From the NCBI GenBank assembly GCA_902786365.1, contig CADACD010000009.1, positions 1-64,000 of the forward strand: 64,000 nt of DNA, in the 5' to 3' direction. The position numbers and the translations under genes are program-made. This document shows positions 1 through 64,000 of the stretch, one piece after another. The DNA comes from an uncultured Lachnospiraceae bacterium. GTDB lineage: Bacteria > Bacillota > Clostridia > Lachnospirales > Lachnospiraceae. How positions within the stretch are numbered: position 1 is the stretch's first letter; each line of letters begins with the position of its first letter. The notes under the pieces were generated by a model. That model saw only the letters and a list, made by a program, of their open reading frames with translations. It was not told the DNA's origin and did no database searches.

Positions 1-83
1 ACAGTAATATATTAGGAATATTAAATGACACGGTTTTGGGTCAGATGATGACAAGTTAAGTGGTTCAATTAGTGACAATGTGA

Positions 84-1028
84 GTGAGTAGCAACAATAA
101 TTTGACACTTAAGAAGAAATATAAGGATAAAGTAACTACAGGAAGAAATGCACTTAGGAATAAGATTGGAAGTAAATTTGAGGAGAATGATAGAAAGAAA
201 CCAAAATACTATATGCAAGGTTCTTATGCAATGCATACAGCTATCAATCCAGAGGAAGATGAAGAGTTTGATTTAGATGATGGAGTCTATTTGCAGGGAT
301 ATTCTGATGATAAAGATACTTGGCCGGCGACAACAACTGTACACGATTGGGTGAAGAAAGCAGTTGATAAACATACATCTAATGACCCGATTGATAAAAA
401 TACTTGCGTTAGAGTCGTTTATGAAGAAAAGTACCATATTGACTTGCCGATATATATTATGGGCGAAGATGATGCTGAAAACGAGTGTGCTTATTTAGCA
501 CATAAGAGTAAGGGCTGGATAGAAAGTGATCCCAAAGCATTTAAAGAATGGTTTCAAAATTGTGTAAATGAAAATGGTCAAGTGATTCGTCATATGGTTA
601 AGTTCTTGAAAGCATGGAAGGTGAAAAAGGGAGTTGACATACCTGGAATGGCAATTACTATATTAGTTTGCAATAATTATTCGGTTACTGATAATAGAGA
701 AGATGTCTCGTTGCTTGATACGGTAACTAATATATTGGATTGTTTGGATACAAAATTTGAGTGTTATAAACCAGTAACGCCGATAGACGAAGATTTGTTT
801 GCAGAATATATTGAGACAAAGAAAGAAAATGTGATTAATAGCTTTAAGACGCTTAAAAGCAGATTGAATAAAGCAGTTTATGAAGAAAAGAATGAAAAAA
901 AGGCAACAGATTTATTACAAAAAGAATTTGGTGATAGGTTTCCGGAGGGAGAGGATAAAGATAAGTCTATTTATGACAGAACATCCGCTCCGATTCAGTT
1001 AGGTGGTGAAGATAGTCATTTTGCATAA
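84..1028 (+). CDS. CBASS CD-NTase (cGAS/DncV-like nucleotidyltransferase)
   Basis: A 314-residue nucleotidyltransferase expected to make a cyclic oligonucleotide alarm signal on phage infection. The polymerase-beta-like active site is visible: G46-S47 (QGSYAMHT), the acidic pair D63-x-D65 in EFDLDDGVYL and a third acidic residue D120 in YHIDLPIY. The context is decisive: it is followed directly by Cap2, Cap3 and a Cap15-type effector. The start is a GTG at 84, right behind an in-frame TGA at 81-83, so no longer product is possible; the ribosome site is weak. The C-terminus ends in a small residue (SHFA), as expected if Cap2 conjugates it. The exact CD-NTase clade and nucleotide product cannot be told; the motif spacing looks DncV-like. 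Confidence 0.9.
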   Translation: MSSNNNLTLKKKYKDKVTTGRNALRNKIGSKFEENDRKKPKYYMQGSYAMHTAINPEEDEEFDLDDGVYLQGYSDDKDTWPATTTVHDWVKKAVDKHTSNDPIDKNTCVRVVYEEKYHIDLPIYIMGEDDAENECAYLAHKSKGWIESDPKAFKEWFQNCVNENGQVIRHMVKFLKAWKVKKGVDIPGMAITILVCNNYSVTDNREDVSLLDTVTNILDCLDTKFECYKPVTPIDEDLFAEYIETKKENVINSFKTLKSRLNKAVYEEKNEKKATDLLQKEFGDRFPEGEDKDKSIYDRTSAPIQLGGEDSHFA

Positions 1029-2661
1029 GAAAATTGTCAGTTATTTGTCTGAGCAAGGCTACATATGCAGATACGAGGATGAAGAGAATGTTATAACAAT
1101 AGACATATGTGTAGAAGCTAGGGATATTCAGTTGGTTATGAAGCTACCAAGATTTTATCCATATGAGTTTCCAGAAATATATTGTTATCAAGAATTTGAT
1201 TTTCTCGTACCGCATGTATATACAAACAAACATCTATGCTTGTTTGATGAGAATGAAGAAACTGTATATCCAGATCAATATCTTGAAATTGCAAAGATAT
1301 CGATTGAACGTGCAATCAAATTATTTCAAGATAGCATATTGAAGAATAATCTGCTTGAATACAATTTAGAAGCGGTTTCTTACTGGAATACGAAAGCAGA
1401 ATCTTTTGCTGTTATGTTGAGATTTGATGAATCATTTTCACATTATATGTGGGCATACCAGATGACGAAAAGTAGTTATGTATGTTCGGACAGTAAAATA
1501 GAGCTTATTATTTTTATACGAAAATTACGTGGGATAGATATTGATGAACAAGACTTAAAACAAGTTTTGTTTGTAAAATCAGATGTAGTTATCACTATGC
1601 TTATTTCGAAATTAGCAGATGTATATTTATGGCTGATTGGAAAGAAAAATGAAAAACTATATTTAGATTATATGTCAAAAAATAATAGTCAGAGTCTGAT
1701 AATTTCTAGTTTTAATAACAAGGCCGGTGATTGTTTGCTGGGGATTAAAATTGGAAAATTGAAGAGTAATAATGTGAGAATTACAAGAAAAAATATTGCA
1801 GGTGTTTTAAGAGCAAATTCTGGTAGAAGGTTTGAAAAGATTCAAATATGCGATATGAGGATGAAAAGACTCTTTACACGCGGAGGTGATGGTCGAGCAA
1901 TGTTTGATAAAAAGTGTTTATTTGTAGGTGGTGGTTCGGTTGGTTCGTATTTAGTTAAGGCTGTAACTGAGATTGGAATTAGTGACGATATAACCATAAT
2001 AGATAAAGATATTTTATCTTCAGACAATATTGCAAGGCATTTATGTGGTGCGGATAAAATACTTTCTGAAAATAAAGCAGAGGCAATAAGTAATTATATG
2101 TTAGAACAGTATCCTACAATGCATTGTGAAGGAATATACAAAAATGTATTAGAAATTATCGAAGAACCTGCAGATTTTTTTGATGAATACGATATTGTTT
2201 TTGTGGCAGTGGGAAACTGTATGTTAGAGAAACAATTTATAAAATTATACAAAGAAGGTAGAATCAAACAGTGTGTATTGGTTTGGGTAGAGCCGTACTT
2301 AGTAGCGGGACATGTTATTGTGCTCAATACAGACTATACAGAAAAGACCAATGAATATCTTTTTGACGAGTGTGGCAATTTTAAAATTTCTGTGATCGAA
2401 AATAGTAAGCAATATATGAAGAGTGAGGCTGGATGTCAAAGTGCATATGCACCATATGCAGGGTATGAACTTCAGAAATTCATTTTGGATTTTGTTGACT
2501 TATATCATCGAGAGGTATATGAAAAAGAATGCAAGGCTAATTATGTTATTGATTGGTTTGGTCGGATGAAATGGGCAAGGATGAATAGCATTGCTATAAA
2601 GCCACGATATAGGTCTCTAGAAGATAGAACAATTAATATACAAAGGATTGATATTGAATAA
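1003..2661 (+). CDS. cap2: CBASS Cap2, E2-E1 fusion (ThiF-like conjugating enzyme)
   Basis: A 552-residue fusion of an N-terminal ubiquitin E2-like domain and a C-terminal E1/ThiF adenylation domain. It primes the CD-NTase by attaching its C-terminus to a target. The E2 catalytic cysteine is probably C79 in TNKHLCLFDENEE. The nucleotide loop of the E1 domain is GGGSVG at 309-314, followed by the DKDILSSDNIARH segment typical of ThiF/E1 proteins. The E1 catalytic cysteine is probably C478 in SEAGCQSAYAPYAG. The GTG start at 1003 (or 1006) overlaps the CD-NTase end by 26 bases, implying translational coupling. Cap2 proteins of type II CBASS have this length and domain order. Confidence 0.9.
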   Translation: MVKIVILHKKIVSYLSEQGYICRYEDEENVITIDICVEARDIQLVMKLPRFYPYEFPEIYCYQEFDFLVPHVYTNKHLCLFDENEETVYPDQYLEIAKISIERAIKLFQDSILKNNLLEYNLEAVSYWNTKAESFAVMLRFDESFSHYMWAYQMTKSSYVCSDSKIELIIFIRKLRGIDIDEQDLKQVLFVKSDVVITMLISKLADVYLWLIGKKNEKLYLDYMSKNNSQSLIISSFNNKAGDCLLGIKIGKLKSNNVRITRKNIAGVLRANSGRRFEKIQICDMRMKRLFTRGGDGRAMFDKKCLFVGGGSVGSYLVKAVTEIGISDDITIIDKDILSSDNIARHLCGADKILSENKAEAISNYMLEQYPTMHCEGIYKNVLEIIEEPADFFDEYDIVFVAVGNCMLEKQFIKLYKEGRIKQCVLVWVEPYLVAGHVIVLNTDYTEKTNEYLFDECGNFKISVIENSKQYMKSEAGCQSAYAPYAGYELQKFILDFVDLYHREVYEKECKANYVIDWFGRMKWARMNSIAIKPRYRSLEDRTINIQRIDIE

Positions 2662-3116
2662 TGATTTTTAGAGCAAACGAGATTACAATAATAATACCCG
2701 AAGACATTATATGCGAACTCAACAGATATTATATTGGAAATGAAAAAGAAGTTGGGGGTATACTATTGGGTCGCTTTGCTGGAGGTATTATATACGAGGT
2801 GACGGAGATGGCTTGTATTAATTCTCTACATAGTACAAGAATCCATTATCGAAGAGATGTTAAAAAGGCACAAAGCATTATCAATAAAAGATGGAGAGAG
2901 ACAAATGGTGAGATAAATTACCTTGGGGAATGGCATACGCATCCCAATATGTTTGCAACACCATCTACTACAGATATGGAAAGTCTGTCAGCAATAATGC
3001 ATAAGGTTGGAAATGTATTACCAGTTGTTATGCTGTTAATTTTAGGCGCAAATAATAATACTAGTCTTAATGTTAGGAAGGAGAATGTCAACTATGCATG
3101 TATATTCGATAGATAA
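2661..3116 (+). CDS. cap3: CBASS Cap3, JAMM/MPN-family deconjugating protease
   Basis: A 151-residue zinc isopeptidase of the JAB/MPN fold that removes the CD-NTase from its conjugates and so opposes Cap2. The JAMM signature is complete: E30 in KEVGGILLGRF, H92-x-H94 in GEWHTHPN, and S102...D105 in PSTTDMESL. Its ATG overlaps the Cap2 stop by one base (TAATG), which fixes the start and couples translation. Together with Cap2 it classifies the operon as type II CBASS. Confidence 0.92.
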   Translation: MIFRANEITIIIPEDIICELNRYYIGNEKEVGGILLGRFAGGIIYEVTEMACINSLHSTRIHYRRDVKKAQSIINKRWRETNGEINYLGEWHTHPNMFATPSTTDMESLSAIMHKVGNVLPVVMLLILGANNNTSLNVRKENVNYACIFDR

Positions 3117-3762
3117 GGATATTAGAAGAAAAGTTATAGAGGTTATATTTTGTATAGGTATTTTTATCTCAATAATCATGAAATATTTATTGAATGTACC
3201 AATCGAATTCATTGGTGAATGTATTAAGAAGGTGGAACTGTTAAAAATATTATTTCAAATAGGAAATGTATTGGGTGTTTTTTTTGATATAATTAGTGCT
3301 CCTGTAATATATGCTCTTTTATATCGGTGGTTCGATAAGAAATTATGGAAAACGAAATATATTAACAAAGTCTTACAGATTCCGGATTTGAATGGAGAGT
3401 GGACGGGTAAAGCAAAGTCTTCGTTTGGTGATAATAATGAATACACTATGAAGCTAACAATAAAACAGACTTGGAGTAAAATAAGTTTTGTTGCATCATT
3501 CCCAGATACAAATTCAAAATCAGAAAGTAACTGTGCATCGTTCTTCATTGAGACAAATGGAGATAAAAAGATTGGATTTGGATTTGTAAACAGAAGTAGG
3601 GAGGTTAGCGCGCAGCAATATGATGGTTACAATGTACTGGAATTGGATAGTGAAAATGAAATAGCTGGAAGATATTTTAATAATAGGGATAATAGCGCAT
3701 TTGGAATTGATGGAGGAAATAAGGGGCAGTTTAAACTTACAAGGGAAACTAACGGTACATAA
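3094..3762 (+). CDS. cap15: CBASS effector of Cap15 type (two membrane helices plus beta-barrel)
   Basis: The last gene of the CBASS operon, about 222 residues. Two hydrophobic helices lie in the N-terminal third (VIEVIFCIGIFISIIM and ILFQIGNVLGVFFDIISAPV). A beta-rich domain begins at IPDLNGEWTGK, the signature opening of the Cap15 barrel that binds the cyclic nucleotide. Known Cap15 proteins oligomerise in the inner membrane and collapse membrane potential; I infer the same here. In-frame ATGs at 3070, 3085 and 3094 are possible. The ribosome site at 3075-3083 (AGGAAGGAG) sits 10 bases before 3094 but only 1 base before 3085, so 3094 is preferred. The upstream end overlaps cap3. Confidence 0.85.
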   Translation: MHVYSIDKDIRRKVIEVIFCIGIFISIIMKYLLNVPIEFIGECIKKVELLKILFQIGNVLGVFFDIISAPVIYALLYRWFDKKLWKTKYINKVLQIPDLNGEWTGKAKSSFGDNNEYTMKLTIKQTWSKISFVASFPDTNSKSESNCASFFIETNGDKKIGFGFVNRSREVSAQQYDGYNVLELDSENEIAGRYFNNRDNSAFGIDGGNKGQFKLTRETNGT

Positions 3763-3798
3763 TTTAAAGAATGAACAGTTAACTATTTGGTGAAAAAT

Positions 3799-4800
3799 AT
3801 GAGTGTACAAAGATATTTGATTGATATAGAACGATTTGTAAAGTGAACATATAATAATCCTAAGTTATTTAATGGAGAAAGTAAGAAATTAGCTTCTGGT
3901 AAAAGAATACATGAACTCGAATTAATCAAACATATTATGTCATATCCACATAAAATACTGGGACAATTGGAAAAGACATTAAAGGAGCGTTATGGAATCT
4001 CAATAGATGAAAATTCATACAAAAATATTGTTAATGTCATGACGAATGAATTTCCATCAGGAACAGGCAAGAAAACATATGAGTCCTGTATTTTTATCGA
4101 GAAAGAAGAAAGCGAAGAACAAAATAAGAAGAATGAAAAGAATGAGAACGAAATAAGTAGTGTTGGAAATGGTGAGTCATCAGAAAATAGTGTGGCAGAA
4201 TATGGAATATCTGGGAATTTCAAAGAAATGTTAGAGAATCCTGATTTTTATGATATTGTCAAAGAATTAGTAGAATTTGGTATTTCAAGATACCGCTCTA
4301 ACTATAGTAAAAGATATCAGAATACAGATTTTGTGCTATATCAAAAATATACTTATGAAGATGTATGTCGTCTTTTGAATTGGGAGAATAATGAAGTGCC
4401 TTTAAATATCGGCGGGTACAAATATGATAAAAAGACAAAGACATTTCCGGTATTTATTAACTATGATAAATCAGATGATATCAGTGATACAACGAAGTAT
4501 GAAGATCATTTTGTCAATAACCATACATTAATAGCTATCTCAAAATCAGGAAGAACCAAAGAATCAGAGGATGTTCAGAATTTTCTGTATGTGAAAGAAA
4601 GAGGAATAGATGTACATTTATTTGTCAGAAAAAATAAGGACGACAAGATTTCAAAAGAATTTTATTATCTTGGACGCATGACAGCAACAGGAAATGCAGA
4701 AGAATTTTGCATGGCGAATACAACGAAGATGGCTGTTGAAATTGAGTGGGTACTTGATACACCGGTGAGAGAAGATATTTATCAGTATATTGTTGAGTGA
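3799..4800 (+). pseudogene. Broken C-terminal end of a DUF3427 DEAD/DEAH helicase
   Basis: The frame carries a typical DUF3427 C-terminal domain: YTYEDVCRLLNWE, then NIGGYKYDKKTKTFPVFINY and HTLIAISKSGRTKESEDV. This domain normally ends long superfamily-2 helicases of defence islands. No helicase motor is present. The longest uninterrupted stretch starts at an ATG at 3937 (287 residues), but homologous-looking sequence (NPKLFNGESKKLASGKRIHE) continues upstream in the same frame to 3847 and is interrupted by a TGA at 3844. Before that, an ATG at 3799 opens 15 more in-frame codons. I therefore read it as a truncated remnant rather than a complete gene. A short DUF3427-only protein from 3937 might still be made. 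Confidence 0.65.
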
Positions 4801-4841
4801 AAGACTTAGTAAAAAAGTAACTAATGAAAAGAGGTACAAAA

Positions 4842-5042
4842 GTGGAAAGTATATTAATTAAAGATACAACAAAAGAAGAGCGTATTGCTCTCATCAGACA
4901 ATGGATACCAGATGATGATGGTTTGGAGGACTGTGGAATTGACCTTTGGGATATGTATAGGGACTATATAGATGGGAAGAAAGAAATTGCTGAAATAAAT
5001 GCTGAATTTAATACAGATTATATTGAGGCCAAAATGCTCTAG
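4842..5042 (+). CDS. Small conserved protein of unknown function
   Basis: A 66-residue acidic protein. The GAGG at 4831-4834 lies 7 bases before a GTG at 4842, which I take as the start; an ATG at 4824 in the same frame has no ribosome site. The segment DMYRDYIDGKKEIAEIN resembles a family of small Clostridia proteins that carry a YIDGKKE(I/L)xEIN motif, some of them misannotated as purine biosynthesis proteins. No catalytic motif or membrane segment is visible. Function unknown. Confidence 0.55.
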   Translation: MESILIKDTTKEERIALIRQWIPDDDGLEDCGIDLWDMYRDYIDGKKEIAEINAEFNTDYIEAKML

Positions 5043-5103
5043 GGACAGTGCTGAAAAACGGGAATGTATATCAATATAAAATTTAGGAAAGGCAGGCATT
5101 ATC

Positions 5104-6003
5104 ATGGAAGATAAATGGGGACTTGTGTTTAGCGGCGGAGGTGCAAAAGGAGCCTATCAGATAGGAGTGTGGCAGGCGCTGAAGGAATGTGGGATTTGTA
5201 ACAGAGTTGCAGGCATTTCAGGAGCCTCCATCGGTTCACTAAATGCTGTGCTATTTGCGAGTGGTAACTTAGAGCAGGCGATAGATGCCTGGAAGCATGT
5301 AAAATTACTCACTGTTTTTGATACAGAATGGTCGAAAATTGATGGTGTAGAGGGATTTGCACTTAGAGATGGAATGATAGAGTTAATCAGAAATTATGTG
5401 AACTATGATAAGGTATGCAATTATCCGTATTCTATTTTTTGCAGCCTTGCAAGAATTTTAGAAAAAAGAGAATATTTCTGTGAGTATTATAAAGTGAATG
5501 GTGTTTCAAAGGAGCGGCTAGAAGAAGTTTTGTCGGCGTCTTCAGCAATGCCGATAATCTATGAGTCGGTCATGATAGATGGTGTGCCTTATAGAGACGG
5601 AGGCTTGTGTGATAATGTACCGATTAAACCATTATATGAGGAAGGTTACAGAAAAATAATTCTTGTAGGTCTGAATCAGAATCAAAAGAAATATGAGGAA
5701 AAATATCCGGATGTAGAATTTTGGTCAGTATTTCCAAGCCATTCACTGGGCGAATTGGATGGAACATTAAACTTCAGACCAACATTTATTACATTTTGCA
5801 TGAAACTGGGATATTACGATGGAATGAGGATGTTTGAGGCATATCAGACCGGAAATGTTTCGAAGGAACTTTTGGATATGCAGGCAAAAATAGATTATGA
5901 CCGGATAATGGCAGAGTTGCGGTATGAGAAACTTAAGAAAACAGTTGACAGTGATGTGAATAAGTTAAATAAGATACTGGGAAAATATGGGGTGGATTTG
6001 TAG
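5104..6003 (+). CDS. Patatin-like phospholipase
   Basis: A 299-residue patatin-fold acyl hydrolase. It has the oxyanion glycine motif GGGAKGAY at 11-18, the nucleophile elbow G40-A-S42-I-G44 and the catalytic dyad aspartate D165 in YRDGGLCDN. No signal peptide is seen, so it is probably cytoplasmic or membrane-associated. A ribosome site (AGGAAAGG) precedes the ATG. Patatins can be CBASS effectors (CapV), but this one is separated from the CBASS operon by the helicase remnant and a small gene, and the operon already has its own effector, so a housekeeping lipase is more likely. Its substrate is unknown. Confidence 0.85.
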   Translation: MEDKWGLVFSGGGAKGAYQIGVWQALKECGICNRVAGISGASIGSLNAVLFASGNLEQAIDAWKHVKLLTVFDTEWSKIDGVEGFALRDGMIELIRNYVNYDKVCNYPYSIFCSLARILEKREYFCEYYKVNGVSKERLEEVLSASSAMPIIYESVMIDGVPYRDGGLCDNVPIKPLYEEGYRKIILVGLNQNQKKYEEKYPDVEFWSVFPSHSLGELDGTLNFRPTFITFCMKLGYYDGMRMFEAYQTGNVSKELLDMQAKIDYDRIMAELRYEKLKKTVDSDVNKLNKILGKYGVDL

Positions 6004-6049
6004 GATTCCAGACATAGATTGTATTAGGTGAAAAAATCGGAGGGATATA

Positions 6050-7303
6050 ATGAAGTTTATACATTTAGCAGATTTGCATTTGGGAAAATCAATTCATGGT
6101 GTGTCATTAATTGATAACAGGGACCAAGTCGTATGGGTTGAAAGATTTTTAGAAACAGTAGATAAAATTAAACCGGATGCGATTGTTATTGCCGGGGATG
6201 TATATGACAGAAGCGCACCGGCAGGGGAGGCAGTGGAACTGTTTGACCATATGCTCACCGAACTTGAGAAAAATAAGATACCTGTATTGATGGTAGCAGG
6301 AAATCATGATTCGGGTCAGAGACTTTCTTTTGCAGGAAATATTTTGGCAAAACAAAACATTCACATAGCGGGGAAATTGGAAAGTGAACTTGTACATATA
6401 GAACTGAATGATGAATTTGGAAATGTGACTTTCTGGCTTATGCCATATTTGTTTCCGGCACTTGTCGCAGACAAATTATCAGATGAAAGCATCAAGGATT
6501 ATGATACTGCCATAAGGAAAATGATAGCAGAACAGGATATTGATTTTTCACAGAGAAATGTAATGATTGCACATCAGAATGTTGTTGCTGATGGTAAAAC
6601 AGTAGAGTTTGGCGGTTCAGAATCAATGGTAGGAGGAGTAGGACAAGTAGATTATACGGCGTTTGATGGGTATGATTATGTGGCGCTGGGACATATTCAT
6701 TCATCCTATCATGTTGGAAGAAAAAGTGTGAGATATGCCGGTTCTCCTCTCTGTTATCATTTTGATGAAATTAAACAGCCGAAAAAAGGACCAATTCTTG
6801 TGACCTTAAAGGAGAAGAATACAGAGGCTGAATTGGAGACATTAGTAATAGAACCTCTTCATAAGATGAGAGAAATAAAAGGAAGTTATGAGGATGTGAA
6901 AAAGGAGTTGGAGGATAACCGGTATGCAGAGGAATATTTGCGGGTAGTCATCACAGACAGAAGAATTTCACCGGAGATATCTGAATTTATCAGAACATTA
7001 TGTAAGAACAGAAATAGTATCGTGATGGAACTTGTGTCAGAATATCGTGAGCATGGAATAACTGAATGGGCAGACAGGGAAAGTCGTAATGGAAGCAAAC
7101 CAGTAGAAGAGTATTTTGAGGAATTATATATTCAGCGAAATTATCAGACAGAACCGGATGACAAGGACAGAAGTCTGTTTCGGTTTATTGGGGAACAGGT
7201 TAGACATGCAGATGAAGCAAAGAAGAATAGTGAGCCTGATGAGAGAGAAGTGGACAAGTTGTTAGACTTTTTGTTAAAGCAGGAAGAAGAGAGTGATAAG
7301 TAA
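6050..7303 (+). CDS. sbcD: Exonuclease subunit SbcD (Mre11-like)
   Basis: A 417-residue metallophosphoesterase, the nuclease half of the SbcCD (Mre11-Rad50-like) complex that opens hairpins and processes DNA ends. The metal-binding motifs are in order: DLH at 8-10, GDVYDR at 49-54, GNHD at 84-87, AHQ at 174-176 and GHIH at 214-217. An acidic C-terminal tail probably binds SbcC. sbcC follows after 21 bases, so both are co-transcribed. Confidence 0.95.
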   Translation: MKFIHLADLHLGKSIHGVSLIDNRDQVVWVERFLETVDKIKPDAIVIAGDVYDRSAPAGEAVELFDHMLTELEKNKIPVLMVAGNHDSGQRLSFAGNILAKQNIHIAGKLESELVHIELNDEFGNVTFWLMPYLFPALVADKLSDESIKDYDTAIRKMIAEQDIDFSQRNVMIAHQNVVADGKTVEFGGSESMVGGVGQVDYTAFDGYDYVALGHIHSSYHVGRKSVRYAGSPLCYHFDEIKQPKKGPILVTLKEKNTEAELETLVIEPLHKMREIKGSYEDVKKELEDNRYAEEYLRVVITDRRISPEISEFIRTLCKNRNSIVMELVSEYREHGITEWADRESRNGSKPVEEYFEELYIQRNYQTEPDDKDRSLFRFIGEQVRHADEAKKNSEPDEREVDKLLDFLLKQEEESDK

Positions 7304-7324
7304 TATACAAGGAGGACAAGTAGG

Positions 7325-10300
7325 ATGAAACCGATTATATTAGAGATGACAGCATTTGGCTCATATGCCGGAAAAACGGTAGTAGATTTTAGAAAATTGC
7401 AGCATGATCTATATCTTATCACGGGAGACACAGGAGCAGGCAAGACAACTATTTTTGATGGAATCATGTTTGCATTATTTGGAGAATCAAGTGGAGAAGA
7501 AAATACAAAGGCAAAGATTAGAGCAAGGTCTTTTGAAATGATGCACTGTGATTATGTGGACAAATCAGAGGATACGATTGTGAAGCTTACATTTGAACAG
7601 TCGGGAAAAGAACATGTTGTTGAAAGAAAATTTCATTACAAAAAGAATCAGAAAACAGGTGAATATGAAAAAGGGACGGCGACAGCGATATTTTGGGAAT
7701 ATGAGAAAGATCCTGTCAAAAAAGATGTGACAAAAAGAATAGAAGAATTGTTGGGGATGAATTCAGAACAGTTTCGAAAGATTGTGATGTTAGCACAGGG
7801 AGAATTTAAAAAATTCATTGAAGCCGATAGTAAAAAGAAAGAAGAGATTTTGGCGACATTGTTTGATAACTCGGATTATGTTTATTATCAGAATCTATTA
7901 TCTTCGGCAAAGAAAAAGTTATCAGAACAAAGAAATAAAAATGGATATGATAAGATCAATAGTGCGATGGAGTATTTTAAAAGACCGGAAGGAATGAGTG
8001 AAGAAGAAGCAGAATGTTATACATCGGGTCACTCAGAGTTGGAAAACAAGCTGTGTAATCTTGTAAGAGAAGATGAAGAACATGAGAAAAAATTAAGTGA
8101 TACCATTTCTCGATTGCAGGAAAGTAAAAATAAGATAATACGTGATATAGCTGCTGCAAAAGGGCAGAATGAAAAGTTTGCTGAACTTGAAGAAAAAATA
8201 CATCATCAAAAAGAACTTGCCGGTTACAGGGAAGAGATGGAACAGGAAAAAATGGTAACCTTGCAGGTTGAAAATGTGTTCTATAAAGTAAAACCTAAAG
8301 AGGAAAATTATTATAAAGCTAAAAGAAAAACTGACAATACCAAAGAAGAAATACAAAGACTCGAGGGACAACTTAAAAAACTGGAAACAGATAAAATCAT
8401 TAAAAAAGGCGAATTAGATGAGAAAGAAAAAAATCAGACAATGATTGATGGAATTGTCGGAGAGATAAAGACACTAAAAGATTCTTTGACGAAATATGCT
8501 GACTTTGATAGTGCAGTTAATTTGCTGGTAATGAAAGAAAAAGAGAGAGAAAAAGAAAAGAGCAGGTACGAACAATATAAGTCTTATTTGGAAAAAGTGG
8601 AAACTATCATTAAGGAATACAAAAGACAGGAGAATGAATTAGCCGGTTCGGGTGCGGAAGTTGAGAGGCTAAAAAATGAATTTGAAAAAATACAGAAAGA
8701 AGTAAGTTTACTGATTGGTGATAAAGACATAAATCATAGTGAAGAAAATATAGGAATAAAGGGTAATCTGGAAAAAATACTAAAGAAAGAGAAAAGGGTG
8801 CAGAAGGATAGACTTGCATTGACTGATTTGCTGAAAAAAGTAAGTGAGGCAAAAAGTAATTATGACAGGATATATGACAGATTCCTAAGTGGACAGGCAG
8901 GCGTTTTGGCGAAACAATTAAAATTAGAGCTTGAGGAAAAGCATGAAGCATGTTGTCCAGTATGCCATTCTAAGTTTCATCTGACTGATGAATGCAGATT
9001 CGCAGAGTATAGAGACGATATACCTGATAAAGAAGAGGTAAATGCAGAGGAGAAGATTTTCCGTCTGGCAGAGGAAAACTACACGAAACAGGCAGGAAAA
9101 ATTGAAAAGTCGGAAGTTGAAATTGAAAAAGATAAAGAAAGTGTGCTGACAGATTTCAGGCAGATAATGCCGCAAAGTGTTGGATGGGAATCTTTATGTG
9201 AGGCTGGTTATCTTGAGGCGGTCATAGAGGAATACCAAGAGAAAAAGAAAGGCAAAGAAGAGGAATTAAACCAGGCAGTACAGAATAGTAAAATATACCG
9301 GCAATTGCATGAAAAACTGATACCGGAACAAGAAAAGAAGAGGGAAGAGAATCAGGAAAATATTAACAAATGCAATGAGTATATACATAAGCTAGAGAAA
9401 GAGTGTACAGGATTAAAGAGTCAAATCGAAGAATTGAAGAAAGGTTTAAAATATAAATCTTTAGAGGAAGCCAAAGTCCAATTGAAAAAGAAGAATGATG
9501 ATAAGGAAAAAATGCAAAAAGAAATTGAAACCGCACGAAAAGCATATGAAATGGTTGTTGAAAAATATAATCAAATTTCGGGACAACTGGACTCAAAGAA
9601 GAAAGAATTACCGGTGGCACAAAATGAGCAGGACGAAGTCAGGGACAGACTTGAACAGGTGTTAAAAGAGTGTCATTTTGGCAGTATAGAGGAGGCAGAT
9701 AAAGTTTTTGCAAAGGTAGGCAATATAGATGCCGACGAATGGCTTAACAGCAAAAAGAAGAGAATGAATGATTATGAAAATGATATAAAAAATACCAATG
9801 ACAGAATTGAAAAATTGAAAAGTGAAACAAAAAATTTGTCAGTAATCGATATTGAAAAATTGAAAAATGAATCAGATGTGATTGATACGCAAATAAAACA
9901 GGCAGACACACAATTTAAAACATACACCATTTTATATAATAATCATAAAACAACATATGAAATAGTCAAAGAAGCAAAGACAGAGCTTACACGCACCGAA
10001 TCGGCATGGAGAAGATTAAGTGAAGTGGCAGATTTGGCGACAGGCGGTCAAAATGCAGAAGGTGGAAAATTGAGTTTTGAGCGTTATATGATGGGATATG
10101 TATTTCGTGAGGTACTGGAAATGGCGAATCATCATCTTGATATTATGAGTGGTGGACGATATGAATTGCAGCATGAGATGAACGCCAGACGTCAATATCA
10201 GGCAGCAGGTCTTGAGATTGCCATACATGATCACACAACAGGAAAAACAAGAGATTCCGTTTCACTATCGGGAGGAGAATCATTCCTGGCATCACTTGCA

Positions 10301-10555
10301 TTAGCACTTGGATTGTCGGATGTTGTGCAGAATCATGCGGGAGGATATCGGTTAGATGCACTCTTTATTGATGAGGGATTTGGTTCACTTGATGGAGATG
10401 TTTTAGAGAAAGCGTTGACAGTACTTAACGGGCTGACAGAAGGACATCGTATGGTTGGAATTATATCACATGTTGATAAGCTGGAAGAAAGTATTTCACA
10501 GAAAGTTATTGTAAGGCATACGGATAAAGGCAGTGTTTTGAATATTGTGAATTAA
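7325..10555 (+). CDS. sbcC: Exonuclease subunit SbcC (Rad50-like ATPase)
   Basis: A 1076-residue SMC/Rad50-type ATPase. The N-terminal Walker A GDTGAGKT is at 34-41, long Lys/Glu-rich coiled coils follow, and a zinc-hook CPVC is at 544-547 (preceded by another Cys). The C-terminal lobe has the ABC signature LSGGE at 981-985 and Walker B FIDEG around D1016-E1017. It pairs with SbcD encoded just upstream (GGAGG ribosome site) for ATP-dependent DNA-end processing. Confidence 0.95.
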   Translation: MKPIILEMTAFGSYAGKTVVDFRKLQHDLYLITGDTGAGKTTIFDGIMFALFGESSGEENTKAKIRARSFEMMHCDYVDKSEDTIVKLTFEQSGKEHVVERKFHYKKNQKTGEYEKGTATAIFWEYEKDPVKKDVTKRIEELLGMNSEQFRKIVMLAQGEFKKFIEADSKKKEEILATLFDNSDYVYYQNLLSSAKKKLSEQRNKNGYDKINSAMEYFKRPEGMSEEEAECYTSGHSELENKLCNLVREDEEHEKKLSDTISRLQESKNKIIRDIAAAKGQNEKFAELEEKIHHQKELAGYREEMEQEKMVTLQVENVFYKVKPKEENYYKAKRKTDNTKEEIQRLEGQLKKLETDKIIKKGELDEKEKNQTMIDGIVGEIKTLKDSLTKYADFDSAVNLLVMKEKEREKEKSRYEQYKSYLEKVETIIKEYKRQENELAGSGAEVERLKNEFEKIQKEVSLLIGDKDINHSEENIGIKGNLEKILKKEKRVQKDRLALTDLLKKVSEAKSNYDRIYDRFLSGQAGVLAKQLKLELEEKHEACCPVCHSKFHLTDECRFAEYRDDIPDKEEVNAEEKIFRLAEENYTKQAGKIEKSEVEIEKDKESVLTDFRQIMPQSVGWESLCEAGYLEAVIEEYQEKKKGKEEELNQAVQNSKIYRQLHEKLIPEQEKKREENQENINKCNEYIHKLEKECTGLKSQIEELKKGLKYKSLEEAKVQLKKKNDDKEKMQKEIETARKAYEMVVEKYNQISGQLDSKKKELPVAQNEQDEVRDRLEQVLKECHFGSIEEADKVFAKVGNIDADEWLNSKKKRMNDYENDIKNTNDRIEKLKSETKNLSVIDIEKLKNESDVIDTQIKQADTQFKTYTILYNNHKTTYEIVKEAKTELTRTESAWRRLSEVADLATGGQNAEGGKLSFERYMMGYVFREVLEMANHHLDIMSGGRYELQHEMNARRQYQAAGLEIAIHDHTTGKTRDSVSLSGGESFLASLALALGLSDVVQNHAGGYRLDALFIDEGFGSLDGDVLEKALTVLNGLTEGHRMVGIISHVDKLEESISQKVIVRHTDKGSVLNIVN

Positions 10556-10603
10556 AATAATATATTTTGCAGACGAATTTAACTTTAGTTTTACATACTG
10601 ACA

Positions 10604-10612
10604 TGATATAAT
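10604..10612 (+). promoter_or_regulatory. Extended -10 promoter element
   Basis: TG-A-TATAAT lies about 45 bases before the next start codon. A -35 box is poor (TTTAGT at 17 bases), which fits an extended -10 promoter. It would drive the lipoprotein gene independently of sbcDC. Confidence 0.5.
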
Positions 10613-10656
10613 AGTTTTGATGAAAATTTTTTCGTATTAGTGGAGGCAAAAAGTAC

Positions 10657-11541
10657 ATGAAAAACAAACTATTTAACATATTTCGAATTGGTGTGTTGGC
10701 ATTAGTATTAAGTTGTACCGGCTGCAGTTCATCTTCAAAAAATAAAAGTGATGAAAAGTTAAATGAGATAAGTGAAATGAAAGTAACGTATATTGATGTG
10801 GGTAAAGGAGATTGTATTCTGATTGAAAAAGATGGAACGAATATTTTGATTGATGGAGGATATTTTGATACTTCAGAGAAGGTAATAAATTATTTACATG
10901 AAGAAGGAATAGAAGCGCTAGATTATTTTATCATTACACATTATGACAAGGATCATGTTGGTGGGGCGGCGACAATTGCAAGCACATTTTCGATAGGAAA
11001 AATTTATCTGCCAAACTATGAAGGTAGCAGTAAATATTACAAAGAATTGATGAATGTCATTAATTTGAACTCTTTGGATGCAGAAAATGTGTCAGAAGAT
11101 ATTTCATTTACACTTTCCGACGTAAATTATAAAATTTTTGCATCTGATGTGACATATGTGGCTGCAGATGGAAATGAAGAAGGAAATGATAATGATGTTT
11201 CACTTGTGATTGCAGTATATTATGGAGAGGATTCTTATCTGTTTGCAGGGGATATTGAAAAAGAAGGTATCAAAAGTTATTTAGCAGCGAATCACGGGCA
11301 GTTTGATGTTCTTAAGATGCCTCATCATGGAAGAAAAGAAGACAATACAGATGATTTGATTGACGATGTGCAGCCGGAGATTGCAATTATCACAGACAGT
11401 AGTGAAGATACTGCTGATAACAAGGTCTTAAATTGGCTGGGAGGTGCTGATGTGACAACATATCAGACTTCTGTATATGGTAGCATTACTGTGACAGGCA
11501 CAGGAAGTGGAACGTATCATGTTGAAGTGGAGAATCCATAA
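10657..11541 (+). CDS. Metallo-beta-lactamase-fold lipoprotein (ComEC C-terminal-like)
   Basis: A 294-residue exported protein. A lipoprotein signal ends near C20-T-G-C23 followed by a Ser/Lys-rich linker. The mature part is an MBL-fold hydrolase with VGKGDCILI at 48-56, DGG at 65-67 and the metal motif H94-x-D96-x-D98-H99 followed by VGG. A second metal site is suggested by FAGDIE and MPHHGRKED. This is the arrangement seen in the stand-alone relatives of the ComEC hydrolase domain. It probably acts on the outer face of the membrane, perhaps on DNA or phosphodiesters; the substrate is not known. Confidence 0.82.
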   Translation: MKNKLFNIFRIGVLALVLSCTGCSSSSKNKSDEKLNEISEMKVTYIDVGKGDCILIEKDGTNILIDGGYFDTSEKVINYLHEEGIEALDYFIITHYDKDHVGGAATIASTFSIGKIYLPNYEGSSKYYKELMNVINLNSLDAENVSEDISFTLSDVNYKIFASDVTYVAADGNEEGNDNDVSLVIAVYYGEDSYLFAGDIEKEGIKSYLAANHGQFDVLKMPHHGRKEDNTDDLIDDVQPEIAIITDSSEDTADNKVLNWLGGADVTTYQTSVYGSITVTGTGSGTYHVEVENP

Positions 11542-11634
11542 TATTTGTGGGTAGATTATCTGACCATTTTTGTTATTGCGACATCTCTGGTTTACCAACA
11601 AAATTGAAAAACAAATGCGAAAGGATGTAGGGAT

Positions 11635-12021
11635 ATGATGGATAAGAAAGAACAGGCAGTGGAGTATAAACATAATGGATATAATTGTTGTCAGGCGGTA
11701 CTTATGGTATATAAGGACGAACTTGGACTATCCGATGAAACCATCAAAAAGCTTGGTGCAGCATATGGAGTAGGAATGGGATGTATGGGAGCAACCTGTG
11801 GTGCATTAATTGGAGCTTCTATGGTTCTTGGAGTGGAGAATTTTGAGGGAAAACCTATTCTTTCTAAATCGAAAAAACTTTATGGTGAGTTTGAAAAGAA
11901 GTCCGGAGCCACCATCTGTAAAGATTTGAAAGGGATTGAGACAGGAAGGGTTTTATGTCCATGTGATGATTGTGTCAGAAATGCAGTTGCAGCATATGAA
12001 TTTGTTGCTTCTAATTCATAA
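11635..12021 (+). CDS. C_GCAxxG_C_C family protein
   Basis: A 128-residue protein with the pattern of the C_GCAxxG_C_C family: NGYNCCQAVL near the N-terminus, GMGCMGATCGALIGA in the middle and CPCDDC near the C-terminus. The conserved cysteines suggest a redox or metal-binding role and some homologs are fused to or near oxidoreductases. A ribosome site (AAAGGATG) precedes tandem ATG codons at 11635 and 11638. Function is not established. Confidence 0.8.
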   Translation: MMDKKEQAVEYKHNGYNCCQAVLMVYKDELGLSDETIKKLGAAYGVGMGCMGATCGALIGASMVLGVENFEGKPILSKSKKLYGEFEKKSGATICKDLKGIETGRVLCPCDDCVRNAVAAYEFVASNS

Positions 12022-12084
12022 AAATTTAAAGATTTTTATATTGAATAAAACACAATAAACGGCTAAAATAGTATGGTATGTGTT

Positions 12085-12090
12085 TATAAT
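12085..12090 (+). promoter_or_regulatory. Possible -10 box for glycogen phosphorylase
   Basis: A TATAAT hexamer lies 132 bases before the glgP start in the 200-base gap after the previous gene. The -35 region is poor (CTAAAA at 17 bases), so the promoter call is tentative; the long untranslated leader shows no clear structure. Confidence 0.3.
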
Positions 12091-12222
12091 GGGAATAAAT
12101 ATCATATGAGCAGGGAAGCGAGACATGACAAACAGTAATAATTCAGCCAAGTAATTCATAAGGTTAAATTTTATATTGGCAACTATTACAAATTCACTTG
12201 CTACAGCAGAATGGAGGAAGAC

Positions 12223-14676
12223 ATGGACACATTTTCAAAAGCAGAATTTAAAAAGGAAGTCAATGACTATGTAAAGGTGTTATCAAGAAAAACACTTGAT
12301 GAGGCATCACAGCTTGATAAATATCAGGGTGTGGCTTATGCATTAAAAGATTTTATCATTGACCAGTGGATTGCAACACATAAGGAATATGAGAAGAAGG
12401 ATGCGAAGACAGTTTATTATCTTTCGATGGAGTTCCTTATGGGAAGAGCACTGGGAAATATTATCATAAACCTTTCAGCGAGAAAGGAAATAAAAGAGGC
12501 AATAGAAGAATTGGGACTTGATTTGAATGCAATAGAAGATCAGGAACCGGATGCGGCACTTGGAAACGGTGGACTTGGAAGACTTGCGGCATGTTTTCTT
12601 GATTCGCTTGCAACACTCGGATATCCGGCATATGGATGTGGTATCCGATACAAATATGGTATGTTTGAACAGAAGATAGTGGATGGATATCAGGTAGAAG
12701 TACCGGATAACTGGCTGAAAAATGGCAACCCGTTCGAAGTCAGACGAGACGAGTATGCGTGTGAAGTAAAATTTGGCGGAAATATCAGAGTAGAGAGAGA
12801 TGCAAATGGCAGAGATAATTATATTCAGGAGAATTATCAGTCAGTAAGGGCAGTACCATACGATATGCCAATCGTGGGATATGGCAATAATGTTGTCAAT
12901 ACACTTAGAATATGGGATGCAGAACCTATTCAGCACTTTATGCTGGATTCATTCAATAAAGGAGATTATATCAAGGCAACAGAACAGGAAAATCTTGCAA
13001 AAACAATTGTTGAAGTATTATATCCATGTGATGACCACTATGCAGGTAAAGAACTCAGATTAAAACAGCAGTATTTCTTTGTATCGGCAAGTATTCAGAC
13101 AGCAGTAAAGAAATATATGGATAACCACAGAGATATCAGAAACCTCCATGAGAAAGTTATCTTCCAGCTCAATGACACACATCCAACAATTACGGTTGCA
13201 GAGCTTATGAGAATCCTTATGGATGAGTACAAACTTGAGTGGGATGAAGCATGGGAAGTCACAACGAAATCATGTGCTTATACCAATCATACAATTATGA
13301 GTGAGGCACTTGAAAAATGGCCGATTGAGTTATTCTCAAGGTTGCTTCCTAGATGTTATCAGATTATAGAGGAGATTAACAGAAGATTTATCCTTGATAT
13401 AGAGAAAAAATACCCGGGAAATCATGAAAAGATTAGAAAAATGGCTATCATTTATGATGGTCAGGTAAAGATGGCCAACCTTGCCATTTGTGCAGGATTT
13501 TCTGTCAATGGTGTTGCAAGACTCCATACAGAGATTTTGAAAAATCAGGAATTGAAAGATTTCTATCAGATGATGCCTAAGAAGTTCAATAATAAGACAA
13601 ATGGTATCACACAGAGAAGATTTTTGCTTCATGCGAATCCTCTTCTGGCACAATGGGTAACAGACAAAATCGGTGACGGATGGATTACAGATTTGTCACA
13701 GATTAAGAAACTGGAAACATATGCAAATAGTGAAACCAGTCAAAAAGAGTTTATGGACATCAAGTATCAGAATAAAGTAAGGCTTGCAAAATATATCAAA
13801 GAACACAATGGTATTGAAGTAGACCCGAATTCTATTTTCGATGTTCAGGTAAAAAGGCTTCATGAGTACAAACGTCAGCTTTTAAACATCTTACATGTGA
13901 TGCATTTATATAATGAAATTAAAGAAAATCCTGATATAGATTTCTACCCGAGAACATTCATCTTTGGTGCAAAGGCAGCAGCAGGATACAGAAGAGCAAA
14001 ATTGACCATTAAGCTCATCAATAGTGTGGCCGAGGTTATCAATAATGACAAGTCAATCAATGGAAAATTGAAAGTAGTATTCATTGAAAACTACAGAGTG
14101 TCAAATGCAGAAATCATATTTGCGGCATCTGATGTCAGTGAACAGATTTCTACAGCAAGTAAAGAGGCATCAGGAACAGGTAATATGAAGTTTATGTTAA
14201 ATGGGGCATTGACACTTGGAACGATGGATGGTGCAAATGTTGAAATCGTAGAAGAGGTTGGAGAGGAAAACGCATTTATTTTCGGTATGTCGTCTGATGA
14301 GGTCATTAATTATGAGCAGAATGGCGGTTACAATCCAATGGATATTTTCAACAGTGATATGGAAATCAGAAAAGTTCTGATGCAATTGATTAATGGATTT
14401 TACTCACCTGAAAATCCTGAACTGTTTAGAGAAATTTATGATTCACTTCTCAATACAAACTGTTCTGACCGTGCAGATACTTACTTTATCTTAAAAGACT
14501 TCAAGTCTTACGCAGCGGCTCAAAAGAAAGTAGAAGAAGCTTACAGAAATACAAGTGGCTGGGCAAAATCGGCTATTCTTAATGTAAGTAATGTTGGAAA
14601 ATTCTCTTCTGACAGAACAATAGAGGAGTATGTAGAAGATATCTGGAAACTTGATAAAGTTACTGTTGAAATGTAA
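12223..14676 (+). CDS. glgP: Glycogen/maltodextrin phosphorylase
   Basis: An 817-residue alpha-glucan phosphorylase that releases glucose 1-phosphate from glycogen or maltodextrin. Visible signatures are EPDAALGNGGLGRLAAC near residues 105-120, the phosphorylase core VKRLHEYKRQ, and the PLP-binding lysine K656 in SGTGNMKFMLNG. An in-frame ATG at 12211 exists, but the ribosome site GGAGGA at 12213-12218 lies 4 bases before the ATG at 12223, which I use. It complements the glgC-glgD synthesis genes at 18195-20587. Confidence 0.96.
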   Translation: MDTFSKAEFKKEVNDYVKVLSRKTLDEASQLDKYQGVAYALKDFIIDQWIATHKEYEKKDAKTVYYLSMEFLMGRALGNIIINLSARKEIKEAIEELGLDLNAIEDQEPDAALGNGGLGRLAACFLDSLATLGYPAYGCGIRYKYGMFEQKIVDGYQVEVPDNWLKNGNPFEVRRDEYACEVKFGGNIRVERDANGRDNYIQENYQSVRAVPYDMPIVGYGNNVVNTLRIWDAEPIQHFMLDSFNKGDYIKATEQENLAKTIVEVLYPCDDHYAGKELRLKQQYFFVSASIQTAVKKYMDNHRDIRNLHEKVIFQLNDTHPTITVAELMRILMDEYKLEWDEAWEVTTKSCAYTNHTIMSEALEKWPIELFSRLLPRCYQIIEEINRRFILDIEKKYPGNHEKIRKMAIIYDGQVKMANLAICAGFSVNGVARLHTEILKNQELKDFYQMMPKKFNNKTNGITQRRFLLHANPLLAQWVTDKIGDGWITDLSQIKKLETYANSETSQKEFMDIKYQNKVRLAKYIKEHNGIEVDPNSIFDVQVKRLHEYKRQLLNILHVMHLYNEIKENPDIDFYPRTFIFGAKAAAGYRRAKLTIKLINSVAEVINNDKSINGKLKVVFIENYRVSNAEIIFAASDVSEQISTASKEASGTGNMKFMLNGALTLGTMDGANVEIVEEVGEENAFIFGMSSDEVINYEQNGGYNPMDIFNSDMEIRKVLMQLINGFYSPENPELFREIYDSLLNTNCSDRADTYFILKDFKSYAAAQKKVEEAYRNTSGWAKSAILNVSNVGKFSSDRTIEEYVEDIWKLDKVTVEM

Positions 14677-14766
14677 TAAACTTCTCTGAAGATTGTGAAT
14701 ATAGTTATGGAAATTGTTGATTTCCGGTCGATATAATAAATATAGGTGCAAGATTTGCATATTTTG

Positions 14767-14810
14767 ACTGATATACACTGATTAAATTTGTGTATATCAG
14801 TTTTTATTTT
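14767..14810 (+). terminator. Rho-independent terminator after glgP
   Basis: A perfect 12-bp inverted repeat (14767-14778 with 14790-14801) with an 11-base loop, followed by a T-rich run. It closes the glgP transcription unit. Confidence 0.85.
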
Positions 14811-14850
14811 ATGGAAAAATAAAAAAGTAAGGCTTCGTAGTAAATAAGAT

Positions 14851-14879
14851 GTATAAATACATTTTCACCACCATATATT
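14851..14879 (+). promoter_or_regulatory. Possible sigma-E-type promoter for spoIID
   Basis: GTATAAAT at 14851-14858 and CATATATT at 14872-14879, 13 bases apart, resemble the -35/-10 of mother-cell sigma-E promoters. spoIID is sigma-E-controlled in Bacillus. The match is partial, so this is a suggestion. Confidence 0.35.
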
Positions 14880-14939
14880 AATTAAGGTAAAAATTTTAAC
14901 AGAAAATAGGGGACAAAAGAAGGCAATAAGGGGGCGGAA

Positions 14940-15887
14940 ATGTTGAAAAGATTTTATCTCAAAAACAGAATGAATATGATTATCATTGTATTTATCACAT
15001 TATTTGCGTTACTGTTTCCGTATATAGTCACTATGACACATTTAAAAAAGTCACAGATGAAGATATATGAACCAGAACCGTATGAAAAATACGTTATAGT
15101 TTCAGGAAACGGAGAAAATGAAAAAATGGATATAGAAATGTTTATTCCACTTGTATTGTATTCTATAATGCCACAAGATTATGATGAGGAGACGATGAAA
15201 ACAATGATAGTCATTATTCGGACATACATAGTATACAAAATTAATGAGCAGAATAATGGAAGTGACAGTATTAGAAATGAAAATTTGGGACTTCCATATA
15301 CTACATATAGTGAGCTAGAAAAAAAATGGGGTAAGAAATACGAAAGCAAATATAATAAAACGATGAAACTGATAGAAGAGACAAATAAAGAAGTCATCTA
15401 TTATCAGGGAGAACCAATTTATCCTTATTATCATGAATTAAGTGCGGGAATGACAAATCCGGGAGAATATGAATATTTAAAGAGCGTTGCATCAGAGGCT
15501 GACACAGAAGCGGATGATTATATGAAAATATTATATTTTACACCAGACAGCATGATAGAAAAATTGAATACAAAAATGAATGATAGTCTTGCAATAGACA
15601 ATCTTAATGATATGATAACACTCCATTTGAAAGAAAACAGTGAGTATGTAGATAGTGTTGATGTGGGGACTGAACATATCAGTGCAGAGGAATGGCAGAA
15701 ACTTTTTGAAATTCCATCGACAGCATTTACATTTGAAAAGTTTGCAGATGGGTACAAGATGGTTTCAAAAGGAAAAGGCTGCGGAAAAGGATTGAGTATA
15801 TATGGAGCAGGGAAGATGGCAGAAGAAGGAAAGACTTATAAAGAAATCCTTGGGTATTACTATACAGGTGTAGATGTGCATGACTGA
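14940..15887 (+). CDS. spoIID: Stage II sporulation protein D (SpoIID-like)
   Basis: A 315-residue membrane-anchored protein with one N-terminal transmembrane helix (about 11-31) followed by a SpoIID domain: VPLVLY-like FIPLVLYSIMP at about 67-77, YPYYHELSAGMTN in the centre, and GKGCGKGLSIYGAGKMAEEGKTYKEIL near the C-terminus, the usual SpoIID closing motif. SpoIID is a lytic transglycosylase that drives engulfment of the forespore. The gene directly precedes a spoIIQ-like gene, the usual order in sporulating Clostridia. The usual VPxEM-type opening is altered to a degenerate SIMPQDY, so activity should be checked. Confidence 0.85.
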   Translation: MLKRFYLKNRMNMIIIVFITLFALLFPYIVTMTHLKKSQMKIYEPEPYEKYVIVSGNGENEKMDIEMFIPLVLYSIMPQDYDEETMKTMIVIIRTYIVYKINEQNNGSDSIRNENLGLPYTTYSELEKKWGKKYESKYNKTMKLIEETNKEVIYYQGEPIYPYYHELSAGMTNPGEYEYLKSVASEADTEADDYMKILYFTPDSMIEKLNTKMNDSLAIDNLNDMITLHLKENSEYVDSVDVGTEHISAEEWQKLFEIPSTAFTFEKFADGYKMVSKGKGCGKGLSIYGAGKMAEEGKTYKEILGYYYTGVDVHD

Positions 15888-15935
15888 ATTTAATGATTTA
15901 GGCTTTAAAATAGAAAAATGATTTTGTGATTTTAA

Positions 15936-15963
15936 GAATATTTATATACAATATGGGGAAAAT
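15936..15963 (+). promoter_or_regulatory. Possible sigma-F/sigma-G-type promoter for spoIIQ
   Basis: GAATA at 15936-15940 is followed after 14 bases by GGGGAAAAT at 15955-15963, fitting the forespore pattern GNATA / GGNNANANT. spoIIQ is a classic sigma-F target, so a separate forespore promoter between spoIID and spoIIQ is expected. Confidence 0.5.
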
Positions 15964-16009
15964 ACTACTATACATTTCTAACTAAATCAATGAAAGGATA
16001 GGTGTAGTA

Positions 16010-16948
16010 GTGAAAGAGAAGTATGGTTATTTCAGGAAAAATAAAAAGACAAAAGGAATTGTTGTGACGGTATTTGCTTGTCTTTTATGCCTTTCGGCAA
16101 TTACATTTGGAGTGACATCCCTTACCAAAAAGGATAAGAAAAAAGATACAGAAGATGTTGTTGATCTAAATAATGTAAAAAAAAATACAGATGATAAAAG
16201 TGCAGATAAAAGCAGTAGCACAGACAGTGATGAGGCAGTTGCTAAAACAGATGAGAAAGATAATAAAGATGATGAAAATGCAAAAAATGAGAATATAGAT
16301 GATGAGAATACGAAAAATAGCTCAAATAGTAAAACAGAAAAGATTGAAAATTTAAAGGAAAATGAAAATGACAATACACAGGTAAATAATAGTGTAGAAG
16401 ATAATGAAAAAGAGGCAGGGCAAGAATATATTTATAATAATCCAGATGATATTTTTGGAACAGTAGAGCCTGATGACAGAATAGAAGATGATGTAAATGT
16501 CACAGATGTTGCAGCAATGGTGGCAGAATATTCATTTGGGAAAAGCAATTCCATCAAATGGCCGGTGCAGGGAGATGTGATACTTGATTACAGTATGGAC
16601 AGTACAATCTATTTCCCTACATTAAATAGTTATAAATGTAATCCTGCCATTGTCATTCAGAGTGAAAGTGGGACAAGCGTTATAGCAGGTGTTAGTGGCG
16701 TTGTGCAGGAAGTATCGACAAATGAGGAAATAGGAAATTATGTGGTTGTTGGAGTTGGTGACGGATATGAAATAACGTATGGCCAGTTAAAAGATATAGC
16801 TGTAGAGACAGGCGACAGAGTATTGCCGGATACTTCTTTAGGTATGGTGGGAGAGCCGACAAGTTATTACAAAAACGAAGGCGATAATGTGTATTTTGAA
16901 ATAAAGAAAGATGGAAAACCATGTGATCCGCTTGAGTTTCTGGAGTAA
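16010..16948 (+). CDS. spoIIQ: SpoIIQ-like M23-domain sporulation protein
   Basis: A 312-residue protein with one N-terminal membrane helix (about 15-37), a long Lys/Asp/Asn/Glu-rich linker (about 40-150) and a C-terminal LytM/M23 peptidase-like fold (about 185-312, starting IKWPVQGDVI). SpoIIQ in the forespore membrane pairs with SpoIIIAH across the septum to form the feeding channel. The zinc ligands look lost: where active homologs have H-x3-D the sequence reads KCNPAIVI, and the HxH segment reads NVYFEI. It is therefore probably a structural protein. It follows spoIID, and a forespore-type promoter is visible upstream. Confidence 0.82.
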   Translation: MKEKYGYFRKNKKTKGIVVTVFACLLCLSAITFGVTSLTKKDKKKDTEDVVDLNNVKKNTDDKSADKSSSTDSDEAVAKTDEKDNKDDENAKNENIDDENTKNSSNSKTEKIENLKENENDNTQVNNSVEDNEKEAGQEYIYNNPDDIFGTVEPDDRIEDDVNVTDVAAMVAEYSFGKSNSIKWPVQGDVILDYSMDSTIYFPTLNSYKCNPAIVIQSESGTSVIAGVSGVVQEVSTNEEIGNYVVVGVGDGYEITYGQLKDIAVETGDRVLPDTSLGMVGEPTSYYKNEGDNVYFEIKKDGKPCDPLEFLE

Positions 16949-17287
16949 TCTGACAGATAAAGAAAAGGAGTACAAGGAAAGAATTGAGGAAGCGCAATAG
17001 TTAAAGATGATAAGGTAATAATAAAACATTAAATAAATCAAAATAGCAAAATTAACAGGAACTGTTTAAAGCGGATTTCATATAATATTATCAAAAGGAT
17101 AAATTATATAAAAAATACAAAAATAGCAGAGGTTGTATTATTAAAATCCGCATCCGGTGATATGACAGCTTCACTATACAATAGAAAAAAATGTCATCAA
17201 AGTAAAGATGAGGGGAAATCTACCTTTCATAGTGCCGGTGCTTTAAATAGATTTGCAGGCAGATGCCTGCTTACATAATGCAATTGT
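16949..17287. other. Intergenic region between convergent spoIIQ and perR-like genes
   Basis: About 340 bases, very A/T-rich, without a supported gene. A small inverted repeat (GCAGGCA/TGCCTGC at 17256-17271, loop of 2) lies near the end and could help end the minus-strand transcript. No other structure seen. Confidence 0.5.
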
Positions 17288-17695
17288 TTATTTAGATTGT
17301 TGTGTTTTACAGGCGCAACACAGACCATAGAAATAAATGTTATGCCCTGAAATTTCACCATCAAAATTTTTAGAGGCAAGCTCGTTTAAAAAATCAATAT
17401 TATCCATTTTCAAATCGGTAATATTGCCACAGCAATTACATATGAAGTGATTGTGTGGAGTTGTATCACCATCAAAGTGTTCAGAAGAGCCACCGCATGA
17501 CAGCTTTTTAATTGTTCCAAGCTCGGTTAATAAGGTAAGATTTCTGTAAACTGTACCTAGACTGATATTTGGAAAATCTTCTTTAATTGCGTTATATATT
17601 GTATCGGCAGTAGGATGGTTTTGATATGTCATGATATAGTTGACAATGGCATCGCGCTGTCTGCTTTTATTAATTGTTCTGGTTTGCGTTTTCAT
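17288..17695 (-). CDS. perR: Fur-family regulator, PerR-like
   Basis: A 135-residue metal-dependent repressor. The winged-helix part has the family motif HPTADTIYNAI and ISLGTVYRNLTLL. The C-terminal dimerisation part carries HNHFICNCCGN and a terminal CCACK, giving the CxxC pairs of the structural zinc site. The overall pattern is closest to PerR-type peroxide sensors, but metal and signal cannot be fixed by eye. The ATG at 17695 aligns with family starts; a TTG at 17716 in the same frame is an alternative, and neither has a well-placed ribosome site. A Fur/PerR-box-like palindrome lies upstream at 17831-17848. Confidence 0.85.
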   Translation of the reverse strand: MKTQTRTINKSRQRDAIVNYIMTYQNHPTADTIYNAIKEDFPNISLGTVYRNLTLLTELGTIKKLSCGGSSEHFDGDTTPHNHFICNCCGNITDLKMDNIDFLNELASKNFDGEISGHNIYFYGLCCACKTQQSK

Positions 17696-17830
17696 AAATG
17701 TGACCAAGCATCGCAAAGTATGCGATTAGTAAATATCCTTTCTGTAAAATTTGTAACGGTCCCAAGGTCATACTTTTCATCCGGGTGTGAAAGTATGTAC
17801 TTTTGACACATCTATCATAAAATAATAATA

Positions 17831-17848
17831 GTTATCATTTTTGATAAT
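17831..17848. promoter_or_regulatory. Fur/PerR-box-like palindrome
   Basis: GTTATCA and TGATAAT flank a short T-run in an A/T-rich stretch about 135 bases upstream of the perR-like gene. The arms match at 6 of 7 positions and resemble the TTATAAT-type and GATAAT-type half sites of Fur-family proteins. Autoregulation is inferred. Confidence 0.4.
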
Positions 17849-18014
17849 TATAATGAAATAGTGCTCATAAGTCAATATGAATAAATGTAAAAATATATGT
17901 ATAATTTTGGAAAGAATTTCATAAAATGATTTTAAAGAAAGATTGTACAAGTTTTCATTGAAAAATGGCAAGATAGGGGTGAAATTTTGAATAATTGTAT
18001 ACACATATTGTAAA

Positions 18015-18047
18015 ATTGCACAAATTGTTTAGGCATATTTGTGCAAT
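18015..18047. repeat. Perfect 11-bp inverted repeat upstream of glgC
   Basis: ATTGCACAAAT at 18015-18025 and its exact complement at 18037-18047 enclose an 11-base spacer. No T-run follows on the plus strand; on the minus strand a short T-run follows. It lies about 65 bases before the glgC -35 box and could be an operator or a terminator of unseen minus-strand transcription. Confidence 0.6.
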
Positions 18048-18112
18048 AAAACAACGGACAAGTACAGATTGGAAAAAAATTGGAAAAAATATTAATAAAA
18101 ATGCAAAAACAG

Positions 18113-18141
18113 TTCACAGTTTTTGGTTTCTATGTTATAAT
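18113..18141 (+). promoter_or_regulatory. glgC promoter
   Basis: TTCACA (18113-18118) and TATAAT (18136-18141) are separated by 17 bases, with a TG one base before the -10. This is a strong vegetative-type promoter for the glgC-glgD-(spoVG) unit. Confidence 0.75.
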
Positions 18142-18194
18142 AATTGCATAAAATTGGTTAGAATAGCTAACCTAGATTACAGCGAGGTGATAAC

Positions 18195-19469
18195 GTGATT
18201 AAAAAAGAGATGATTGCCATGTTGCTGGCAGGCGGACAGGGAAGCAGACTCGGGGTTCTCACATCAAAGGTAGCGAAACCGGCGGTAGCCTTTGGTGGCA
18301 AGTATAGAATTATCGACTTCCCATTAAGCAACTGCATTAATTCAGGCGTAGATACAGTCGGAGTCCTGACACAGTATCAGCCGTTACGATTGAATGCACA
18401 TATTGGAATTGGTATTCCTTGGGATTTGGATAGAAATATTGGTGGTGTAACTGTGTTACCACCTTATGAAAAGAGTAGTAATAGTGAATGGTACACAGGT
18501 ACAGCCAATGCTATCTATCAGAATTTGGATTATATTGATTCATATAATCCTGACTATGTCTTGATTTTATCAGGAGATCATATTTATAAGATGGATTATG
18601 AGGTAATGCTCGATTATCATAAAGCGAACGAAGCGGATGTTACAATAGCGACAATGTCTGTTCCGTATGAGGAAGCAAGTCGTTTTGGTATTGTTCTTAC
18701 CGATGAGGACAACAAGATTACGGAATTTGAAGAAAAACCCGAGAATCCAAGAGGTAATTTAGCATCAATGGGTATATACATCTTTAGCTGGCCGGTTCTT
18801 AGAGAAGCATTAATAAAGATGTCAGACCAGAGTAATTGTGACTTTGGTAAGCATATTATTCCATATTGTCATGAGAAAAAACAGAGATTGTTTGCATATG
18901 AGTTTAACGGATATTGGAAAGATGTAGGAACATTATCTTCGTACTGGGAAGCGAATATGGAACTTATCAGTCTGATACCGGTATTCAATTTATATGAAGA
19001 ATTTTGGAGCATTTACACAAAGAGCGATATATTGCCACCGCAGTATATTTCGGATAAAGCAGTTGTAGAGAGAAGTATCATTAGTGAGGGAACTGAGGTT
19101 TATGGGGAAGTTTACAACTCTGTCATAGGAGCAGGTGTTACTATCGAAGAGGGTGCTGTGGTAAGAGATTCTATCATTATGAAGAACACATCTATCGGAA
19201 AAGGTACAAAGATAGAGAGAGCGATTATTGCTGAAAATGTCAAAGTTGGAAATGATGTCACGATTGGATTTGGTGATGAGAAACCGAGCAGGCTTGAACC
19301 AAAGATTTACAACAGTGGTCTTGTTACGATCGGAGAGAATTCATTTGTGCCAAACAATGTGAGAATTGGCAAGAATGTTGCCATTTCAGGAATTACCGTC
19401 GCTGAAGATTATCCTAATGGAGTTCTTGATAGCGGTGAATATATTATTAAGGCAGGTGACACGAGATGA
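18195..19469 (+). CDS. glgC: Glucose-1-phosphate adenylyltransferase, catalytic subunit GlgC
   Basis: A 424-residue ADP-glucose pyrophosphorylase that makes ADP-glucose for glycogen synthesis. The N-terminal nucleotidyltransferase motif is [24 protein letters not shown] split over 14-37, followed by [19 protein letters not shown] carries the metal-binding Asp, and the C-terminal half is a left-handed beta-helix with repeated V/I-G hexads. GTG start with GAGGTG ribosome site. The next gene, glgD, overlaps by four bases, as usual in Firmicutes. Confidence 0.96.
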
Positions 19470-20587
19470 GAGCGATAGGAATTATTTTAGCTGGCGGTAA
19501 TAATAATAAGATGAGAGAACTTTCATATAAGCGAGCTATAGCAGCAATGCCGATTGCAGGCAGTTACAGAAGTATTGATTTCACACTCAGTAATATGTCA
19601 AACTCGCATATACAGAAGGTTGCAGTCATTACACAGTATAATGCACTGTCATTAAATGAACACTTAAGTTCCTCAAAATGGTGGGATTTTGGTAGAAAGC
19701 AGGGTGGATTGTATGTATTTACACCATCTATTACTGCACAGAATGGTTTTTGGTATCAGGGAACCGCAGATGCAATCTATCAGAATATCAGTTTCTTAAA
19801 AAAGAGCCATGAACCATATGTTGTCATTGCATCAGGTGATGGAGTTTACAAATTAGACTATAATAAAGTATTGGAATACCACATTGCAAAGAAGGCAGAC
19901 ATCACTGTTGTATGCAAGGACTTTCCTGATAGTGTAGATGTGAGTCGCTTTGGATGTGTGAAGATGAACGAAGAGGCAAGAATAATAGACTTTGAAGAAA
20001 AGCCTCTTGTAGCAAGTTCAAGAACAGTTTCTACAGGTGTATATGTGATAAGAAGAAGGCTTCTTATCGAACTAATTGAAAAGTGTGCGGCAGAAGACAG
20101 ATATGATTTTGTAAATGATATTCTGCTAAGATATAAGAATGTAAAGAGAATATACGGGTATAAACTTACAACATATTGGAGCAATATTTCAACAGTAGAT
20201 GCATATTTTAAGACAAATATGGATTTCCTGAAACCAAGTGTCAGAGATTATTTCTTTAAACAATATCCGGATGTCTATTCTAAAGTTGATGATTTGCCGC
20301 CGGCTAAATATAACCCGGGCTCATCGGTAAAGAATAGTTTGGTAAGCAGTGGATGTATTATCAACGGTACAGTCGAAAATTCTGTTTTATTTAAGAAGGC
20401 ATATATAGGAAATAATTGTGTGATTAAGAATTCAATTATTTTGAATAATGTTTATATAGGTGATAATACCTATATAGAAAACTGTATTGTGGAAAGTCAT
20501 GATACAATCAAGGCAAATGCAAGCTATGTTGGTGAGAATGGTGAAATCAAGATAGTTGTAGAAAAGAATGATAGATTTAAAATATAA
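19466..20587 (+). CDS. glgD: ADP-glucose pyrophosphorylase regulatory subunit GlgD
   Basis: A 373-residue paralog of GlgC encoded with an ATGA overlap. The nucleotide-binding loop is degenerate ([12 protein letters not shown] instead of GGxGxRL), and the catalytic segment reads [10 protein letters not shown], the normal condition of GlgD, which modulates GlgC in a heteromeric enzyme rather than catalysing. The C-terminal beta-helix is retained. Confidence 0.95.
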
Positions 20588-20617
20588 AAAAACTAGTATT
20601 GGGAAAGGTGAACGAGA

Positions 20618-20884
20618 ATGCAGATTACAGATGTTAGAGTCAGAAAAGTAGCAAAAGAAGGTAAAATGAAAGCAGTGGTATCAATTACAATAGATGATGA
20701 ATTTGTAGTACATGATATCAAAGTAATAGAAGGAGAAAAAGGATTGTTTATTGCAATGCCTAGCAGAAAGGCATCGGATGGTGAGTATCGTGACATTGCA
20801 CATCCGATTAATTCGGAGACAAGGGAGAAAATACAGACACTTATTCTTCAAAAATATGAAGAGACTGAAGATGTGACAGAGTAA
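20618..20884 (+). CDS. spoVG: SpoVG RNA/DNA-binding regulator
   Basis: An 88-residue SpoVG protein: [19 protein letters not shown] at the N-terminus, [15 protein letters not shown] and the [15 protein letters not shown] motif near 52-66 are family hallmarks. SpoVG is a small site-specific nucleic-acid-binding regulator with effects on sporulation, cell wall and capsule. Good ribosome site (AAAGGTG); a terminator follows at 20935. Confidence 0.95.
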
Positions 20885-20934
20885 TATACACACACATCGA
20901 TAGATATTTTTAAAGAAAATTGATTTTTAGAAAG

Positions 20935-20981
20935 GCTGCATACACTGGCATGTGATTTGCCGGATGTGTGCAGCTTTTTTT
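20935..20981 (+). terminator. Terminator after spoVG
   Basis: An imperfect hairpin with GCTGCA...CAC paired to GTGTGCAGC, ending directly in a run of seven T. It closes the glgC-glgD-spoVG stretch. Confidence 0.8.
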
Positions 20982-21126
20982 AGCTGTTATTTGTAGAGCT
21001 ATGATTTTTAACAATAGAGTGAAAATTTGTTGATTATGAAAAATGTATGGTCTATAATATATAAGGGCATGTATTTTGATAGGAATGTGTGGTATTAGAT
21101 TTTAATATTACAAAGGGGGAATGTCT

Positions 21127-22074
21127 GTGGGGACAGAAATAAAAAACGTGGTAGTGGCAGTGGACAGTGCAGCACAATACGATAACAATGCAAAAAGACT
21201 TCTCGGAAATAAGTATATTCTTGCATATATATTGATAAATTCAGTTGATGAATTTAAGGGAATGGATCCAAAGGAGATTGTATCATATATTGAGGGAGAA
21301 CCATTCATCGGTGTAGTTCCTGTGGAAGCAGGACTTACAAATGGTGTAATGGAAGTAAATGGTGAGAGAATTATGGGGCTAAATTCTGAAAATACCGAAG
21401 TGAATGAAGGAATGATAAGATTTGATATTATCTTTTATGTCCGGGTGAAAGATGGTATTTCGCAGATTATCATTAATGTTGAGGCACAAAAAGATGAGCC
21501 GGCAGGTTATCAGATTTTAAATAGGGCAGTATTTTATGTGTGCAGATTGGTTTCGTCTCAAAAGGAGAGGGATTTTGTCAATACGAACTACAATGATATA
21601 AAGAAAGTGTTTTCGATTTGGGTTTGCATGAATATGAATGAAAATAGTATGAATCATATACATCTTGGAGACGATAAAATAATAGGAATGCATACATGGA
21701 AAGGAAGACTCGATCTATTAAATATTGTTCTTATTGGATTATCAGACGGGATCCCGGAACACGATGAAACATATGAGTTACATCGTCTTTTAGGAGCATT
21801 ATTATCAAATAAGCTGTCAGCAGATGAGAAGTTAAATATTATTGAAACAGAGTATCAGATTCCATTAGAATCCGATACAAGGGAGGATGTGAATGTTATG
21901 TGCAACCTTGCAGAAGGAATCAGAGAAGAAGGAAGAGAAGAAGGAAGACAGGAAATGATTTTTGAAATGATTCAGGATGGAGTTTTATCAAAAGAAAAAG
22001 CGGCAAAGAAATTGGGAATTACAGTAGATGAATTAGAAAAAGAGTTAGGACACATTAGTTTAGAAAAAAAGTAA
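21127..22074 (+). CDS. Rpn-family PD-(D/E)XK nuclease (putative recombination-promoting nuclease/transposase)
   Basis: A 315-residue member of the Rpn/PD-(D/E)XK superfamily often annotated as putative transposase. The catalytic pattern is visible as MIRFDIIFYV followed by QIIINVEAQKD (Asp then E-x-Q). The C-terminus has the REEGREEGRQEM repeat and a helix-turn segment KAAKKLGITVDELEKE typical of the family. The ribosome site AAGGGGG is 1 base from an ATG at 21121 but correctly spaced from the GTG at 21127, which I prefer. No terminal repeats are seen, so it is not annotated as a mobile element. Confidence 0.8.
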   Translation: MGTEIKNVVVAVDSAAQYDNNAKRLLGNKYILAYILINSVDEFKGMDPKEIVSYIEGEPFIGVVPVEAGLTNGVMEVNGERIMGLNSENTEVNEGMIRFDIIFYVRVKDGISQIIINVEAQKDEPAGYQILNRAVFYVCRLVSSQKERDFVNTNYNDIKKVFSIWVCMNMNENSMNHIHLGDDKIIGMHTWKGRLDLLNIVLIGLSDGIPEHDETYELHRLLGALLSNKLSADEKLNIIETEYQIPLESDTREDVNVMCNLAEGIREEGREEGRQEMIFEMIQDGVLSKEKAAKKLGITVDELEKELGHISLEKK

Positions 22075-22197
22075 ATACCACAATGATAAGTTTAAGTCAA
22101 AAAATACCACAATTTGCAGTTATTATATGATGGTTACCATATAATAAAAAATACATGTCAAATAATATGGAATACATAGAAAGGAATGAGGAATACA

Positions 22198-22758
22198 ATG
22201 ATAGTGATAGCAGGATTGGGAAATCCTACGGATAAATATAGGGGAACAAGGCATAATGTTGGATTTGATGCGATAGATAAAATTGCTGAACTAAACAATA
22301 TTTCAGTTGAGACATATAAGCATAAAGCATTGTGTGGCAAGGGTGTGATAGCAGGAGAAAAGGTAATGCTCATGAAACCGATGACATTTATGAATAATAG
22401 TGGAGAGGCACTCCGAGAGACAGTGGATTTTTACAAATGTAATCCTGAAGATGAGCTGATAGTGATTTATGATGATATCAATCTTGATGTGGGAAAACTT
22501 AGGATTCGTGCAAAGGGAAGTGCAGGGGGACACAATGGAATTAAAAGCATTATTGCACATCTTGGAACAGAAAAATTCAAGAGAATCCGAATCGGAGTAG
22601 GAGAGAAACCGGCTGGATATGACCTTGCAGATTATGTGCTGGGACATTTTGATAAGGAACAAAAAGTTCAGATTGAAAAAGCGGCAGAAGATGTGGCAGA
22701 CGCTGTGAGTATCATTATTGAGAAAGATATTAATGCAGCGATGAATAAGTATAATTAA
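22198..22758 (+). CDS. pth: Peptidyl-tRNA hydrolase
   Basis: A 186-residue Pth that recycles peptidyl-tRNA dropped by ribosomes. Motifs: IAGLGNPTDKYRGTRHNVGF with catalytic H19, MKPMTFMNNSGEAL, IYDDINLDVGKLRIR and GSAGGHNGIKSI. An ATG at 22186 is in frame, but the ribosome site GAGGA at 22188-22192 points to the ATG at 22198, which also matches the family N-terminus. mfd follows, as in many Firmicutes. Confidence 0.96.
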   Translation: MIVIAGLGNPTDKYRGTRHNVGFDAIDKIAELNNISVETYKHKALCGKGVIAGEKVMLMKPMTFMNNSGEALRETVDFYKCNPEDELIVIYDDINLDVGKLRIRAKGSAGGHNGIKSIIAHLGTEKFKRIRIGVGEKPAGYDLADYVLGHFDKEQKVQIEKAAEDVADAVSIIIEKDINAAMNKYN

Positions 22759-22790
22759 AAATTAGTTTTGTGATAGGAAATATTCGGGAA

Positions 22791-25700
22791 ATGAAAACAT
22801 TTGAGACACCACTTTTGGATAGCAATAACTACAATCTTATAATGAAAAATCTGAGTGAAAAACCATCAGGAGAAGGTATCTGTGTCAGCGGATGTTCGGA
22901 TTCCGGACAGGTACATTTTATGAGTAGAATAACAGGCAGATATCAGTATAGTGTCATCGTAACTCATAGTGACAGGCGAGCACGTGAGATTTATGAGGAC
23001 TATTTGTTGTACGACAAAAATGCTGTCTATTATCCGGCAAAAGATTTTATTTTTTTTAATGCAGATATACATGGAAACCTAACACTGACAGAAAGACTTT
23101 CAGCGATAAAAAAGATTATTAAGGGAGAACATTGTGTAATCATCACAACAATCGACGGGTTGATGGATAAAATAGTGCCGGTAGATGTGATAAAGGACAA
23201 TGTATTACATTTTACGAATACGGATACAGTTGATTTGAAGAAAGTGCAGAAAAAACTGAATAGTATGTCATATGAGAGGGTAAGTCAGGTAGAAGTTAGC
23301 GGCCAGTATGCAATAAGGGGAGAAATTCTTGATATATTTCCGGTTGGAGAAAGTACACCGATTAGAATTGATTTATGGGATGATGAGATAGATTCCATTA
23401 AATATTTTGATGCAGAGAGCCAGCGTTCCATAGAAAATGCCACAGAGGTTACGATTTACCCTGCCACAGAGTATATATTAGATGAAGACCAGATTTTTTC
23501 GGGTGTGAAGAAATTGAAAAAAGAGATGGAGAAGACTTATGATGTCTTAAGAAAAGAAATGAAGACAGAGGAAGCACACCGGTTAAAAACTATCATTAAC
23601 GAATTTAGTGAACAGTTAAGTCTTGGAAATTATCATGTAGCGATAGACAGTTATATCAATTTTTTCTATGATGAAATGTCTTCACTGATGAAATATCTTG
23701 AAAATGAAGAAGTAATATATCTGCTTGATGAGCCGGCAAAGCTTATGGAGAGAAGCAAGGCTGTTGAAACTGAATTTAGAGAGAGTATGATTAACAGGAT
23801 TGAGAAGGGATATATTTTAAGTGAACAGGCAGATGTTATGAACACATATACAGAAATACTCTCAGAAATTTCAAAACACCAATTTATTGTGTTTACGACA
23901 CTGATTCAAAAGATAAGAGACATTAAGATAAAAGAAAGTTTTAATGTTGAAATGAAAAATATTGTATCATATAACAGTAGTTTTGAATTGCTGATAAAAG
24001 ATTTAAAGAGTTATAAAAAGAGGGGATATAAAGTCCTTCTGTTGAATAACTCTACAATGCGTGCACAAAGAATGGTAGAAAACCTTCGTGATTATGAGAT
24101 AGAGGCATTTTACAGTGATAACCTTGATAGGGAAATAAAACCGAAAGAAATCATGGTTTCCTATGGAAATGTTCATCAGGGATTTGAATACCCATTACTT
24201 AAATTTGTTGTCATTACTCAGTCAGATATTTTTGGAAAAGAAAAGTCAAAAAAGAGGAGACAGAAGAAACAGTATACCGGAAAGAAGATACAGGATTTTT
24301 CACAGTTAAATATTGGCGATTACGTTGTGCATGAAAATCATGGACTTGGTATTTACAGAGGTATTGAAAAGATAGAGGTAGATTCGGTTGTCAAAGATTA
24401 TATTAGGATTGAGTATGCTGACAATAGCAATCTATATATACTGGCAACGCAGCTTGACCTGATACAGAAATATTCAGGTGCCGATGCAAAAGTTCCAAAG
24501 ATTAATAAACTTGGTTCAAAGGAATGGACAAATACAAAATCAAAGGTAAAAAGTGCTGTTAAGGATATCGCAAAAGACCTTGTTGAAATCTATGCAGCAA
24601 GACAGAATAAAAAAGGATTTGAGTTTGGAAAAGATAATATTTGGCAGAGAGAATTTGAAGATATGTTTCCGTTTGAGGAGACATATGACCAATTAAAGGC
24701 AATCGAAGATACGAAACATGATATGGAAAGCGACAAGATTATGGATAGGTTGATATGTGGAGATGTCGGTTACGGAAAAACAGAGATTGCGATAAGAGCG
24801 GCGTTCAAGGCAGTGCAGGATGGAAAACAGGTAGCTGTTCTGGTGCCGACAACAATACTGGCACAACAGCATTACAATACTTTTACACAGAGAATGAAGG
24901 ATTATCCTATCAGAATCGATATGATGTCGAGATTTCGAACTGCCAAAGGAGTAGCAGAAACGAAAGCGGGACTGAAAACCGGTGAAGTAGATATTGTCAT
25001 TGGGACACATAAACTTCTTGGCAAGGATATAGTCTATAAGGATTTGGGGCTTCTGATAGTAGATGAGGAGCAGAGATTTGGCGTAACGCATAAGGAAAAG
25101 ATTAAGCAGATAAAGAAAGACATTGATGTGCTGACACTGACAGCGACCCCGATTCCGAGAACGCTTCATATGAGCCTTGTGGGAATTAGGGATATGAGTG
25201 TTTTAGAAGAACCGCCTGTAGACAGACTACCGATACAGACTTATGTGATGGAATATGATGATGAAATGGTCAGAGAAGCCATTAACAGAGAACTCATTCG
25301 CGGAGGGCAGGTATATTATGTCTACAACAGAGTAAATGATATTGATGAAATGACAAATAGAATTGCAGGTCTGGTTCCTGATGCGAATGTTGTATTTGCA
25401 CATGGACAGATGAGTGAGAGAAAGTTAGAGCAGATTATGTATGATTTTATTGAGGGTGAAATTGATGTTTTAGTTTCTACCACAATTGTTGAGACAGGTC
25501 TTGATATATCCAATGTCAATACAATCATCATACATGATGCGGATAATTTTGGGTTGTCACAGCTTCACCAGTTGCGGGGAAGAGTGGGACGCTCGAACAG
25601 AACAGCATATGCATTTTTGATGTATCGCAGAAATAAAGTATTAAGAGAAGTGGCAGAAAAGCGTCTTCAGGCAATCAGGGAATTTACCGAGGTCGGAAGT

Positions 25701-26309
25701 GGATTTAAGATTGCGATGCGTGACCTTGAAATAAGAGGTGCAGGAAATGTGCTTGGAGCAGAGCAGCATGGGCATATGGCGGCAGTTGGCTATGACTTAT
25801 ACTGCAAGCTCTTAAATGAAGCAGTTGCAGCAATGAAGGGCGAGAAGATTTATGATGATTTTGAGACCAAAATTGACCTGAATATTGATGCCTATATTCC
25901 ATCTTCTTATATTAAAAATGAAATGCAGAAAATCAATGTTTATAAGCAGGTGGCAAGTATTGAGACGGAAGAAGATTACAGCGATATGCAGGATGAACTG
26001 ATAGACAGATTTGGAGATATGCCACAGAAGGTTATCAATTTACTAAGTGTTGCACTGATGAAATCCCTTGCACACAAGGCATGGATTACAGAAATAAGTG
26101 AAAGCGGCAAAAATATAAAAATCCTTATGTATCATAAGGCAGAAATCAATGCTTCAAAAATTCCGGCACTGATTGAAAAATACAAGGGAAGATTGAAATT
26201 TGTGACAGGGACAAATCCTTACTTTTTGTACCAGGCAGAGAAAAAAGTGACATCAATTGATGAATATAAAAGGATATTATTGGAAATAATAGATGGTATT
26301 AAGGAATAG
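22791..26309 (+). CDS. mfd: Transcription-repair coupling factor Mfd
   Basis: A protein of about 1172 residues that removes stalled RNA polymerase and recruits UvrA. The N-terminal UvrB-like region is followed by the RNA-polymerase-interaction domain (GDYVVHENHGLGIYRGI), then the translocase motor with GDVGYGKTE (Walker A), DEEQRFG (motif II), TATPIPRTL and QLRGRVGRS, and a C-terminal TRCF domain. A GTG at 22770 is an alternative start; the ATG at 22791 has a CGGGAA-type site and gives the usual short N-terminus. Confidence 0.95.
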   Translation: MKTFETPLLDSNNYNLIMKNLSEKPSGEGICVSGCSDSGQVHFMSRITGRYQYSVIVTHSDRRAREIYEDYLLYDKNAVYYPAKDFIFFNADIHGNLTLTERLSAIKKIIKGEHCVIITTIDGLMDKIVPVDVIKDNVLHFTNTDTVDLKKVQKKLNSMSYERVSQVEVSGQYAIRGEILDIFPVGESTPIRIDLWDDEIDSIKYFDAESQRSIENATEVTIYPATEYILDEDQIFSGVKKLKKEMEKTYDVLRKEMKTEEAHRLKTIINEFSEQLSLGNYHVAIDSYINFFYDEMSSLMKYLENEEVIYLLDEPAKLMERSKAVETEFRESMINRIEKGYILSEQADVMNTYTEILSEISKHQFIVFTTLIQKIRDIKIKESFNVEMKNIVSYNSSFELLIKDLKSYKKRGYKVLLLNNSTMRAQRMVENLRDYEIEAFYSDNLDREIKPKEIMVSYGNVHQGFEYPLLKFVVITQSDIFGKEKSKKRRQKKQYTGKKIQDFSQLNIGDYVVHENHGLGIYRGIEKIEVDSVVKDYIRIEYADNSNLYILATQLDLIQKYSGADAKVPKINKLGSKEWTNTKSKVKSAVKDIAKDLVEIYAARQNKKGFEFGKDNIWQREFEDMFPFEETYDQLKAIEDTKHDMESDKIMDRLICGDVGYGKTEIAIRAAFKAVQDGKQVAVLVPTTILAQQHYNTFTQRMKDYPIRIDMMSRFRTAKGVAETKAGLKTGEVDIVIGTHKLLGKDIVYKDLGLLIVDEEQRFGVTHKEKIKQIKKDIDVLTLTATPIPRTLHMSLVGIRDMSVLEEPPVDRLPIQTYVMEYDDEMVREAINRELIRGGQVYYVYNRVNDIDEMTNRIAGLVPDANVVFAHGQMSERKLEQIMYDFIEGEIDVLVSTTIVETGLDISNVNTIIIHDADNFGLSQLHQLRGRVGRSNRTAYAFLMYRRNKVLREVAEKRLQAIREFTEVGSGFKIAMRDLEIRGAGNVLGAEQHGHMAAVGYDLYCKLLNEAVAAMKGEKIYDDFETKIDLNIDAYIPSSYIKNEMQKINVYKQVASIETEEDYSDMQDELIDRFGDMPQKVINLLSVALMKSLAHKAWITEISESGKNIKILMYHKAEINASKIPALIEKYKGRLKFVTGTNPYFLYQAEKKVTSIDEYKRILLEIIDGIKE

Positions 26310-26417
26310 AGAAATGGAAAAGTTTCAGTTGAGATGAAAATAGTATGGAAAGTTTGAAGAAAAATGGAGAAAAATTTTTATAGAAAATGAAGAAAGTAAA
26401 GTAATAGGGGGAAGAAC

Positions 26418-26516
26418 ATGAACATCAAAATCAGATATGTAGTCAGCTATATAATAGGGGCAGCTTTCACAGCAGTATTGATGATATATATGTTAAACAG
26501 ATATTTTAATCTTTAA
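26418..26516 (+). CDS. 32-residue single-helix membrane mini-protein
   Basis: A 33-codon frame with a strong ribosome site (AGGGGGA, about 6 bases before the ATG). The product, about 32 residues, begins MNIKIRYVV, has one continuous hydrophobic helix (about 8-26, SYIIGAAFTAVLMIYMLN) and ends in RYFNL. It stands alone between mfd and the radical SAM gene and a G/C-rich hairpin follows. Length and composition fit a small membrane regulator or a membrane-active peptide; I do not recognise the family. Confidence 0.5.
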   Translation: MNIKIRYVVSYIIGAAFTAVLMIYMLNRYFNL

Positions 26517-26541
26517 AGTGCGAAGTAATCAGAGGTATCAA

Positions 26542-26575
26542 GGGGGCAAAATACTTTTTGCCCCCAATATCATTT
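26542..26575 (+). terminator. Probable terminator
   Basis: GGGGGCAAAA pairs with TTTTTGCCCCC around a 3-base loop, a very stable hairpin directly after the mini-gene. The T-run behind it is weak (AATATCATTT), so the hairpin is certain but its terminator role is likely rather than certain. Confidence 0.65.
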
Positions 26576-26673
26576 ATAATAAACACTTATGCTATATCTG
26601 TTTTACTGGATTTACTGATATTTATATGATATGATTAAGGTATCAGATTTTATAAAACAGGGAGAATCAAAAG

Positions 26674-28698
26674 ATGTCCGGATTTTTACCAACAACGAAA
26701 AAAGAAATGAAAGCATTAGGAATTGAACAGCTTGATTTTGTATATGTGACGGGTGATGCATATGTCGATCACCCGTCTTTTGGAACTGCCATTATCAGCA
26801 GAATATTGCAGGCTTATGGTTATACTGTGGGAATTATTTCCCAACCTGACTGGAAAGATGATGGTAGTATAAATGAATTTGGCGAGCCAAAACTGGCGTT
26901 TTTAGTCTCAGCAGGCAATATGGATTCGATGGTCAATCACTACACTGTTTCCAAAAAAAGAAGAAAGAATGATAATTATACTCCCGGTGGAGTGATGGGA
27001 AAAAGACCGGATTATGCTACTATCGTTTATTCTAATCTGATCCGGCATACCTATAAAAAGACACCGATTCTGATTGGAGGAATAGAAGCGAGTCTTCGCA
27101 GGCTTGCACACTACGATTACTGGTCAAATAAAATCAAACGTTCTATTTTAATGGATTCCGGTGCGGATATTCTTATGTATGGCATGGGAGAACATTCGAT
27201 TATAGAACTTGCAGATGCGTTAGCTGCGGGTATCCCTGTATCAGAAATTACCTATGTAGACGGAACAGTCTATAGGACTAATGATTTGAGTTCGGTTGTG
27301 GATTATATAGAATTACCTGGTTTTGACAGCTTGAAACAAGATAAATTAAAGTATGCCGAGAGTTTTTATACTCAGTATTGTAATACAGATGCATATTCCG
27401 GAAAACGTCTGGTGGAACCATATCCGGGAAAGCAGTATGTGGTGCAAAATCCCCCATCAAAGCCATTGACCACACAGGAGATGGATGATGTATATGCACT
27501 GCCCTATATGAGAACATACCATCCGTCGTATGAAAAGGCAGGCGGTGTTCCTGCGATTTCAGAAGTGAAATTCAGCCTGATTAGTACGCGTGGCTGTTTT
27601 GGAGGGTGCAATTTTTGTGCGTTGACATTTCATCAGGGAAGAATTATACAGGCGAGAAGTCATGAATCTTTGGTGGAAGAGGCAAAACTCATCACCGCTC
27701 AGGATGACTTTAAGGGGTATATTCATGATGTAGGCGGACCTACTGCTAATTTCTACCATAAGGCATGTAAAAAGCAGGAAAAATATGGTGCCTGCAAAAA
27801 TAAGCAATGTCTGTTTCCTAAACCATGTGATAATCTGGTGATTAATCATCAGAGTTATCTTGAATTGTTAAGAAAACTGAGAAAGCTTCCGGGAGTCAAG
27901 AAAGTATTTGTGCGTTCCGGCATTCGTTTTGACTATATGCTTTATGATAAGGATGATACATTTTTTAGAGAACTGTGTGAACATCATGTCAGTGGACAGT
28001 TAAAGGTAGCACCGGAGCATGTGTCGGACAAGGTTCTTGATAAAATGGGAAAACCGGAAAATTCCGTATATAAAAAATTTTCTGAAAAATATGTGAAATT
28101 GAATGAAAAACTTGGCAAAAAGCAGTATCTTGTGCCGTATCTCATGTCCTCTCATCCGGGGTCGGATCTTGAGGCAGCAATAGAATTGGCAGAACATATC
28201 AGGGATATTGGTTATATGCCGGAGCAGGTGCAGGATTTTTATCCTACTCCGTCTACCATTTCGACAGTCATGTACTATACAGGGGTTGATCCGAGAAATA
28301 TGGAGCCTGTTTATGTCACTGTCAATCCACATGAGAAAGCGATGCAGAGAGCGCTGATTCAGTATCGCAATCCCGACAATTACGATTTGGTGAAAGAAGC
28401 ACTTTTAAAAGCAGGGCGGGCAGATTTGATAGGATTTGATAAGAAGTGTCTGATAAAGCCGAGAAATATGAATAAGTCAAATGTTGATAGGTTAAATGTT
28501 GATAGGTCAAATAAGAAAAATGCAAATCAAGCGAATACAAAGAAAAATAGGATTGATAAAAATATTAGGCAAAAAAAGAATGAGAAAAATATACGTTCTT
28601 CCAAACAGGAAAAGTATCAAAATGAAAATGGCAGATATGAAAACAAGTCTGCAGGTGATAAGAAAAAACATCCAAATAGCAAGAAAAGCAGAAAATAA
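26674..28698 (+). CDS. YgiQ-family radical SAM protein
   Basis: A 674-residue member of the YgiQ/UPF0313 radical SAM family. The N-terminal domain contains [11 protein letters not shown] and [16 protein letters not shown]; the [4Fe-4S] motif C-x3-C-x2-C is in [14 protein letters not shown] near residue 310. Further conserved parts are VAPEH and [10 protein letters not shown]. The last 60 or so residues are an Asn/Lys-rich low-complexity tail with a short tandem repeat ([11 protein letters not shown]). The substrate of the family is not established. Confidence 0.9.
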
Positions 28699-28790
28699 TT
28701 TTTGATAAAATAAAATTGCAATTTTAATATATTACTGTTAGAATGGTTGTAATAAAATTGAAGGAAAATTAGAACAATATAAACAATAAC

Positions 28791-30014
28791 ATGAATAGTG
28801 ATAAAATGAATAATATAAATGGTAATGGTATGAACAACACAAATAGTAGCAATATAAATAGTAATATAAAAAATAACAACATCAACGGAAATATGGGTAA
28901 CGAAAGGAAAAATAACGGATTTGGCAATGAAGGAAATCAGGAGAATAATGTCAGATTTTTCCTTCATAAATGTCCTAACTGTAGTGCACCTATTAAGGTA
29001 AAATATGGAATGACTTCAGTAACCTGTGATTATTGTAGTTATACATCATTAATTGCTCCGTCTGAGATGGAACAGATGCAGAGCAGTCAGATTGCAAAAA
29101 GTAGTAGCCGAAAGAGTAATGTAATTTTGATGACAGTCATGACGCCGTTAATGATTGTATTTTTGTTATCCATGATTTCAGCATTCGGTAGCGGATATAC
29201 GACATCAGGAGTCATAGCATTGATTCAATGCATTTGTATCGTGTCAGGAATGGCATTTGGACTGGGAAAAAAAGTACAAAATATAAGAGTGGGATTATTG
29301 GTGGTTCTTGTTCTCCTCTCATTTGTATTAGTTGTTCCTTTCTTTTCAATCATGTTTCATGAGGATGAGGAAAAAGAGCAAAAAGCAAGGGAAGAGGCAT
29401 ATAATGCAGAACTTGTAACTCTTGATTCATCATGGCCTGATTCGGGGATAGGAGAGGTTGTTCCCAAACCCGACCTTGATGAGATTCAAATATGGGATAA
29501 TACAAAGGAAGGATTGTCGCTCAGAGCAAAATCAATTTCAGAAGAATTTTATAAAGACTACAAAGATGAATGTATTAAAAGCGGTTTTACAGAGTGTGTT
29601 AAGGAATATGGCAATTCTTATGAGTCCTATACAACAGAAGGATATTATATCAGTGTTCTGTTGACGGATGAAGATGAGTTTTATCTTACTGCAAAGGCAC
29701 CAATTGAAATGAAAAAATATCTGTGGCCAGAATCGGGGGTAGGTTCATTACTTCCAGAACCGGATAATGAATATGGCAATATTGTGGAAGATAGAAATAG
29801 AAGCTTTGAGGCGAAAATTTACAATGTAACAGAAGAAGATTTTGAAAATTATATTCAGGCATGTAAAGATGCAGGATTTACAGAGAATGTATCTCAGACA
29901 CAAGCAGGTTTTAATGCAGATGATAAAGATGGAAACAGCATTAGTTTGTATTTGTTTACAGATTTTTATTCCACAATGAGAATTGCTGTTGAGGCACAGG
30001 ATGAGGAAGAGTAG
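28791..30014 (+). CDS. Zinc-ribbon membrane protein with two WPxxG repeat domains
   Basis: A 407-residue protein of unknown function. The first 55 residues are an Asn-rich low-complexity stretch, then a zinc ribbon (CPNC near 61 and CDYC near 81), three hydrophobic segments (about 107-185) and an outer part with two copies of a domain of about 90 residues, starting WPDSGIGEVVPKPD (near 213) and WPESGVGSLLPEPD (near 311). The repeats look like DUF6591-type domains, a tentative match. The next gene encodes a shorter relative with the same layout. No ribosome site precedes the ATG at 28791, so the true start may lie inside the Asn-rich part. Confidence 0.7.
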   Translation: MNSDKMNNINGNGMNNTNSSNINSNIKNNNINGNMGNERKNNGFGNEGNQENNVRFFLHKCPNCSAPIKVKYGMTSVTCDYCSYTSLIAPSEMEQMQSSQIAKSSSRKSNVILMTVMTPLMIVFLLSMISAFGSGYTTSGVIALIQCICIVSGMAFGLGKKVQNIRVGLLVVLVLLSFVLVVPFFSIMFHEDEEKEQKAREEAYNAELVTLDSSWPDSGIGEVVPKPDLDEIQIWDNTKEGLSLRAKSISEEFYKDYKDECIKSGFTECVKEYGNSYESYTTEGYYISVLLTDEDEFYLTAKAPIEMKKYLWPESGVGSLLPEPDNEYGNIVEDRNRSFEAKIYNVTEEDFENYIQACKDAGFTENVSQTQAGFNADDKDGNSISLYLFTDFYSTMRIAVEAQDEEE

Positions 30015-30028
30015 GGAGATAAAAGAAG

Positions 30029-30943
30029 ATGATAGAAAATGTCAATGCTGATATGAATGTTTTGAGATGTCCTGTATGCAGTGCTCCTTTGACAGTCAAA
30101 GGAGAGCATTCTGATGTGGCATATTGCGGATATTGTAGCAGAGAATATATATTTGAACAAAATGCAGATGGAAGTATTGTATATCATGATAAGAAAGGTT
30201 ATCATTCGGCAAGAAAAAAGAAAATAGCCGGTCATTTTGTGGTTGTTGCAGCTACCATTGGAATTATTGCAGTGATTGGCATTGCAGTAGGAAAAAGTGG
30301 TGGAAAACAATCAGAAGTTTCAAAGGTTCATCAAAAGAATATGGACAAAATAAATACAAACACATATGAGTGGCCAGATAATGAACTGGGAAAGACGGTA
30401 CCGGAGGCAGTTTTTGAGAATGGATGGATGTATTCAAATTCTTCGGAAAATTTTATGGTGGATATAGGGAATGTCTCAAAGGAGGAGTTTGAGGAGTATG
30501 AGAAGGAATGTATTAATGCCGGTTTTAATGTCAATTCTGATAATTCTGGAAATTATCTGCATGCATTTAATGAGGAAGGATATGAGTTGCAGGTATCCTA
30601 TGCACCGGGAGATAAAAAGATGTCAGTATATGCTGCAGCACCTAAAACTTTGAATGAATATGAGTGGCCGGATAAGGGGCTTGCGACACTTTTGCCAAAG
30701 CCGGAATTTCAGTATGGTGTCGTCTTGGCCGGTACTGATAAAGTAGAGGCAGAGATATATCAGGTTTCTCCTAAAAAATTTGAGGATTATGTGGATGATT
30801 GTATCAAAGCCGGATTTAATAACAATTATGATAAGTCAATCAGTACAGGATATTTTATAGGGTACGATGATAACGGATATGAGCTGTACATTTCTTATGA
30901 AGAAAATGATTATTATCAGACAATGAGGATTGTTCTTGAGTAG
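30029..30943 (+). CDS. Zinc-ribbon membrane protein, paralog of the upstream gene
   Basis: A 304-residue relative of the preceding protein, 14 bases downstream of it and surely co-transcribed. It has an N-terminal zinc ribbon (CPVC at about 14-17 and CGYC at about 35), one membrane helix (about 69-90) and two WP-type domains (WPDNELGKTVPEAV near 114, WPDKGLATLLPKPE near 212). The zinc ribbon would be inside and the repeat domains outside. The tandem arrangement suggests duplication. Function unknown. Confidence 0.72.
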   Translation: MIENVNADMNVLRCPVCSAPLTVKGEHSDVAYCGYCSREYIFEQNADGSIVYHDKKGYHSARKKKIAGHFVVVAATIGIIAVIGIAVGKSGGKQSEVSKVHQKNMDKINTNTYEWPDNELGKTVPEAVFENGWMYSNSSENFMVDIGNVSKEEFEEYEKECINAGFNVNSDNSGNYLHAFNEEGYELQVSYAPGDKKMSVYAAAPKTLNEYEWPDKGLATLLPKPEFQYGVVLAGTDKVEAEIYQVSPKKFEDYVDDCIKAGFNNNYDKSISTGYFIGYDDNGYELYISYEENDYYQTMRIVLE

Positions 30944-31101
30944 GTAATTTTTAATAGCAACATTTACCTGAATTTAACTTTAAATATTCGTATCTTTTTT
31001 TTTAGTTATGTGGTACAATTGAAAAAATTAATTAATCAATAAATAAATTTCTAAAATGTTAATTAAAATTTCAGAAACAAATAAAAACATATTCGGGGAA
31101 A

Positions 31102-32157
31102 ATGATGAATAGAAGTAGTAAAAAAAAGATATTTGATGTTGTTTTTCTTATAGGGCTCATTTTTCTTACAGCCTGGACTGTTTTTAATGATCAGGATGTT
31201 GGAAGCATTTTGAGAATGATGAATAGAGTTTGTGTAGTATATAAAGTGGGCTGTTTTACTTTGGTCATATTATATGTATGCAGTGAATCGGTCATTATTA
31301 AGTATCTGCTTTCCATGTTAAAAATAAAAGTAAAATTAGCTGAATGTGTAAAATATTCGTTTATAGGATTCTTTTATAGTTGCATTACACCATCAGCATC
31401 AGGTGGACAGCCGATGCAGATATATTATATGAGAAAGAATAAAATCAGTGTTGCGAATTCCAGTCTTGTTTTGATGGTTGTTACCATTGAATATAAGTTT
31501 GTATTGGTATTTATAGGCACAATGACATTGATTTTTGGACAGAGCTTTTTACACACATTGCCGGCGAAAGTAAGACTTTTTCTTTATTTAGGATTAGTTT
31601 TAAATGTAATATGTGTAGCAGTTATGGTGATGTTTATAGTGTTTCCGCAGTTCATCAGAATTATATTAAGAAAGATTCTTAAAATTTTAGATAAACTGAA
31701 ACTTGTACAGAAAAAAGAAAATCTCACAAAAAGATTTGACAGAACAGCGACTATTTATAAAGATGCGGCAGAGTATTTAAAAGAAAACAGCTTTACAATA
31801 TTCGTGACAACAATATTTTCTTTTATACAGAGATTCTTTCTGTTTTTTGTTACATATGTGGTATATAGAAGTATGGGTCTTCGTGGCGACAGTGTTGTTA
31901 AGATTGTGCTATTGCAGGCGATTATATCGATTTCGGTTGATATGCTTCCGCTTCCGGGAGGTATGGGAATCAGCGAACATTTATATTTGCTTATTTTTAC
32001 ACCGATATTTGGCAGTGATACAATGACAACTGCTGCCATGGCTTTGAGCAGGGGATACAGTTATTATATTTTACTGATAATCAGTGGAATTATAACTTTT
32101 TCGGTACATTTGATTAGTGAAAATGGAAATAACCAAGGAGATGTGAAGAGAGAATGA
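31102..32157 (+). CDS. Flippase-like integral membrane protein (LPG synthase transmembrane family)
   Basis: A 351-residue polytopic protein of the lysylphosphatidylglycerol synthase transmembrane/UPF0104 family. It has about eight hydrophobic helices, the signature SGGQPMQIYYMRK near 98-110 and LPLPGGMGISEH near 290-301. No synthase domain is attached, so it probably moves or flips a lipid. It overlaps the phosphatidylserine synthase gene by four bases (ATGA), tying it to phospholipid synthesis. ATG codons at 31102 and 31105 are both usable behind CGGGGAA. Confidence 0.82.
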   Translation: MMNRSSKKKIFDVVFLIGLIFLTAWTVFNDQDVGSILRMMNRVCVVYKVGCFTLVILYVCSESVIIKYLLSMLKIKVKLAECVKYSFIGFFYSCITPSASGGQPMQIYYMRKNKISVANSSLVLMVVTIEYKFVLVFIGTMTLIFGQSFLHTLPAKVRLFLYLGLVLNVICVAVMVMFIVFPQFIRIILRKILKILDKLKLVQKKENLTKRFDRTATIYKDAAEYLKENSFTIFVTTIFSFIQRFFLFFVTYVVYRSMGLRGDSVVKIVLLQAIISISVDMLPLPGGMGISEHLYLLIFTPIFGSDTMTTAAMALSRGYSYYILLIISGIITFSVHLISENGNNQGDVKRE

Positions 32158-32780
32158 TAGGATTTTATAATTACACAGTTGTTCTTACCTATATTGGAGT
32201 AGCAGTTTCTATGGCAGGAATGAATTTTGCATGCCATGGTAGATATGAATATGCGATATTCTGTCTTGTGATTGCAACGATTTGTGATGCGTTTGATGGA
32301 AAAGTTGCAAGGACAAAGAAAAACAGAACAACAGAGATGAAGAAATTTGGTGTACAGATAGATTCTCTATGTGATTTGATTTGTTTCGGAGTGTCTCCAG
32401 TTGTACTTTCATATCATATAGGACTTAGTAAGGTATGGGGGCTCTGTATAGGTGTTTTCTTTGTATTATGTGGTGTCATAAGACTAGCGTATTACAATGT
32501 ATTAGAGGAAATGAAAGAGCTTAATCCTTCTTTGGCAGAAGCAGAAAAGGTATACCATGGACTGCCAATTACAACTATCGGAGTTATTTATCCACTTGTA
32601 TTCATTTCTTACAAATATGTAAAGCACCGTACCTTTATCTATGTTATTGCTGCGATGCATGTCGTAGTGGGGTGTCTGTATATAATCGATTTTAAATTAA
32701 AAAGGCCAAAAGATGGAGTCATTGCTGTCGGAATGTTTACAATGATTATTTTGGTAATGCATTTATTACATATTTTTTAG
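32154..32780 (+). CDS. pssA: CDP-diacylglycerol-serine O-phosphatidyltransferase
   Basis: A 208-residue membrane CDP-alcohol phosphatidyltransferase. The catalytic motif is readable as CDAFDGKVAR followed by FGVQIDSLCD, giving the DG..AR...G..D...D pattern, with several helices after it. Gene order with psd shows that it makes phosphatidylserine, the precursor of phosphatidylethanolamine. Confidence 0.9.
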   Translation: MIGFYNYTVVLTYIGVAVSMAGMNFACHGRYEYAIFCLVIATICDAFDGKVARTKKNRTTEMKKFGVQIDSLCDLICFGVSPVVLSYHIGLSKVWGLCIGVFFVLCGVIRLAYYNVLEEMKELNPSLAEAEKVYHGLPITTIGVIYPLVFISYKYVKHRTFIYVIAAMHVVVGCLYIIDFKLKRPKDGVIAVGMFTMIILVMHLLHIF

Positions 32781-32821
32781 AAGATTTTTAACTAATATTT
32801 TTATTAGGAGAAGATGAAATT

Positions 32822-33697
32822 ATGGATTATATTGATTTGAATGGAAAATTAGTGAAGAATAGGTCAGGTCAGGATAAATTTCTTGCATTTTTATATACTA
32901 CTGCATTAGGCAGAATGTTATTAAAACCACTTGTTAAGCCATGGATATCCATGGCTGGTGGAAAGCTGTTATCAGGACGTTTTTCAATTATACCCATTAA
33001 GAGTTTTATCAAAAAAAATCATATAGATATGTCTGATTATGAGGACAGAAAGTATAAGTCTTTCAATGATTTTTTTACTCGAAAGATAATTGATGGAAAA
33101 AGGCCTATAGAAGAGAATCAGGTTCTTGTCAGTCCGGCCGATGGAAAGGTGACAGTTTATCAAATTGATGAAAATTTAAGTCTTAATATTAAGAATACAT
33201 CTTATCATTTAAGTGAACTCTTAAAGAGTAAGAAACTTGCCGCTTATTTTGAGAATGGATATGCATATGTCATCAGGCTGTCCGTTGATGATTATCACAG
33301 ATATATCTACCCGGTATCAGGAACAAAGACAAAGAACTATCACATTAAAGGTGTTTTCCATACAGTCAATCCTGTAGCGAATGATTATTATCCTATTTAT
33401 AAAGAGAATACGAGAGAGTACACTTTGATTCACACAAAAGATACGGGAAATGTACTTATGATGGAAGTAGGAGCTTTATTGGTAGGAAAGATTACAAATC
33501 ATCATGGAAAACGTGCAGTAAAATGTGGGGAAGAGAAAGGGTACTTTGAGTTTGGTGGTTCTACCATTGTAGTGCTGACAGACCGGAAGATGCCTACTCC
33601 ACGCAAGGATTTGCTTGCGAATACCAGGAATGGATATGAGACAAAGATTCTTCAGGGACAATTGCTTGCAAATAAGGAAGAACAGAATATTCAATAA
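32822..33697 (+). CDS. psd: Phosphatidylserine decarboxylase proenzyme
   Basis: A 291-residue Psd that converts phosphatidylserine to phosphatidylethanolamine. It carries SPADGKVT near 101-108, the catalytic-site histidine segment VDDYHRY near 156-162, and the self-cleavage motif FGGST near 244-248 that yields the pyruvoyl subunit. It follows pssA by about 40 bases. Confidence 0.94.
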   Translation: MDYIDLNGKLVKNRSGQDKFLAFLYTTALGRMLLKPLVKPWISMAGGKLLSGRFSIIPIKSFIKKNHIDMSDYEDRKYKSFNDFFTRKIIDGKRPIEENQVLVSPADGKVTVYQIDENLSLNIKNTSYHLSELLKSKKLAAYFENGYAYVIRLSVDDYHRYIYPVSGTKTKNYHIKGVFHTVNPVANDYYPIYKENTREYTLIHTKDTGNVLMMEVGALLVGKITNHHGKRAVKCGEEKGYFEFGGSTIVVLTDRKMPTPRKDLLANTRNGYETKILQGQLLANKEEQNIQ

Positions 33698-34068
33698 AAT
33701 AAATAGTAGTAGAACTTGAAGAAACTTATTGAGGCTGTTGTGAATGGTCCAAAATTTGAGGGGAAGAATGTATTGATTGGAGAAAGATATTTGTTATAGT
33801 ATAAAATGAACAAAAAAATCACAAAATTTGTACTAAAATTATAAAACACCTAAAAATTGTAAAATTGTGAAAAAAGTTCTTTCATATTTTTAAGTTATTG
33901 TATATAATGAAGAATAATGTATTCTAATTTGAAATGTAGAGATGTCACAAAGATGACAACAAATATATAAATGGTATGTTGATATTGAGACAGATATCAA
34001 GATGCTTTTTAAGATGAATCGTTACAAAATTGGATAGATAGATTAAGATTTTTCGAAAGGAGAAAAAC
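33698..34068. other. Intergenic control region upstream of mreB/mbl
   Basis: About 370 bases without a supported gene. It holds a promoter-like pair TTGGAG (33777-33782) and TATAAA (33800-33805) with 17-base spacing, and a second TATAAT at 33903-33908 with a poor -35. No terminator hairpin was recognised after psd. Confidence 0.5.
33777..33805 (+). promoter_or_regulatory. Probable mreB/mbl promoter
   Basis: TTGGAG and TATAAA with a 17-base spacer, about 260 bases before the start codon. A second TATAAT at 33903 may act as an alternative start site. Confidence 0.4.
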
Positions 34069-35061
34069 ATGTTAAGTACAGATATTGGAATTGATTTGGG
34101 AACAGCCAGCATTTTAGTTTATATAAAGGGTAAAGGTGTTGTGTTAAAAGAGCCTTCAGTTGTGGCATTTGACAGAGACACGAATAAGATTAAGGCAATT
34201 GGTGAAGAGGCCAGATTGATGATAGGTAGAACGCCGGGCAATATTGTTGCAGTTAGACCGTTGAGACAGGGTGTTATATCAGATTACAGTGTAACAGAAA
34301 AAATGCTCAAACATTTCATTCAAAAAGCGATTGGTAAGAGAACTTTTAAGAAACCTAGAATTAGTGTATGTGTACCTAGTGGAGTTACAGAAGTTGAGAA
34401 GAAAGCTGTTGAGGATGCTACATTGCAGGCAGGTGCAAGAGAGGTTGCTATCATTGAGGAACCTATTGCAGCGGCAATCGGTGCAGGAATTGATATTACA
34501 AGACCATGTGGAAACATGATTGTTGATATAGGTGGCGGTACAACAGATATCGCTGTTATCTCTTTAGGAGGAACAGTTGTAAGTACATCTGTTAAGATTG
34601 CCGGAGATGATTTTGATGAAGCGATTGTCAGATATATGAGAAAGAAGCATAATCTTTTGATTGGTGAGAGAACAGCAGAGGAGATAAAGATTAATATCGG
34701 TTCTGCTTACAAGCGTCCTGAGATTGTGACATTAGATGTTAGAGGAAGAAATCTTGTGACAGGTCTTCCGAAAACAATCACAGTGACATCAGATGAGACA
34801 GAGGAAGCACTGAAAGAAACAACATCTCAGATTGTGGAAGCGGTACATAGCGTATTAGAGCAGACACCTCCTGAATTATCAGCTGATATTGCAGACAGAG
34901 GAATCGTTCTTACAGGTGGCGGATGCCTGCTACAGGGACTTGAAGAACTGATTGAGGAGAAGACAGGAATCAATACGATGACAGCAGAAGATCCTTTGAC
35001 AGCAGTTGCGATAGGTACAGGCAAGTTTATTGAATTTTTAAGTGGAGACGGAGAAGATTAA
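34069..35061 (+). CDS. mreB: MreB/Mbl-type cell-shape actin
   Basis: A 330-residue bacterial actin. The phosphate-1 motif DIGIDLGTASILVY is at 5-18, phosphate-2 VDIGGGTTDIAV near 153-164, and the adenosine motif VLTGGGCLLQGL near 279-290. It guides sidewall peptidoglycan synthesis on the inner membrane face. No mreC or mreD follows, so it is a solo copy of Mbl or MreBH type. GAAAGGAG ribosome site. Confidence 0.92.
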   Translation: MLSTDIGIDLGTASILVYIKGKGVVLKEPSVVAFDRDTNKIKAIGEEARLMIGRTPGNIVAVRPLRQGVISDYSVTEKMLKHFIQKAIGKRTFKKPRISVCVPSGVTEVEKKAVEDATLQAGAREVAIIEEPIAAAIGAGIDITRPCGNMIVDIGGGTTDIAVISLGGTVVSTSVKIAGDDFDEAIVRYMRKKHNLLIGERTAEEIKINIGSAYKRPEIVTLDVRGRNLVTGLPKTITVTSDETEEALKETTSQIVEAVHSVLEQTPPELSADIADRGIVLTGGGCLLQGLEELIEEKTGINTMTAEDPLTAVAIGTGKFIEFLSGDGED

Positions 35062-35166
35062 TAGACATATAGGAAGTGTATAAAAATTAATCATTTTTAA
35101 GCAGTTTCGGAATAGAGATGGCTGATATTAAGATGTAAAAAGCACTTCAAATGAAATTGATGATTA

Positions 35167-35193
35167 AAATGCCAGTCGTTAAGACTGGCATTT
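35167..35193 (+). terminator. Terminator after mreB/mbl
   Basis: A perfect 11-bp stem (AAATGCCAGTC with GACTGGCATTT) and 5-base loop, ending in TTTATAAAATT. The A-tract/T-tract symmetry could make it work in both directions. Confidence 0.75.
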
Positions 35194-35312
35194 ATAAAAT
35201 TATACATGATTAAAATTGTCTGTTCATTACCTTACTTAATTCGGTAATGCAACATGATGTCTGTGAATGGTGATGTCAAAAAACACAGAAAGGGTTTGCG
35301 AAAGGTTATATA

Positions 35313-37517
35313 ATGGAAAGTATAAAAGGATATGTCGAGCGTATTGTGTTTCGAAATAATGAAAACGGATATACAGTGATGGCATTAAATGTTGACGGAA
35401 AGGAAAAATCTTGTGTTGGAATTTTTCACTATATCGGAGAGGGAGAATACGTGAAGGTCAGTGGAGAGTATGTAAATCATCCATCCTATGGAAGCCAGCT
35501 CAAAGTAGAGGAGTATGAGATTATCACACCAGAAGATGAGATATCCATGATAAGATATCTGGGTTCGGGTGCGATTAAAGGAATCAAAACTTCGACAGCG
35601 ACAAAGATAGTCAATCGATTCAAGCAGGATACATTTAGGATTATGGAGGAGGAGCCGGAAAGACTTGCTGAAATCAAAGGTATCAGTATCAAGAAAGCCA
35701 TGGAGATATCAGAGCAGATGGAAGAAAAGAAGGATTTGCGAAAAGCGATGATTTTTCTGTCAGGTTATGGTATTTCGATGGCGCTTGCTGTGAAAATATA
35801 CAATTTTTACGGTCCCGCAATCTACGAGATTGTTAAGGTAAATCCTTATAAAATGGCAGATGATATTGATGGAATCGGATTTAAAATAGCAGATGAGATA
35901 GCATCACATGTAGGTATCAGTGCTGATTCGGATTTTCGAATTAAAAGCGGCATTTTATATGCATTACAGCAGAATGGAATGAATGGAAATGTGTACATGC
36001 CTAAGGAGATGTTAAAAACACAGGCGAGAGAGCTTTTGGGATTGTCTGATATTGACCTTGATAAGCATTTGATGGATATGTCGATTGACAAGAGGATTAT
36101 CATCAAAGAGGAACAGGTGTATGCCTCAAATTTTTATTATACGGAATTGTCCATTGCGAGAAGTCTTGTAGATTTAAATGCAAAGTCAAATACAGATGAG
36201 AAAAAGATATTGAAGAAGCTTCATCAGGTGGAAGAGGAAGAGGGGATTGCCCTTGAAGAAATGCAGGAGCGTGCTGTTATAGAATCTGTTAAATGTGGAC
36301 TTTTAATTATTACAGGGGGACCGGGAACAGGAAAGACGACAACCATTAAAACAATCATAAGATATTTTGAGAGTGAAGGACTTGAGATGATGCTTGCAGC
36401 ACCTACGGGACGTGCAGCAAAGAGAATGAAGGAAGCGACCGGTATGGAGGCACAGACGATTCACAGAATGCTTGAATTAAATGGAAATCCTGAAGAAGAC
36501 AATAAAAATACACAATTTGAGAGAAATGAGTTAAATCCGTTGGAAACGGATGTGATTATTATTGATGAGATGTCAATGGTGGATATCTTTTTGATGCAGG
36601 CACTTTTGAAGGCAGTAGCGCCGGGAACAAGACTGATATTGGTTGGAGATATCAATCAGCTCCCGTCAGTCGGACCGGGAAATGTACTGAAAGATATTAT
36701 TAGAAGTGGGAGATTTAATGTTGTAAAATTAGAGAAGATTTTCAGACAGGCAGCGACGAGTGACATTGTTATCAATGCACATAAAATTAATAAGGGTGAA
36801 AATGTGGACTTGAACAGACGTAGCAGAGATTTTTTGTTTATCAAGAGAGATGATCCTGATGCGATTATTGCAGCATCACTGACACTTCTGAAAGAAAAAC
36901 TTCCGCCATATGTAGAGGCAGATATCAATGAAATCCAAGTGTTGACACCGACAAGAAAAGGAATGCTGGGAGTAGAGCGAATCAATGAAATCCTTCAGAA
37001 ATATTTAAATCCGCCATCTTCGGATAAAGTAGAAAAAGAAGTGATGAAAGGAATATTCAGAGAAGGGGACAAGGTCATGCAGATAAAAAATGATTACCAG
37101 CTTGAATGGGAGGTAAGAGGAAAATACAATGTTGTGATGGACAGTGGAATGGGAGTGTTTAATGGTGATGTCGGAATTATCAGAACAATTAATCTTGAAA
37201 CTGAATATCTTGAGGTTGAATTTGAAGACAGTAAATTTGTGATTTATACATTTAAACAATTAGATGAATTGGAGCTTGCCTATGCCATTACCATTCACAA
37301 GTCACAGGGAAGTGAGTATCCGGCGGTGATAATGCCGATGTATCAGGGACCGAAGATGCTGATGAACAGAAACCTATTGTATACTGCCGTTACAAGAGCG
37401 AAGAAATGTGTGTGTATGGTGGGAGTGCCACAGATATTTGCATATATGGAAGAAAATGATAAAGAGCAGACAAGATATTCAGGTCTGAAAGATAGGATTG
37501 TTGAAATTGAGGAGTAA
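35313..37517 (+). CDS. recD2: ATP-dependent DNA helicase RecD2
   Basis: A 734-residue SF1B 5'-3' helicase of the RecD2 type, not bound to RecBC. It has an OB-like N-terminal region, helix-hairpin-helix motifs (for example AEIKGISIKKAMEI near 128-141), Walker A GGPGTGKT at 335-342, DEMSMVD as motif II, VGDINQLPSVGPG, and the C-terminal UvrD-like AYAITIHKSQGSEYP. It acts in DNA repair or replication restart. comF follows closely. Confidence 0.93.
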   Translation: MESIKGYVERIVFRNNENGYTVMALNVDGKEKSCVGIFHYIGEGEYVKVSGEYVNHPSYGSQLKVEEYEIITPEDEISMIRYLGSGAIKGIKTSTATKIVNRFKQDTFRIMEEEPERLAEIKGISIKKAMEISEQMEEKKDLRKAMIFLSGYGISMALAVKIYNFYGPAIYEIVKVNPYKMADDIDGIGFKIADEIASHVGISADSDFRIKSGILYALQQNGMNGNVYMPKEMLKTQARELLGLSDIDLDKHLMDMSIDKRIIIKEEQVYASNFYYTELSIARSLVDLNAKSNTDEKKILKKLHQVEEEEGIALEEMQERAVIESVKCGLLIITGGPGTGKTTTIKTIIRYFESEGLEMMLAAPTGRAAKRMKEATGMEAQTIHRMLELNGNPEEDNKNTQFERNELNPLETDVIIIDEMSMVDIFLMQALLKAVAPGTRLILVGDINQLPSVGPGNVLKDIIRSGRFNVVKLEKIFRQAATSDIVINAHKINKGENVDLNRRSRDFLFIKRDDPDAIIAASLTLLKEKLPPYVEADINEIQVLTPTRKGMLGVERINEILQKYLNPPSSDKVEKEVMKGIFREGDKVMQIKNDYQLEWEVRGKYNVVMDSGMGVFNGDVGIIRTINLETEYLEVEFEDSKFVIYTFKQLDELELAYAITIHKSQGSEYPAVIMPMYQGPKMLMNRNLLYTAVTRAKKCVCMVGVPQIFAYMEENDKEQTRYSGLKDRIVEIEE

Positions 37518-37581
37518 GCTGTTGGTGTTTACAGGTTAGGGATGCAGGTATGAATAAATAATGAAAAGGGGAAGAATCAAG

Positions 37582-38373
37582 ATGTGTAAAGAACTAAACG
37601 GGCAAAGACGATATAAAGTACGAATAAATTTTGCCATAATAAAACAAAAAATAAGATATGTGCAAAATAAAATAGAAGATATTATATATCCGAGAAGGTG
37701 TCCGGTATGTGATGAAGTTTTAAGATTTGGAAGGGGAAAAATATGTGCGAAATGTTATCATCAACTTTCATACATACATGAACCAAGATGCAAGAAATGT
37801 GGCAGGAGCATCAGAAAATTTGAGCAGGAATATTGTTATGACTGTAGCAGAAAAAAACATTTTTTTATCAGTGGTATCGCTTTGATTGACAATGTGGAAG
37901 CAGGCAAAAAATCAGTATATGCTATCAAGTATCATAATAAAAGGGAGTATGTTGATTTTTATACAGATGAAATCGTGAAAAGATATTCTGATGAAATTAG
38001 GTATTGGCAGCCGGATATACTGATACCTGTTCCGCTTCATAAAAAGAAAATGATAAAGCGAGGATATAATCAGGCAGAAGTCATTGCGGTATCGATTGGA
38101 ATGAAGATGGGGATTAAAGTAGATAAAAAATCGTTAAAGAGGATAGTGAATACAAAACCTCAAAAAGAATTAAATGATATAGAGAGAAGACGAAATCTTG
38201 CCAATGCATTTTGTGTTAATATTAACCAGAAAAATGTCAAAGGAAAAAGTATCATATTGATTGATGACATATATACAACAGGGAGTACGATTGATGAATG
38301 TGCCAAAGTGCTGTTAAAAGCCGGGGCAAAAAAAGTACATTTTATAACATTAAGTATAGGTATAGGGTATTAA
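37582..38373 (+). CDS. comF: ComF-family phosphoribosyltransferase-like protein
   Basis: A 263-residue ComF protein. The N-terminal zinc-finger region has CPVC, CAKCY, CKKCG and CYDC pairs. The C-terminal PRTase-like domain has IPVPLHKKKMIKRGYNQAE and the PRPP-loop ILIDDIYTTGST. ComF acts with ComFA in DNA uptake in competent bacteria; here recD2 is upstream. The A/G-rich site AGGGGAAG points to the ATG at 37582 rather than the in-frame ATG at 37561, which has no site. Confidence 0.9.
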   Translation: MCKELNGQRRYKVRINFAIIKQKIRYVQNKIEDIIYPRRCPVCDEVLRFGRGKICAKCYHQLSYIHEPRCKKCGRSIRKFEQEYCYDCSRKKHFFISGIALIDNVEAGKKSVYAIKYHNKREYVDFYTDEIVKRYSDEIRYWQPDILIPVPLHKKKMIKRGYNQAEVIAVSIGMKMGIKVDKKSLKRIVNTKPQKELNDIERRRNLANAFCVNINQKNVKGKSIILIDDIYTTGSTIDECAKVLLKAGAKKVHFITLSIGIGY

Positions 38374-38392
38374 TGAAAAATAGTAAAAGTAG

Positions 38393-38438
38393 AGTGGAGA
38401 CTGTATTTGCTGTTAATCAGCATGCAGTCTCCACTTTT
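38393..38438 (+). terminator. Terminator after comF
   Basis: AGTGGAGACTG (38393-38403) pairs perfectly with CAGTCTCCACT (38425-38435), followed by TTTT. It separates comF from the nitrogenase-like locus. Confidence 0.85.
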
Positions 38439-38529
38439 CATTTAAGTGTAAGTGTCTATTTTGAAAGGTATAACTAAAAACTATAGCAAGATTTAGAAAT
38501 AAACTATAAGCGGCAAACAATAAAAACTA

Positions 38530-38557
38530 TTGACAAAAAAATGCATGGTGCTATAAT
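38530..38557 (+). promoter_or_regulatory. Promoter of the leader-tRNA-nifB operon
   Basis: TTGACA (38530-38535) and TATAAT (38552-38557), both perfect consensus hexamers, with a 16-base spacer. It is one of the strongest vegetative promoters in the window and is placed to transcribe the leader peptide, the tRNA-Cys and the nifB-like operon. Confidence 0.85.
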
Positions 38558-38578
38558 AATCATAAATTAAGTATAGTA

Positions 38579-38599
38579 TTCCTAACGACTTTATAGGAA
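38579..38599. promoter_or_regulatory. Palindromic operator candidate
   Basis: TTCCTA and TAGGAA flank a 9-base spacer just downstream of the expected transcription start. The symmetric form and position suggest a repressor site. Rrf2-family cysteine regulators of Firmicutes (CymR) bind A/T-rich palindromes containing TTCC/GGAA; the Rrf2 gene at 56642 is a candidate partner. This link is inference. Confidence 0.45.
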
Positions 38600-38622
38600 A
38601 TAAACAGAAAGGAGAACATAAT

Positions 38623-38712
38623 ATGAAAAGTAAGATGATGACAGAAATTGTAAAAAAAGTGATGTGTTGTTGTCAGACTGTATGCATGAATATGGTTTGT
38701 TTTTTCATATGA
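38623..38712 (+). CDS. Cysteine-rich leader peptide (29 residues)
   Basis: A 30-codon frame behind a strong ribosome site (AAAGGAG, 9 bases before ATG). The peptide starts MKSKMMTEIVKKVM and then carries three consecutive Cys codons (TGT TGT TGT, 38665-38673), then further Cys at two positions, with many Met. Five Cys in 29 residues is extreme in this genome. A terminator hairpin follows at 38751. This is the layout of a transcription attenuator in which ribosomes stall on Cys codons when charged tRNA-Cys is scarce, letting polymerase read into the tRNA-Cys gene and the nifB-like operon. The mechanism is inferred. Confidence 0.75.
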   Translation: MKSKMMTEIVKKVMCCCQTVCMNMVCFFI

Positions 38713-38750
38713 TTTGTGTTCCTAAATGAATATAGAATATATATTTTCAG

Positions 38751-38782
38751 GCAGGTTCATGGTGATGTGAAGCCTGCTTTTT
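38751..38782 (+). terminator. Attenuator terminator downstream of the Cys leader peptide
   Basis: GCAGG-TTCA pairs with TGAAGCCTGC (one bulged C) around an 8-base loop, followed by TTTTT. It lies 39 bases after the leader-peptide stop. An A/T-rich hairpin (TGAATATA with TATATTTTCA, around 38728-38749) directly precedes it and might act as the competing antiterminator. Confidence 0.7.
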
Positions 38783-38829
38783 GTTTGGCAGAAAATGATT
38801 GATAAATATTCGTAAAAGATAAGTAATCT

Positions 38830-38899
38830 GGTGCTGTAGCCGTTGGAATGGCATAAGTTTGCAAAACTGAAGTTGGTGGTTCGAATCCGCCCAGTACCA
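38830..38899 (+). tRNA. tRNA-Cys (anticodon GCA)
   Basis: A 70-base cloverleaf: acceptor GGTGCTG/CAGTACC (38830-38836 with 38892-38898, one G-U), D stem of 3 bp GCC/GGC with GG in the loop, anticodon stem 38854-38858/38866-38870 with one A-G mismatch, loop TTGCAAA giving GCA, 4-base variable loop, T stem GGTGG/CCGCC (one G-U) and loop TTCGAAT. CCA is not encoded. The discriminator base is A, whereas bacterial tRNA-Cys normally has U73. It is transcribed in the same direction as, and inside the leader of, the nifB-like operon. Confidence 0.85.
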
Positions 38900-39006
38900 C
38901 TTCTAAAGCATTTGTGCTTTGGATTGAATGTTGAATTACATTTTGTTTCATATGCCGCCTAAGCGAAGCGGAGGGGGCAATGTATTTTATAAGAGGAGGC
39001 ATGCTG

Positions 39007-39879
39007 ATGAGTAATACATATAAAGATTTACAAAATTCCCATCCTTGCTTTGGAGGACATAAAAATAATGTCGGAAGAATTCATCTGCCGGTAAGTCCTG
39101 GTTGTAATATTGCCTGTCGTTTTTGTGACAGGGTAATCAATGATACAGAGCAGAGACCGGGAGTTACATCAAAAGTGATTACTCCTAAAGAAAGTATTGA
39201 AGTCCTTGAAAAAGCACTAAAGATATGTCCGGAGATTACAGTGGCAGGAATTGCGGGACCGGGAGATACACTTGCAACCGATTATGCCTTAGAAACATTT
39301 CGGCTTGTGAAAGAGAAATATCCACATCTGATAAAGTGTATGAGTACCAACGGACTTTTACTTTATGAAAAGGCGGACGAAGTAATAGAAGTGGGAATTG
39401 ATTCGCTGACAGTTACAGTTAATGCGATAGATCCTGAGATTGAAGCACAGCTTAATAAATTCATCATTTACCATGGAAAAAGATATGATGGAGTCGAGGG
39501 TGCAAAGATACTAATTGAAAATCAATTAAAGGGAATCAAAAAAGTAGCTGCAGCAGGTATCACAATTAAAGTCAATACAGTGCTTGTTCCGGAAATTAAT
39601 GGTGATCATATAGAGACGATTGCCAAGACAGTGAGTGAGGCAGGTGCAAGTATTTATAACATTATACCACTGATTCCGCAAGCAGAATTATCGGATAAAC
39701 GGTCACCTGTGTGTGCAGAGATTGATGGTGCGAGAAGTAAGGCAGGAAAATACATAGATGTTTTCAGACATTGTCAGCATTGTAGAGCAGATGCAGTCGG
39801 GGTACCGGGCAAGTCAGAATATGGAGACCAGATTTATCAGAGAAGATTACAGGTAAAGGAGACATTTTCTCATGGCTGA
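39007..39879 (+). CDS. nifB: NifB-like radical SAM cofactor-synthesis protein
   Basis: A 290-residue NifB core without the NifX-like extension. It has HPCF at 12-15, the radical SAM motif C33-x3-C37-x2-C40 in SPGCNIACRFCDR, the NifB-specific QRPGVTS segment, AGIAGPGD and the C-terminal C256-x2-C259 in RHCQHCRAD, which holds precursor clusters. NifB makes the carbide-containing [8Fe-9S-C] precursor of nitrogenase cofactors, so its presence implies a true NifB-derived cofactor. The AGGAGG at 38994-38999 is 7 bases before the ATG at 39007; upstream ATGs (38980, 39001) are badly spaced. It overlaps the next gene by 8 bases. Confidence 0.93.
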   Translation: MSNTYKDLQNSHPCFGGHKNNVGRIHLPVSPGCNIACRFCDRVINDTEQRPGVTSKVITPKESIEVLEKALKICPEITVAGIAGPGDTLATDYALETFRLVKEKYPHLIKCMSTNGLLLYEKADEVIEVGIDSLTVTVNAIDPEIEAQLNKFIIYHGKRYDGVEGAKILIENQLKGIKKVAAAGITIKVNTVLVPEINGDHIETIAKTVSEAGASIYNIIPLIPQAELSDKRSPVCAEIDGARSKAGKYIDVFRHCQHCRADAVGVPGKSEYGDQIYQRRLQVKETFSHG

Positions 39880-40246
39880 TAATAATCAATATAAAATTGC
39901 AGTAGCATCATCCGACGGGATAGTAGTCAACAGCCATTTTGGAAGAGCAGAGGATTTTTTAATCTACCGGCTAGAGATTGATAATGAAAATGACTGCTGG
40001 TTAAAAGAATTTATTGAACTTCGAAAAGTAGCTCCAGTCTGTCAGGGTGGAAATCATGATGACAACCGGTTACAGGAAACGGCAAAACTGTTTTCGGACT
40101 GTAAATATGTTTTGGTAAGCAGAATAGGACAGGGAGCGGCATTTGCACTTGAAGGCAAAGGCATTACACCTATGGAGCTTCCGGGAATGATAGATGAATC
40201 AATAGAGAAGCTGATTGTATATGAAAAACTGCAGAGTTTGTTTTAG
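39872..40246 (+). CDS. NifX/NafY-type cofactor-binding protein
   Basis: A 124-residue member of the dinitrogenase iron-molybdenum cofactor-binding family. It opens with YKIAVASSDGIVVNSHFGRAEDFLIY, where the N-S-H-F-G-R-A segment is the family signature, and ends with a Rossmann-like half. Such proteins carry NifB-co or finished cofactor between NifB and the D/K proteins. It overlaps nifB by 8 bases, so the two are translated together. Confidence 0.88.
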   Translation: MADNNQYKIAVASSDGIVVNSHFGRAEDFLIYRLEIDNENDCWLKEFIELRKVAPVCQGGNHDDNRLQETAKLFSDCKYVLVSRIGQGAAFALEGKGITPMELPGMIDESIEKLIVYEKLQSLF

Positions 40247-40339
40247 TCAGCATGGAAAAATAAAAGGTCATGAATCATATAGCTTATAAATATATGATTT
40301 AATATAGAAATAAAATAGTTTGAAACTAATAGAGAATAA

Positions 40340-41203
<864 letters not shown>

Positions 41204-41223
41204 ATAGGGGTAAAGCGAACACT

Positions 41224-41267
41224 AAATCGGTAAAAAGTGAAGATGAAATCGGTACATAGTGAACATA
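41224..41267. repeat. Tandem 22-base direct repeat between nifH and cysK
   Basis: Two adjacent copies starting AAATCGGTA (41224 and 41246) match at 18 of 22 positions and share AAATCGGTA and AGTGAA. The upstream flank (AGCGAACACT) resembles the end of the unit, hinting at a partial third copy. Possibly a protein-binding repeat or a small duplication. Confidence 0.6.
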
Positions 41268-41330
41268 AAAGCAAGAACATAAAGAAAATAAGCATGAAAT
41301 AGAAAATATAGGAGAAAGGAAGAAAATATC

Positions 41331-42320
41331 ATGGCAAAAGTTTATGAATCAATTTCGCAACTTGTAGGAAAAACACCATTACTTGAGATTAAGAACTATG
41401 AAAAGGAGAACAATCTTGAGGCAAAGATATTAGTTAAACTTGAATACTTCAATCCAAACCAGAGCGTAAAGGACAGAATTGCACTTGCAATGGTAGAGGA
41501 TGCTGAGAAGAAAGGTTTGTTAAAACCAGGTTATACAATTGTTGAGACAACAAGTGGAAATACAGGTATTGGTCTTGCAGCAATCGCGGCAGCAAAGGGA
41601 TATAAATTCCGTGTGTACATACAGGATAATGTAAGCCAGGAACGTTTTCAGGTAATTAAGGCATTCGGTGGAGAAACAATCAAGTTTTCCGATGAGCCTG
41701 TTATCGCAAAGGCACTTGCAGAGTCAAATGGTGACTTTGTGGCAGCTATCAAAGCATTCCGTGAACAGGTACTTTCAAAAGAAGAGAATATATTCTTTGT
41801 TGATCAGGTGTCAAACCCTGCTAACCCTGGTATTCATGAAGCTACAACAGGTCCGGAAATCTGGGAAGATACAGATGGCGATGTAGACATTTTTGTTGCA
41901 AATGTAGGTACAGGTGGAACTGTTTCAGGTACAGGCAAATTCTTAAAATCAAAGAATCCTGACATTAAGGTAGTAGCAATTCAGCCGGGACCAAATTCAC
42001 TTCCAAGTGAAGAAAATCCTGAACCGGAAGAAATTACAGGCGTTCACCCGTTTGAAGGAGTTGATAAGGAGAGAGTACCGTCTACAATGGACTTAAGTAT
42101 TTATGACGAGAAGTTCGAAGTTGAGACTTATCAGGCATTTGAAGCAGCAAGAAAGGTAGCAAAGACAGATGGTATTTTGATAGGAACATCATCAGGAGCA
42201 GCAATCTACGCAGCTACAGAGCTTGCTAAGAGACCGGAAAACAAAGGCAAGACAATCGTGGCAGTATTACCTGACACAGGACTTCGTTATCTGTCAACTA
42301 ACCTGTTCAAAGAAGTATAA
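41331..42320 (+). CDS. cysK: Cysteine synthase (O-acetylserine sulfhydrylase)
   Basis: A 329-residue PLP enzyme joining sulfide to O-acetylserine to give cysteine. The PLP lysine is K47 in NPNQSVKDRI, the substrate loop TSGNTG is at 74-79 and the phosphate loop GTGGTVSGTG follows near 190. NPNQS replaces the usual NPxxS variants but keeps the lysine context. It is placed inside the nitrogenase-like operon between nifH and nifD, which suggests that sulfide, or a thiol accepted by the enzyme, is the product of the reductase. Confidence 0.94.
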   Translation: MAKVYESISQLVGKTPLLEIKNYEKENNLEAKILVKLEYFNPNQSVKDRIALAMVEDAEKKGLLKPGYTIVETTSGNTGIGLAAIAAAKGYKFRVYIQDNVSQERFQVIKAFGGETIKFSDEPVIAKALAESNGDFVAAIKAFREQVLSKEENIFFVDQVSNPANPGIHEATTGPEIWEDTDGDVDIFVANVGTGGTVSGTGKFLKSKNPDIKVVAIQPGPNSLPSEENPEPEEITGVHPFEGVDKERVPSTMDLSIYDEKFEVETYQAFEAARKVAKTDGILIGTSSGAAIYAATELAKRPENKGKTIVAVLPDTGLRYLSTNLFKEV

Positions 42321-42341
42321 AATAGCAAGAACTTGATTTAT

Positions 42342-42403
42342 TATCAGATTTAGTGTCTGCGTCGTAACAGTAAATCTGATATGTTGATAATTTGCGACGC
42401 AGA
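42342..42403 (+). promoter_or_regulatory. Two interlocking inverted repeats upstream of the nifD-like gene
   Basis: Element 1 (42342-42352, TATCAGATTTA) is the exact complement of element 3 (42371-42381). Element 2 (42356-42364, TCTGCGTCG) is the exact complement of element 4 (42395-42403). The order 1-2-3-4 means the 11-bp and 9-bp helices cross as a pseudoknot or exclude each other as alternative folds. Element 4 ends 3 bases before the ATGAGG that serves as ribosome site for the nifD-like start at 42417, so translation control is likely. There is no T-run, so it is not a simple terminator. Confidence 0.75.
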
Positions 42404-42416
42404 AATGAGGTTAATT

Positions 42417-43898
42417 ATGTCATTTAATTTGGAAAGCTCAAATGTGGCAACAAGAGAAAACAGAATCGGTTCCATTACAGGCTACATTGGAAGCTTAAGT
42501 GATTTGGCTAATCAGAGTAAATGTGGAACATTAAAGGGATGTTCAAGATGTTTTTCGCAATCAAGCTCCTGTCTTTCAAGCTGTGCATTAAACCAGCTTT
42601 CTGCAATTCGTGATGTTGCTATTATCCATCATGGACCTGCTGGATGTTCAGTGGCAGGTGCAAATGCATATTATCTTGATAAAGTAATGGCAAGAAAACG
42701 AGGAGTAACAACCAGTACAGTTTATGTTGGAACAGATATGAATGAAAATGATACAATATTTGGTTCAGCAGAAAGTCTTAGAAGAATTATCCTTGAGGTA
42801 AATAAAAGATATTCACCAAAGGCAATCTTTGTCAGCAGTTCATGTGCGACGGGTATTATCGGAGAGGATATTGACAGTATTGTGGATGATGTAAAAGAAG
42901 AGATTGATGTACCAATCGTGGCAGTTCACTGTGAAGGGTTCAAGTCAAGAATCTGGGCAACCGGTTTTGATATTTCTGACCATGCAGTTTTAAGTTCAAT
43001 TGTAAAACCTCCACAGCAGAAAAGAAATACCATTAATTTCAAAAATTTCTATGAGAGTGCAAGACCGGAAATTATTGAGATGTTTAAGAATTTTGATTTA
43101 GAGCCGATTTTCTTGTACTGTAATTCAACAGTGGAAGAATTAAGCCGTATTTCAGAGTCACTTGCAACAACTTGTATCTGTGGTACACTTGGTAATTATC
43201 TTGGAAATGGTCTTGAAGAAAAATATGGTGTTCCATATATCAGAACTATTAATCCTCTTGGTATCGCTGGATTTGAAGCATGGCTTCGTGAGATAGGAAG
43301 AGTGACGAAGCGTGAAGCAGCGGTTGAAAAATATATTGAGGAGCAGAGAGCAATCTATATTCCTCAGATAGAAGAAATCAAGAAAGAATTAAAGGGTCTC
43401 AAGGCAGTTCTTGGTATGGGACCGGGATATACATTCGAGGTTTCAAGAGTATTAAATGAACTTGGAATTGAAGTTGTATGGGCACTTGCATGGCATTATG
43501 ACAAGAAGTATGAGAATGGTGATGTACCACCGTCTATGCAGTACCTTCTTGAAAATGATGTTGATTTTGAGGCAAGTGTTGCCGACCAGCAGAATTATGA
43601 AGTAATGAATATTTTGAATAAATACCAGCCTGATTTATATTTGTCAAGACATCCTGGTTCGACTGTATGGGCAATTAAGAATGGTACACCTGCAGTCTAT
43701 GTTGCAGATGAATATATGATTTTTGGTTATAAGCACACATTGGAATTTGCACAGTCAGTTTTAGATAGTATCCATAACAGAAGTTTTGAAAAGAACTTAG
43801 CCAGACGTGTAAAACTTCCTTATACAGAATGGTGGTATAAACAAAATGTAGATGAATTCTTAGAGGAGGCAAAGACAAATGGCAAAGCTGTTGGATAA
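42417..43898 (+). CDS. NifD-like nitrogenase alpha subunit, first pair
   Basis: A 493-residue protein of the nitrogenase alpha-subunit family. The three P-cluster-type cysteines are in place: C56 (SSCALNQ), C77 (HHGPAGC) and C143 (SSCATGIIGED). The cofactor-ligand cysteine, equivalent to alpha-Cys275, is C255 in CICGTLGNYLGNGLEEKYG. In the segment equivalent to the catalytic Gln191/His195 the protein reads CEGFKSRIWATGFDI, giving W180 and F184 instead. The His442 ligand position reads YVADEY, without His. This points to a different substrate from N2. The GAGG site selects the ATG at 42417. It overlaps the K-like gene by 20 bases. Confidence 0.9.
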   Translation: MSFNLESSNVATRENRIGSITGYIGSLSDLANQSKCGTLKGCSRCFSQSSSCLSSCALNQLSAIRDVAIIHHGPAGCSVAGANAYYLDKVMARKRGVTTSTVYVGTDMNENDTIFGSAESLRRIILEVNKRYSPKAIFVSSSCATGIIGEDIDSIVDDVKEEIDVPIVAVHCEGFKSRIWATGFDISDHAVLSSIVKPPQQKRNTINFKNFYESARPEIIEMFKNFDLEPIFLYCNSTVEELSRISESLATTCICGTLGNYLGNGLEEKYGVPYIRTINPLGIAGFEAWLREIGRVTKREAAVEKYIEEQRAIYIPQIEEIKKELKGLKAVLGMGPGYTFEVSRVLNELGIEVVWALAWHYDKKYENGDVPPSMQYLLENDVDFEASVADQQNYEVMNILNKYQPDLYLSRHPGSTVWAIKNGTPAVYVADEYMIFGYKHTLEFAQSVLDSIHNRSFEKNLARRVKLPYTEWWYKQNVDEFLEEAKTNGKAVG

Positions 43899-45177
43899 AC
43901 AAAGATATAAATGTGCACTAGGTGCAATGCAGACGGTTCAGGCAATCACAAGGGCAATCCCTATTTTGCATTCAGGTCCGGGATGTGCACAGAAGCTTTC
44001 GGATTCTATCGGAAGTTCAGGATATTTTTCACCAAATATCTTCCCATGTACCAGTATCAATGAGAAGGATGTTGTATTTGGTGGGGTCAAAAAGTTAGAG
44101 ACAACAATTGAAAATTCGTTAAAAGTAATTGATGCAGATTTGTATGTAGTTCTTACAGGATGTATTCCTGAAATTGTTGGTGATGATACAGGGGAAGTAG
44201 TCTCTCATTTTGAGGACGCAAAAAAGCCTGTTATCTACGCATCAACAGCAGGATTTAAGGGAAACAATTATAAAGGACATGAGCAGGTTATCGATGCGAT
44301 AATCGAGCAGTATTTAGAAAAATCAGATGAAAAGGAAGAGGGACTTGTTAATATCTGGGCAGATGTTCCTTACCAGGATTTGTTCTGGCTTGGCAACATC
44401 AGAGAGTTAGAAAAACTCTTGGAAGAAATCGGATTAAAACCAAATACGATCTTCGGATATCAGAGAGGCATTGAAAATATTAAAAAGATTCCAAAGGCTC
44501 AGTTCAATCTTTTGGTGTCACCATGGGTGTCTGTGGGCAATATGAAGAAGATGGAGAGAAAACTTGGCATACCATATCTTCACTACCCGACACTTCCAAT
44601 CGGAGCATATGAGACAAGTAAGTTCCTTCGTGAGGTAGGTAAGTTTGCAGGTGTTGATGATATTACCATCCAAAAGGTAATTGACGAACATGAAAATTAT
44701 TATTATTATTTAATCGAGAGATATGCTGACATGTTCCTTGAGACACGTGTTATGGCAAAACAATTCTCAGTTGTTGCAGATGCACAGTATGCACTTGCTA
44801 TCACAAAATTCCTTGTCAATGATTTGGGTCTGGTTCCGGCAAAACAGTTTGTCACCGACGATACACCGAAACAGTTCCAGGAGAATATCCGCAAGGAGTT
44901 TGAAAATCTGAATTATGGATTGAAAGCAGAAGTAGCATTTGAGACAGACGGATATAAGATACATAATGAAATTAAAGAACATGATTATCATGGTTATCCA
45001 TTGATATTGGGAAGCTATTATGAGAAAGAATTGACAGAAGAGCTATTTGGACATTATCTGAATATCTCTTGGCCGGTTCAGGATAAAGTAGTACTTGATG
45101 ACTTCTATGTAGGTTATACAGGTGGTATCAGATTGATTGAAGATATCTATTCAGTAGCAGTTCAGAGATGGAATTAA
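43879..45177 (+). CDS. NifK-like nitrogenase beta subunit, first pair
   Basis: A 432-residue beta-subunit-like protein. P-cluster cysteines: C12 (YKCALGAM), C36 (HSGPGC) and C95 (LTGCIPEIVGDD). The N-terminus is short compared with Mo-nitrogenase NifK, as in V- and Fe-only enzymes and in nitrogenase-like proteins. The start overlaps the alpha gene by 20 bases with a GAGGAGG site inside it, so a 1:1 alpha2beta2 complex is expected. Confidence 0.9.
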   Translation: MAKLLDKQRYKCALGAMQTVQAITRAIPILHSGPGCAQKLSDSIGSSGYFSPNIFPCTSINEKDVVFGGVKKLETTIENSLKVIDADLYVVLTGCIPEIVGDDTGEVVSHFEDAKKPVIYASTAGFKGNNYKGHEQVIDAIIEQYLEKSDEKEEGLVNIWADVPYQDLFWLGNIRELEKLLEEIGLKPNTIFGYQRGIENIKKIPKAQFNLLVSPWVSVGNMKKMERKLGIPYLHYPTLPIGAYETSKFLREVGKFAGVDDITIQKVIDEHENYYYYLIERYADMFLETRVMAKQFSVVADAQYALAITKFLVNDLGLVPAKQFVTDDTPKQFQENIRKEFENLNYGLKAEVAFETDGYKIHNEIKEHDYHGYPLILGSYYEKELTEELFGHYLNISWPVQDKVVLDDFYVGYTGGIRLIEDIYSVAVQRWN

Positions 45178-45202
45178 TGAATATGCAGATAAAATGATGA
45201 AA

Positions 45203-45312
45203 GGATAAATGCAGGCTGCCCGCAGTTATGATGCATGGGCGACGTTGTGGTTTTTGAAACGCAATATACATGGATGCGGATGTGAAGTAAGAACACAATA
45301 TGCATGGGTATC
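45203..45312 (+). promoter_or_regulatory. Leader element A (shared with 58622-58724)
   Basis: The element opens with GGATAAATGC (45203-45212) and ends with GCATGGGTATC (45302-45312). GATA pairs with TATC and ATGC pairs with GCAT, with A opposite GGG as an internal loop. A small hairpin CTGCCCGCAG lies at 45216-45225. The same three parts, in the same order and spacing, occur before the LysR gene at 58728. The next start codon (45316) follows 3 bases later and has no other ribosome site, so the closing helix may gate translation. Confidence 0.5.
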
Positions 45313-45331
45313 AAAATGTCATACAAAATAG
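45209..45331 (+). CDS. Possible upstream open reading frame (40 residues)
   Basis: An ATG with a good ribosome site (AAAGGAT, 4 to 8 bases before) opens 40 codons that run through leader element A and end at TAG after the start of the next gene. The peptide begins MQAARSYDAWATLW and contains HGCGCE and a late Cys near the end. Overlap with the downstream start would couple translation. The alternative is that the conserved bases belong only to an RNA structure. Confidence 0.3.
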   Translation: MQAARSYDAWATLWFLKRNIHGCGCEVRTQYAWVSKCHTK

Positions 45332-45807
45332 CAATTGCGTCATCGGATGAAAAGATGATTGATGAGTCATTTGGCTCAGCAAAGAGATTTTTGATTTATG
45401 AAATTACAGAAGACGGATATCACAAAGCAGAAGAACGCATTGTAAACGAAGGGACTGGTAAACAGCAGTCAGAGATTAGTCAGTTGCAAAATGATAGTTC
45501 TAAGCAAGGATGCAGTCCGAATGCAGATTGTGGTACAGGTTCCGGCTGTGGAACAGGTGCACAGTCAGGGTGCGGTTCGGGAACCGGATGTGGCTCAAGT
45601 CATGCAGTATCTGAAAAAGTATTGCTTGTTTCAGATTGTCGCTGCATTGTCTGTAAGAAAATAGGATTCAATGTTCAAAAGCAGCTTGAAAGAAAGGCAA
45701 TCACTTCATTTGATGTGGATTGTAGCATTGAAGAAGCATTACAGAAAATATCATTTTATTTTAGTAAAATTGACAAACATCAGTCGCTTAGAGGCTTTAG
45801 AAATTAA
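45316..45807 (+). CDS. NifX-like protein with Cys/Gly-rich insert
   Basis: About 163 residues. The N-terminal half (YKIAIASSDEKMIDESFGSAKRFLIYE) and C-terminal half (VLLVSDCRCIVCKKIGFNVQKQL) match the dinitrogenase cofactor-binding family, but between them lies an insert of roughly 40 residues rich in Cys, Gly and Ser, with repeated GSGCGTG-type units and about six Cys. Together with the DCRCIVC segment it has a dozen or so cysteines, suggesting a cluster carrier or storage protein. In-frame ATGs lie at 45304 and 45316; 45316 matches the family start. Confidence 0.8.
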   Translation: MSYKIAIASSDEKMIDESFGSAKRFLIYEITEDGYHKAEERIVNEGTGKQQSEISQLQNDSSKQGCSPNADCGTGSGCGTGAQSGCGSGTGCGSSHAVSEKVLLVSDCRCIVCKKIGFNVQKQLERKAITSFDVDCSIEEALQKISFYFSKIDKHQSLRGFRN

Positions 45808-45883
45808 AAAATAATCTTTGCACATCAAGAAGCAATATATGAGATGAAGGCGAAAGATTTTTATGAATAGTTATATAGAACAG

Positions 45884-45916
45884 AAAACCGAGGAGAAGGT
45901 GCGCCTCGGTTTTTTG
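45884..45916 (+). terminator. Terminator after the NifX-like gene
   Basis: AAAACCGAGG (45884-45893) pairs perfectly with CCTCGGTTTT (45904-45913) and a T-run follows. It ends the first nitrogenase-like transcript before the LysR gene. Confidence 0.85.
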
Positions 45917-45941
45917 GGTAGTTAAATCAAGGAAAAATGTG

Positions 45942-45960
45942 TGAGCGTTGTTTATGCTCA
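45942..45960. promoter_or_regulatory. Short inverted repeat before LysR gene
   Basis: TGAGC and GCTCA flank a 9-base spacer, just before a TTGACA hexamer (45963-45968). Possible regulator site for the LysR gene; the -10 box is poor. Confidence 0.3.
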
Positions 45961-46020
45961 TTATTGACAAGGTTCACCAAAATAAATAACAGCTCATAAT
46001 GGCAGAAGGAGTAATGAAGA

Positions 46021-46923
46021 TTGACTATTTTACAGTTGAAGTATGTGATAACTGTCGATGAAGAATGTTCGATGAGAAAAGCAGCAACGAAACTTTACGT
46101 ATCTCAGCCGGGATTATCCAGTGCAATAAGAGAACTGGAAAAGGAGATAGGATTTCAGATATTCCAAAGAGTACATAATGGTGTGGTTGCGACAGCTGCG
46201 GGAGCAGCGTTTATCGCATATGCCCGCAGTGCAGTGGAGCAGTATGAAAAAATAGAGACAAAATACATTCATTCGAAAAATCATAAACCTACATTTTGTG
46301 TCTCAATGCAGCACTATTCATTTGCAGTGAATGCATTCATAGAAGTTGTCAAAGAGTTTGATATGGACAGTTACCAGTTTTCAATTCGTGAGACGCAGAC
46401 AAATGAAGTGATAAATGATTTAAAGACATTGAAAAGTGAAGTGGGTGTCATTGCTGTCAGTGATTTTAACAGGCAGATGTTAAAACGACTTTTTGCAGAC
46501 TATAGTCTTGAGTTTCATCCATTATTTTACTGTAACACATATGTTTATCTATGGAAGGAACATCCTTTGGCAGACAGAGAAGAATTGTCGTTAGAAGAAC
46601 TTCAGGATTATCCATGTATGGTATTTGACCAGGGTGATAACAATTCTTTTTATTTCAGAGAAGAGGCACTGCCGACATATGATTACAGGAAAACGATTAA
46701 CACCAATGAGAGAGCTACATCGATGGAGCTGTTAATCGGACTCAACGGATATGCAGTAGGTGTGGGACTCTTAGAAGACGGATTGGGAAGAGTTGATTAC
46801 AAGACGATTAAATTAAGAGAAGAGGATATTTTAACATTGGGATATCTAGTGAGAAAAGGGATGCCACTTAGTGAATTTGGAGAGAGATTTGTGAGTAAAT
46901 TGGAAAAATTCAAAAAGATATGA
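46021..46923 (+). CDS. LysR-family regulator, first copy
   Basis: A 300-residue LysR protein. The N-terminal helix-turn-helix covers about 1-60 (MTILQLKYVITVDEECSMRKAATKLYVSQPGLSSAIRELEKEIG, here split) and the rest is the periplasmic-binding-like effector domain (KPTFCVSMQHYSFAVNAFIEV onward). It starts with TTG behind AAGGAG. It is closely similar to the LysR protein at 58728 along its entire length. Placed between the two D/K pairs, it probably activates the locus in response to a sulfur metabolite such as O-acetylserine; the effector is inferred from CysB/CmbR-type relatives. Confidence 0.92.
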   Translation: MTILQLKYVITVDEECSMRKAATKLYVSQPGLSSAIRELEKEIGFQIFQRVHNGVVATAAGAAFIAYARSAVEQYEKIETKYIHSKNHKPTFCVSMQHYSFAVNAFIEVVKEFDMDSYQFSIRETQTNEVINDLKTLKSEVGVIAVSDFNRQMLKRLFADYSLEFHPLFYCNTYVYLWKEHPLADREELSLEELQDYPCMVFDQGDNNSFYFREEALPTYDYRKTINTNERATSMELLIGLNGYAVGVGLLEDGLGRVDYKTIKLREEDILTLGYLVRKGMPLSEFGERFVSKLEKFKKI

Positions 46924-46979
46924 TAGAAGATGAATCAAAATGCAAGTGAAAATTTAAAATGTAGGAAAGGTGGATGATT

Positions 46980-48422
46980 ATGGCAGAAGTAATATATTCA
47001 GGTGTAAGAGAAAGCCGGCCGGGAAGAGTCAATGATTTGGGAACAACCGGTAGACAGGTGGAGCAGGATTTTAAAAAGGGGTGTCTAAAAAGGGCAGACA
47101 GAAGCTTTGCGCAAGGACTTCAGTGTCAGCAGATTAACAGTATGGCGGCATTGATGTCACTGGAGGATTCTGTATTTGTCTCACATTCGCCGCAGGGATG
47201 TGTGGGATGTTCGATTATGGCAGTTGATATGTATCGTGTCGGTCAGGCTCACAGAGGAATTAAAAATATCAAAAATCCAAGAATTATTGTGACAAATATT
47301 GATCAGAAGAGCGTTGTGTTCGGTGGAGAGGAAAAGCTTCGTGAATCAGTAAAACTTGCTGTGGAGAGGTACCATCCAAAATTGATTTTTGTGTATGCTT
47401 CATGTGCTTCAGGAATTATAGGAGATGACATCGATGCGATTACGGCAGATTTGCAAAAGGAATTTGACAGTGTGATTGTGCCAATACATTGTGAAGGATT
47501 TAAATCAAAAATATGTGCGTCAGGTTTTGATGCTGCTTTTATTGCGATTAATAAGTATATTTTGAAGAAGGAAAAAAGGGAGAAAGAAAAAGGACTTGTG
47601 AATCTGTTTGCACCGACAACAGTCAGTTATGCAGATCAGCTTGAGATGGAGAGAATGCTTAAGGCAATCGACATCAAGGTAAATTATATCCCCTTTTACA
47701 GTTCTCTTGAAAAGATAAAAAGAATACCGGCGGCAGAGGCTTCTACATCTATCTGTAAGGTATTTGCAGATGAATTTATGAAAACTTTGTGGGAGGATTA
47801 TGAGATTCCATATTCACATACAGTTATGCCAATCGGAATCAGAAATACAGATAAGTGGTTTAGAGGAATTGCAAAAGTTCTCGGAAAAGAAGATGAAGTG
47901 GAAGAGATTATTCAAAAGGAGCATGAGAGAATAGAACCGCTTGTAAAAAAAATCAGAAGCAAATTGCAAGGAAAAAGAGTCTTTATCTGTGGTGGTACAG
48001 GTCGTTCATTTGCGGCAGCAGCATTGATTGATGATTTTGGAATGGAGCTTGTAGGGTTAGAGACACCGACTTATGATGAGGATGCTCAGGTAGATATTGA
48101 ATATCTTAACAATATTCACAAGGATTATGTGGTGGATATTGCGAATATGCAGCCATTTGAACAGGTCAATCTTGTGAATAAGTTAAAACCGGATGCGTTT
48201 ATCGGAGTTCCGGAGTGGGCAGCAAAACTGGGTATACCAACCACACATGTTCTTGACGGAAAGCGTCCGACAATGGGATATGACGGACTGTTATATCTTG
48301 GAAATAAAATTGCAGAGCAGCTTCAAAATCCGGGATTCAATAAAAAATTGGCACAGCATGTGAAACTTCCGTATAAGGATAGCTGGTATGATGAGGATGC
48401 GTTTAAGTATATCGAGAAGTAA
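46980..48422 (+). CDS. NifD/NifE-like alpha subunit, second pair
   Basis: A 480-residue alpha-type protein. Cysteines for a P-cluster-type site: C49 (GLQCQQIN), C74 (HSPQGC) and C142 (YASCASGIIGDD). The cofactor cysteine is probably C259 in SICKVFADEFMKTLWEDYE. The catalytic Gln191/His195 segment reads CEGFKSKICASGFDA, giving C and F. All expected cluster ligands except His are kept, so it may be a second catalytic unit or a NifE-like scaffold on which the NifB product matures. The AGGAAAGG site fits the ATG at 46980 better than that at 46974. Confidence 0.87.
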   Translation: MAEVIYSGVRESRPGRVNDLGTTGRQVEQDFKKGCLKRADRSFAQGLQCQQINSMAALMSLEDSVFVSHSPQGCVGCSIMAVDMYRVGQAHRGIKNIKNPRIIVTNIDQKSVVFGGEEKLRESVKLAVERYHPKLIFVYASCASGIIGDDIDAITADLQKEFDSVIVPIHCEGFKSKICASGFDAAFIAINKYILKKEKREKEKGLVNLFAPTTVSYADQLEMERMLKAIDIKVNYIPFYSSLEKIKRIPAAEASTSICKVFADEFMKTLWEDYEIPYSHTVMPIGIRNTDKWFRGIAKVLGKEDEVEEIIQKEHERIEPLVKKIRSKLQGKRVFICGGTGRSFAAAALIDDFGMELVGLETPTYDEDAQVDIEYLNNIHKDYVVDIANMQPFEQVNLVNKLKPDAFIGVPEWAAKLGIPTTHVLDGKRPTMGYDGLLYLGNKIAEQLQNPGFNKKLAQHVKLPYKDSWYDEDAFKYIEK

Positions 48423-48450
48423 AAGTTTATGATAAAAGGAGGAAAATGAG

Positions 48451-49740
48451 ATGTCACAGATATTAGAAAATCCAAGAGGAGGCTGTGTCCTTGCAGGAAT
48501 CAATTCTGTTCTTGGTGCGATTGACAGAGTCTGTCCGGTATTTCATTCGGGACCGGGATGCTGTATGCAGACTTCTGCCGCAGAACAGGGACAGTCAGGA
48601 CATAAAAATTCATGTTTTGTGAGCAGTGTATCACTGCCTTCAAGCAATATGTTAGAGAGAGAAGTTGTATTTGGTGGAATAAAAAAATTACGAACAACCA
48701 TACAGGGTGCAATTGATATCATAGATGCCAGTGCCTATTTTGTTTTGACGGGATGTACGGCAGGTATCATCGGTGATGATATAGAAAGCGTCACAGAAGA
48801 GTTTAGAAATAAAGGTGAAGAAGTCTATGCGATAGACACACCGGGATTTGCAGGGGACAGCAATCTCGGATATGAAGTAGTGTGGAATACAATGATTGAC
48901 AAGGTGATAGAGCAAAACGTGGAAAAAGATGACAAGCTTGTTAATATTTTTGGAATTGTTCCATACCATGATCCGTTTTGGAGTGGGACACTAGAAGAAA
49001 TTGACAGAATATTATCATTACTTGGACTAAAGGTTAATACATTTTTTACTAAACATCAGGGAATTGACGATATAAAGAAATGTTCGGGTGCAGCTTTAAA
49101 TATCATTGTCAATCCATGGCTGTTTAAGGGACCAGCAAAAAAGTTTGAAGAAAAGTTTGGTGTGCCGAGCTTAAGGATTCCGGGACTTTTCATCGGTGCG
49201 ACAGATACAACTGAATTTGTCAGAGCTGTTGCAAAAGAGTTGAATCTTGATGGTGAACTGGTGGAAAAAGTGATAGCTGCAGAAGAAGATTATGTCTACA
49301 ATTATCTTGCACAGGCAATTGGTGTAGTCAGTTTTAAGAGATTTGCCATCGTTTCTGATGCGAATAATGCAGTGGGACTGACAAGATATCTGGCAAATGA
49401 TTTCAGTTTTACACCTGTTTTAGTCGTGATTTCCGAGCCATTATTCAGGCAGGAAGACAAAGATAGAATCGTAGAAAGGATAACCGATTTGGAATATGCC
49501 ACACCGCCAAAGATTGTATTTGCCTCTGACCAGTATGAGATAAATCAGGCAATCTTGAATGAAGAAGAGGAGATAACACTTCTCATTGGAAGTAGCAATG
49601 ACAGGGAAGTGGCTCTTGAAAAGGATATTCAGTTTATCTTAGCCTCCTTCCCAATGAGTGAGAGACTTATCTTTAACCGCACATATGCAGGCTACAGGGG
49701 CGGACTGACATTTACGGAAGATTTGTATGATAATCTGTAA
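48451..49740 (+). CDS. NifK/NifN-like beta subunit, second pair
   Basis: A 429-residue beta-type partner of the preceding protein. It has C12 (RGGCVLAG), C37 with a neighbouring C38 (HSGPGCC) and C102 (LTGCTAGIIGDD), the full P-cluster-type set. NifN scaffolds often lack part of this set, which slightly favours a catalytic role, but the question is open. AAAGGAGG ribosome site; 28 bases after the alpha gene. The transporter genes follow. Confidence 0.87.
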   Translation: MSQILENPRGGCVLAGINSVLGAIDRVCPVFHSGPGCCMQTSAAEQGQSGHKNSCFVSSVSLPSSNMLEREVVFGGIKKLRTTIQGAIDIIDASAYFVLTGCTAGIIGDDIESVTEEFRNKGEEVYAIDTPGFAGDSNLGYEVVWNTMIDKVIEQNVEKDDKLVNIFGIVPYHDPFWSGTLEEIDRILSLLGLKVNTFFTKHQGIDDIKKCSGAALNIIVNPWLFKGPAKKFEEKFGVPSLRIPGLFIGATDTTEFVRAVAKELNLDGELVEKVIAAEEDYVYNYLAQAIGVVSFKRFAIVSDANNAVGLTRYLANDFSFTPVLVVISEPLFRQEDKDRIVERITDLEYATPPKIVFASDQYEINQAILNEEEEITLLIGSSNDREVALEKDIQFILASFPMSERLIFNRTYAGYRGGLTFTEDLYDNL

Positions 49741-49869
49741 GGCTTAATAAATGATAAATTTTTCTTATCGCTTCCTACAAAATCCCTTTAATTGTGCAAT
49801 TTGCTATTTGATGTTACGATAACCGCATCAAAAAAATAAAATAAATTAAAGAAAACAAGGAGGTACTGC

Positions 49870-50820
49870 ATGAAGAAACATATCATAAGACTGCTACCGA
49901 TTTTATCAATAGGTCTGGCAGTTTTACTGCATAATGAAATTCCCAATTCAACATTGCAGCCACAGGCAGAAAAACCATATTTTACATATTTCTTAGAGAT
50001 ACTGTTAGGACTATATATTATTTGTGTGGTAGTGTCATATGTAAGTAAAGCATTTGGAGAATGGCTTATTACGAAAGCACCATTGTGGGCCGGAGCTGTA
50101 TTGCTTCTTAATATTATTAATTTGGCATTTTCTAAATATGCAATGCTTCCGGTATTATATTTTCCATGTCTTGACAGAGTCTTTGAAGTATTTGTGACAG
50201 ACTATAAATTGTTATGGGAGTGTATACGTTCATCATTCAGGCTGCTGGCATGGGGATGGCTGTGGGGAGCAGGTTTAGGATTTATTACCGGTGTGGGAAT
50301 CGGATTTAATAAAAAATTAAGTTACTGGGTATCTCCGTTTACAAAAGTCATCGGACCGATACCACCGACATCATGGTCACCACTTGTTCTCTCACTGTTT
50401 ACAACATCTTATCATGCAGCAATATTTATGATTGCACTGGCTGTATGGTTCCCTATTACATTGATGACGAGCAGTGGTATACAAAATGTTCAGAATTCGT
50501 ATTTTGAGGCAGCTTCTACATTGGGAGCGAAAAAATATTATCGTATTGTACATGTCGGTATTCCGGCTGCAATGCCACATATATTTTTGGGAGTGTTTTA
50601 TGCGACATGTAGTTCTTTTGTGACACTTGTCACAGCAGAAATGCTTGGTTGTAAATCTGGAATTGGCTGGTATTTAAACTGGGTAAAAAGTATGATGTTA
50701 TATTCAAAGGTGTATGCAGGTCTTATTGTTCTGGCAGGTATATGTACATTTGTGCTCACTCTTATATTTAAAATGAAAGATAAAATTCTTGTATGGCAGA
50801 AAGGAATGATAAAGTGGTAG
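49870..50820 (+). CDS. ABC transporter permease, SsuC/TauC/NrtB type
   Basis: A 316-residue membrane permease with about seven helices. The cytoplasmic loop for the ATPase is recognisable as YFEAASTLGAKKYYRIVHVGIPAAMPHIF (EAA motif). It belongs to the family importing sulfonates, taurine, nitrate or cyanate. Downstream of the second D/K pair and upstream of its ATPase and binding protein, it probably imports the organosulfur substrate. AAGGAGG ribosome site. Confidence 0.88.
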   Translation: MKKHIIRLLPILSIGLAVLLHNEIPNSTLQPQAEKPYFTYFLEILLGLYIICVVVSYVSKAFGEWLITKAPLWAGAVLLLNIINLAFSKYAMLPVLYFPCLDRVFEVFVTDYKLLWECIRSSFRLLAWGWLWGAGLGFITGVGIGFNKKLSYWVSPFTKVIGPIPPTSWSPLVLSLFTTSYHAAIFMIALAVWFPITLMTSSGIQNVQNSYFEAASTLGAKKYYRIVHVGIPAAMPHIFLGVFYATCSSFVTLVTAEMLGCKSGIGWYLNWVKSMMLYSKVYAGLIVLAGICTFVLTLIFKMKDKILVWQKGMIKW

Positions 50821-51593
50821 GAGAAATTAAAATTGAACATGTAAAAAAGACATTTACAAATCCCGATGGTTCTGAAGTCATTGCGTTAAATGATGTGAAT
50901 CTTGATGTGGAGCCTGGCAGCTTTATATCCCTTATCGGACCATCAGGATGTGGTAAAACAACATTACTTAGAGCGATTGCAGGTCTTGACCTTGCAAGTG
51001 AGGGTGCTATTTATCTGGATGGAAATCAAGTGACAGAGCCGGGATATGAAAGAGGCTACGCATTTCAGCAGGCAACATTGTTTCAATGGCTTAATATCAA
51101 ACAAAATATTGCGTTTGGATTAAAAGCGAGAGGCGTATATAAAAAGGAAAAAGACGAGGTTGACAGATTTATCAAGCTTGTCGGATTAGAGGGATTTGAA
51201 AAATCATATCCACATCAGTTGTCCGGTGGGATGTGTCAGAGAGCATCTTTGGCGAGAGCTTTAGTAGGGCATCCAAAGGTACTTCTGCTTGATGAACCTT
51301 TAGGAGCACTTGACGCATTTACACGAATGAAGATGCAGGATGAGATATTGAATATCTGGAAAGAACACAAGATGACAATGGTTATGGTTACACATGATGT
51401 GGATGAAGCTGTCTATATGTCAGACAAAATTGTTGTAATGTCGGCAAGACCGGCAAAGGTTGAAAAGGTGATTGATATAGACCTTAGCAGACCGAGGCTT
51501 AGAGGTCAGGATGCATTTTTGAAATACAGGACCGAAATACTTGAGATTCTAGACTTTGCAGGACATGTGCAGGAGGCAGAATATTTTATATAA
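50814..51593 (+). CDS. ABC transporter ATPase, SsuB/TauB type
   Basis: About 259 residues. Walker A GPSGCGKTT, Q-loop FQQATLFQW, signature LSGGMCQRASLARAL, Walker B VLLLDEPLGALD and H-loop VTHDVDEAV are all present. The start may be the GTG at 50814 (AAAGGA site 8 bases before) or the ATG at 50793 without a site; both overlap the permease gene. It powers the SsuC-like permease. Confidence 0.92.
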   Translation: MVGEIKIEHVKKTFTNPDGSEVIALNDVNLDVEPGSFISLIGPSGCGKTTLLRAIAGLDLASEGAIYLDGNQVTEPGYERGYAFQQATLFQWLNIKQNIAFGLKARGVYKKEKDEVDRFIKLVGLEGFEKSYPHQLSGGMCQRASLARALVGHPKVLLLDEPLGALDAFTRMKMQDEILNIWKEHKMTMVMVTHDVDEAVYMSDKIVVMSARPAKVEKVIDIDLSRPRLRGQDAFLKYRTEILEILDFAGHVQEAEYFI

Positions 51594-51767
51594 CTTTTAC
51601 CAGTGCTGGATTGTTGAATGAAATGTAAATCGATGTAATCATGATTTAGATGACTTATAACAGATATTAGTGTAATTCTGATAAGGAGATTTTTGTATTA
51701 ATCAGATATTACTAAAATATATTTAATAACTCTTAAAATATTTTTTATAGAAAGGATGGATAGAAGT

Positions 51768-52961
51768 ATGAGGAAAGTTAATAGTTACGAAAAAAACAAG
51801 AATTCTAAAAACAAAACATTCAAGAAATTATTAAAAAAATCCGGCGCCATTTTGCTTATTGCGACAATGGTAACAGCTGCACTTTCAGGATGTGGCAATT
51901 CTGCAAGCAGCAGTGACAGTGGAAGTAGCAGTAATAGTAATAGTGGAAGTTCTGATGACAAAAAGAGTTCAGAAAATTACACTACTGTAAAGATTTTACT
52001 TGCAAAAGAGAGTCTGTGTTTAGGTGTAGTACACTTTGCCATTGAAAATGGATACTTTGATGAGGAATTTGAAAACATTGGACAGAAATATGAAATTGTT
52101 GAAGGCGAAGTAAGCCAGACTGCTGATTTGGTGGCAACAGGTCAGGTAAATGCTGCTTATGGTCTTACGGCAAGTTATATGGAGCCGATATCAAACGGTC
52201 TTAATATTGTATTTACAACAGGTCTTCACCGCGGATGTACAAAGTTCTATACAAAGCCAGATTCAGGAATTGATTCTGTTGCAGACTTAAAGGGAAAGAC
52301 AGTAGGTGTGCCATCTTTAAGTGACAGTTCTACTTTGAATATTAAGAGAAAAATTGCAGATGCAGGACTTGATGTTGTCAGTGCAAAACCGGATGTTGAA
52401 TTTGTGGCATATGCCATGACAGATTTACCGGCTGCACTTGAAAATGGAGCAATTGATGCTATCGGTCTTCATGATCCTGTTGCAACAACAGCAGAGGAAG
52501 AATTTGGATTTAAGAAGTTTTTAGATACAGGTGAAGATGAGAAGTTCGCACATGAATACTGCTGTCAGGCATTTGTGTCTGCAGATTTGATTGAAAAAAA
52601 TCCGGAAGGAGCAGCAGCATATACAAGAGCAATGCAGAAAGCAGCTGCTTATATTCAGGCATTACCATATGAAGCTGCACAGACACAGGTTGATAAAAAA
52701 TATATCACAGGAGACCCGGAACACAACGGTCTTGTCTTAGACAGCCTTAACTTTACACCATCTGTATCTTTAGGACAGCAGACTTTCAAGGATGCTTTCG
52801 CTGATTTACAGGAAATAGGAATATTATCTGATTCTTTAGATGCAGATGAATTCTTTCATAAAGCAACAGCAAACCTTGACGGAGTACCAGATGGATATGT
52901 ATACGATGCCGACACAAAAACATTTACAGAGACAACAGCAGAAGAGGCAAAGGCTGATTAG
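51768..52961 (+). CDS. ABC transporter substrate-binding lipoprotein (NMT1/SsuA-like)
   Basis: A lipoprotein of about 397 residues. The N-terminal Lys/Asn-rich part is followed by a hydrophobic helix and lipobox LSGC, then a Ser/Gly-rich linker and a type 2 periplasmic-binding fold: VKILLAKESLCLGVVHFAIENGYFDEEF (split), TGLHRGCTKFYTK and LKGKTVGVPS, as in SsuA/TauA/NrtA-type proteins. It completes the transporter. A start at 51756 is in frame but directly abuts its ribosome site, so 51768 is preferred. Ligand unknown; an organosulfur compound is inferred from context. Confidence 0.88.
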   Translation: MRKVNSYEKNKNSKNKTFKKLLKKSGAILLIATMVTAALSGCGNSASSSDSGSSSNSNSGSSDDKKSSENYTTVKILLAKESLCLGVVHFAIENGYFDEEFENIGQKYEIVEGEVSQTADLVATGQVNAAYGLTASYMEPISNGLNIVFTTGLHRGCTKFYTKPDSGIDSVADLKGKTVGVPSLSDSSTLNIKRKIADAGLDVVSAKPDVEFVAYAMTDLPAALENGAIDAIGLHDPVATTAEEEFGFKKFLDTGEDEKFAHEYCCQAFVSADLIEKNPEGAAAYTRAMQKAAAYIQALPYEAAQTQVDKKYITGDPEHNGLVLDSLNFTPSVSLGQQTFKDAFADLQEIGILSDSLDADEFFHKATANLDGVPDGYVYDADTKTFTETTAEEAKAD

Positions 52962-53084
52962 AAAGCAGTAGAAGATTATAAAAAGAGGAAGCATTGTTTT
53001 GCAAAAATGAGCTAATGAAGAATAAAATATGTTAATAAGGGTGAAAGACTCTTATATATAAAAAATAAAATGTAAATTGTAAAG

Positions 53085-53130
53085 AGGTGATAGCGCTGGA
53101 AGATTGTTTTCAGTGCTGTTACCTTTTTTA
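53085..53130 (+). terminator. Leader terminator of the amino-acid transporter operon
   Basis: AGGTGATAGCGCTGGAA (53085-53101) pairs with TTCAGTGCTGTTACCT (53109-53124) using a few G-U pairs, and a T-run follows. A short frame (53087 GTG or 53096 CTG to TAG at 53129-53131) crosses the hairpin and encodes ...LEDCFQCCYLF, with three Cys codons. An AGAGGTG lies 6 bases before the CTG. Confidence 0.7.
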
Positions 53131-53157
53131 GCTTTTTGCTTAGCAGGAGGTCTCAAA

Positions 53158-53190
53158 AATCGTTGATTATCATTATTGAAAAAAACGATT
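53158..53190. promoter_or_regulatory. Inverted repeat before the amino-acid transporter operon
   Basis: Perfect 7-bp arms AATCGTT/AACGATT around a 19-base spacer that contains ATTATCATTATTG. It follows the leader terminator and could be a regulator site or an RNA hairpin. Confidence 0.4.
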
Positions 53191-53289
53191 AGTAGCAAAC
53201 AATTTTAAAAATTTGACGGGAAAGACATTCAGTTATAAAATTACTGCGAGTAGAAACAAAAAATTTTAAATTTTAAAGGAGAGATTATT

Positions 53290-54147
53290 ATGACAAAAAC
53301 AAAAATGATAAAACGTGCAGCTTTAGTGATGGTGACAGTATTAGGCCTTTCAATGTTTACCGGTTGTGGTAGCAGTTCAGGGAACTCTGGTAGTTCGAAA
53401 GGCAACTCAAGTGGAAGTTCGGACAGTAGCTCGGCAAAAACGGTTGTAATCGGAAGCGGTATCAGTTATGTACCATATGCTTATCTCGATGATAATGGAA
53501 AGGCAGTTGGTTATGATTATGATGTTTTAGCTGCAATAGACGATTATCTTGACGATTATAAATTTACTTATGATTCAATGAGTTTTGATAACATCCTTCT
53601 ATCATTGGATGCTGATAAAATTGATGTGGCAGCACATGAGTATGAGTATACAGACGAGAGAGCTGAAAAGTATCTGTTTTCAGAAGAATATTATTCAGAA
53701 TTTGTTACACGTATAGCTGTTTTAACTGATAATGAAGAAATTAAGTCAATTGATGATTTAGCAGGAAAGAAAGTGAATGCAGGTGGTACAACCAGTGCTA
53801 CATACACAATTTTAACAGCATGGAACGAAGAACATCCGGGGAAGGAAATTGAACTTATATCAACTGAAGCGACAAATAATGAAACAACCGCAACAAACCT
53901 TAAAAATGGTGTTTGGGATGCAGTTATTCTTGAACAGAAAGACATCATTAAAATGAATGAGAACTTTGGTAATGGAAAAGATTTCTTGAAACTTGTAGGC
54001 GAACCAATCAATGAGAGCCATGGATATTTTCTTTTTAATAAGGATGATACAGAGTTACAACAGGCTTTTGATGAAGCAATCAAAGCACTTAAGGAAAATG
54101 GAAAACTTGATGAGATTGCTGATAAATGGCTGTCAGACGCTGAGTAG
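53290..54147 (+). CDS. Amino-acid ABC transporter substrate-binding lipoprotein
   Basis: A 285-residue family-3 extracellular binding protein. It has a lipoprotein signal ending FTGCG, a Ser/Gly linker, and the fold opening VVIGSGISYVPYAYLDDNGKAVGYDYDV (split), typical of polar amino acid and cystine binding proteins. The two permeases and the ATPase follow. Cystine is the likely ligand from the sulfur context and the Cys-rich leader frame; this is inference. Confidence 0.9.
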   Translation: MTKTKMIKRAALVMVTVLGLSMFTGCGSSSGNSGSSKGNSSGSSDSSSAKTVVIGSGISYVPYAYLDDNGKAVGYDYDVLAAIDDYLDDYKFTYDSMSFDNILLSLDADKIDVAAHEYEYTDERAEKYLFSEEYYSEFVTRIAVLTDNEEIKSIDDLAGKKVNAGGTTSATYTILTAWNEEHPGKEIELISTEATNNETTATNLKNGVWDAVILEQKDIIKMNENFGNGKDFLKLVGEPINESHGYFLFNKDDTELQQAFDEAIKALKENGKLDEIADKWLSDAE

Positions 54148-54165
54148 ACAGTAAAGAGGTAAATT

Positions 54166-54867
54166 ATGAAAAATATATTTTCATGGGATAGGTTGTGGAA
54201 GGTCATTCCACAACTTAATCCATATATAGGCGTATCTTTTCGCATAGTTCTCTCAGGACTTGTTTTTGGAACTTTGCTAGGGCTTGCTGTTGCAGTTCTT
54301 CGCATCAAAAAAATATTGATTATCAATCAGATATTATCTGTGTATATTTCATTTATGCGTGGAACATCTATGTTGGTTCAATTAATGATAATCTATTATG
54401 GACTTCCACTTCTTTTGAAAGGAACAATCGGTGTTGATATCAATTCATGGGATAAGCTGATGTTTGTCAAGGCGACATTTATTCTCAATGAAGGCGCATT
54501 CCTCGGAGAACTTTTTAGAGCAGCCATTGAATCAGTACCGGCAGAACAAAGAGAAGCAGGGTATTCAATCAATTTGACAGGACCACAGGTATTTTTCAGA
54601 ATTGTGCTTCCACAAGCAGTAAAGACAGCAATTCCGGCATATGGTGTGGATGTGATTGGAATGTTTCATAACACATCGATTGCATTTACTCTTGGAGTAA
54701 TAGATTTGGTGGGTCGTGCAAAAACAATAGGTATTGGCACCGGACATTTGATTGAAGCATATGTGTATGTGGCATTCATTTATATTATTGTAAGTATTAT
54801 TTTGAAATTATTGTTTTATCTGCTTGACAGGAAATTTACATTTGGTACAGAAGGGACGGTGCATTAG
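54166..54867 (+). CDS. Amino-acid ABC transporter permease 1
   Basis: A 233-residue HisM/GlnP-type permease. It has several membrane helices, MRGTSMLVQLMIIYYGLP and the EAA loop SVPAEQREAGYSINLTGPQVFFRIVLPQA (split). It forms a heterodimer with the next permease. AAAGAGG ribosome site; 18 bases after the binding-protein gene. Confidence 0.92.
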   Translation: MKNIFSWDRLWKVIPQLNPYIGVSFRIVLSGLVFGTLLGLAVAVLRIKKILIINQILSVYISFMRGTSMLVQLMIIYYGLPLLLKGTIGVDINSWDKLMFVKATFILNEGAFLGELFRAAIESVPAEQREAGYSINLTGPQVFFRIVLPQAVKTAIPAYGVDVIGMFHNTSIAFTLGVIDLVGRAKTIGIGTGHLIEAYVYVAFIYIIVSIILKLLFYLLDRKFTFGTEGTVH

Positions 54868-54870
54868 AGA

Positions 54871-55581
54871 ATGGAGTTTGAATATGGCAATTTTAAAGTC
54901 AGCTTCAAATATGGAATGGAGTATTTGCATGTAACTGCCAAAATTACATTTATAGCACTGTTTTTTGGCGTAGTAATCGGACTGGTGGTTGCAGTTGTAA
55001 GACATTATAAGATACCAGTGATTTCACAAATTCTGACCGTGTTTGTGACTCTGTATCAAGGACTTCCGGTAATGGTTGCACTACTTATTTATAACCTACT
55101 ATTTTCGTTTTACATAGCAGATATCATCAGAATATTGCATTTGAATGTGCAGGTTAGAGATGTTGATAATATTGTTGTTGCATATTTTACACTTTCACTT
55201 GCTGCAATTACAAGTATATCAGAAACTTTCAGAGGTGCATTTGTTTCTGTTGAAAAGACACAGTATGAGGCAGGGCATGCAGTGGGGCTTTCTAAATTAC
55301 AGACATTAAGAAGAATTATTATTCCGCAGATGATTCCAGTGGCAATACCGGGACTTATTAATAATATGGTAGGAACAATCAAGGGAACTTCGTTGGTTAT
55401 GACAATTGGTGTAATGGAGGTTATGAATGCATCGCTTATTCCATGTAGCAGGACATATAGTTTTCTGGAGGGATATGTGGCAGCAGCTCTTATATATTGG
55501 ACATTCACACTCGTTTTAGAAACAATAGCAAGAGTATTTGAAAAGAGGACAAAGTGCTATAGGGAAAATATCACGAATTAG
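54871..55581 (+). CDS. Amino-acid ABC transporter permease 2
   Basis: A 236-residue second permease of the same family, 3 bases after the first. Visible features are [15 protein letters not shown] and the EAA loop [28 protein letters not shown] (split). Partner of the preceding permease in the importer. Confidence 0.92.
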
Positions 55582-55594
55582 AGGTAGTGTTAAA

Positions 55595-56350
55595 ATGATA
55601 GAAATAAAAAATATTAAGAAGAGTTTTGGAAAAAATGAGGTTTTGAAAGACGTATCACTTAAAGTAGATAAGGGTGAAGTGGTTGTGCTTCTTGGACCGT
55701 CTGGTTCAGGAAAGACGACACTGCTGCGCTGCATCAATTTTTTGGAAAAAGCAGACGAGGGAACTCTGACAATAGGTGAGGATACTGTTGAACTGCACAA
55801 GATATCTAATAAGGATAAAAGGAAGTTAAGGGGAAAAACAGGGTTTGTATTTCAAAATTATGGCTTATTTAAAAATAAAACCGCCATTCAAAATATTACA
55901 GAAGGTCTTATCGTTGGACGAAAAATACCAAAGGCGGAAGCAATAAAAAAGGCAGAGGAAGTGCTTGAGTGGGTTGGCATGTCTGATAAAAGAGATTATT
56001 ATCCATCGAAGCTTTCAGGTGGACAGCAACAGAGAATAGGAATTGCAAGAGCTGTGGCATTAGATCCGGATGTGATTCTGTTTGATGAGCCGACATCTGC
56101 ACTGGATCCGGAGCTTGTGGGAGAGATTTTGGGAGTGATTAAAAAGGTGGCAGATAAGGGAATCACGATGATAGTTGTCACTCATGAGATGGCTTTTGCA
56201 CAGGATGTAGCGGATAAAGTGGTGTTTATGGATGGAGGAGTTGTCGTGGAAGAGGGAAAACCTAGCGATGTATTTTACCATCCCAAAGAAGAGCGAACGA
56301 GACAGTTCTTGTCACGTATTTTGCCGGAGGAACCGGATTATTATATATAG
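55595..56350 (+). CDS. Amino-acid ABC transporter ATPase
   Basis: A 251-residue ATPase of the polar amino acid/cystine class. Walker [10 protein letters not shown], signature [16 protein letters not shown], Walker [15 protein letters not shown] and H-loop VVTHEMAFA. The GAGG before the ATG at 55595 and the family start [12 protein letters not shown] fix the start. It ends the four-gene operon. Confidence 0.94.
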
Positions 56351-56366
56351 ACAGAAAGAAAATAAG

Positions 56367-56418
56367 ATAGTGTGCAAGATATCAATGAAAATGTTGATGT
56401 GGTGCATACTATTTTTTT
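56367..56418 (+). terminator. Terminator after the amino-acid transporter operon
   Basis: ATAGTGTGCA (56367-56376) pairs with TGCATACTAT (56403-56412) with one G-U, a further inner ATATCAA/TTGATGT helix, and seven T follow. Confidence 0.8.
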
Positions 56419-56641
56419 GTTAATATTGTTTTGCAGGACAGTTAAAGATGATAAGTAAACATGTCCGTAATCAATTTGAATCATAGTTTTTTTCTATAAG
56501 TGGTAATAAAATTAATATAATGGAACATTTCATATCGGAGAAGTATAATATTCGGGGAAAGATATCGTTTACAGCACGCAGGAAAATTGGTTTAGAAAGC
56601 TGTGACAAAGAAGGATGCAAGGAAAGGAGTAGAAGAAGACA

Positions 56642-57079
56642 ATGAGAGTATCAGCAAAGGGAAGATATGCAATAAGGTTTATGATTGATCTGGCAATCAA
56701 CAGTAATGGAAATCCGGTTGCCATCAAAGATATTGCAAAGAGACAGAATATATCTGTAAAATATTTAGAGCAGATTGCAGCAATGCTAAATAAAGCGTAT
56801 TATATAAAAAGTATACGAGGCTTTAAGGGAGGATATATATTATATCATGAGCCGGAGAATTATACGGTTGCAGATATTTTGAAGATAACAGAGGGAAGTC
56901 TTGCACCGATTGACTGTGTCGGTGAAGGTTCATTCGAATGTGATAAGCGGGGTGTCTGTGTAAGTGTGAGAGTCTGGGAGAGATTATATAATGCAGTGAA
57001 TGATACATTAAGTGCTATAACATTGCAGGATCTTGTAGATTGGAGCAATGAGATTGATGCAAGTCAGTATGTGATTTAA
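56642..57079 (+). CDS. Rrf2-family regulator (CymR/IscR-like)
   Basis: A 145-residue winged-helix regulator: MRVSAKGRYAIRFMIDLA opens the family and ISVKYLEQIAAMLNKA is the recognition region. Three cysteines lie in the C-terminal wing (IDCVGEGSFECDKRGVC), spaced C-x8-C-x5-C, so an Fe-S cluster as in IscR is possible. In Firmicutes CymR of this family represses cysteine genes together with CysK; its place in this sulfur region and the TTCCTA/TAGGAA palindrome at 38579 suit such a role. GGAAAGGAG ribosome site. Confidence 0.88.
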   Translation: MRVSAKGRYAIRFMIDLAINSNGNPVAIKDIAKRQNISVKYLEQIAAMLNKAYYIKSIRGFKGGYILYHEPENYTVADILKITEGSLAPIDCVGEGSFECDKRGVCVSVRVWERLYNAVNDTLSAITLQDLVDWSNEIDASQYVI

Positions 57080-57160
57080 AGATAAAAATATGGCTGCTTC
57101 GTTGAAAATGTGAACTATGCTTTGGTAGCAGTCGCGATAAAGTTTATAAGGAGAATTGAA

Positions 57161-57688
57161 ATGTATAATCAGAGAGAGAATAAATGTTATAAGATAAGAA
57201 ATGCAGCATTGCAGGATTTGGATGATATTGCAGCGTTAGAGAGTATATGTTTTCCGAAAAAAGAAGCAGCGTCAAGGGAGTCGTTTGAAAACAGATTACA
57301 GGTATTTGCAGATTATTTTTGGCTGCTTGAACAGCGGGAAAATAATGCAGAGGATGGAAAGCTGGTAAGCATGGTAAACGGTATGCTGACAGATGCTACG
57401 GATTTGGTGGATGAAATGTATGAAAATTCCAATATGCATACTGAAGACGGAAAATGGTTTATGATATTTGGAGTGGAGACAAGACCGGAATACCAGAAAA
57501 AAGGACTTGCAGGATTGCTTTTAAAACATGTGATAGAAGAAATCAGAAAGAAAGATAAAAGTGGAATTGTTCTGACGTGTAAAGAGGAGCTTTTAAAGTT
57601 TTATGAAAAATTAGGATTTAAAAATGAGGGAATTTCAAGGTCAACGCATGGAGATGTAGTTTGGTACCAAATGAGACTGAAATTTTAA
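57161..57688 (+). CDS. GNAT-family acetyltransferase
   Basis: A 175-residue N-acetyltransferase. The acetyl-CoA-binding motif is FGVETRPEYQKKGLAGLLLKHVIEEI (split), with VLTCKEELLKFYEKLGFKNEG near the C-terminus. The AAGGAG site selects the ATG at 57161. Substrate unknown. O-acetylation of serine or homoserine is normally done by other folds, so I do not assign it to that step. Confidence 0.85.
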   Translation: MYNQRENKCYKIRNAALQDLDDIAALESICFPKKEAASRESFENRLQVFADYFWLLEQRENNAEDGKLVSMVNGMLTDATDLVDEMYENSNMHTEDGKWFMIFGVETRPEYQKKGLAGLLLKHVIEEIRKKDKSGIVLTCKEELLKFYEKLGFKNEGISRSTHGDVVWYQMRLKF

Positions 57689-57863
57689 GATTTTTTCCGT
57701 TATATATAGAAAAATCAATCACAATATATAAAATAGATGGAAGCAGTAATTGGAAAATGGAATAAGAAATAAGCAAAAAATGGAAAATTTGTGATTGACA
57801 AACAGGGAATAAAAATATATATTAATCATATAGAATAAGTATGATATATAAAGAGGTGGAAAA

Positions 57864-58508
57864 ATGAAAAATATACTATGCTTTGGAGATTCAAATACAT
57901 ATGGACTTGTGCCGGGAACAATGAATGAGCGCTATGGCTGGAATGTGAGATGGACCAGTATCGTTGATGAAAAACTGAGGGACAGAGGATATAGAGTGAT
58001 TGAAGAGGGGTTGTGTGGAAGAACCACAATATTCGAAGATGAACTCAGGGATAACAGAAGAGGTGTGGATATGCTTCCGGCACTTTTAGAAGCACACAAT
58101 CCCATTGATATTGTTATTCTGATGCTAGGTACAAATGACTGCAAGACAGCCTATTCTTCGTCGCCGGAGCTGATAGGAAAAGGAATAGAAAAACTGCTAG
58201 GACAGATTAGTATGTATGCTCCACATAGTAAGATTTTGCTTATGTCACCGATTTTTCTAGGGGAGAGAATATGGGAAGACGGGTTTGACGGAGAGTTTGA
58301 TAAACATTCCATTGAGATTTCAAAGAAACTACCACATGTGTATGAAAAGCTTGCAAGAAGAAAAGAAATTTATTACCTGAAAGCCTCTGACTATGCACAG
58401 CCAAGTAGTATTGATATGGAGCATTTAGACGAAGAACAGCATCAGAAACTTGCCCTTGCAGTAGTGGACTATCTAGAACAAATGATAGGGAAATCATTAG
58501 TTGCATAG
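57864..58508 (+). CDS. SGNH/GDSL-family hydrolase
   Basis: A 214-residue esterase-like protein. Block I is CFGDSNTYG with Ser10, block II has LCGRTT, block III is LGTND and block V has the D-x2-H pair in SIDMEHL. The sequence resembles the arylesterase/acyltransferase branch of SGNH hydrolases. No signal peptide. AAAGAGGTGG ribosome site. Confidence 0.88.
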   Translation: MKNILCFGDSNTYGLVPGTMNERYGWNVRWTSIVDEKLRDRGYRVIEEGLCGRTTIFEDELRDNRRGVDMLPALLEAHNPIDIVILMLGTNDCKTAYSSSPELIGKGIEKLLGQISMYAPHSKILLMSPIFLGERIWEDGFDGEFDKHSIEISKKLPHVYEKLARRKEIYYLKASDYAQPSSIDMEHLDEEQHQKLALAVVDYLEQMIGKSLVA

Positions 58509-58621
58509 AATGTCAGATGGGAAGAATAAAGATTAGTAGTTAATAAGCTGTTACTTACATTGAGGGGGCATATTGTAAAACAGAGCGAAACTATAGAATG
58601 ATGATACATAAATCAAAGAAA

Positions 58622-58724
58622 GGATAAATGCGTCTGCCGGCAGAATTTATATTTGTCATCCGCAGGCAGGCTAAGAGCAGACAGTCAGGCAGATTCAGAG
58701 TTGTCTGCATCAGGCATGGGTATC
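58622..58724 (+). promoter_or_regulatory. Leader element B (shared with 45203-45312)
   Basis: GGATAAATGC at 58622-58631 and GCATGGGTATC at 58714-58724 are the same ends as in element A and can form the same closing helix (GATA/TATC, ATGC/GCAT). The small hairpin is CTGCCGGCAG at 58634-58643. The middle is unlike element A and is rich in GCAGAC/GTCTGC and GGCAGG repeats. The LysR start at 58728 follows 3 bases later. An upstream frame from 58628 to 58774 (48 residues) overlaps the start, as in element A. Confidence 0.5.
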
Positions 58725-58727
58725 GAA

Positions 58728-59639
58728 ATGACATTAACACAATTAAAATATGCTATCACAGTTGCAAATTCTGATTCTATGAATGAGGCGGCGAGGCTTT
58801 TGTTTATATCGCAGCCCAGTTTATCCGCAGCGATTAAGGATTTGGAGGAAGAAACGGGTGTTCAGCTTTTCAGGCGAACCAACAGAGGTGTGCAGGTGAC
58901 CCCTGATGGAGAAGAATTTATAGGATATGCAAGGCAGGTCGTGGAACAGTATCAGCTGATTGAGTCGAAGTACATACAAAAGGAAAGAATCAAGAAGAAG
59001 TTCAGTGTGTCAATGCAACATTACACATTTGCTGTCAATGCATTTGTGGAGATGGTGAAGCAGTTTGGAATGGATGAATATGAATTTGCGATTCATGAGA
59101 CAAAGACATACGAAGTGATTGAGGATGTGAAAAATTTCAGAAGTGAGATAGGAATTTTATATGTCAATGATTTTAACAAGAAAATTTTAACAAAGCTTTT
59201 TTCGGAATTTAACCTGGAGTTTAATGAGATTTTAAAATGCCATATTTATGTATATATGTGGAAGGGGCATCCACTTTCTGAAAAACAGGAATTGACATTG
59301 GAGGAGCTTTCAGACTACCCTTGCCTTGCCTTTGAACAAGGTGAAAATAATTCTTTTTATTTTGCAGAAGAGGTTTTAAGTACTTATGAATATAAGAGAC
59401 TGATTAAGGCAGATGACAGGGCGACTCTTCTAAATCTCATGGTTGGTTTGAATGGATATACATTGTGTTCCGGCATTATGTGTGAAGAACTTAACGGTAC
59501 AGATTATTGTGCAATCAGGCTTCAGTCAGATGAGGTTATGTCGATTGGGTATCTGAAGAGAAAGGGAACTGCGTTAAGTGAGCTTGGAAGAAAGTATTTA
59601 GAGGAAATATCGAAATATAAGGATAGTGCACTAGGTTGA
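58728..59639 (+). CDS. LysR-family regulator, second copy
   Basis: A 303-residue paralog of the LysR protein at 46021: the same MT-x-QLKY-x-ITV opening, SQPSLSAAIKDLEEE, KKFSVSMQHYTFAVNAFVEMV, YPCLAFEQGENNSFYF and GLNGYTLCSG. The start at 58728 matches the paralog; in-frame codons upstream exist (58716). It precedes the trans-sulfuration genes, so it is probably a second sulfur regulator with a related binding site. It carries leader element B in its 5' region. Confidence 0.92.
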   Translation: MTLTQLKYAITVANSDSMNEAARLLFISQPSLSAAIKDLEEETGVQLFRRTNRGVQVTPDGEEFIGYARQVVEQYQLIESKYIQKERIKKKFSVSMQHYTFAVNAFVEMVKQFGMDEYEFAIHETKTYEVIEDVKNFRSEIGILYVNDFNKKILTKLFSEFNLEFNEILKCHIYVYMWKGHPLSEKQELTLEELSDYPCLAFEQGENNSFYFAEEVLSTYEYKRLIKADDRATLLNLMVGLNGYTLCSGIMCEELNGTDYCAIRLQSDEVMSIGYLKRKGTALSELGRKYLEEISKYKDSALG

Positions 59640-59705
59640 CTAATCGCATTAGATATGTGATAATAGATATAGAAAAAAGCTATAGCCAGTTGAATTTTAT
59701 ATGTA

Positions 59706-59735
59706 TTAACATATTTCGATAACGAATGGTATACT
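59706..59735 (+). promoter_or_regulatory. Promoter of the trans-sulfuration genes
   Basis: TTAACA (59706-59711) and TATACT (59730-59735) with an 18-base spacer. The spacer contains CGATAACG; a similar TACGATAACC lies at 49815-49824 before the SsuC-like gene, so this may be a shared regulator site. Confidence 0.5.
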
Positions 59736-59812
59736 GTAATTGCTATTTATGAAGAAAAACATGGTAAATTAAGAACCATTAAAATAAAATGTAATTACCG
59801 GAGGAATGAAAA

Positions 59813-60979
59813 ATGGGAAAGAGCATAGAGACAAAATGTATACATTCAGAAGATGAGAACAGGGATGCAGTATATGGAGCAATCAGCTATCCGATATTTC
59901 AGACTGCAACATTTGCACACAAAGGTGTAGGGATGAGCACAGGATATGATTACAGCAGGGCACAGAATCCTACAAGAGAACAGCTTGATAAAATTGTGGC
60001 AGGACTTGAAAACGGAGTGGCATCATTTTCATTTTCAAGCGGGATGGCAGCGATTACAGCCATTATGGAATTGTTTGAGCCAGGAACACACATTATTGCT
60101 GATAATGACCTGTATGGAGGAAGTATCAGACTTTTTAACACAATAAGCAAGAAAAACGGAATTGAATTTACAAGTGTGGATTGCAGTAAAGAAGATATCA
60201 GTGAATTTATAAAGGAAAATACAAAAGCAGTTTTTATCGAGACACCGACAAATCCTATGATGAATGTGACAGATATTGAGGCTCTCAGCAAAATAACGAA
60301 GAAAAATGGTTTGCTGTTGATTGTGGATAATACATTTTTATCACCATATTTCCAAAATCCACTTGATTTGGGAGCAGATATTGTTGTTCACAGTGGAACA
60401 AAATTTTTGAGCGGACATAATGATGCATTAGCAGGATTTGTTATCACTTCCCGACAGGAAATAGCAGATAAGATTGGATTTAATCTTTTGACAACCGGTT
60501 CGAGTCTTTCGCCGTTTGACAGCTGGCTTGTAATGAGAGGAATCAAGACACTTGCAGTGAGGATGGAAAAGGCGCAGGAAAATGCGATAAGTATTGTAGA
60601 GTGGCTTGGCAATTCAAAGTATGTTAAAAATGTGATTTATCCGGGATTAGAGACACATCCGGGATATGAGATAATGAAGAAACAGGCAAGAGGTTTTGGT
60701 GCAATGATTACCTTTGAAGTAATCAGTAAGGAATTTGCACTGGAAATTCTAAAAAAAGTTAGATTGATAAAATTTGCAGAGAGTCTGGGAGGGGTGGAGA
60801 GTTTAATTACTTATCCTGTCACACAGACACATGCAGATGTGCCGAAAGATGTGCTTGAGGCAAACGGAATTACAGACAGGGTTTTAAGAATGTCTGTCGG
60901 TATTGAAGCCGTGAAAGATTTAATAGAAGAACTTGAAAATGTGTTTAATGAGGTGGCAGGGGAACTTGGTATCAGATAA
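59813..60979 (+). CDS. Trans-sulfuration PLP enzyme (cystathionine gamma-synthase/lyase family)
   Basis: A 388-residue Cys/Met-metabolism PLP enzyme. It has SYPIFQTATFAH, YDYSRAQNPTREQL, SSGMAAI, FIETPTNPMM, DNTFLSPYFQNP, and the PLP lysine in VHSGTKFLSGHNDALAG. The family contains cystathionine gamma-synthase, gamma-lyase, O-acetylhomoserine sulfhydrylase and methionine gamma-lyase, which cannot be separated safely by eye. The following C-S lyase and metF point to cysteine-methionine interconversion. CGGAGG ribosome site. Confidence 0.92.
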   Translation: MGKSIETKCIHSEDENRDAVYGAISYPIFQTATFAHKGVGMSTGYDYSRAQNPTREQLDKIVAGLENGVASFSFSSGMAAITAIMELFEPGTHIIADNDLYGGSIRLFNTISKKNGIEFTSVDCSKEDISEFIKENTKAVFIETPTNPMMNVTDIEALSKITKKNGLLLIVDNTFLSPYFQNPLDLGADIVVHSGTKFLSGHNDALAGFVITSRQEIADKIGFNLLTTGSSLSPFDSWLVMRGIKTLAVRMEKAQENAISIVEWLGNSKYVKNVIYPGLETHPGYEIMKKQARGFGAMITFEVISKEFALEILKKVRLIKFAESLGGVESLITYPVTQTHADVPKDVLEANGITDRVLRMSVGIEAVKDLIEELENVFNEVAGELGIR

Positions 60980-61090
60980 TTGACGGACGTTGAACATTTA
61001 ATCTGATACAATCTGATATGCAATATAATTTTAGGGTTGAATTGAAAATGCATATCCGATTGAGAATATGAAAAGAGGTTGGAGAGAGAA

Positions 61091-62272
61091 ATGGCTGAAA
61101 AAAATCTTGATTTTGATAGAGTGATTAACAGATATGATACAAATTGTTTGAAATATGATTTTGCCGTGCAACGTGGCAAGCCGGAAGGTGTGTTACCATT
61201 ATGGGTTGCAGATATGGATTTCATGACATCTTCCTATGTTCAGGAAGCAATTATTAAGCAGGCAGAACATGGAATATTTGGCTACAGCGAAGTGAGGGAG
61301 AGATATTTTGAAGTATTAAAGGGATGGATGAAACGTCACCATGACTGGGAGATTAAGAGTGAATGGCTTGTCAAAACACCGGGAATTGTTTTTGCACTTG
61401 CAATGGCTGTAAAAGCATTTACAAATGAAGGTGATGCAGTGTTATTGCAGCTTCCGGTCTATTATCCATTCAGCGAGGTCATTGAGGATAACAGGCGAAA
61501 ACTTGTCAGCAATACATTAAAGCAAGATGAGAATGAAAAATATTATATTGACTTTGAGGATTTTGAGGATAAGATAGTAAAGGAGAAGATAAAATTATTT
61601 TTCTTGTGCAATCCGCATAATCCGGTTGGAAGAGTTTTCACAAAAGAGGAACTGACAAGGATTGGCGATATTTGTGTGAAACATCATGTGATTGTTGTGA
61701 GTGATGAGATTCATGCTGATTTTGTGTTTAAGGGAAAGCATATCGTATTTGCTGATATCAAGGAAGAATACAAAGAGATAAGCATTACATGTACTTCTCC
61801 GAGCAAAACATTTAATCTGGCAGGATTTCAGATTTCTAATATTTTTATACCAAATCCGGAGATTAGAAAGAAATTCGAAAAAGAGGTTGCGGCAGCAGGC
61901 TATAGTCAGCTTGGCATTATGGGACTTGTGGCGTGCGAAGCAGCATACAGGGATGGCGAGGAATGGTACAATGCCATGTTTGAGTATGTGAAGGCGAATA
62001 TCGAATATACGAAAGAATTTTTTGAGACGAGACTTCCAAAGATTAAGATGACTGATTTGGAGGGAACGTATCTTGTATGGCTTGATTTTCGGGAACTTGG
62101 TCTAACAAATGAACAGTTAGAGAAACTGATTATCAAAAAGGCAGGGTTGTGGCTTGACAGTGGTGCGATATTTGGAGAATCGGGATTAGGTTTTCAAAGG
62201 ATTAATGTTGCATGCCCGAGGAGCATACTCAAAGAGGCTCTTGAGAGGATTGAGAATGCAGTCAACAGCTAA
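61091..62272 (+). CDS. PatB/MalY-type aminotransferase-fold cystathionine beta-lyase
   Basis: A 393-residue class I/II PLP enzyme of the MalY/PatB branch. Opening FDRVINRYDTNCLKYD is typical; LPLWVADMDF, VKTPGIVFALA, LCNPHNPVGRVF, VVSDEIHADF and the lysine region SPSKTFNLAGFQISN follow. PatB cleaves C-S bonds of cystathionine and related thioethers to yield a thiol or sulfide, pyruvate and ammonia. It starts at ATG 61091 behind GGAGAG, with TTG 61079 upstream. Partner of the preceding gene in making homocysteine. Confidence 0.92.
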   Translation: MAEKNLDFDRVINRYDTNCLKYDFAVQRGKPEGVLPLWVADMDFMTSSYVQEAIIKQAEHGIFGYSEVRERYFEVLKGWMKRHHDWEIKSEWLVKTPGIVFALAMAVKAFTNEGDAVLLQLPVYYPFSEVIEDNRRKLVSNTLKQDENEKYYIDFEDFEDKIVKEKIKLFFLCNPHNPVGRVFTKEELTRIGDICVKHHVIVVSDEIHADFVFKGKHIVFADIKEEYKEISITCTSPSKTFNLAGFQISNIFIPNPEIRKKFEKEVAAAGYSQLGIMGLVACEAAYRDGEEWYNAMFEYVKANIEYTKEFFETRLPKIKMTDLEGTYLVWLDFRELGLTNEQLEKLIIKKAGLWLDSGAIFGESGLGFQRINVACPRSILKEALERIENAVNS

Positions 62273-62322
62273 TATGAAAGTTTTATATGAAACTCAGGTT
62301 TTACAAAAGGAAAGGAAATGAA

Positions 62323-63189
62323 ATGTATATTTCAGATTTATTTAAAAAAGACAGACCGGCATTTACATTTGAAGTATTTCCACCAAAGAAGACAAGTCCG
62401 ATAGAGAGTATTTATGGGACACTGGATGAACTTGCAAAACTGAATCCGGATTTTATATCAGTTACTTATGGAGCAGGAGGAAGCTACGCAGATTCAAAGA
62501 CGTGTAAAATTGCTTCAGATATTCAGGAAAAGTATGGAATTATGTCAGTAGCACATTTAAGCTGTATCTATAACTCAAAGGAAGATATTGATATGATTCT
62601 TGAGGATTTGAAAAATCATGGAATTAAAAATATTCTTGCATTGCGTGGGGACAAGAATCCTGATTTTCCGATTCAGACAGATTTTAGATATGCAAGCGAT
62701 TTGATTGAGTATATAAAGGAAGTAAGTGGAGATGATTTCCATATTTCAGGTGCATGTTACCCGGAGGGACATATGCAGGCAGAGTCGTTAGAAGACGATA
62801 TCAAAAAATTGAAAATAAAGGTCAGGGCGGGTGCAACTCACTTGATCTCACAGTTGTTTTTTGACAATACATATTTTTATAAATTTCAAGATAAAGCGAG
62901 AATGATTGGAATTAATGTGCCAATAGAAGCAGGGATTATGCCGGTATCCAATAAATCACAGATTGAAAGAATGGTTTGGATGTGTGGTGCAAGCATTCCT
63001 GTCAGACTGAATGTGATTTTACAGAAATATGGAGACAAGCCTGATGATTTAAGAGAGGCAGGAATAGAATATGCTATCAATCAGATAGAGGACTTACTTG
63101 ATAATGGAGTTGATGGAATCCACCTTTATACGATGAATAATCCTTATATTGCAGGTAAGATTACAGAAGCGGTCAGACAAATGCTGTAA
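62323..63189 (+). CDS. metF: 5,10-methylenetetrahydrofolate reductase
   Basis: A 288-residue MetF flavoprotein that makes methyl-THF for methionine synthesis. Family motifs: FTFEVFPPKK, SVTYGAGGS, HLSCIYNSKEDI (the folate/FAD region), LALRGDKN, and LISQLFFDN. The ribosome site AAAGGAAAGG points to the ATG at 62323 rather than 62287. It closes the sulfur-amino-acid cluster. Confidence 0.94.
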   Translation: MYISDLFKKDRPAFTFEVFPPKKTSPIESIYGTLDELAKLNPDFISVTYGAGGSYADSKTCKIASDIQEKYGIMSVAHLSCIYNSKEDIDMILEDLKNHGIKNILALRGDKNPDFPIQTDFRYASDLIEYIKEVSGDDFHISGACYPEGHMQAESLEDDIKKLKIKVRAGATHLISQLFFDNTYFYKFQDKARMIGINVPIEAGIMPVSNKSQIERMVWMCGASIPVRLNVILQKYGDKPDDLREAGIEYAINQIEDLLDNGVDGIHLYTMNNPYIAGKITEAVRQML

Positions 63190-63332
63190 ATTGTATCTCA
63201 AAAATTGACGATAAGAAAGAATTAACGAAAAAATAGAATGAATGAAAGGATAGTACAGACAAGTTGCGTTAGTCCTATTGGAATAAACTGAAAGATGATT
63301 GCGCAGATTTGGGTATGCATAAGAATACGAAT

Positions 63333-63917
63333 ATGAGAGAACATATATCAAGAGAAAAAGCATATGAACTTTTGAAAAAATATAATAAAGAGTCATTTCA
63401 CATTCAGCATGCATTGACTGTTGAGGGGATTATGAAATGGTATGCAGATGAACTTGGATACGGTGAAGACAGAGAATTCTGGGGAATCGTCGGACTCCTA
63501 CATGATATTGATTTTGAAGAATACCCTGATGAACACTGTATCAAAGCACCGGAGCTTTTACGAGAAGGTGGAGTAGGCGAAGATATCATACATGCGGTAT
63601 GCAGCCATGGTTATCAACTTACGGTAGATGTTAAACCGGAGCATGAAATGGAAAAGGTATTGTATGCGGTAGATGAACTCAGCGGACTCATCTGGGCCAC
63701 AGCATTGATGAGACCGTCAAAAAGTGTTCAGGATATGGAAGTGAAATCTGTTAAGAAAAAATATAAGAGTGCCAATTTTGCGGCAGGATGTTCGAGGGAA
63801 GTAATTGAACGAGGCGCAGATATGATGGGAGTAGAATTGAATGATTTGATACAGAATACAATTTATGCAATGCGTTCCTGTGAGGAAGAGATTGCAAAAA
63901 TTATTGAACAGTTTTGA
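63333..63917 (+). CDS. HD-domain phosphohydrolase
   Basis: A 194-residue HD-superfamily protein. H in SFHIQHALTV, the H-D pair in GLLHDIDFEEYP, H in CSHGYQ and D in AVDELSGL form the metal site. Such proteins hydrolyse nucleotides or other phosphates; the substrate is unknown. The start is uncertain: ATG at 63333 matches family N-termini, while TTG 63309 and ATG 63315 are in frame; none has a strong ribosome site. Confidence 0.85.
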   Translation: MREHISREKAYELLKKYNKESFHIQHALTVEGIMKWYADELGYGEDREFWGIVGLLHDIDFEEYPDEHCIKAPELLREGGVGEDIIHAVCSHGYQLTVDVKPEHEMEKVLYAVDELSGLIWATALMRPSKSVQDMEVKSVKKKYKSANFAAGCSREVIERGADMMGVELNDLIQNTIYAMRSCEEEIAKIIEQF

Positions 63918-64000
63918 TGTATGGTAAGTTCTTGGAAAATACCTGCTAGCAGTAACAGAAAATATTAAATCATCATGAAATACAGGAATGTGGCTTGACT

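Follow-up and report, generated by a model that had tools for sequence, protein, structure and literature searches.

The window analysed here is a stretch of 64,000 nt from an uncultured Lachnospiraceae bacterium (GCA_902786365.1, contig CADACD010000009.1, positions 1-64,000). It holds a nitrogenase-like gene set with the following features:

38530..38557, +: promoter-like site TTGACA-16-TATAAT with TG before the -10 (12/12 matches)
38623..38712, +: leader peptide ORF, 29 aa, Cys-Cys-Cys run, five Cys in total, AGGAG site upstream
38751..38786, +: terminator-like hairpin GCAGGTTCA/TGAAGCCTGC then TTTTTGTTT (minimum-energy fold)
38830..38899, +: tRNA-Cys-like RNA, anticodon GCA, A73, A.G mismatch in the anticodon stem
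38980..39879, +: NifB core without NifX-like end (TIGR01290 263 bits, cut-off 344, positions 9-279 of 441)
39872..40246, +: NifX-like cofactor-binding protein (PF02579; TIGR01290 326-437, the end absent from NifB)
40355..41203, +: NifH-type Fe protein, the sole one in the genome (TIGR01287 463 bits, cut-off 394)
41331..42320, +: cysteine-synthase family protein (cysKM 333 bits, cut-off 344; cysteine synthases are its closest PDB matches)
42381..43898, +: D1, predicted MAR-type catalytic alpha subunit
43879..45177, +: K1, predicted MAR-type beta subunit (MarK 393 bits)
45304..45807, +: second NifX-like protein with Cys-rich insert (PF02579)
46021..46923, +: LysR-type regulator
46974..48422, +: D2, predicted alpha subunit of a distinct nitrogenase-like subfamily
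48451..49740, +: K2, predicted beta subunit of D2/K2
49870..50820, +: SsuC/TauC-like permease (below curated cut-offs)
50793..51593, +: SsuB/TauB-like ATPase (below curated cut-offs)
51756..52961, +: SsuA/NMT1-family binding lipoprotein (PF09084 69 bits; TIGR01728 73 bits, cut-off 163.5)
53290..56350, +: amino-acid ABC importer, ATPase nearest L-cystine TcyN (318 bits, cut-off 406)
56642..57079, +: Rrf2 regulator, IscR/CymR-like (TIGR00738 over cut-off)
58653..59639, +: second LysR-type regulator (PF00126 and PF03466 over cut-off)
59813..60979, +: MetB-like cystathionine synthase/lyase (top matches below curated cut-offs)
61079..62272, +: PatB C-S lyase (TIGR04350 469 bits, cut-off 340)
62287..63189, +: MetF (TIGR00676 330 bits, cut-off 294)

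The NifB, NifX, NifH, D1/K1, D2/K2, LysR and SsuABC-like ORFs are all open and all on the + strand. The co-oriented nif-like set described in an earlier note on this DNA was thus recovered with every named gene. The trans-sulfuration genes and metF that the earlier note placed next are present at 59813-63189, but they do not directly follow the importer. The amino-acid ABC importer, the Rrf2 regulator, a GNAT-like and an SGNH-like protein and the second LysR lie between. The names GNAT, SGNH and SAT-like were assigned by eye, and the Pfam match of the SAT-like protein is to the hexapeptide repeat only. SsuA gave one weak match to PDB sequences. The genome encodes four nitrogenase component-1 (PF00148) proteins, all in the locus, and shows one PF00142 match of 430 bits besides four at <=41 bits; the genome searches scored part of the candidates per genome. 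Inspection by eye of the ORFs between 34 and 64 kb brought up neither nifV, nifS, nifU nor modABC.

The first pair, D1/K1, is of the type of methylthio-alkane reductase (MAR), as judged from its tree placement and residues. MAR is defined by the release of methanethiol from methylthio-alkanes. D1 falls inside the Mar supergroup (UFBoot 100) but, relative to Rhodospirillum rubrum MarD, as its own clade. The reductase related to MAR but distinct from it that had been suggested earlier is therefore borne out in its relation to MarDK, while its separateness does not hold for D1. The tree of D proteins was built from 90 of the 92 aligned rows after removal of two partial sequences, and 9 loci from a set of 80 entered the trees. 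The broken D1 of L099 is absent because pieces <380 aa were excluded. The P-cluster cysteines of MarD, the cofactor cysteine Cys270 and the Arg428-His429 loop are all kept in 24/24 D1 rows (23 distinct regions), and the K1 P-cluster cysteines in 26/26 (one region counted twice). The outlying clade member L119, given apart, has Gly instead of His429. D1 also shares His375 with MarBHDK (PDB 9fmg/9d9u), and Trp195 and Phe199 are nearly always present. As in R. rubrum, a NifB-like protein and an Fe protein accompany the pair. Identity to R. rubrum MAR is 34% for D1 and 43% for K1; in the printed alignments, the reference MarD ends at residue 494 of 519 and MarK begins at residue 25. D1 differs from MarD at Cys73, which is replaced by Gly in 13, Ser in 8 and Asn in 3 of the 24 rows, and at His194, where Ile (21) or Val (3) is found. 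Gln74 is retained in 19/24. Mar-like relatives also vary at positions 74 and 194. Further differences from MAR are the neighbouring CysK instead of MetY and the presence of a second pair.

The second pair, D2/K2, is by its residues and tree position a subfamily separate from MAR, and would be the really distinct enzyme of the locus. It also looks new. D2 lies outside the Mar supergroup. All six P-cluster cysteines of the pair are conserved (16/16 in both D2 and K2, one region counted twice per set) and Cys270 is kept, whereas the Arg428-His429 loop of MAR is deleted and Trp195 is changed to Cys, each in 16/16. The D2 motif IPTTHVLD (16/16) carries a His that aligns near, not at, NifD His442. 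Membership in the isethionate reductases was rejected for both pairs. In Rhodobacter capsulatus, IsrBHDK likewise belongs to a sulfur locus where nitrogenase-like genes accompany an importer of the SsuCAB type. However, IsrD has a single P-cluster Cys and no Cys275 equivalent, lacking two P-cluster cysteines as well as the one that binds the cofactor, and D1 and D2 hold all four. The Isr-like clade L127-L131 has D, C, P and N at these positions (5/5).

The head of the operon carries a putative cysteine attenuator. A Cys-run ORF is followed by a terminator-like hairpin ahead of cysteine genes, the pattern of ribosome-mediated attenuation. The stretch contains three promoter-like sites (shuffle mean 2.7), with a perfect match at 38530 only. 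The hairpin at 38751..38786 appeared in folding, which used minimum-energy folds only, and a simple terminator scan of the stretch reported no terminator, this hairpin included. Relatives show 17 Cys-rich leaders within intergenic DNA, against 0-1 per shuffle. Distinct leaders number 17 of 19, because two regions occur twice, one as L036 and L144 and the other as L127 and L188. Only 15/51 nifB loci gave a leader. The leader scan also returned Phe-rich (13) and Met-rich (11) small ORFs, counts that come without a shuffle comparison. Poly-cysteine leaders before cys operons of Mycobacterium and others, and uORFC-8-2 before cysS in Rhodobacterales, where a terminator is also present, are similar short Cys-run ORFs. 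Those belong to different phyla and targets, whereas the leaders here precede nitrogenase-like, cysK and metK operons. The operon of this gut-type bacterium looks built for switch-on under cysteine shortage. A search for a known riboswitch or T-box at the head found only tRNA above Rfam gathering scores in the window and 14 other loci (7 + 7). With permissive settings, 38-64 kb yielded one further match, to a microRNA and at chance level (24.5 bits vs 84). Three features of the head were missing from the earlier note: the promoter at 38530, the tRNA-Cys-like RNA at 38830 and the leader peptide with its Cys run.

The tRNA-Cys-like RNA recurs at related loci, and in 26 of 30 it immediately precedes nifB or metK. 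It could be an ordinary or decaying tRNA-Cys gene placed there by chance, as its cloverleaf is kept and 23 of 25 distinct sequences retain the GCA anticodon. Decay is at odds with eight pairs changed on both sides and 99.5% of cells paired. An ordinary gene is disfavoured by a purine at base 73 (A in 14, G in 11) and an A.G mismatch fixed in 25/25; the tRNA-Cys identity base U73 occurs in 6/6 ordinary genes examined, three from carrier genomes. Two copies apparently also lack a 7-base anticodon loop. Chance placement fits poorly with 29/30 loci, where on one side the closest gene with a name is nifB, metK, cysK or MetB-like. We consider this reading unlikely. L202 (59 bits) was left out of the variant count, and a match near 49 bits in L208, taken as ordinary tRNA-Cys, proved to be tRNA-Trp. 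The selC* tRNA-Cys of anaerobes is also an extra tRNA-Cys-like RNA with a GCA anticodon. Its 8/4 acceptor/T-stem fold and U73 are however not shared by the RNA described here, which has covarying 7/5 stems and A or G at 73. SepRS-type tRNA-dependent cysteine synthesis was considered from the literature and set aside. The tRNA-like RNA looks new and, we think, may have a regulatory role tied to CysRS or to processing and not serve in decoding.

The roles of the two pairs allow other explanations as well. D2/K2 might be a NifEN-type scaffold maturing the D1/K1 cofactor, as the part of Dos Santos 2012 (PMC3464626) on four linked nitrogenase-like genes proposed. D2 was never seen without D1 among genomes with a NifH match, and NifE is its top NCBIfam model. 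The NifE score of 183 bits is though far from the 505-bit cut-off, and K2 keeps all three of its P-cluster cysteines. The marBHDK operon, in the part of PMC12552129 that covers it, has no EN pair, the host's nifEN status not being stated there. Of 14 genomes with D1/K1, moreover, 10 lack D2/K2, and seven of these 10 are at least 90% complete; up to five candidates were scored in each genome. D1/K1 should therefore not need D2/K2. D2 without D1 was found in three genomes only, all without a NifH match and presumably incomplete. The likelier role of D2/K2 is thus that of a second reductase which draws on the common NifB and NifH, and a scaffold role is improbable. Of the two options in the earlier note, two reductases or a reductase with a NifEN-type scaffold, the genomes with D1 alone and the K2 cysteines favour the former. 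D1/K1 could also be a true MAR in function, supplying methanethiol for methionine with CysK as a mere neighbour. The retained MAR active-site ligands, MetB and PatB within 6 kb of D1 (5 and 9 of 43 loci) and MetY with CysK before nifB in Treponema saccharophilum, about 9 kb from D1, would agree. Conversely, MetY lies within 6 kb of D1 in 0/43 loci, against 2/4 for MarD and 7/18 for Mar-like genes, the leader run is Cys, and Cys73 and His194 are changed; we give this function a low probability. N2 fixation by a group IV-A (Nfa) nitrogenase is very improbable. The cofactor cysteine is present and group IV-A of Endomicrobium proavitum reportedly incorporated 15N2 (second-hand, in part of PMC9147875). 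Against this, the NifD Gln191/His195 positions hold Trp/Phe in D1 and Cys/Phe in D2, curated NifD scores are 133 and 156 bits vs 654, and the neighbourhood and leader point to sulfur and cysteine. The genome has no further PF00148 protein, hence no NifEN. The earlier reading of the locus as something other than N2 fixation is supported in that neither pair looks like nitrogenase or NifEN.

We regard it as reasonably probable that this operon serves sulfur assimilation by C-S cleavage and is controlled by the supply of cysteine. The two nitrogenase-like enzymes would probably cut sulfur from imported organic compounds. When Cys-tRNA is short, ribosomes might stall at the leader Cys codons and RNA polymerase would pass the terminator. 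NifB would build an L-type [Fe8S9C] cluster, and one Fe protein could deliver electrons to both pairs. D1/K1 would cut C-S bonds as MAR does, and D2/K2 may act on a different substrate in its remodelled pocket. The sulfide or thiol set free would enter cysteine. The tie to sulfur and cysteine metabolism proposed earlier is reinforced beyond gene content, because a Cys-codon leader and a terminator-like hairpin head the operon. Caveats are that the cysteine-synthase and importer genes score below curated cut-offs, that CysK could use another thiol, that leaders were found at a minority of nifB loci, and that L119 lacks His429.

A broader proposal, possible yet held with less than even confidence, is that D2/K2 is a new nitrogenase-superfamily reductase with a large cluster anchored unlike in MAR. 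This reductase and a MAR-type enzyme would depend on a single Fe protein. Both would belong to a cysteine-starvation regulon whose mark is a new class of tRNA-Cys-like RNA that does not decode and that precedes nifB, metK and cysK. If true, gut anaerobes would have a widespread nitrogenase-like route by which, when short of cysteine, they draw sulfur out of organic molecules, and Fe-S chemistry long held special to nitrogen fixation would serve sulfur supply. With D2/K2, nature would provide a test case of how the protein pocket directs an [Fe8S9C]-type cluster, and sulfur control would gain a tRNA mimic in the tRNA-like RNA. Caution would also be needed before taking such nifH genes in gut data for nitrogen fixation. 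In the parts compared, Dos Santos 2012 (PMC3464626) placed Cys275 nitrogenase-like sequences beside OAH sulfhydrylase or cysteine synthase and had already drawn attention to the link with cysteine synthase and to sets of four linked genes; those parts are without the D2 subfamily, the shared Fe protein, the leader and the tRNA-like RNA. Sulfite may instead be the product. AsrC was over cut-off in 40/295 genomes and in 1/14 with D1, and the latter count fits sulfide as a product and proves nothing. In the window genome a single NIR_SIR protein is encoded, small at 287 aa.

Every gene that the earlier note had named in the nitrogenase-like stretch is present, open and in the same orientation. 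A consensus promoter has its -35 box at position 38530, where the studied stretch begins. Four proteins in the genome (3.1 Mb, 98% complete) match PF00148, all within this stretch, and there is one true NifH (430 bits), the remaining four NifH matches scoring at most 41 bits. The NifX-like end missing from NifB is encoded by the next gene. The main features are as follows.

38623-38712, leader, a small Cys-rich open reading frame
38830-38899, + strand, tRNA-Cys-like RNA upstream of nifB
42381-45177, + strand, D1/K1, nitrogenase-like pair of the methylthio-alkane reductase (MAR) type
46974-49740, + strand, D2/K2, distinct nitrogenase-like pair

The two pairs represent separate families. The closest solved protein by sequence is R. 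rubrum MarD for both D1 (313 bits; next best 110) and D2 (244 bits; next best 116), and MarK for K1 (393 bits; next 92). Over aligned columns, identity is 34% for D1-MarD, 30% for both D2-MarD and D1-D2, 43% for K1-MarK and 33% for K2-MarK. In a maximum-likelihood tree of 90 D proteins, MarD groups with the Mar-like clades and the D1 family in a single set of 48 (the Mar supergroup, UFBoot 100). D2 stands as a family apart (16 rows, UFBoot 100) on a long stem, joined weakly (62) to ten D2-like proteins. Nif and NifE D proteins fall outside, as do those related to isethionate reductase (Isr). The tree of 88 K proteins recovers the same families (Mar supergroup 100; K2 100; K1 with the related locus L119 92) and departs from the D tree in grouping Isr-like with D2-like K proteins (87).

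A scan for D2 yielded 162 confirmed relatives. The best 80 of the 162 share 84-97% identity over the best segment and come from Lachnospiraceae, Ruminococcus-type and Treponema sources, many in records titled rumen or gut. Among 295 genomes sampled from the order (orthologues at ≥56% for D1 and ≥70% for D2), D1 occurs in 14 and D2 in four, each also with D1. With five candidates scored per genome, ten of the 14 carry D1 without D2, and seven of these ten are at least 90% complete. Among 25 D2 genomes picked from the best 80 loci, 22 carry D1 at ≥82% and the other three, which have no D1, also have no NifH match; at 1e-40, 16 of these 22 show just one NifH match. The two pairs are on separate contigs in Butyrivibrio, where D2 has neither nifH nor nifB as a neighbour in loci L074-L076. 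Therefore, if both pairs need them, they must share a single Fe protein and a single NifB. The T. saccharophilum plasmid pTS2 carries MetY, CysK, nifB, nifX, nifH, K1-D1, an SsuABC-like importer and a Mar-like pair; this version (L085) contains an IS30 transposase and lies next to type I-C CRISPR genes. In locus L099, D1 is split across two frames.

Genes were counted within 6 kb of the D-type gene, with metK outside the counted set. Across 43 D1 loci, CysK occurs in 32, nifB in 30, nifH in 32 and any of CysK, MetB, PatB, SAT-like or MetY in 33 (MetY in none). The 84 D2 loci, whose counts are not independent because many are short or related contigs, include 40 with any of these sulfur genes, 26 with Rrf2, 14 with SsuA/C, 11 each with SAT-like and NifS, and eight with NifU-type genes; NifS and NifU examples exceed their curated cut-offs. 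MetY accompanies two of four MarD loci and seven of 18 Mar-like loci (CysK five), and CysK seven of 11 D2-like loci. No counted sulfur gene lies within 6 kb in five Isr-like and four Nif loci, where metK was uncounted and the Nif stretches span only 8.5-9 kb. Cys275-bearing nitrogenase-like relatives were reported earlier as linked to OAH sulfhydrylase and cysteine synthase (Dos Santos 2012, PMC3464626). Other neighbours include a glutamate-cysteine ligase gene (PF04262) in a sulfur cluster (L190, 6420-7691; also L194), a ThiF/rhodanese fusion protein near D2 in 11 of 84 loci (L006, 8857-9975) and the window gene at 63309-63917, which has no Pfam match and recurs near D2 in 15 of 84 loci (e.g. 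L026). A small siroheme-sulfite-reductase-like protein (L146, 1240-2103) is the sole NIR_SIR protein of the window genome.

The 29-residue leader MKSKMMTEIVKKVMCCCQTVCMNMVCFFI lies downstream of the promoter, with an AGGAG site, and is followed by a hairpin and T-run. A scan of 160 loci for small reading frames that combine a Cys cluster with a ribosome site recovered 19 leaders (17 distinct), of which 16 precede cysK, nifB or metK. A group of six or seven (L038-L065) is closely related and the rest clearly different; looser rules added one each in L145, L187 and L192. The 242.6 kb of intergenic DNA held 17 Cys leaders, whereas none of 12 dinucleotide shuffles gave more than one. A parallel scan for other residues, run without shuffles, gave His, Trp and Gln 0, Pro 3, Tyr 4, Asp 5, Asn 8, Thr 9, Met 11 and Phe 13. 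Pooling two scans, 15 of 51 nifB loci have a Cys leader (seven by the strict rule); the scan for Cys-rich small frames found none in the other 36, perhaps partly because operons start further upstream. Terminator-like hairpins follow Cys leaders before cysK, nifB or metK operons in the window, L036, L043, L193, L199, L185 and L188. Poly-Cys leaders are described for actinobacterial cys operons (PMC1262725) and, as uORFC-8-2, before cysS (PMC8632094).

The leader points to cysteine, not methionine or nitrogen, as the commodity that would be sensed. From gene content, we infer the product's identity from CysK and the substrate class from the SsuABC-like importer, which scores below its curated cut-offs. 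Genetics of Isr in Rhodobacter capsulatus shows that a sulfonate can be assimilated by a nitrogenase-like operon together with SsuCAB (PMC11423573). Separate precedents exist for MAR chemistry, for the association with cysteine synthase and for poly-Cys leaders. D2/K2 as a defined subfamily, its predicted dependence on the Fe protein of its D1 partner, and the tRNA-Cys-like RNA were not found in the open-licence literature searched.

Both ARAGORN and Rfam annotate 38830-38899 as a tRNA-Cys. Among 25 distinct sequences of this RNA, the GCA anticodon is kept in 23, an A.G mismatch in the anticodon stem is fixed, and base 73 is A in 14 and G in 11. U73, an identity element of CysRS (PMC8762117, PMC7609411), is present in all six ordinary tRNA-Cys genes inspected, three of them from genomes with a tRNA-like copy (G126, G226, G166). 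In two Isr-type copies (L187, L188) the anticodon arm is seemingly closed to a GGCA tetraloop. Across 23 aligned copies, eight pairs show two-sided changes and 99.5% of cells are paired. None of 500 shuffles matches the observed paired cells, two-sided cells or covariation score, two match the number of two-sided pairs and 11 the pair types, the structure itself being derived from such copies.

A covariance model built from 11 copies found the RNA in 14 of 79 sources (93-97 bits) and in two of 37 further ones (L127 and L129, 73-74 bits). Scores above 70 bits occur in five genomes of the order sample, the other matches listed all scoring at most 62. Each of the five copies has a nitrogenase-like pair (D1, D2-like or Isr-like) no more than about 10 kb away. 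Of 397 genomes sampled from the family, 16 have a copy of at least 86 bits and one more scores 59 bits; 12 of the 16 sit with nitrogenase-like genes (in G584, at the end of a contig, nifB is the sole such gene) and four beside metK, cysK or a MetB-like gene. The nearest named downstream gene in 30 loci is nifB (22), metK (4), cysK (1), a homologue of window gene 63309 (1) or none (2). This homologue comes after the RNA in L186, and two metK genes checked 3' of the RNA both exceed the metK cut-off. The RNA directly precedes nifB or metK in the window, L185, L187, L188 and L201. Isr-like operons L185, L187 and L188 share the order tRNA-like RNA, metK, nifH, isrD, isrK, and the T-run of a terminator directly adjoins the 5' end of the RNA in the three Isr-type operons. 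In L022, L193, L194 and L197, too, a hairpin or T-run separates the upstream cysK from the RNA.
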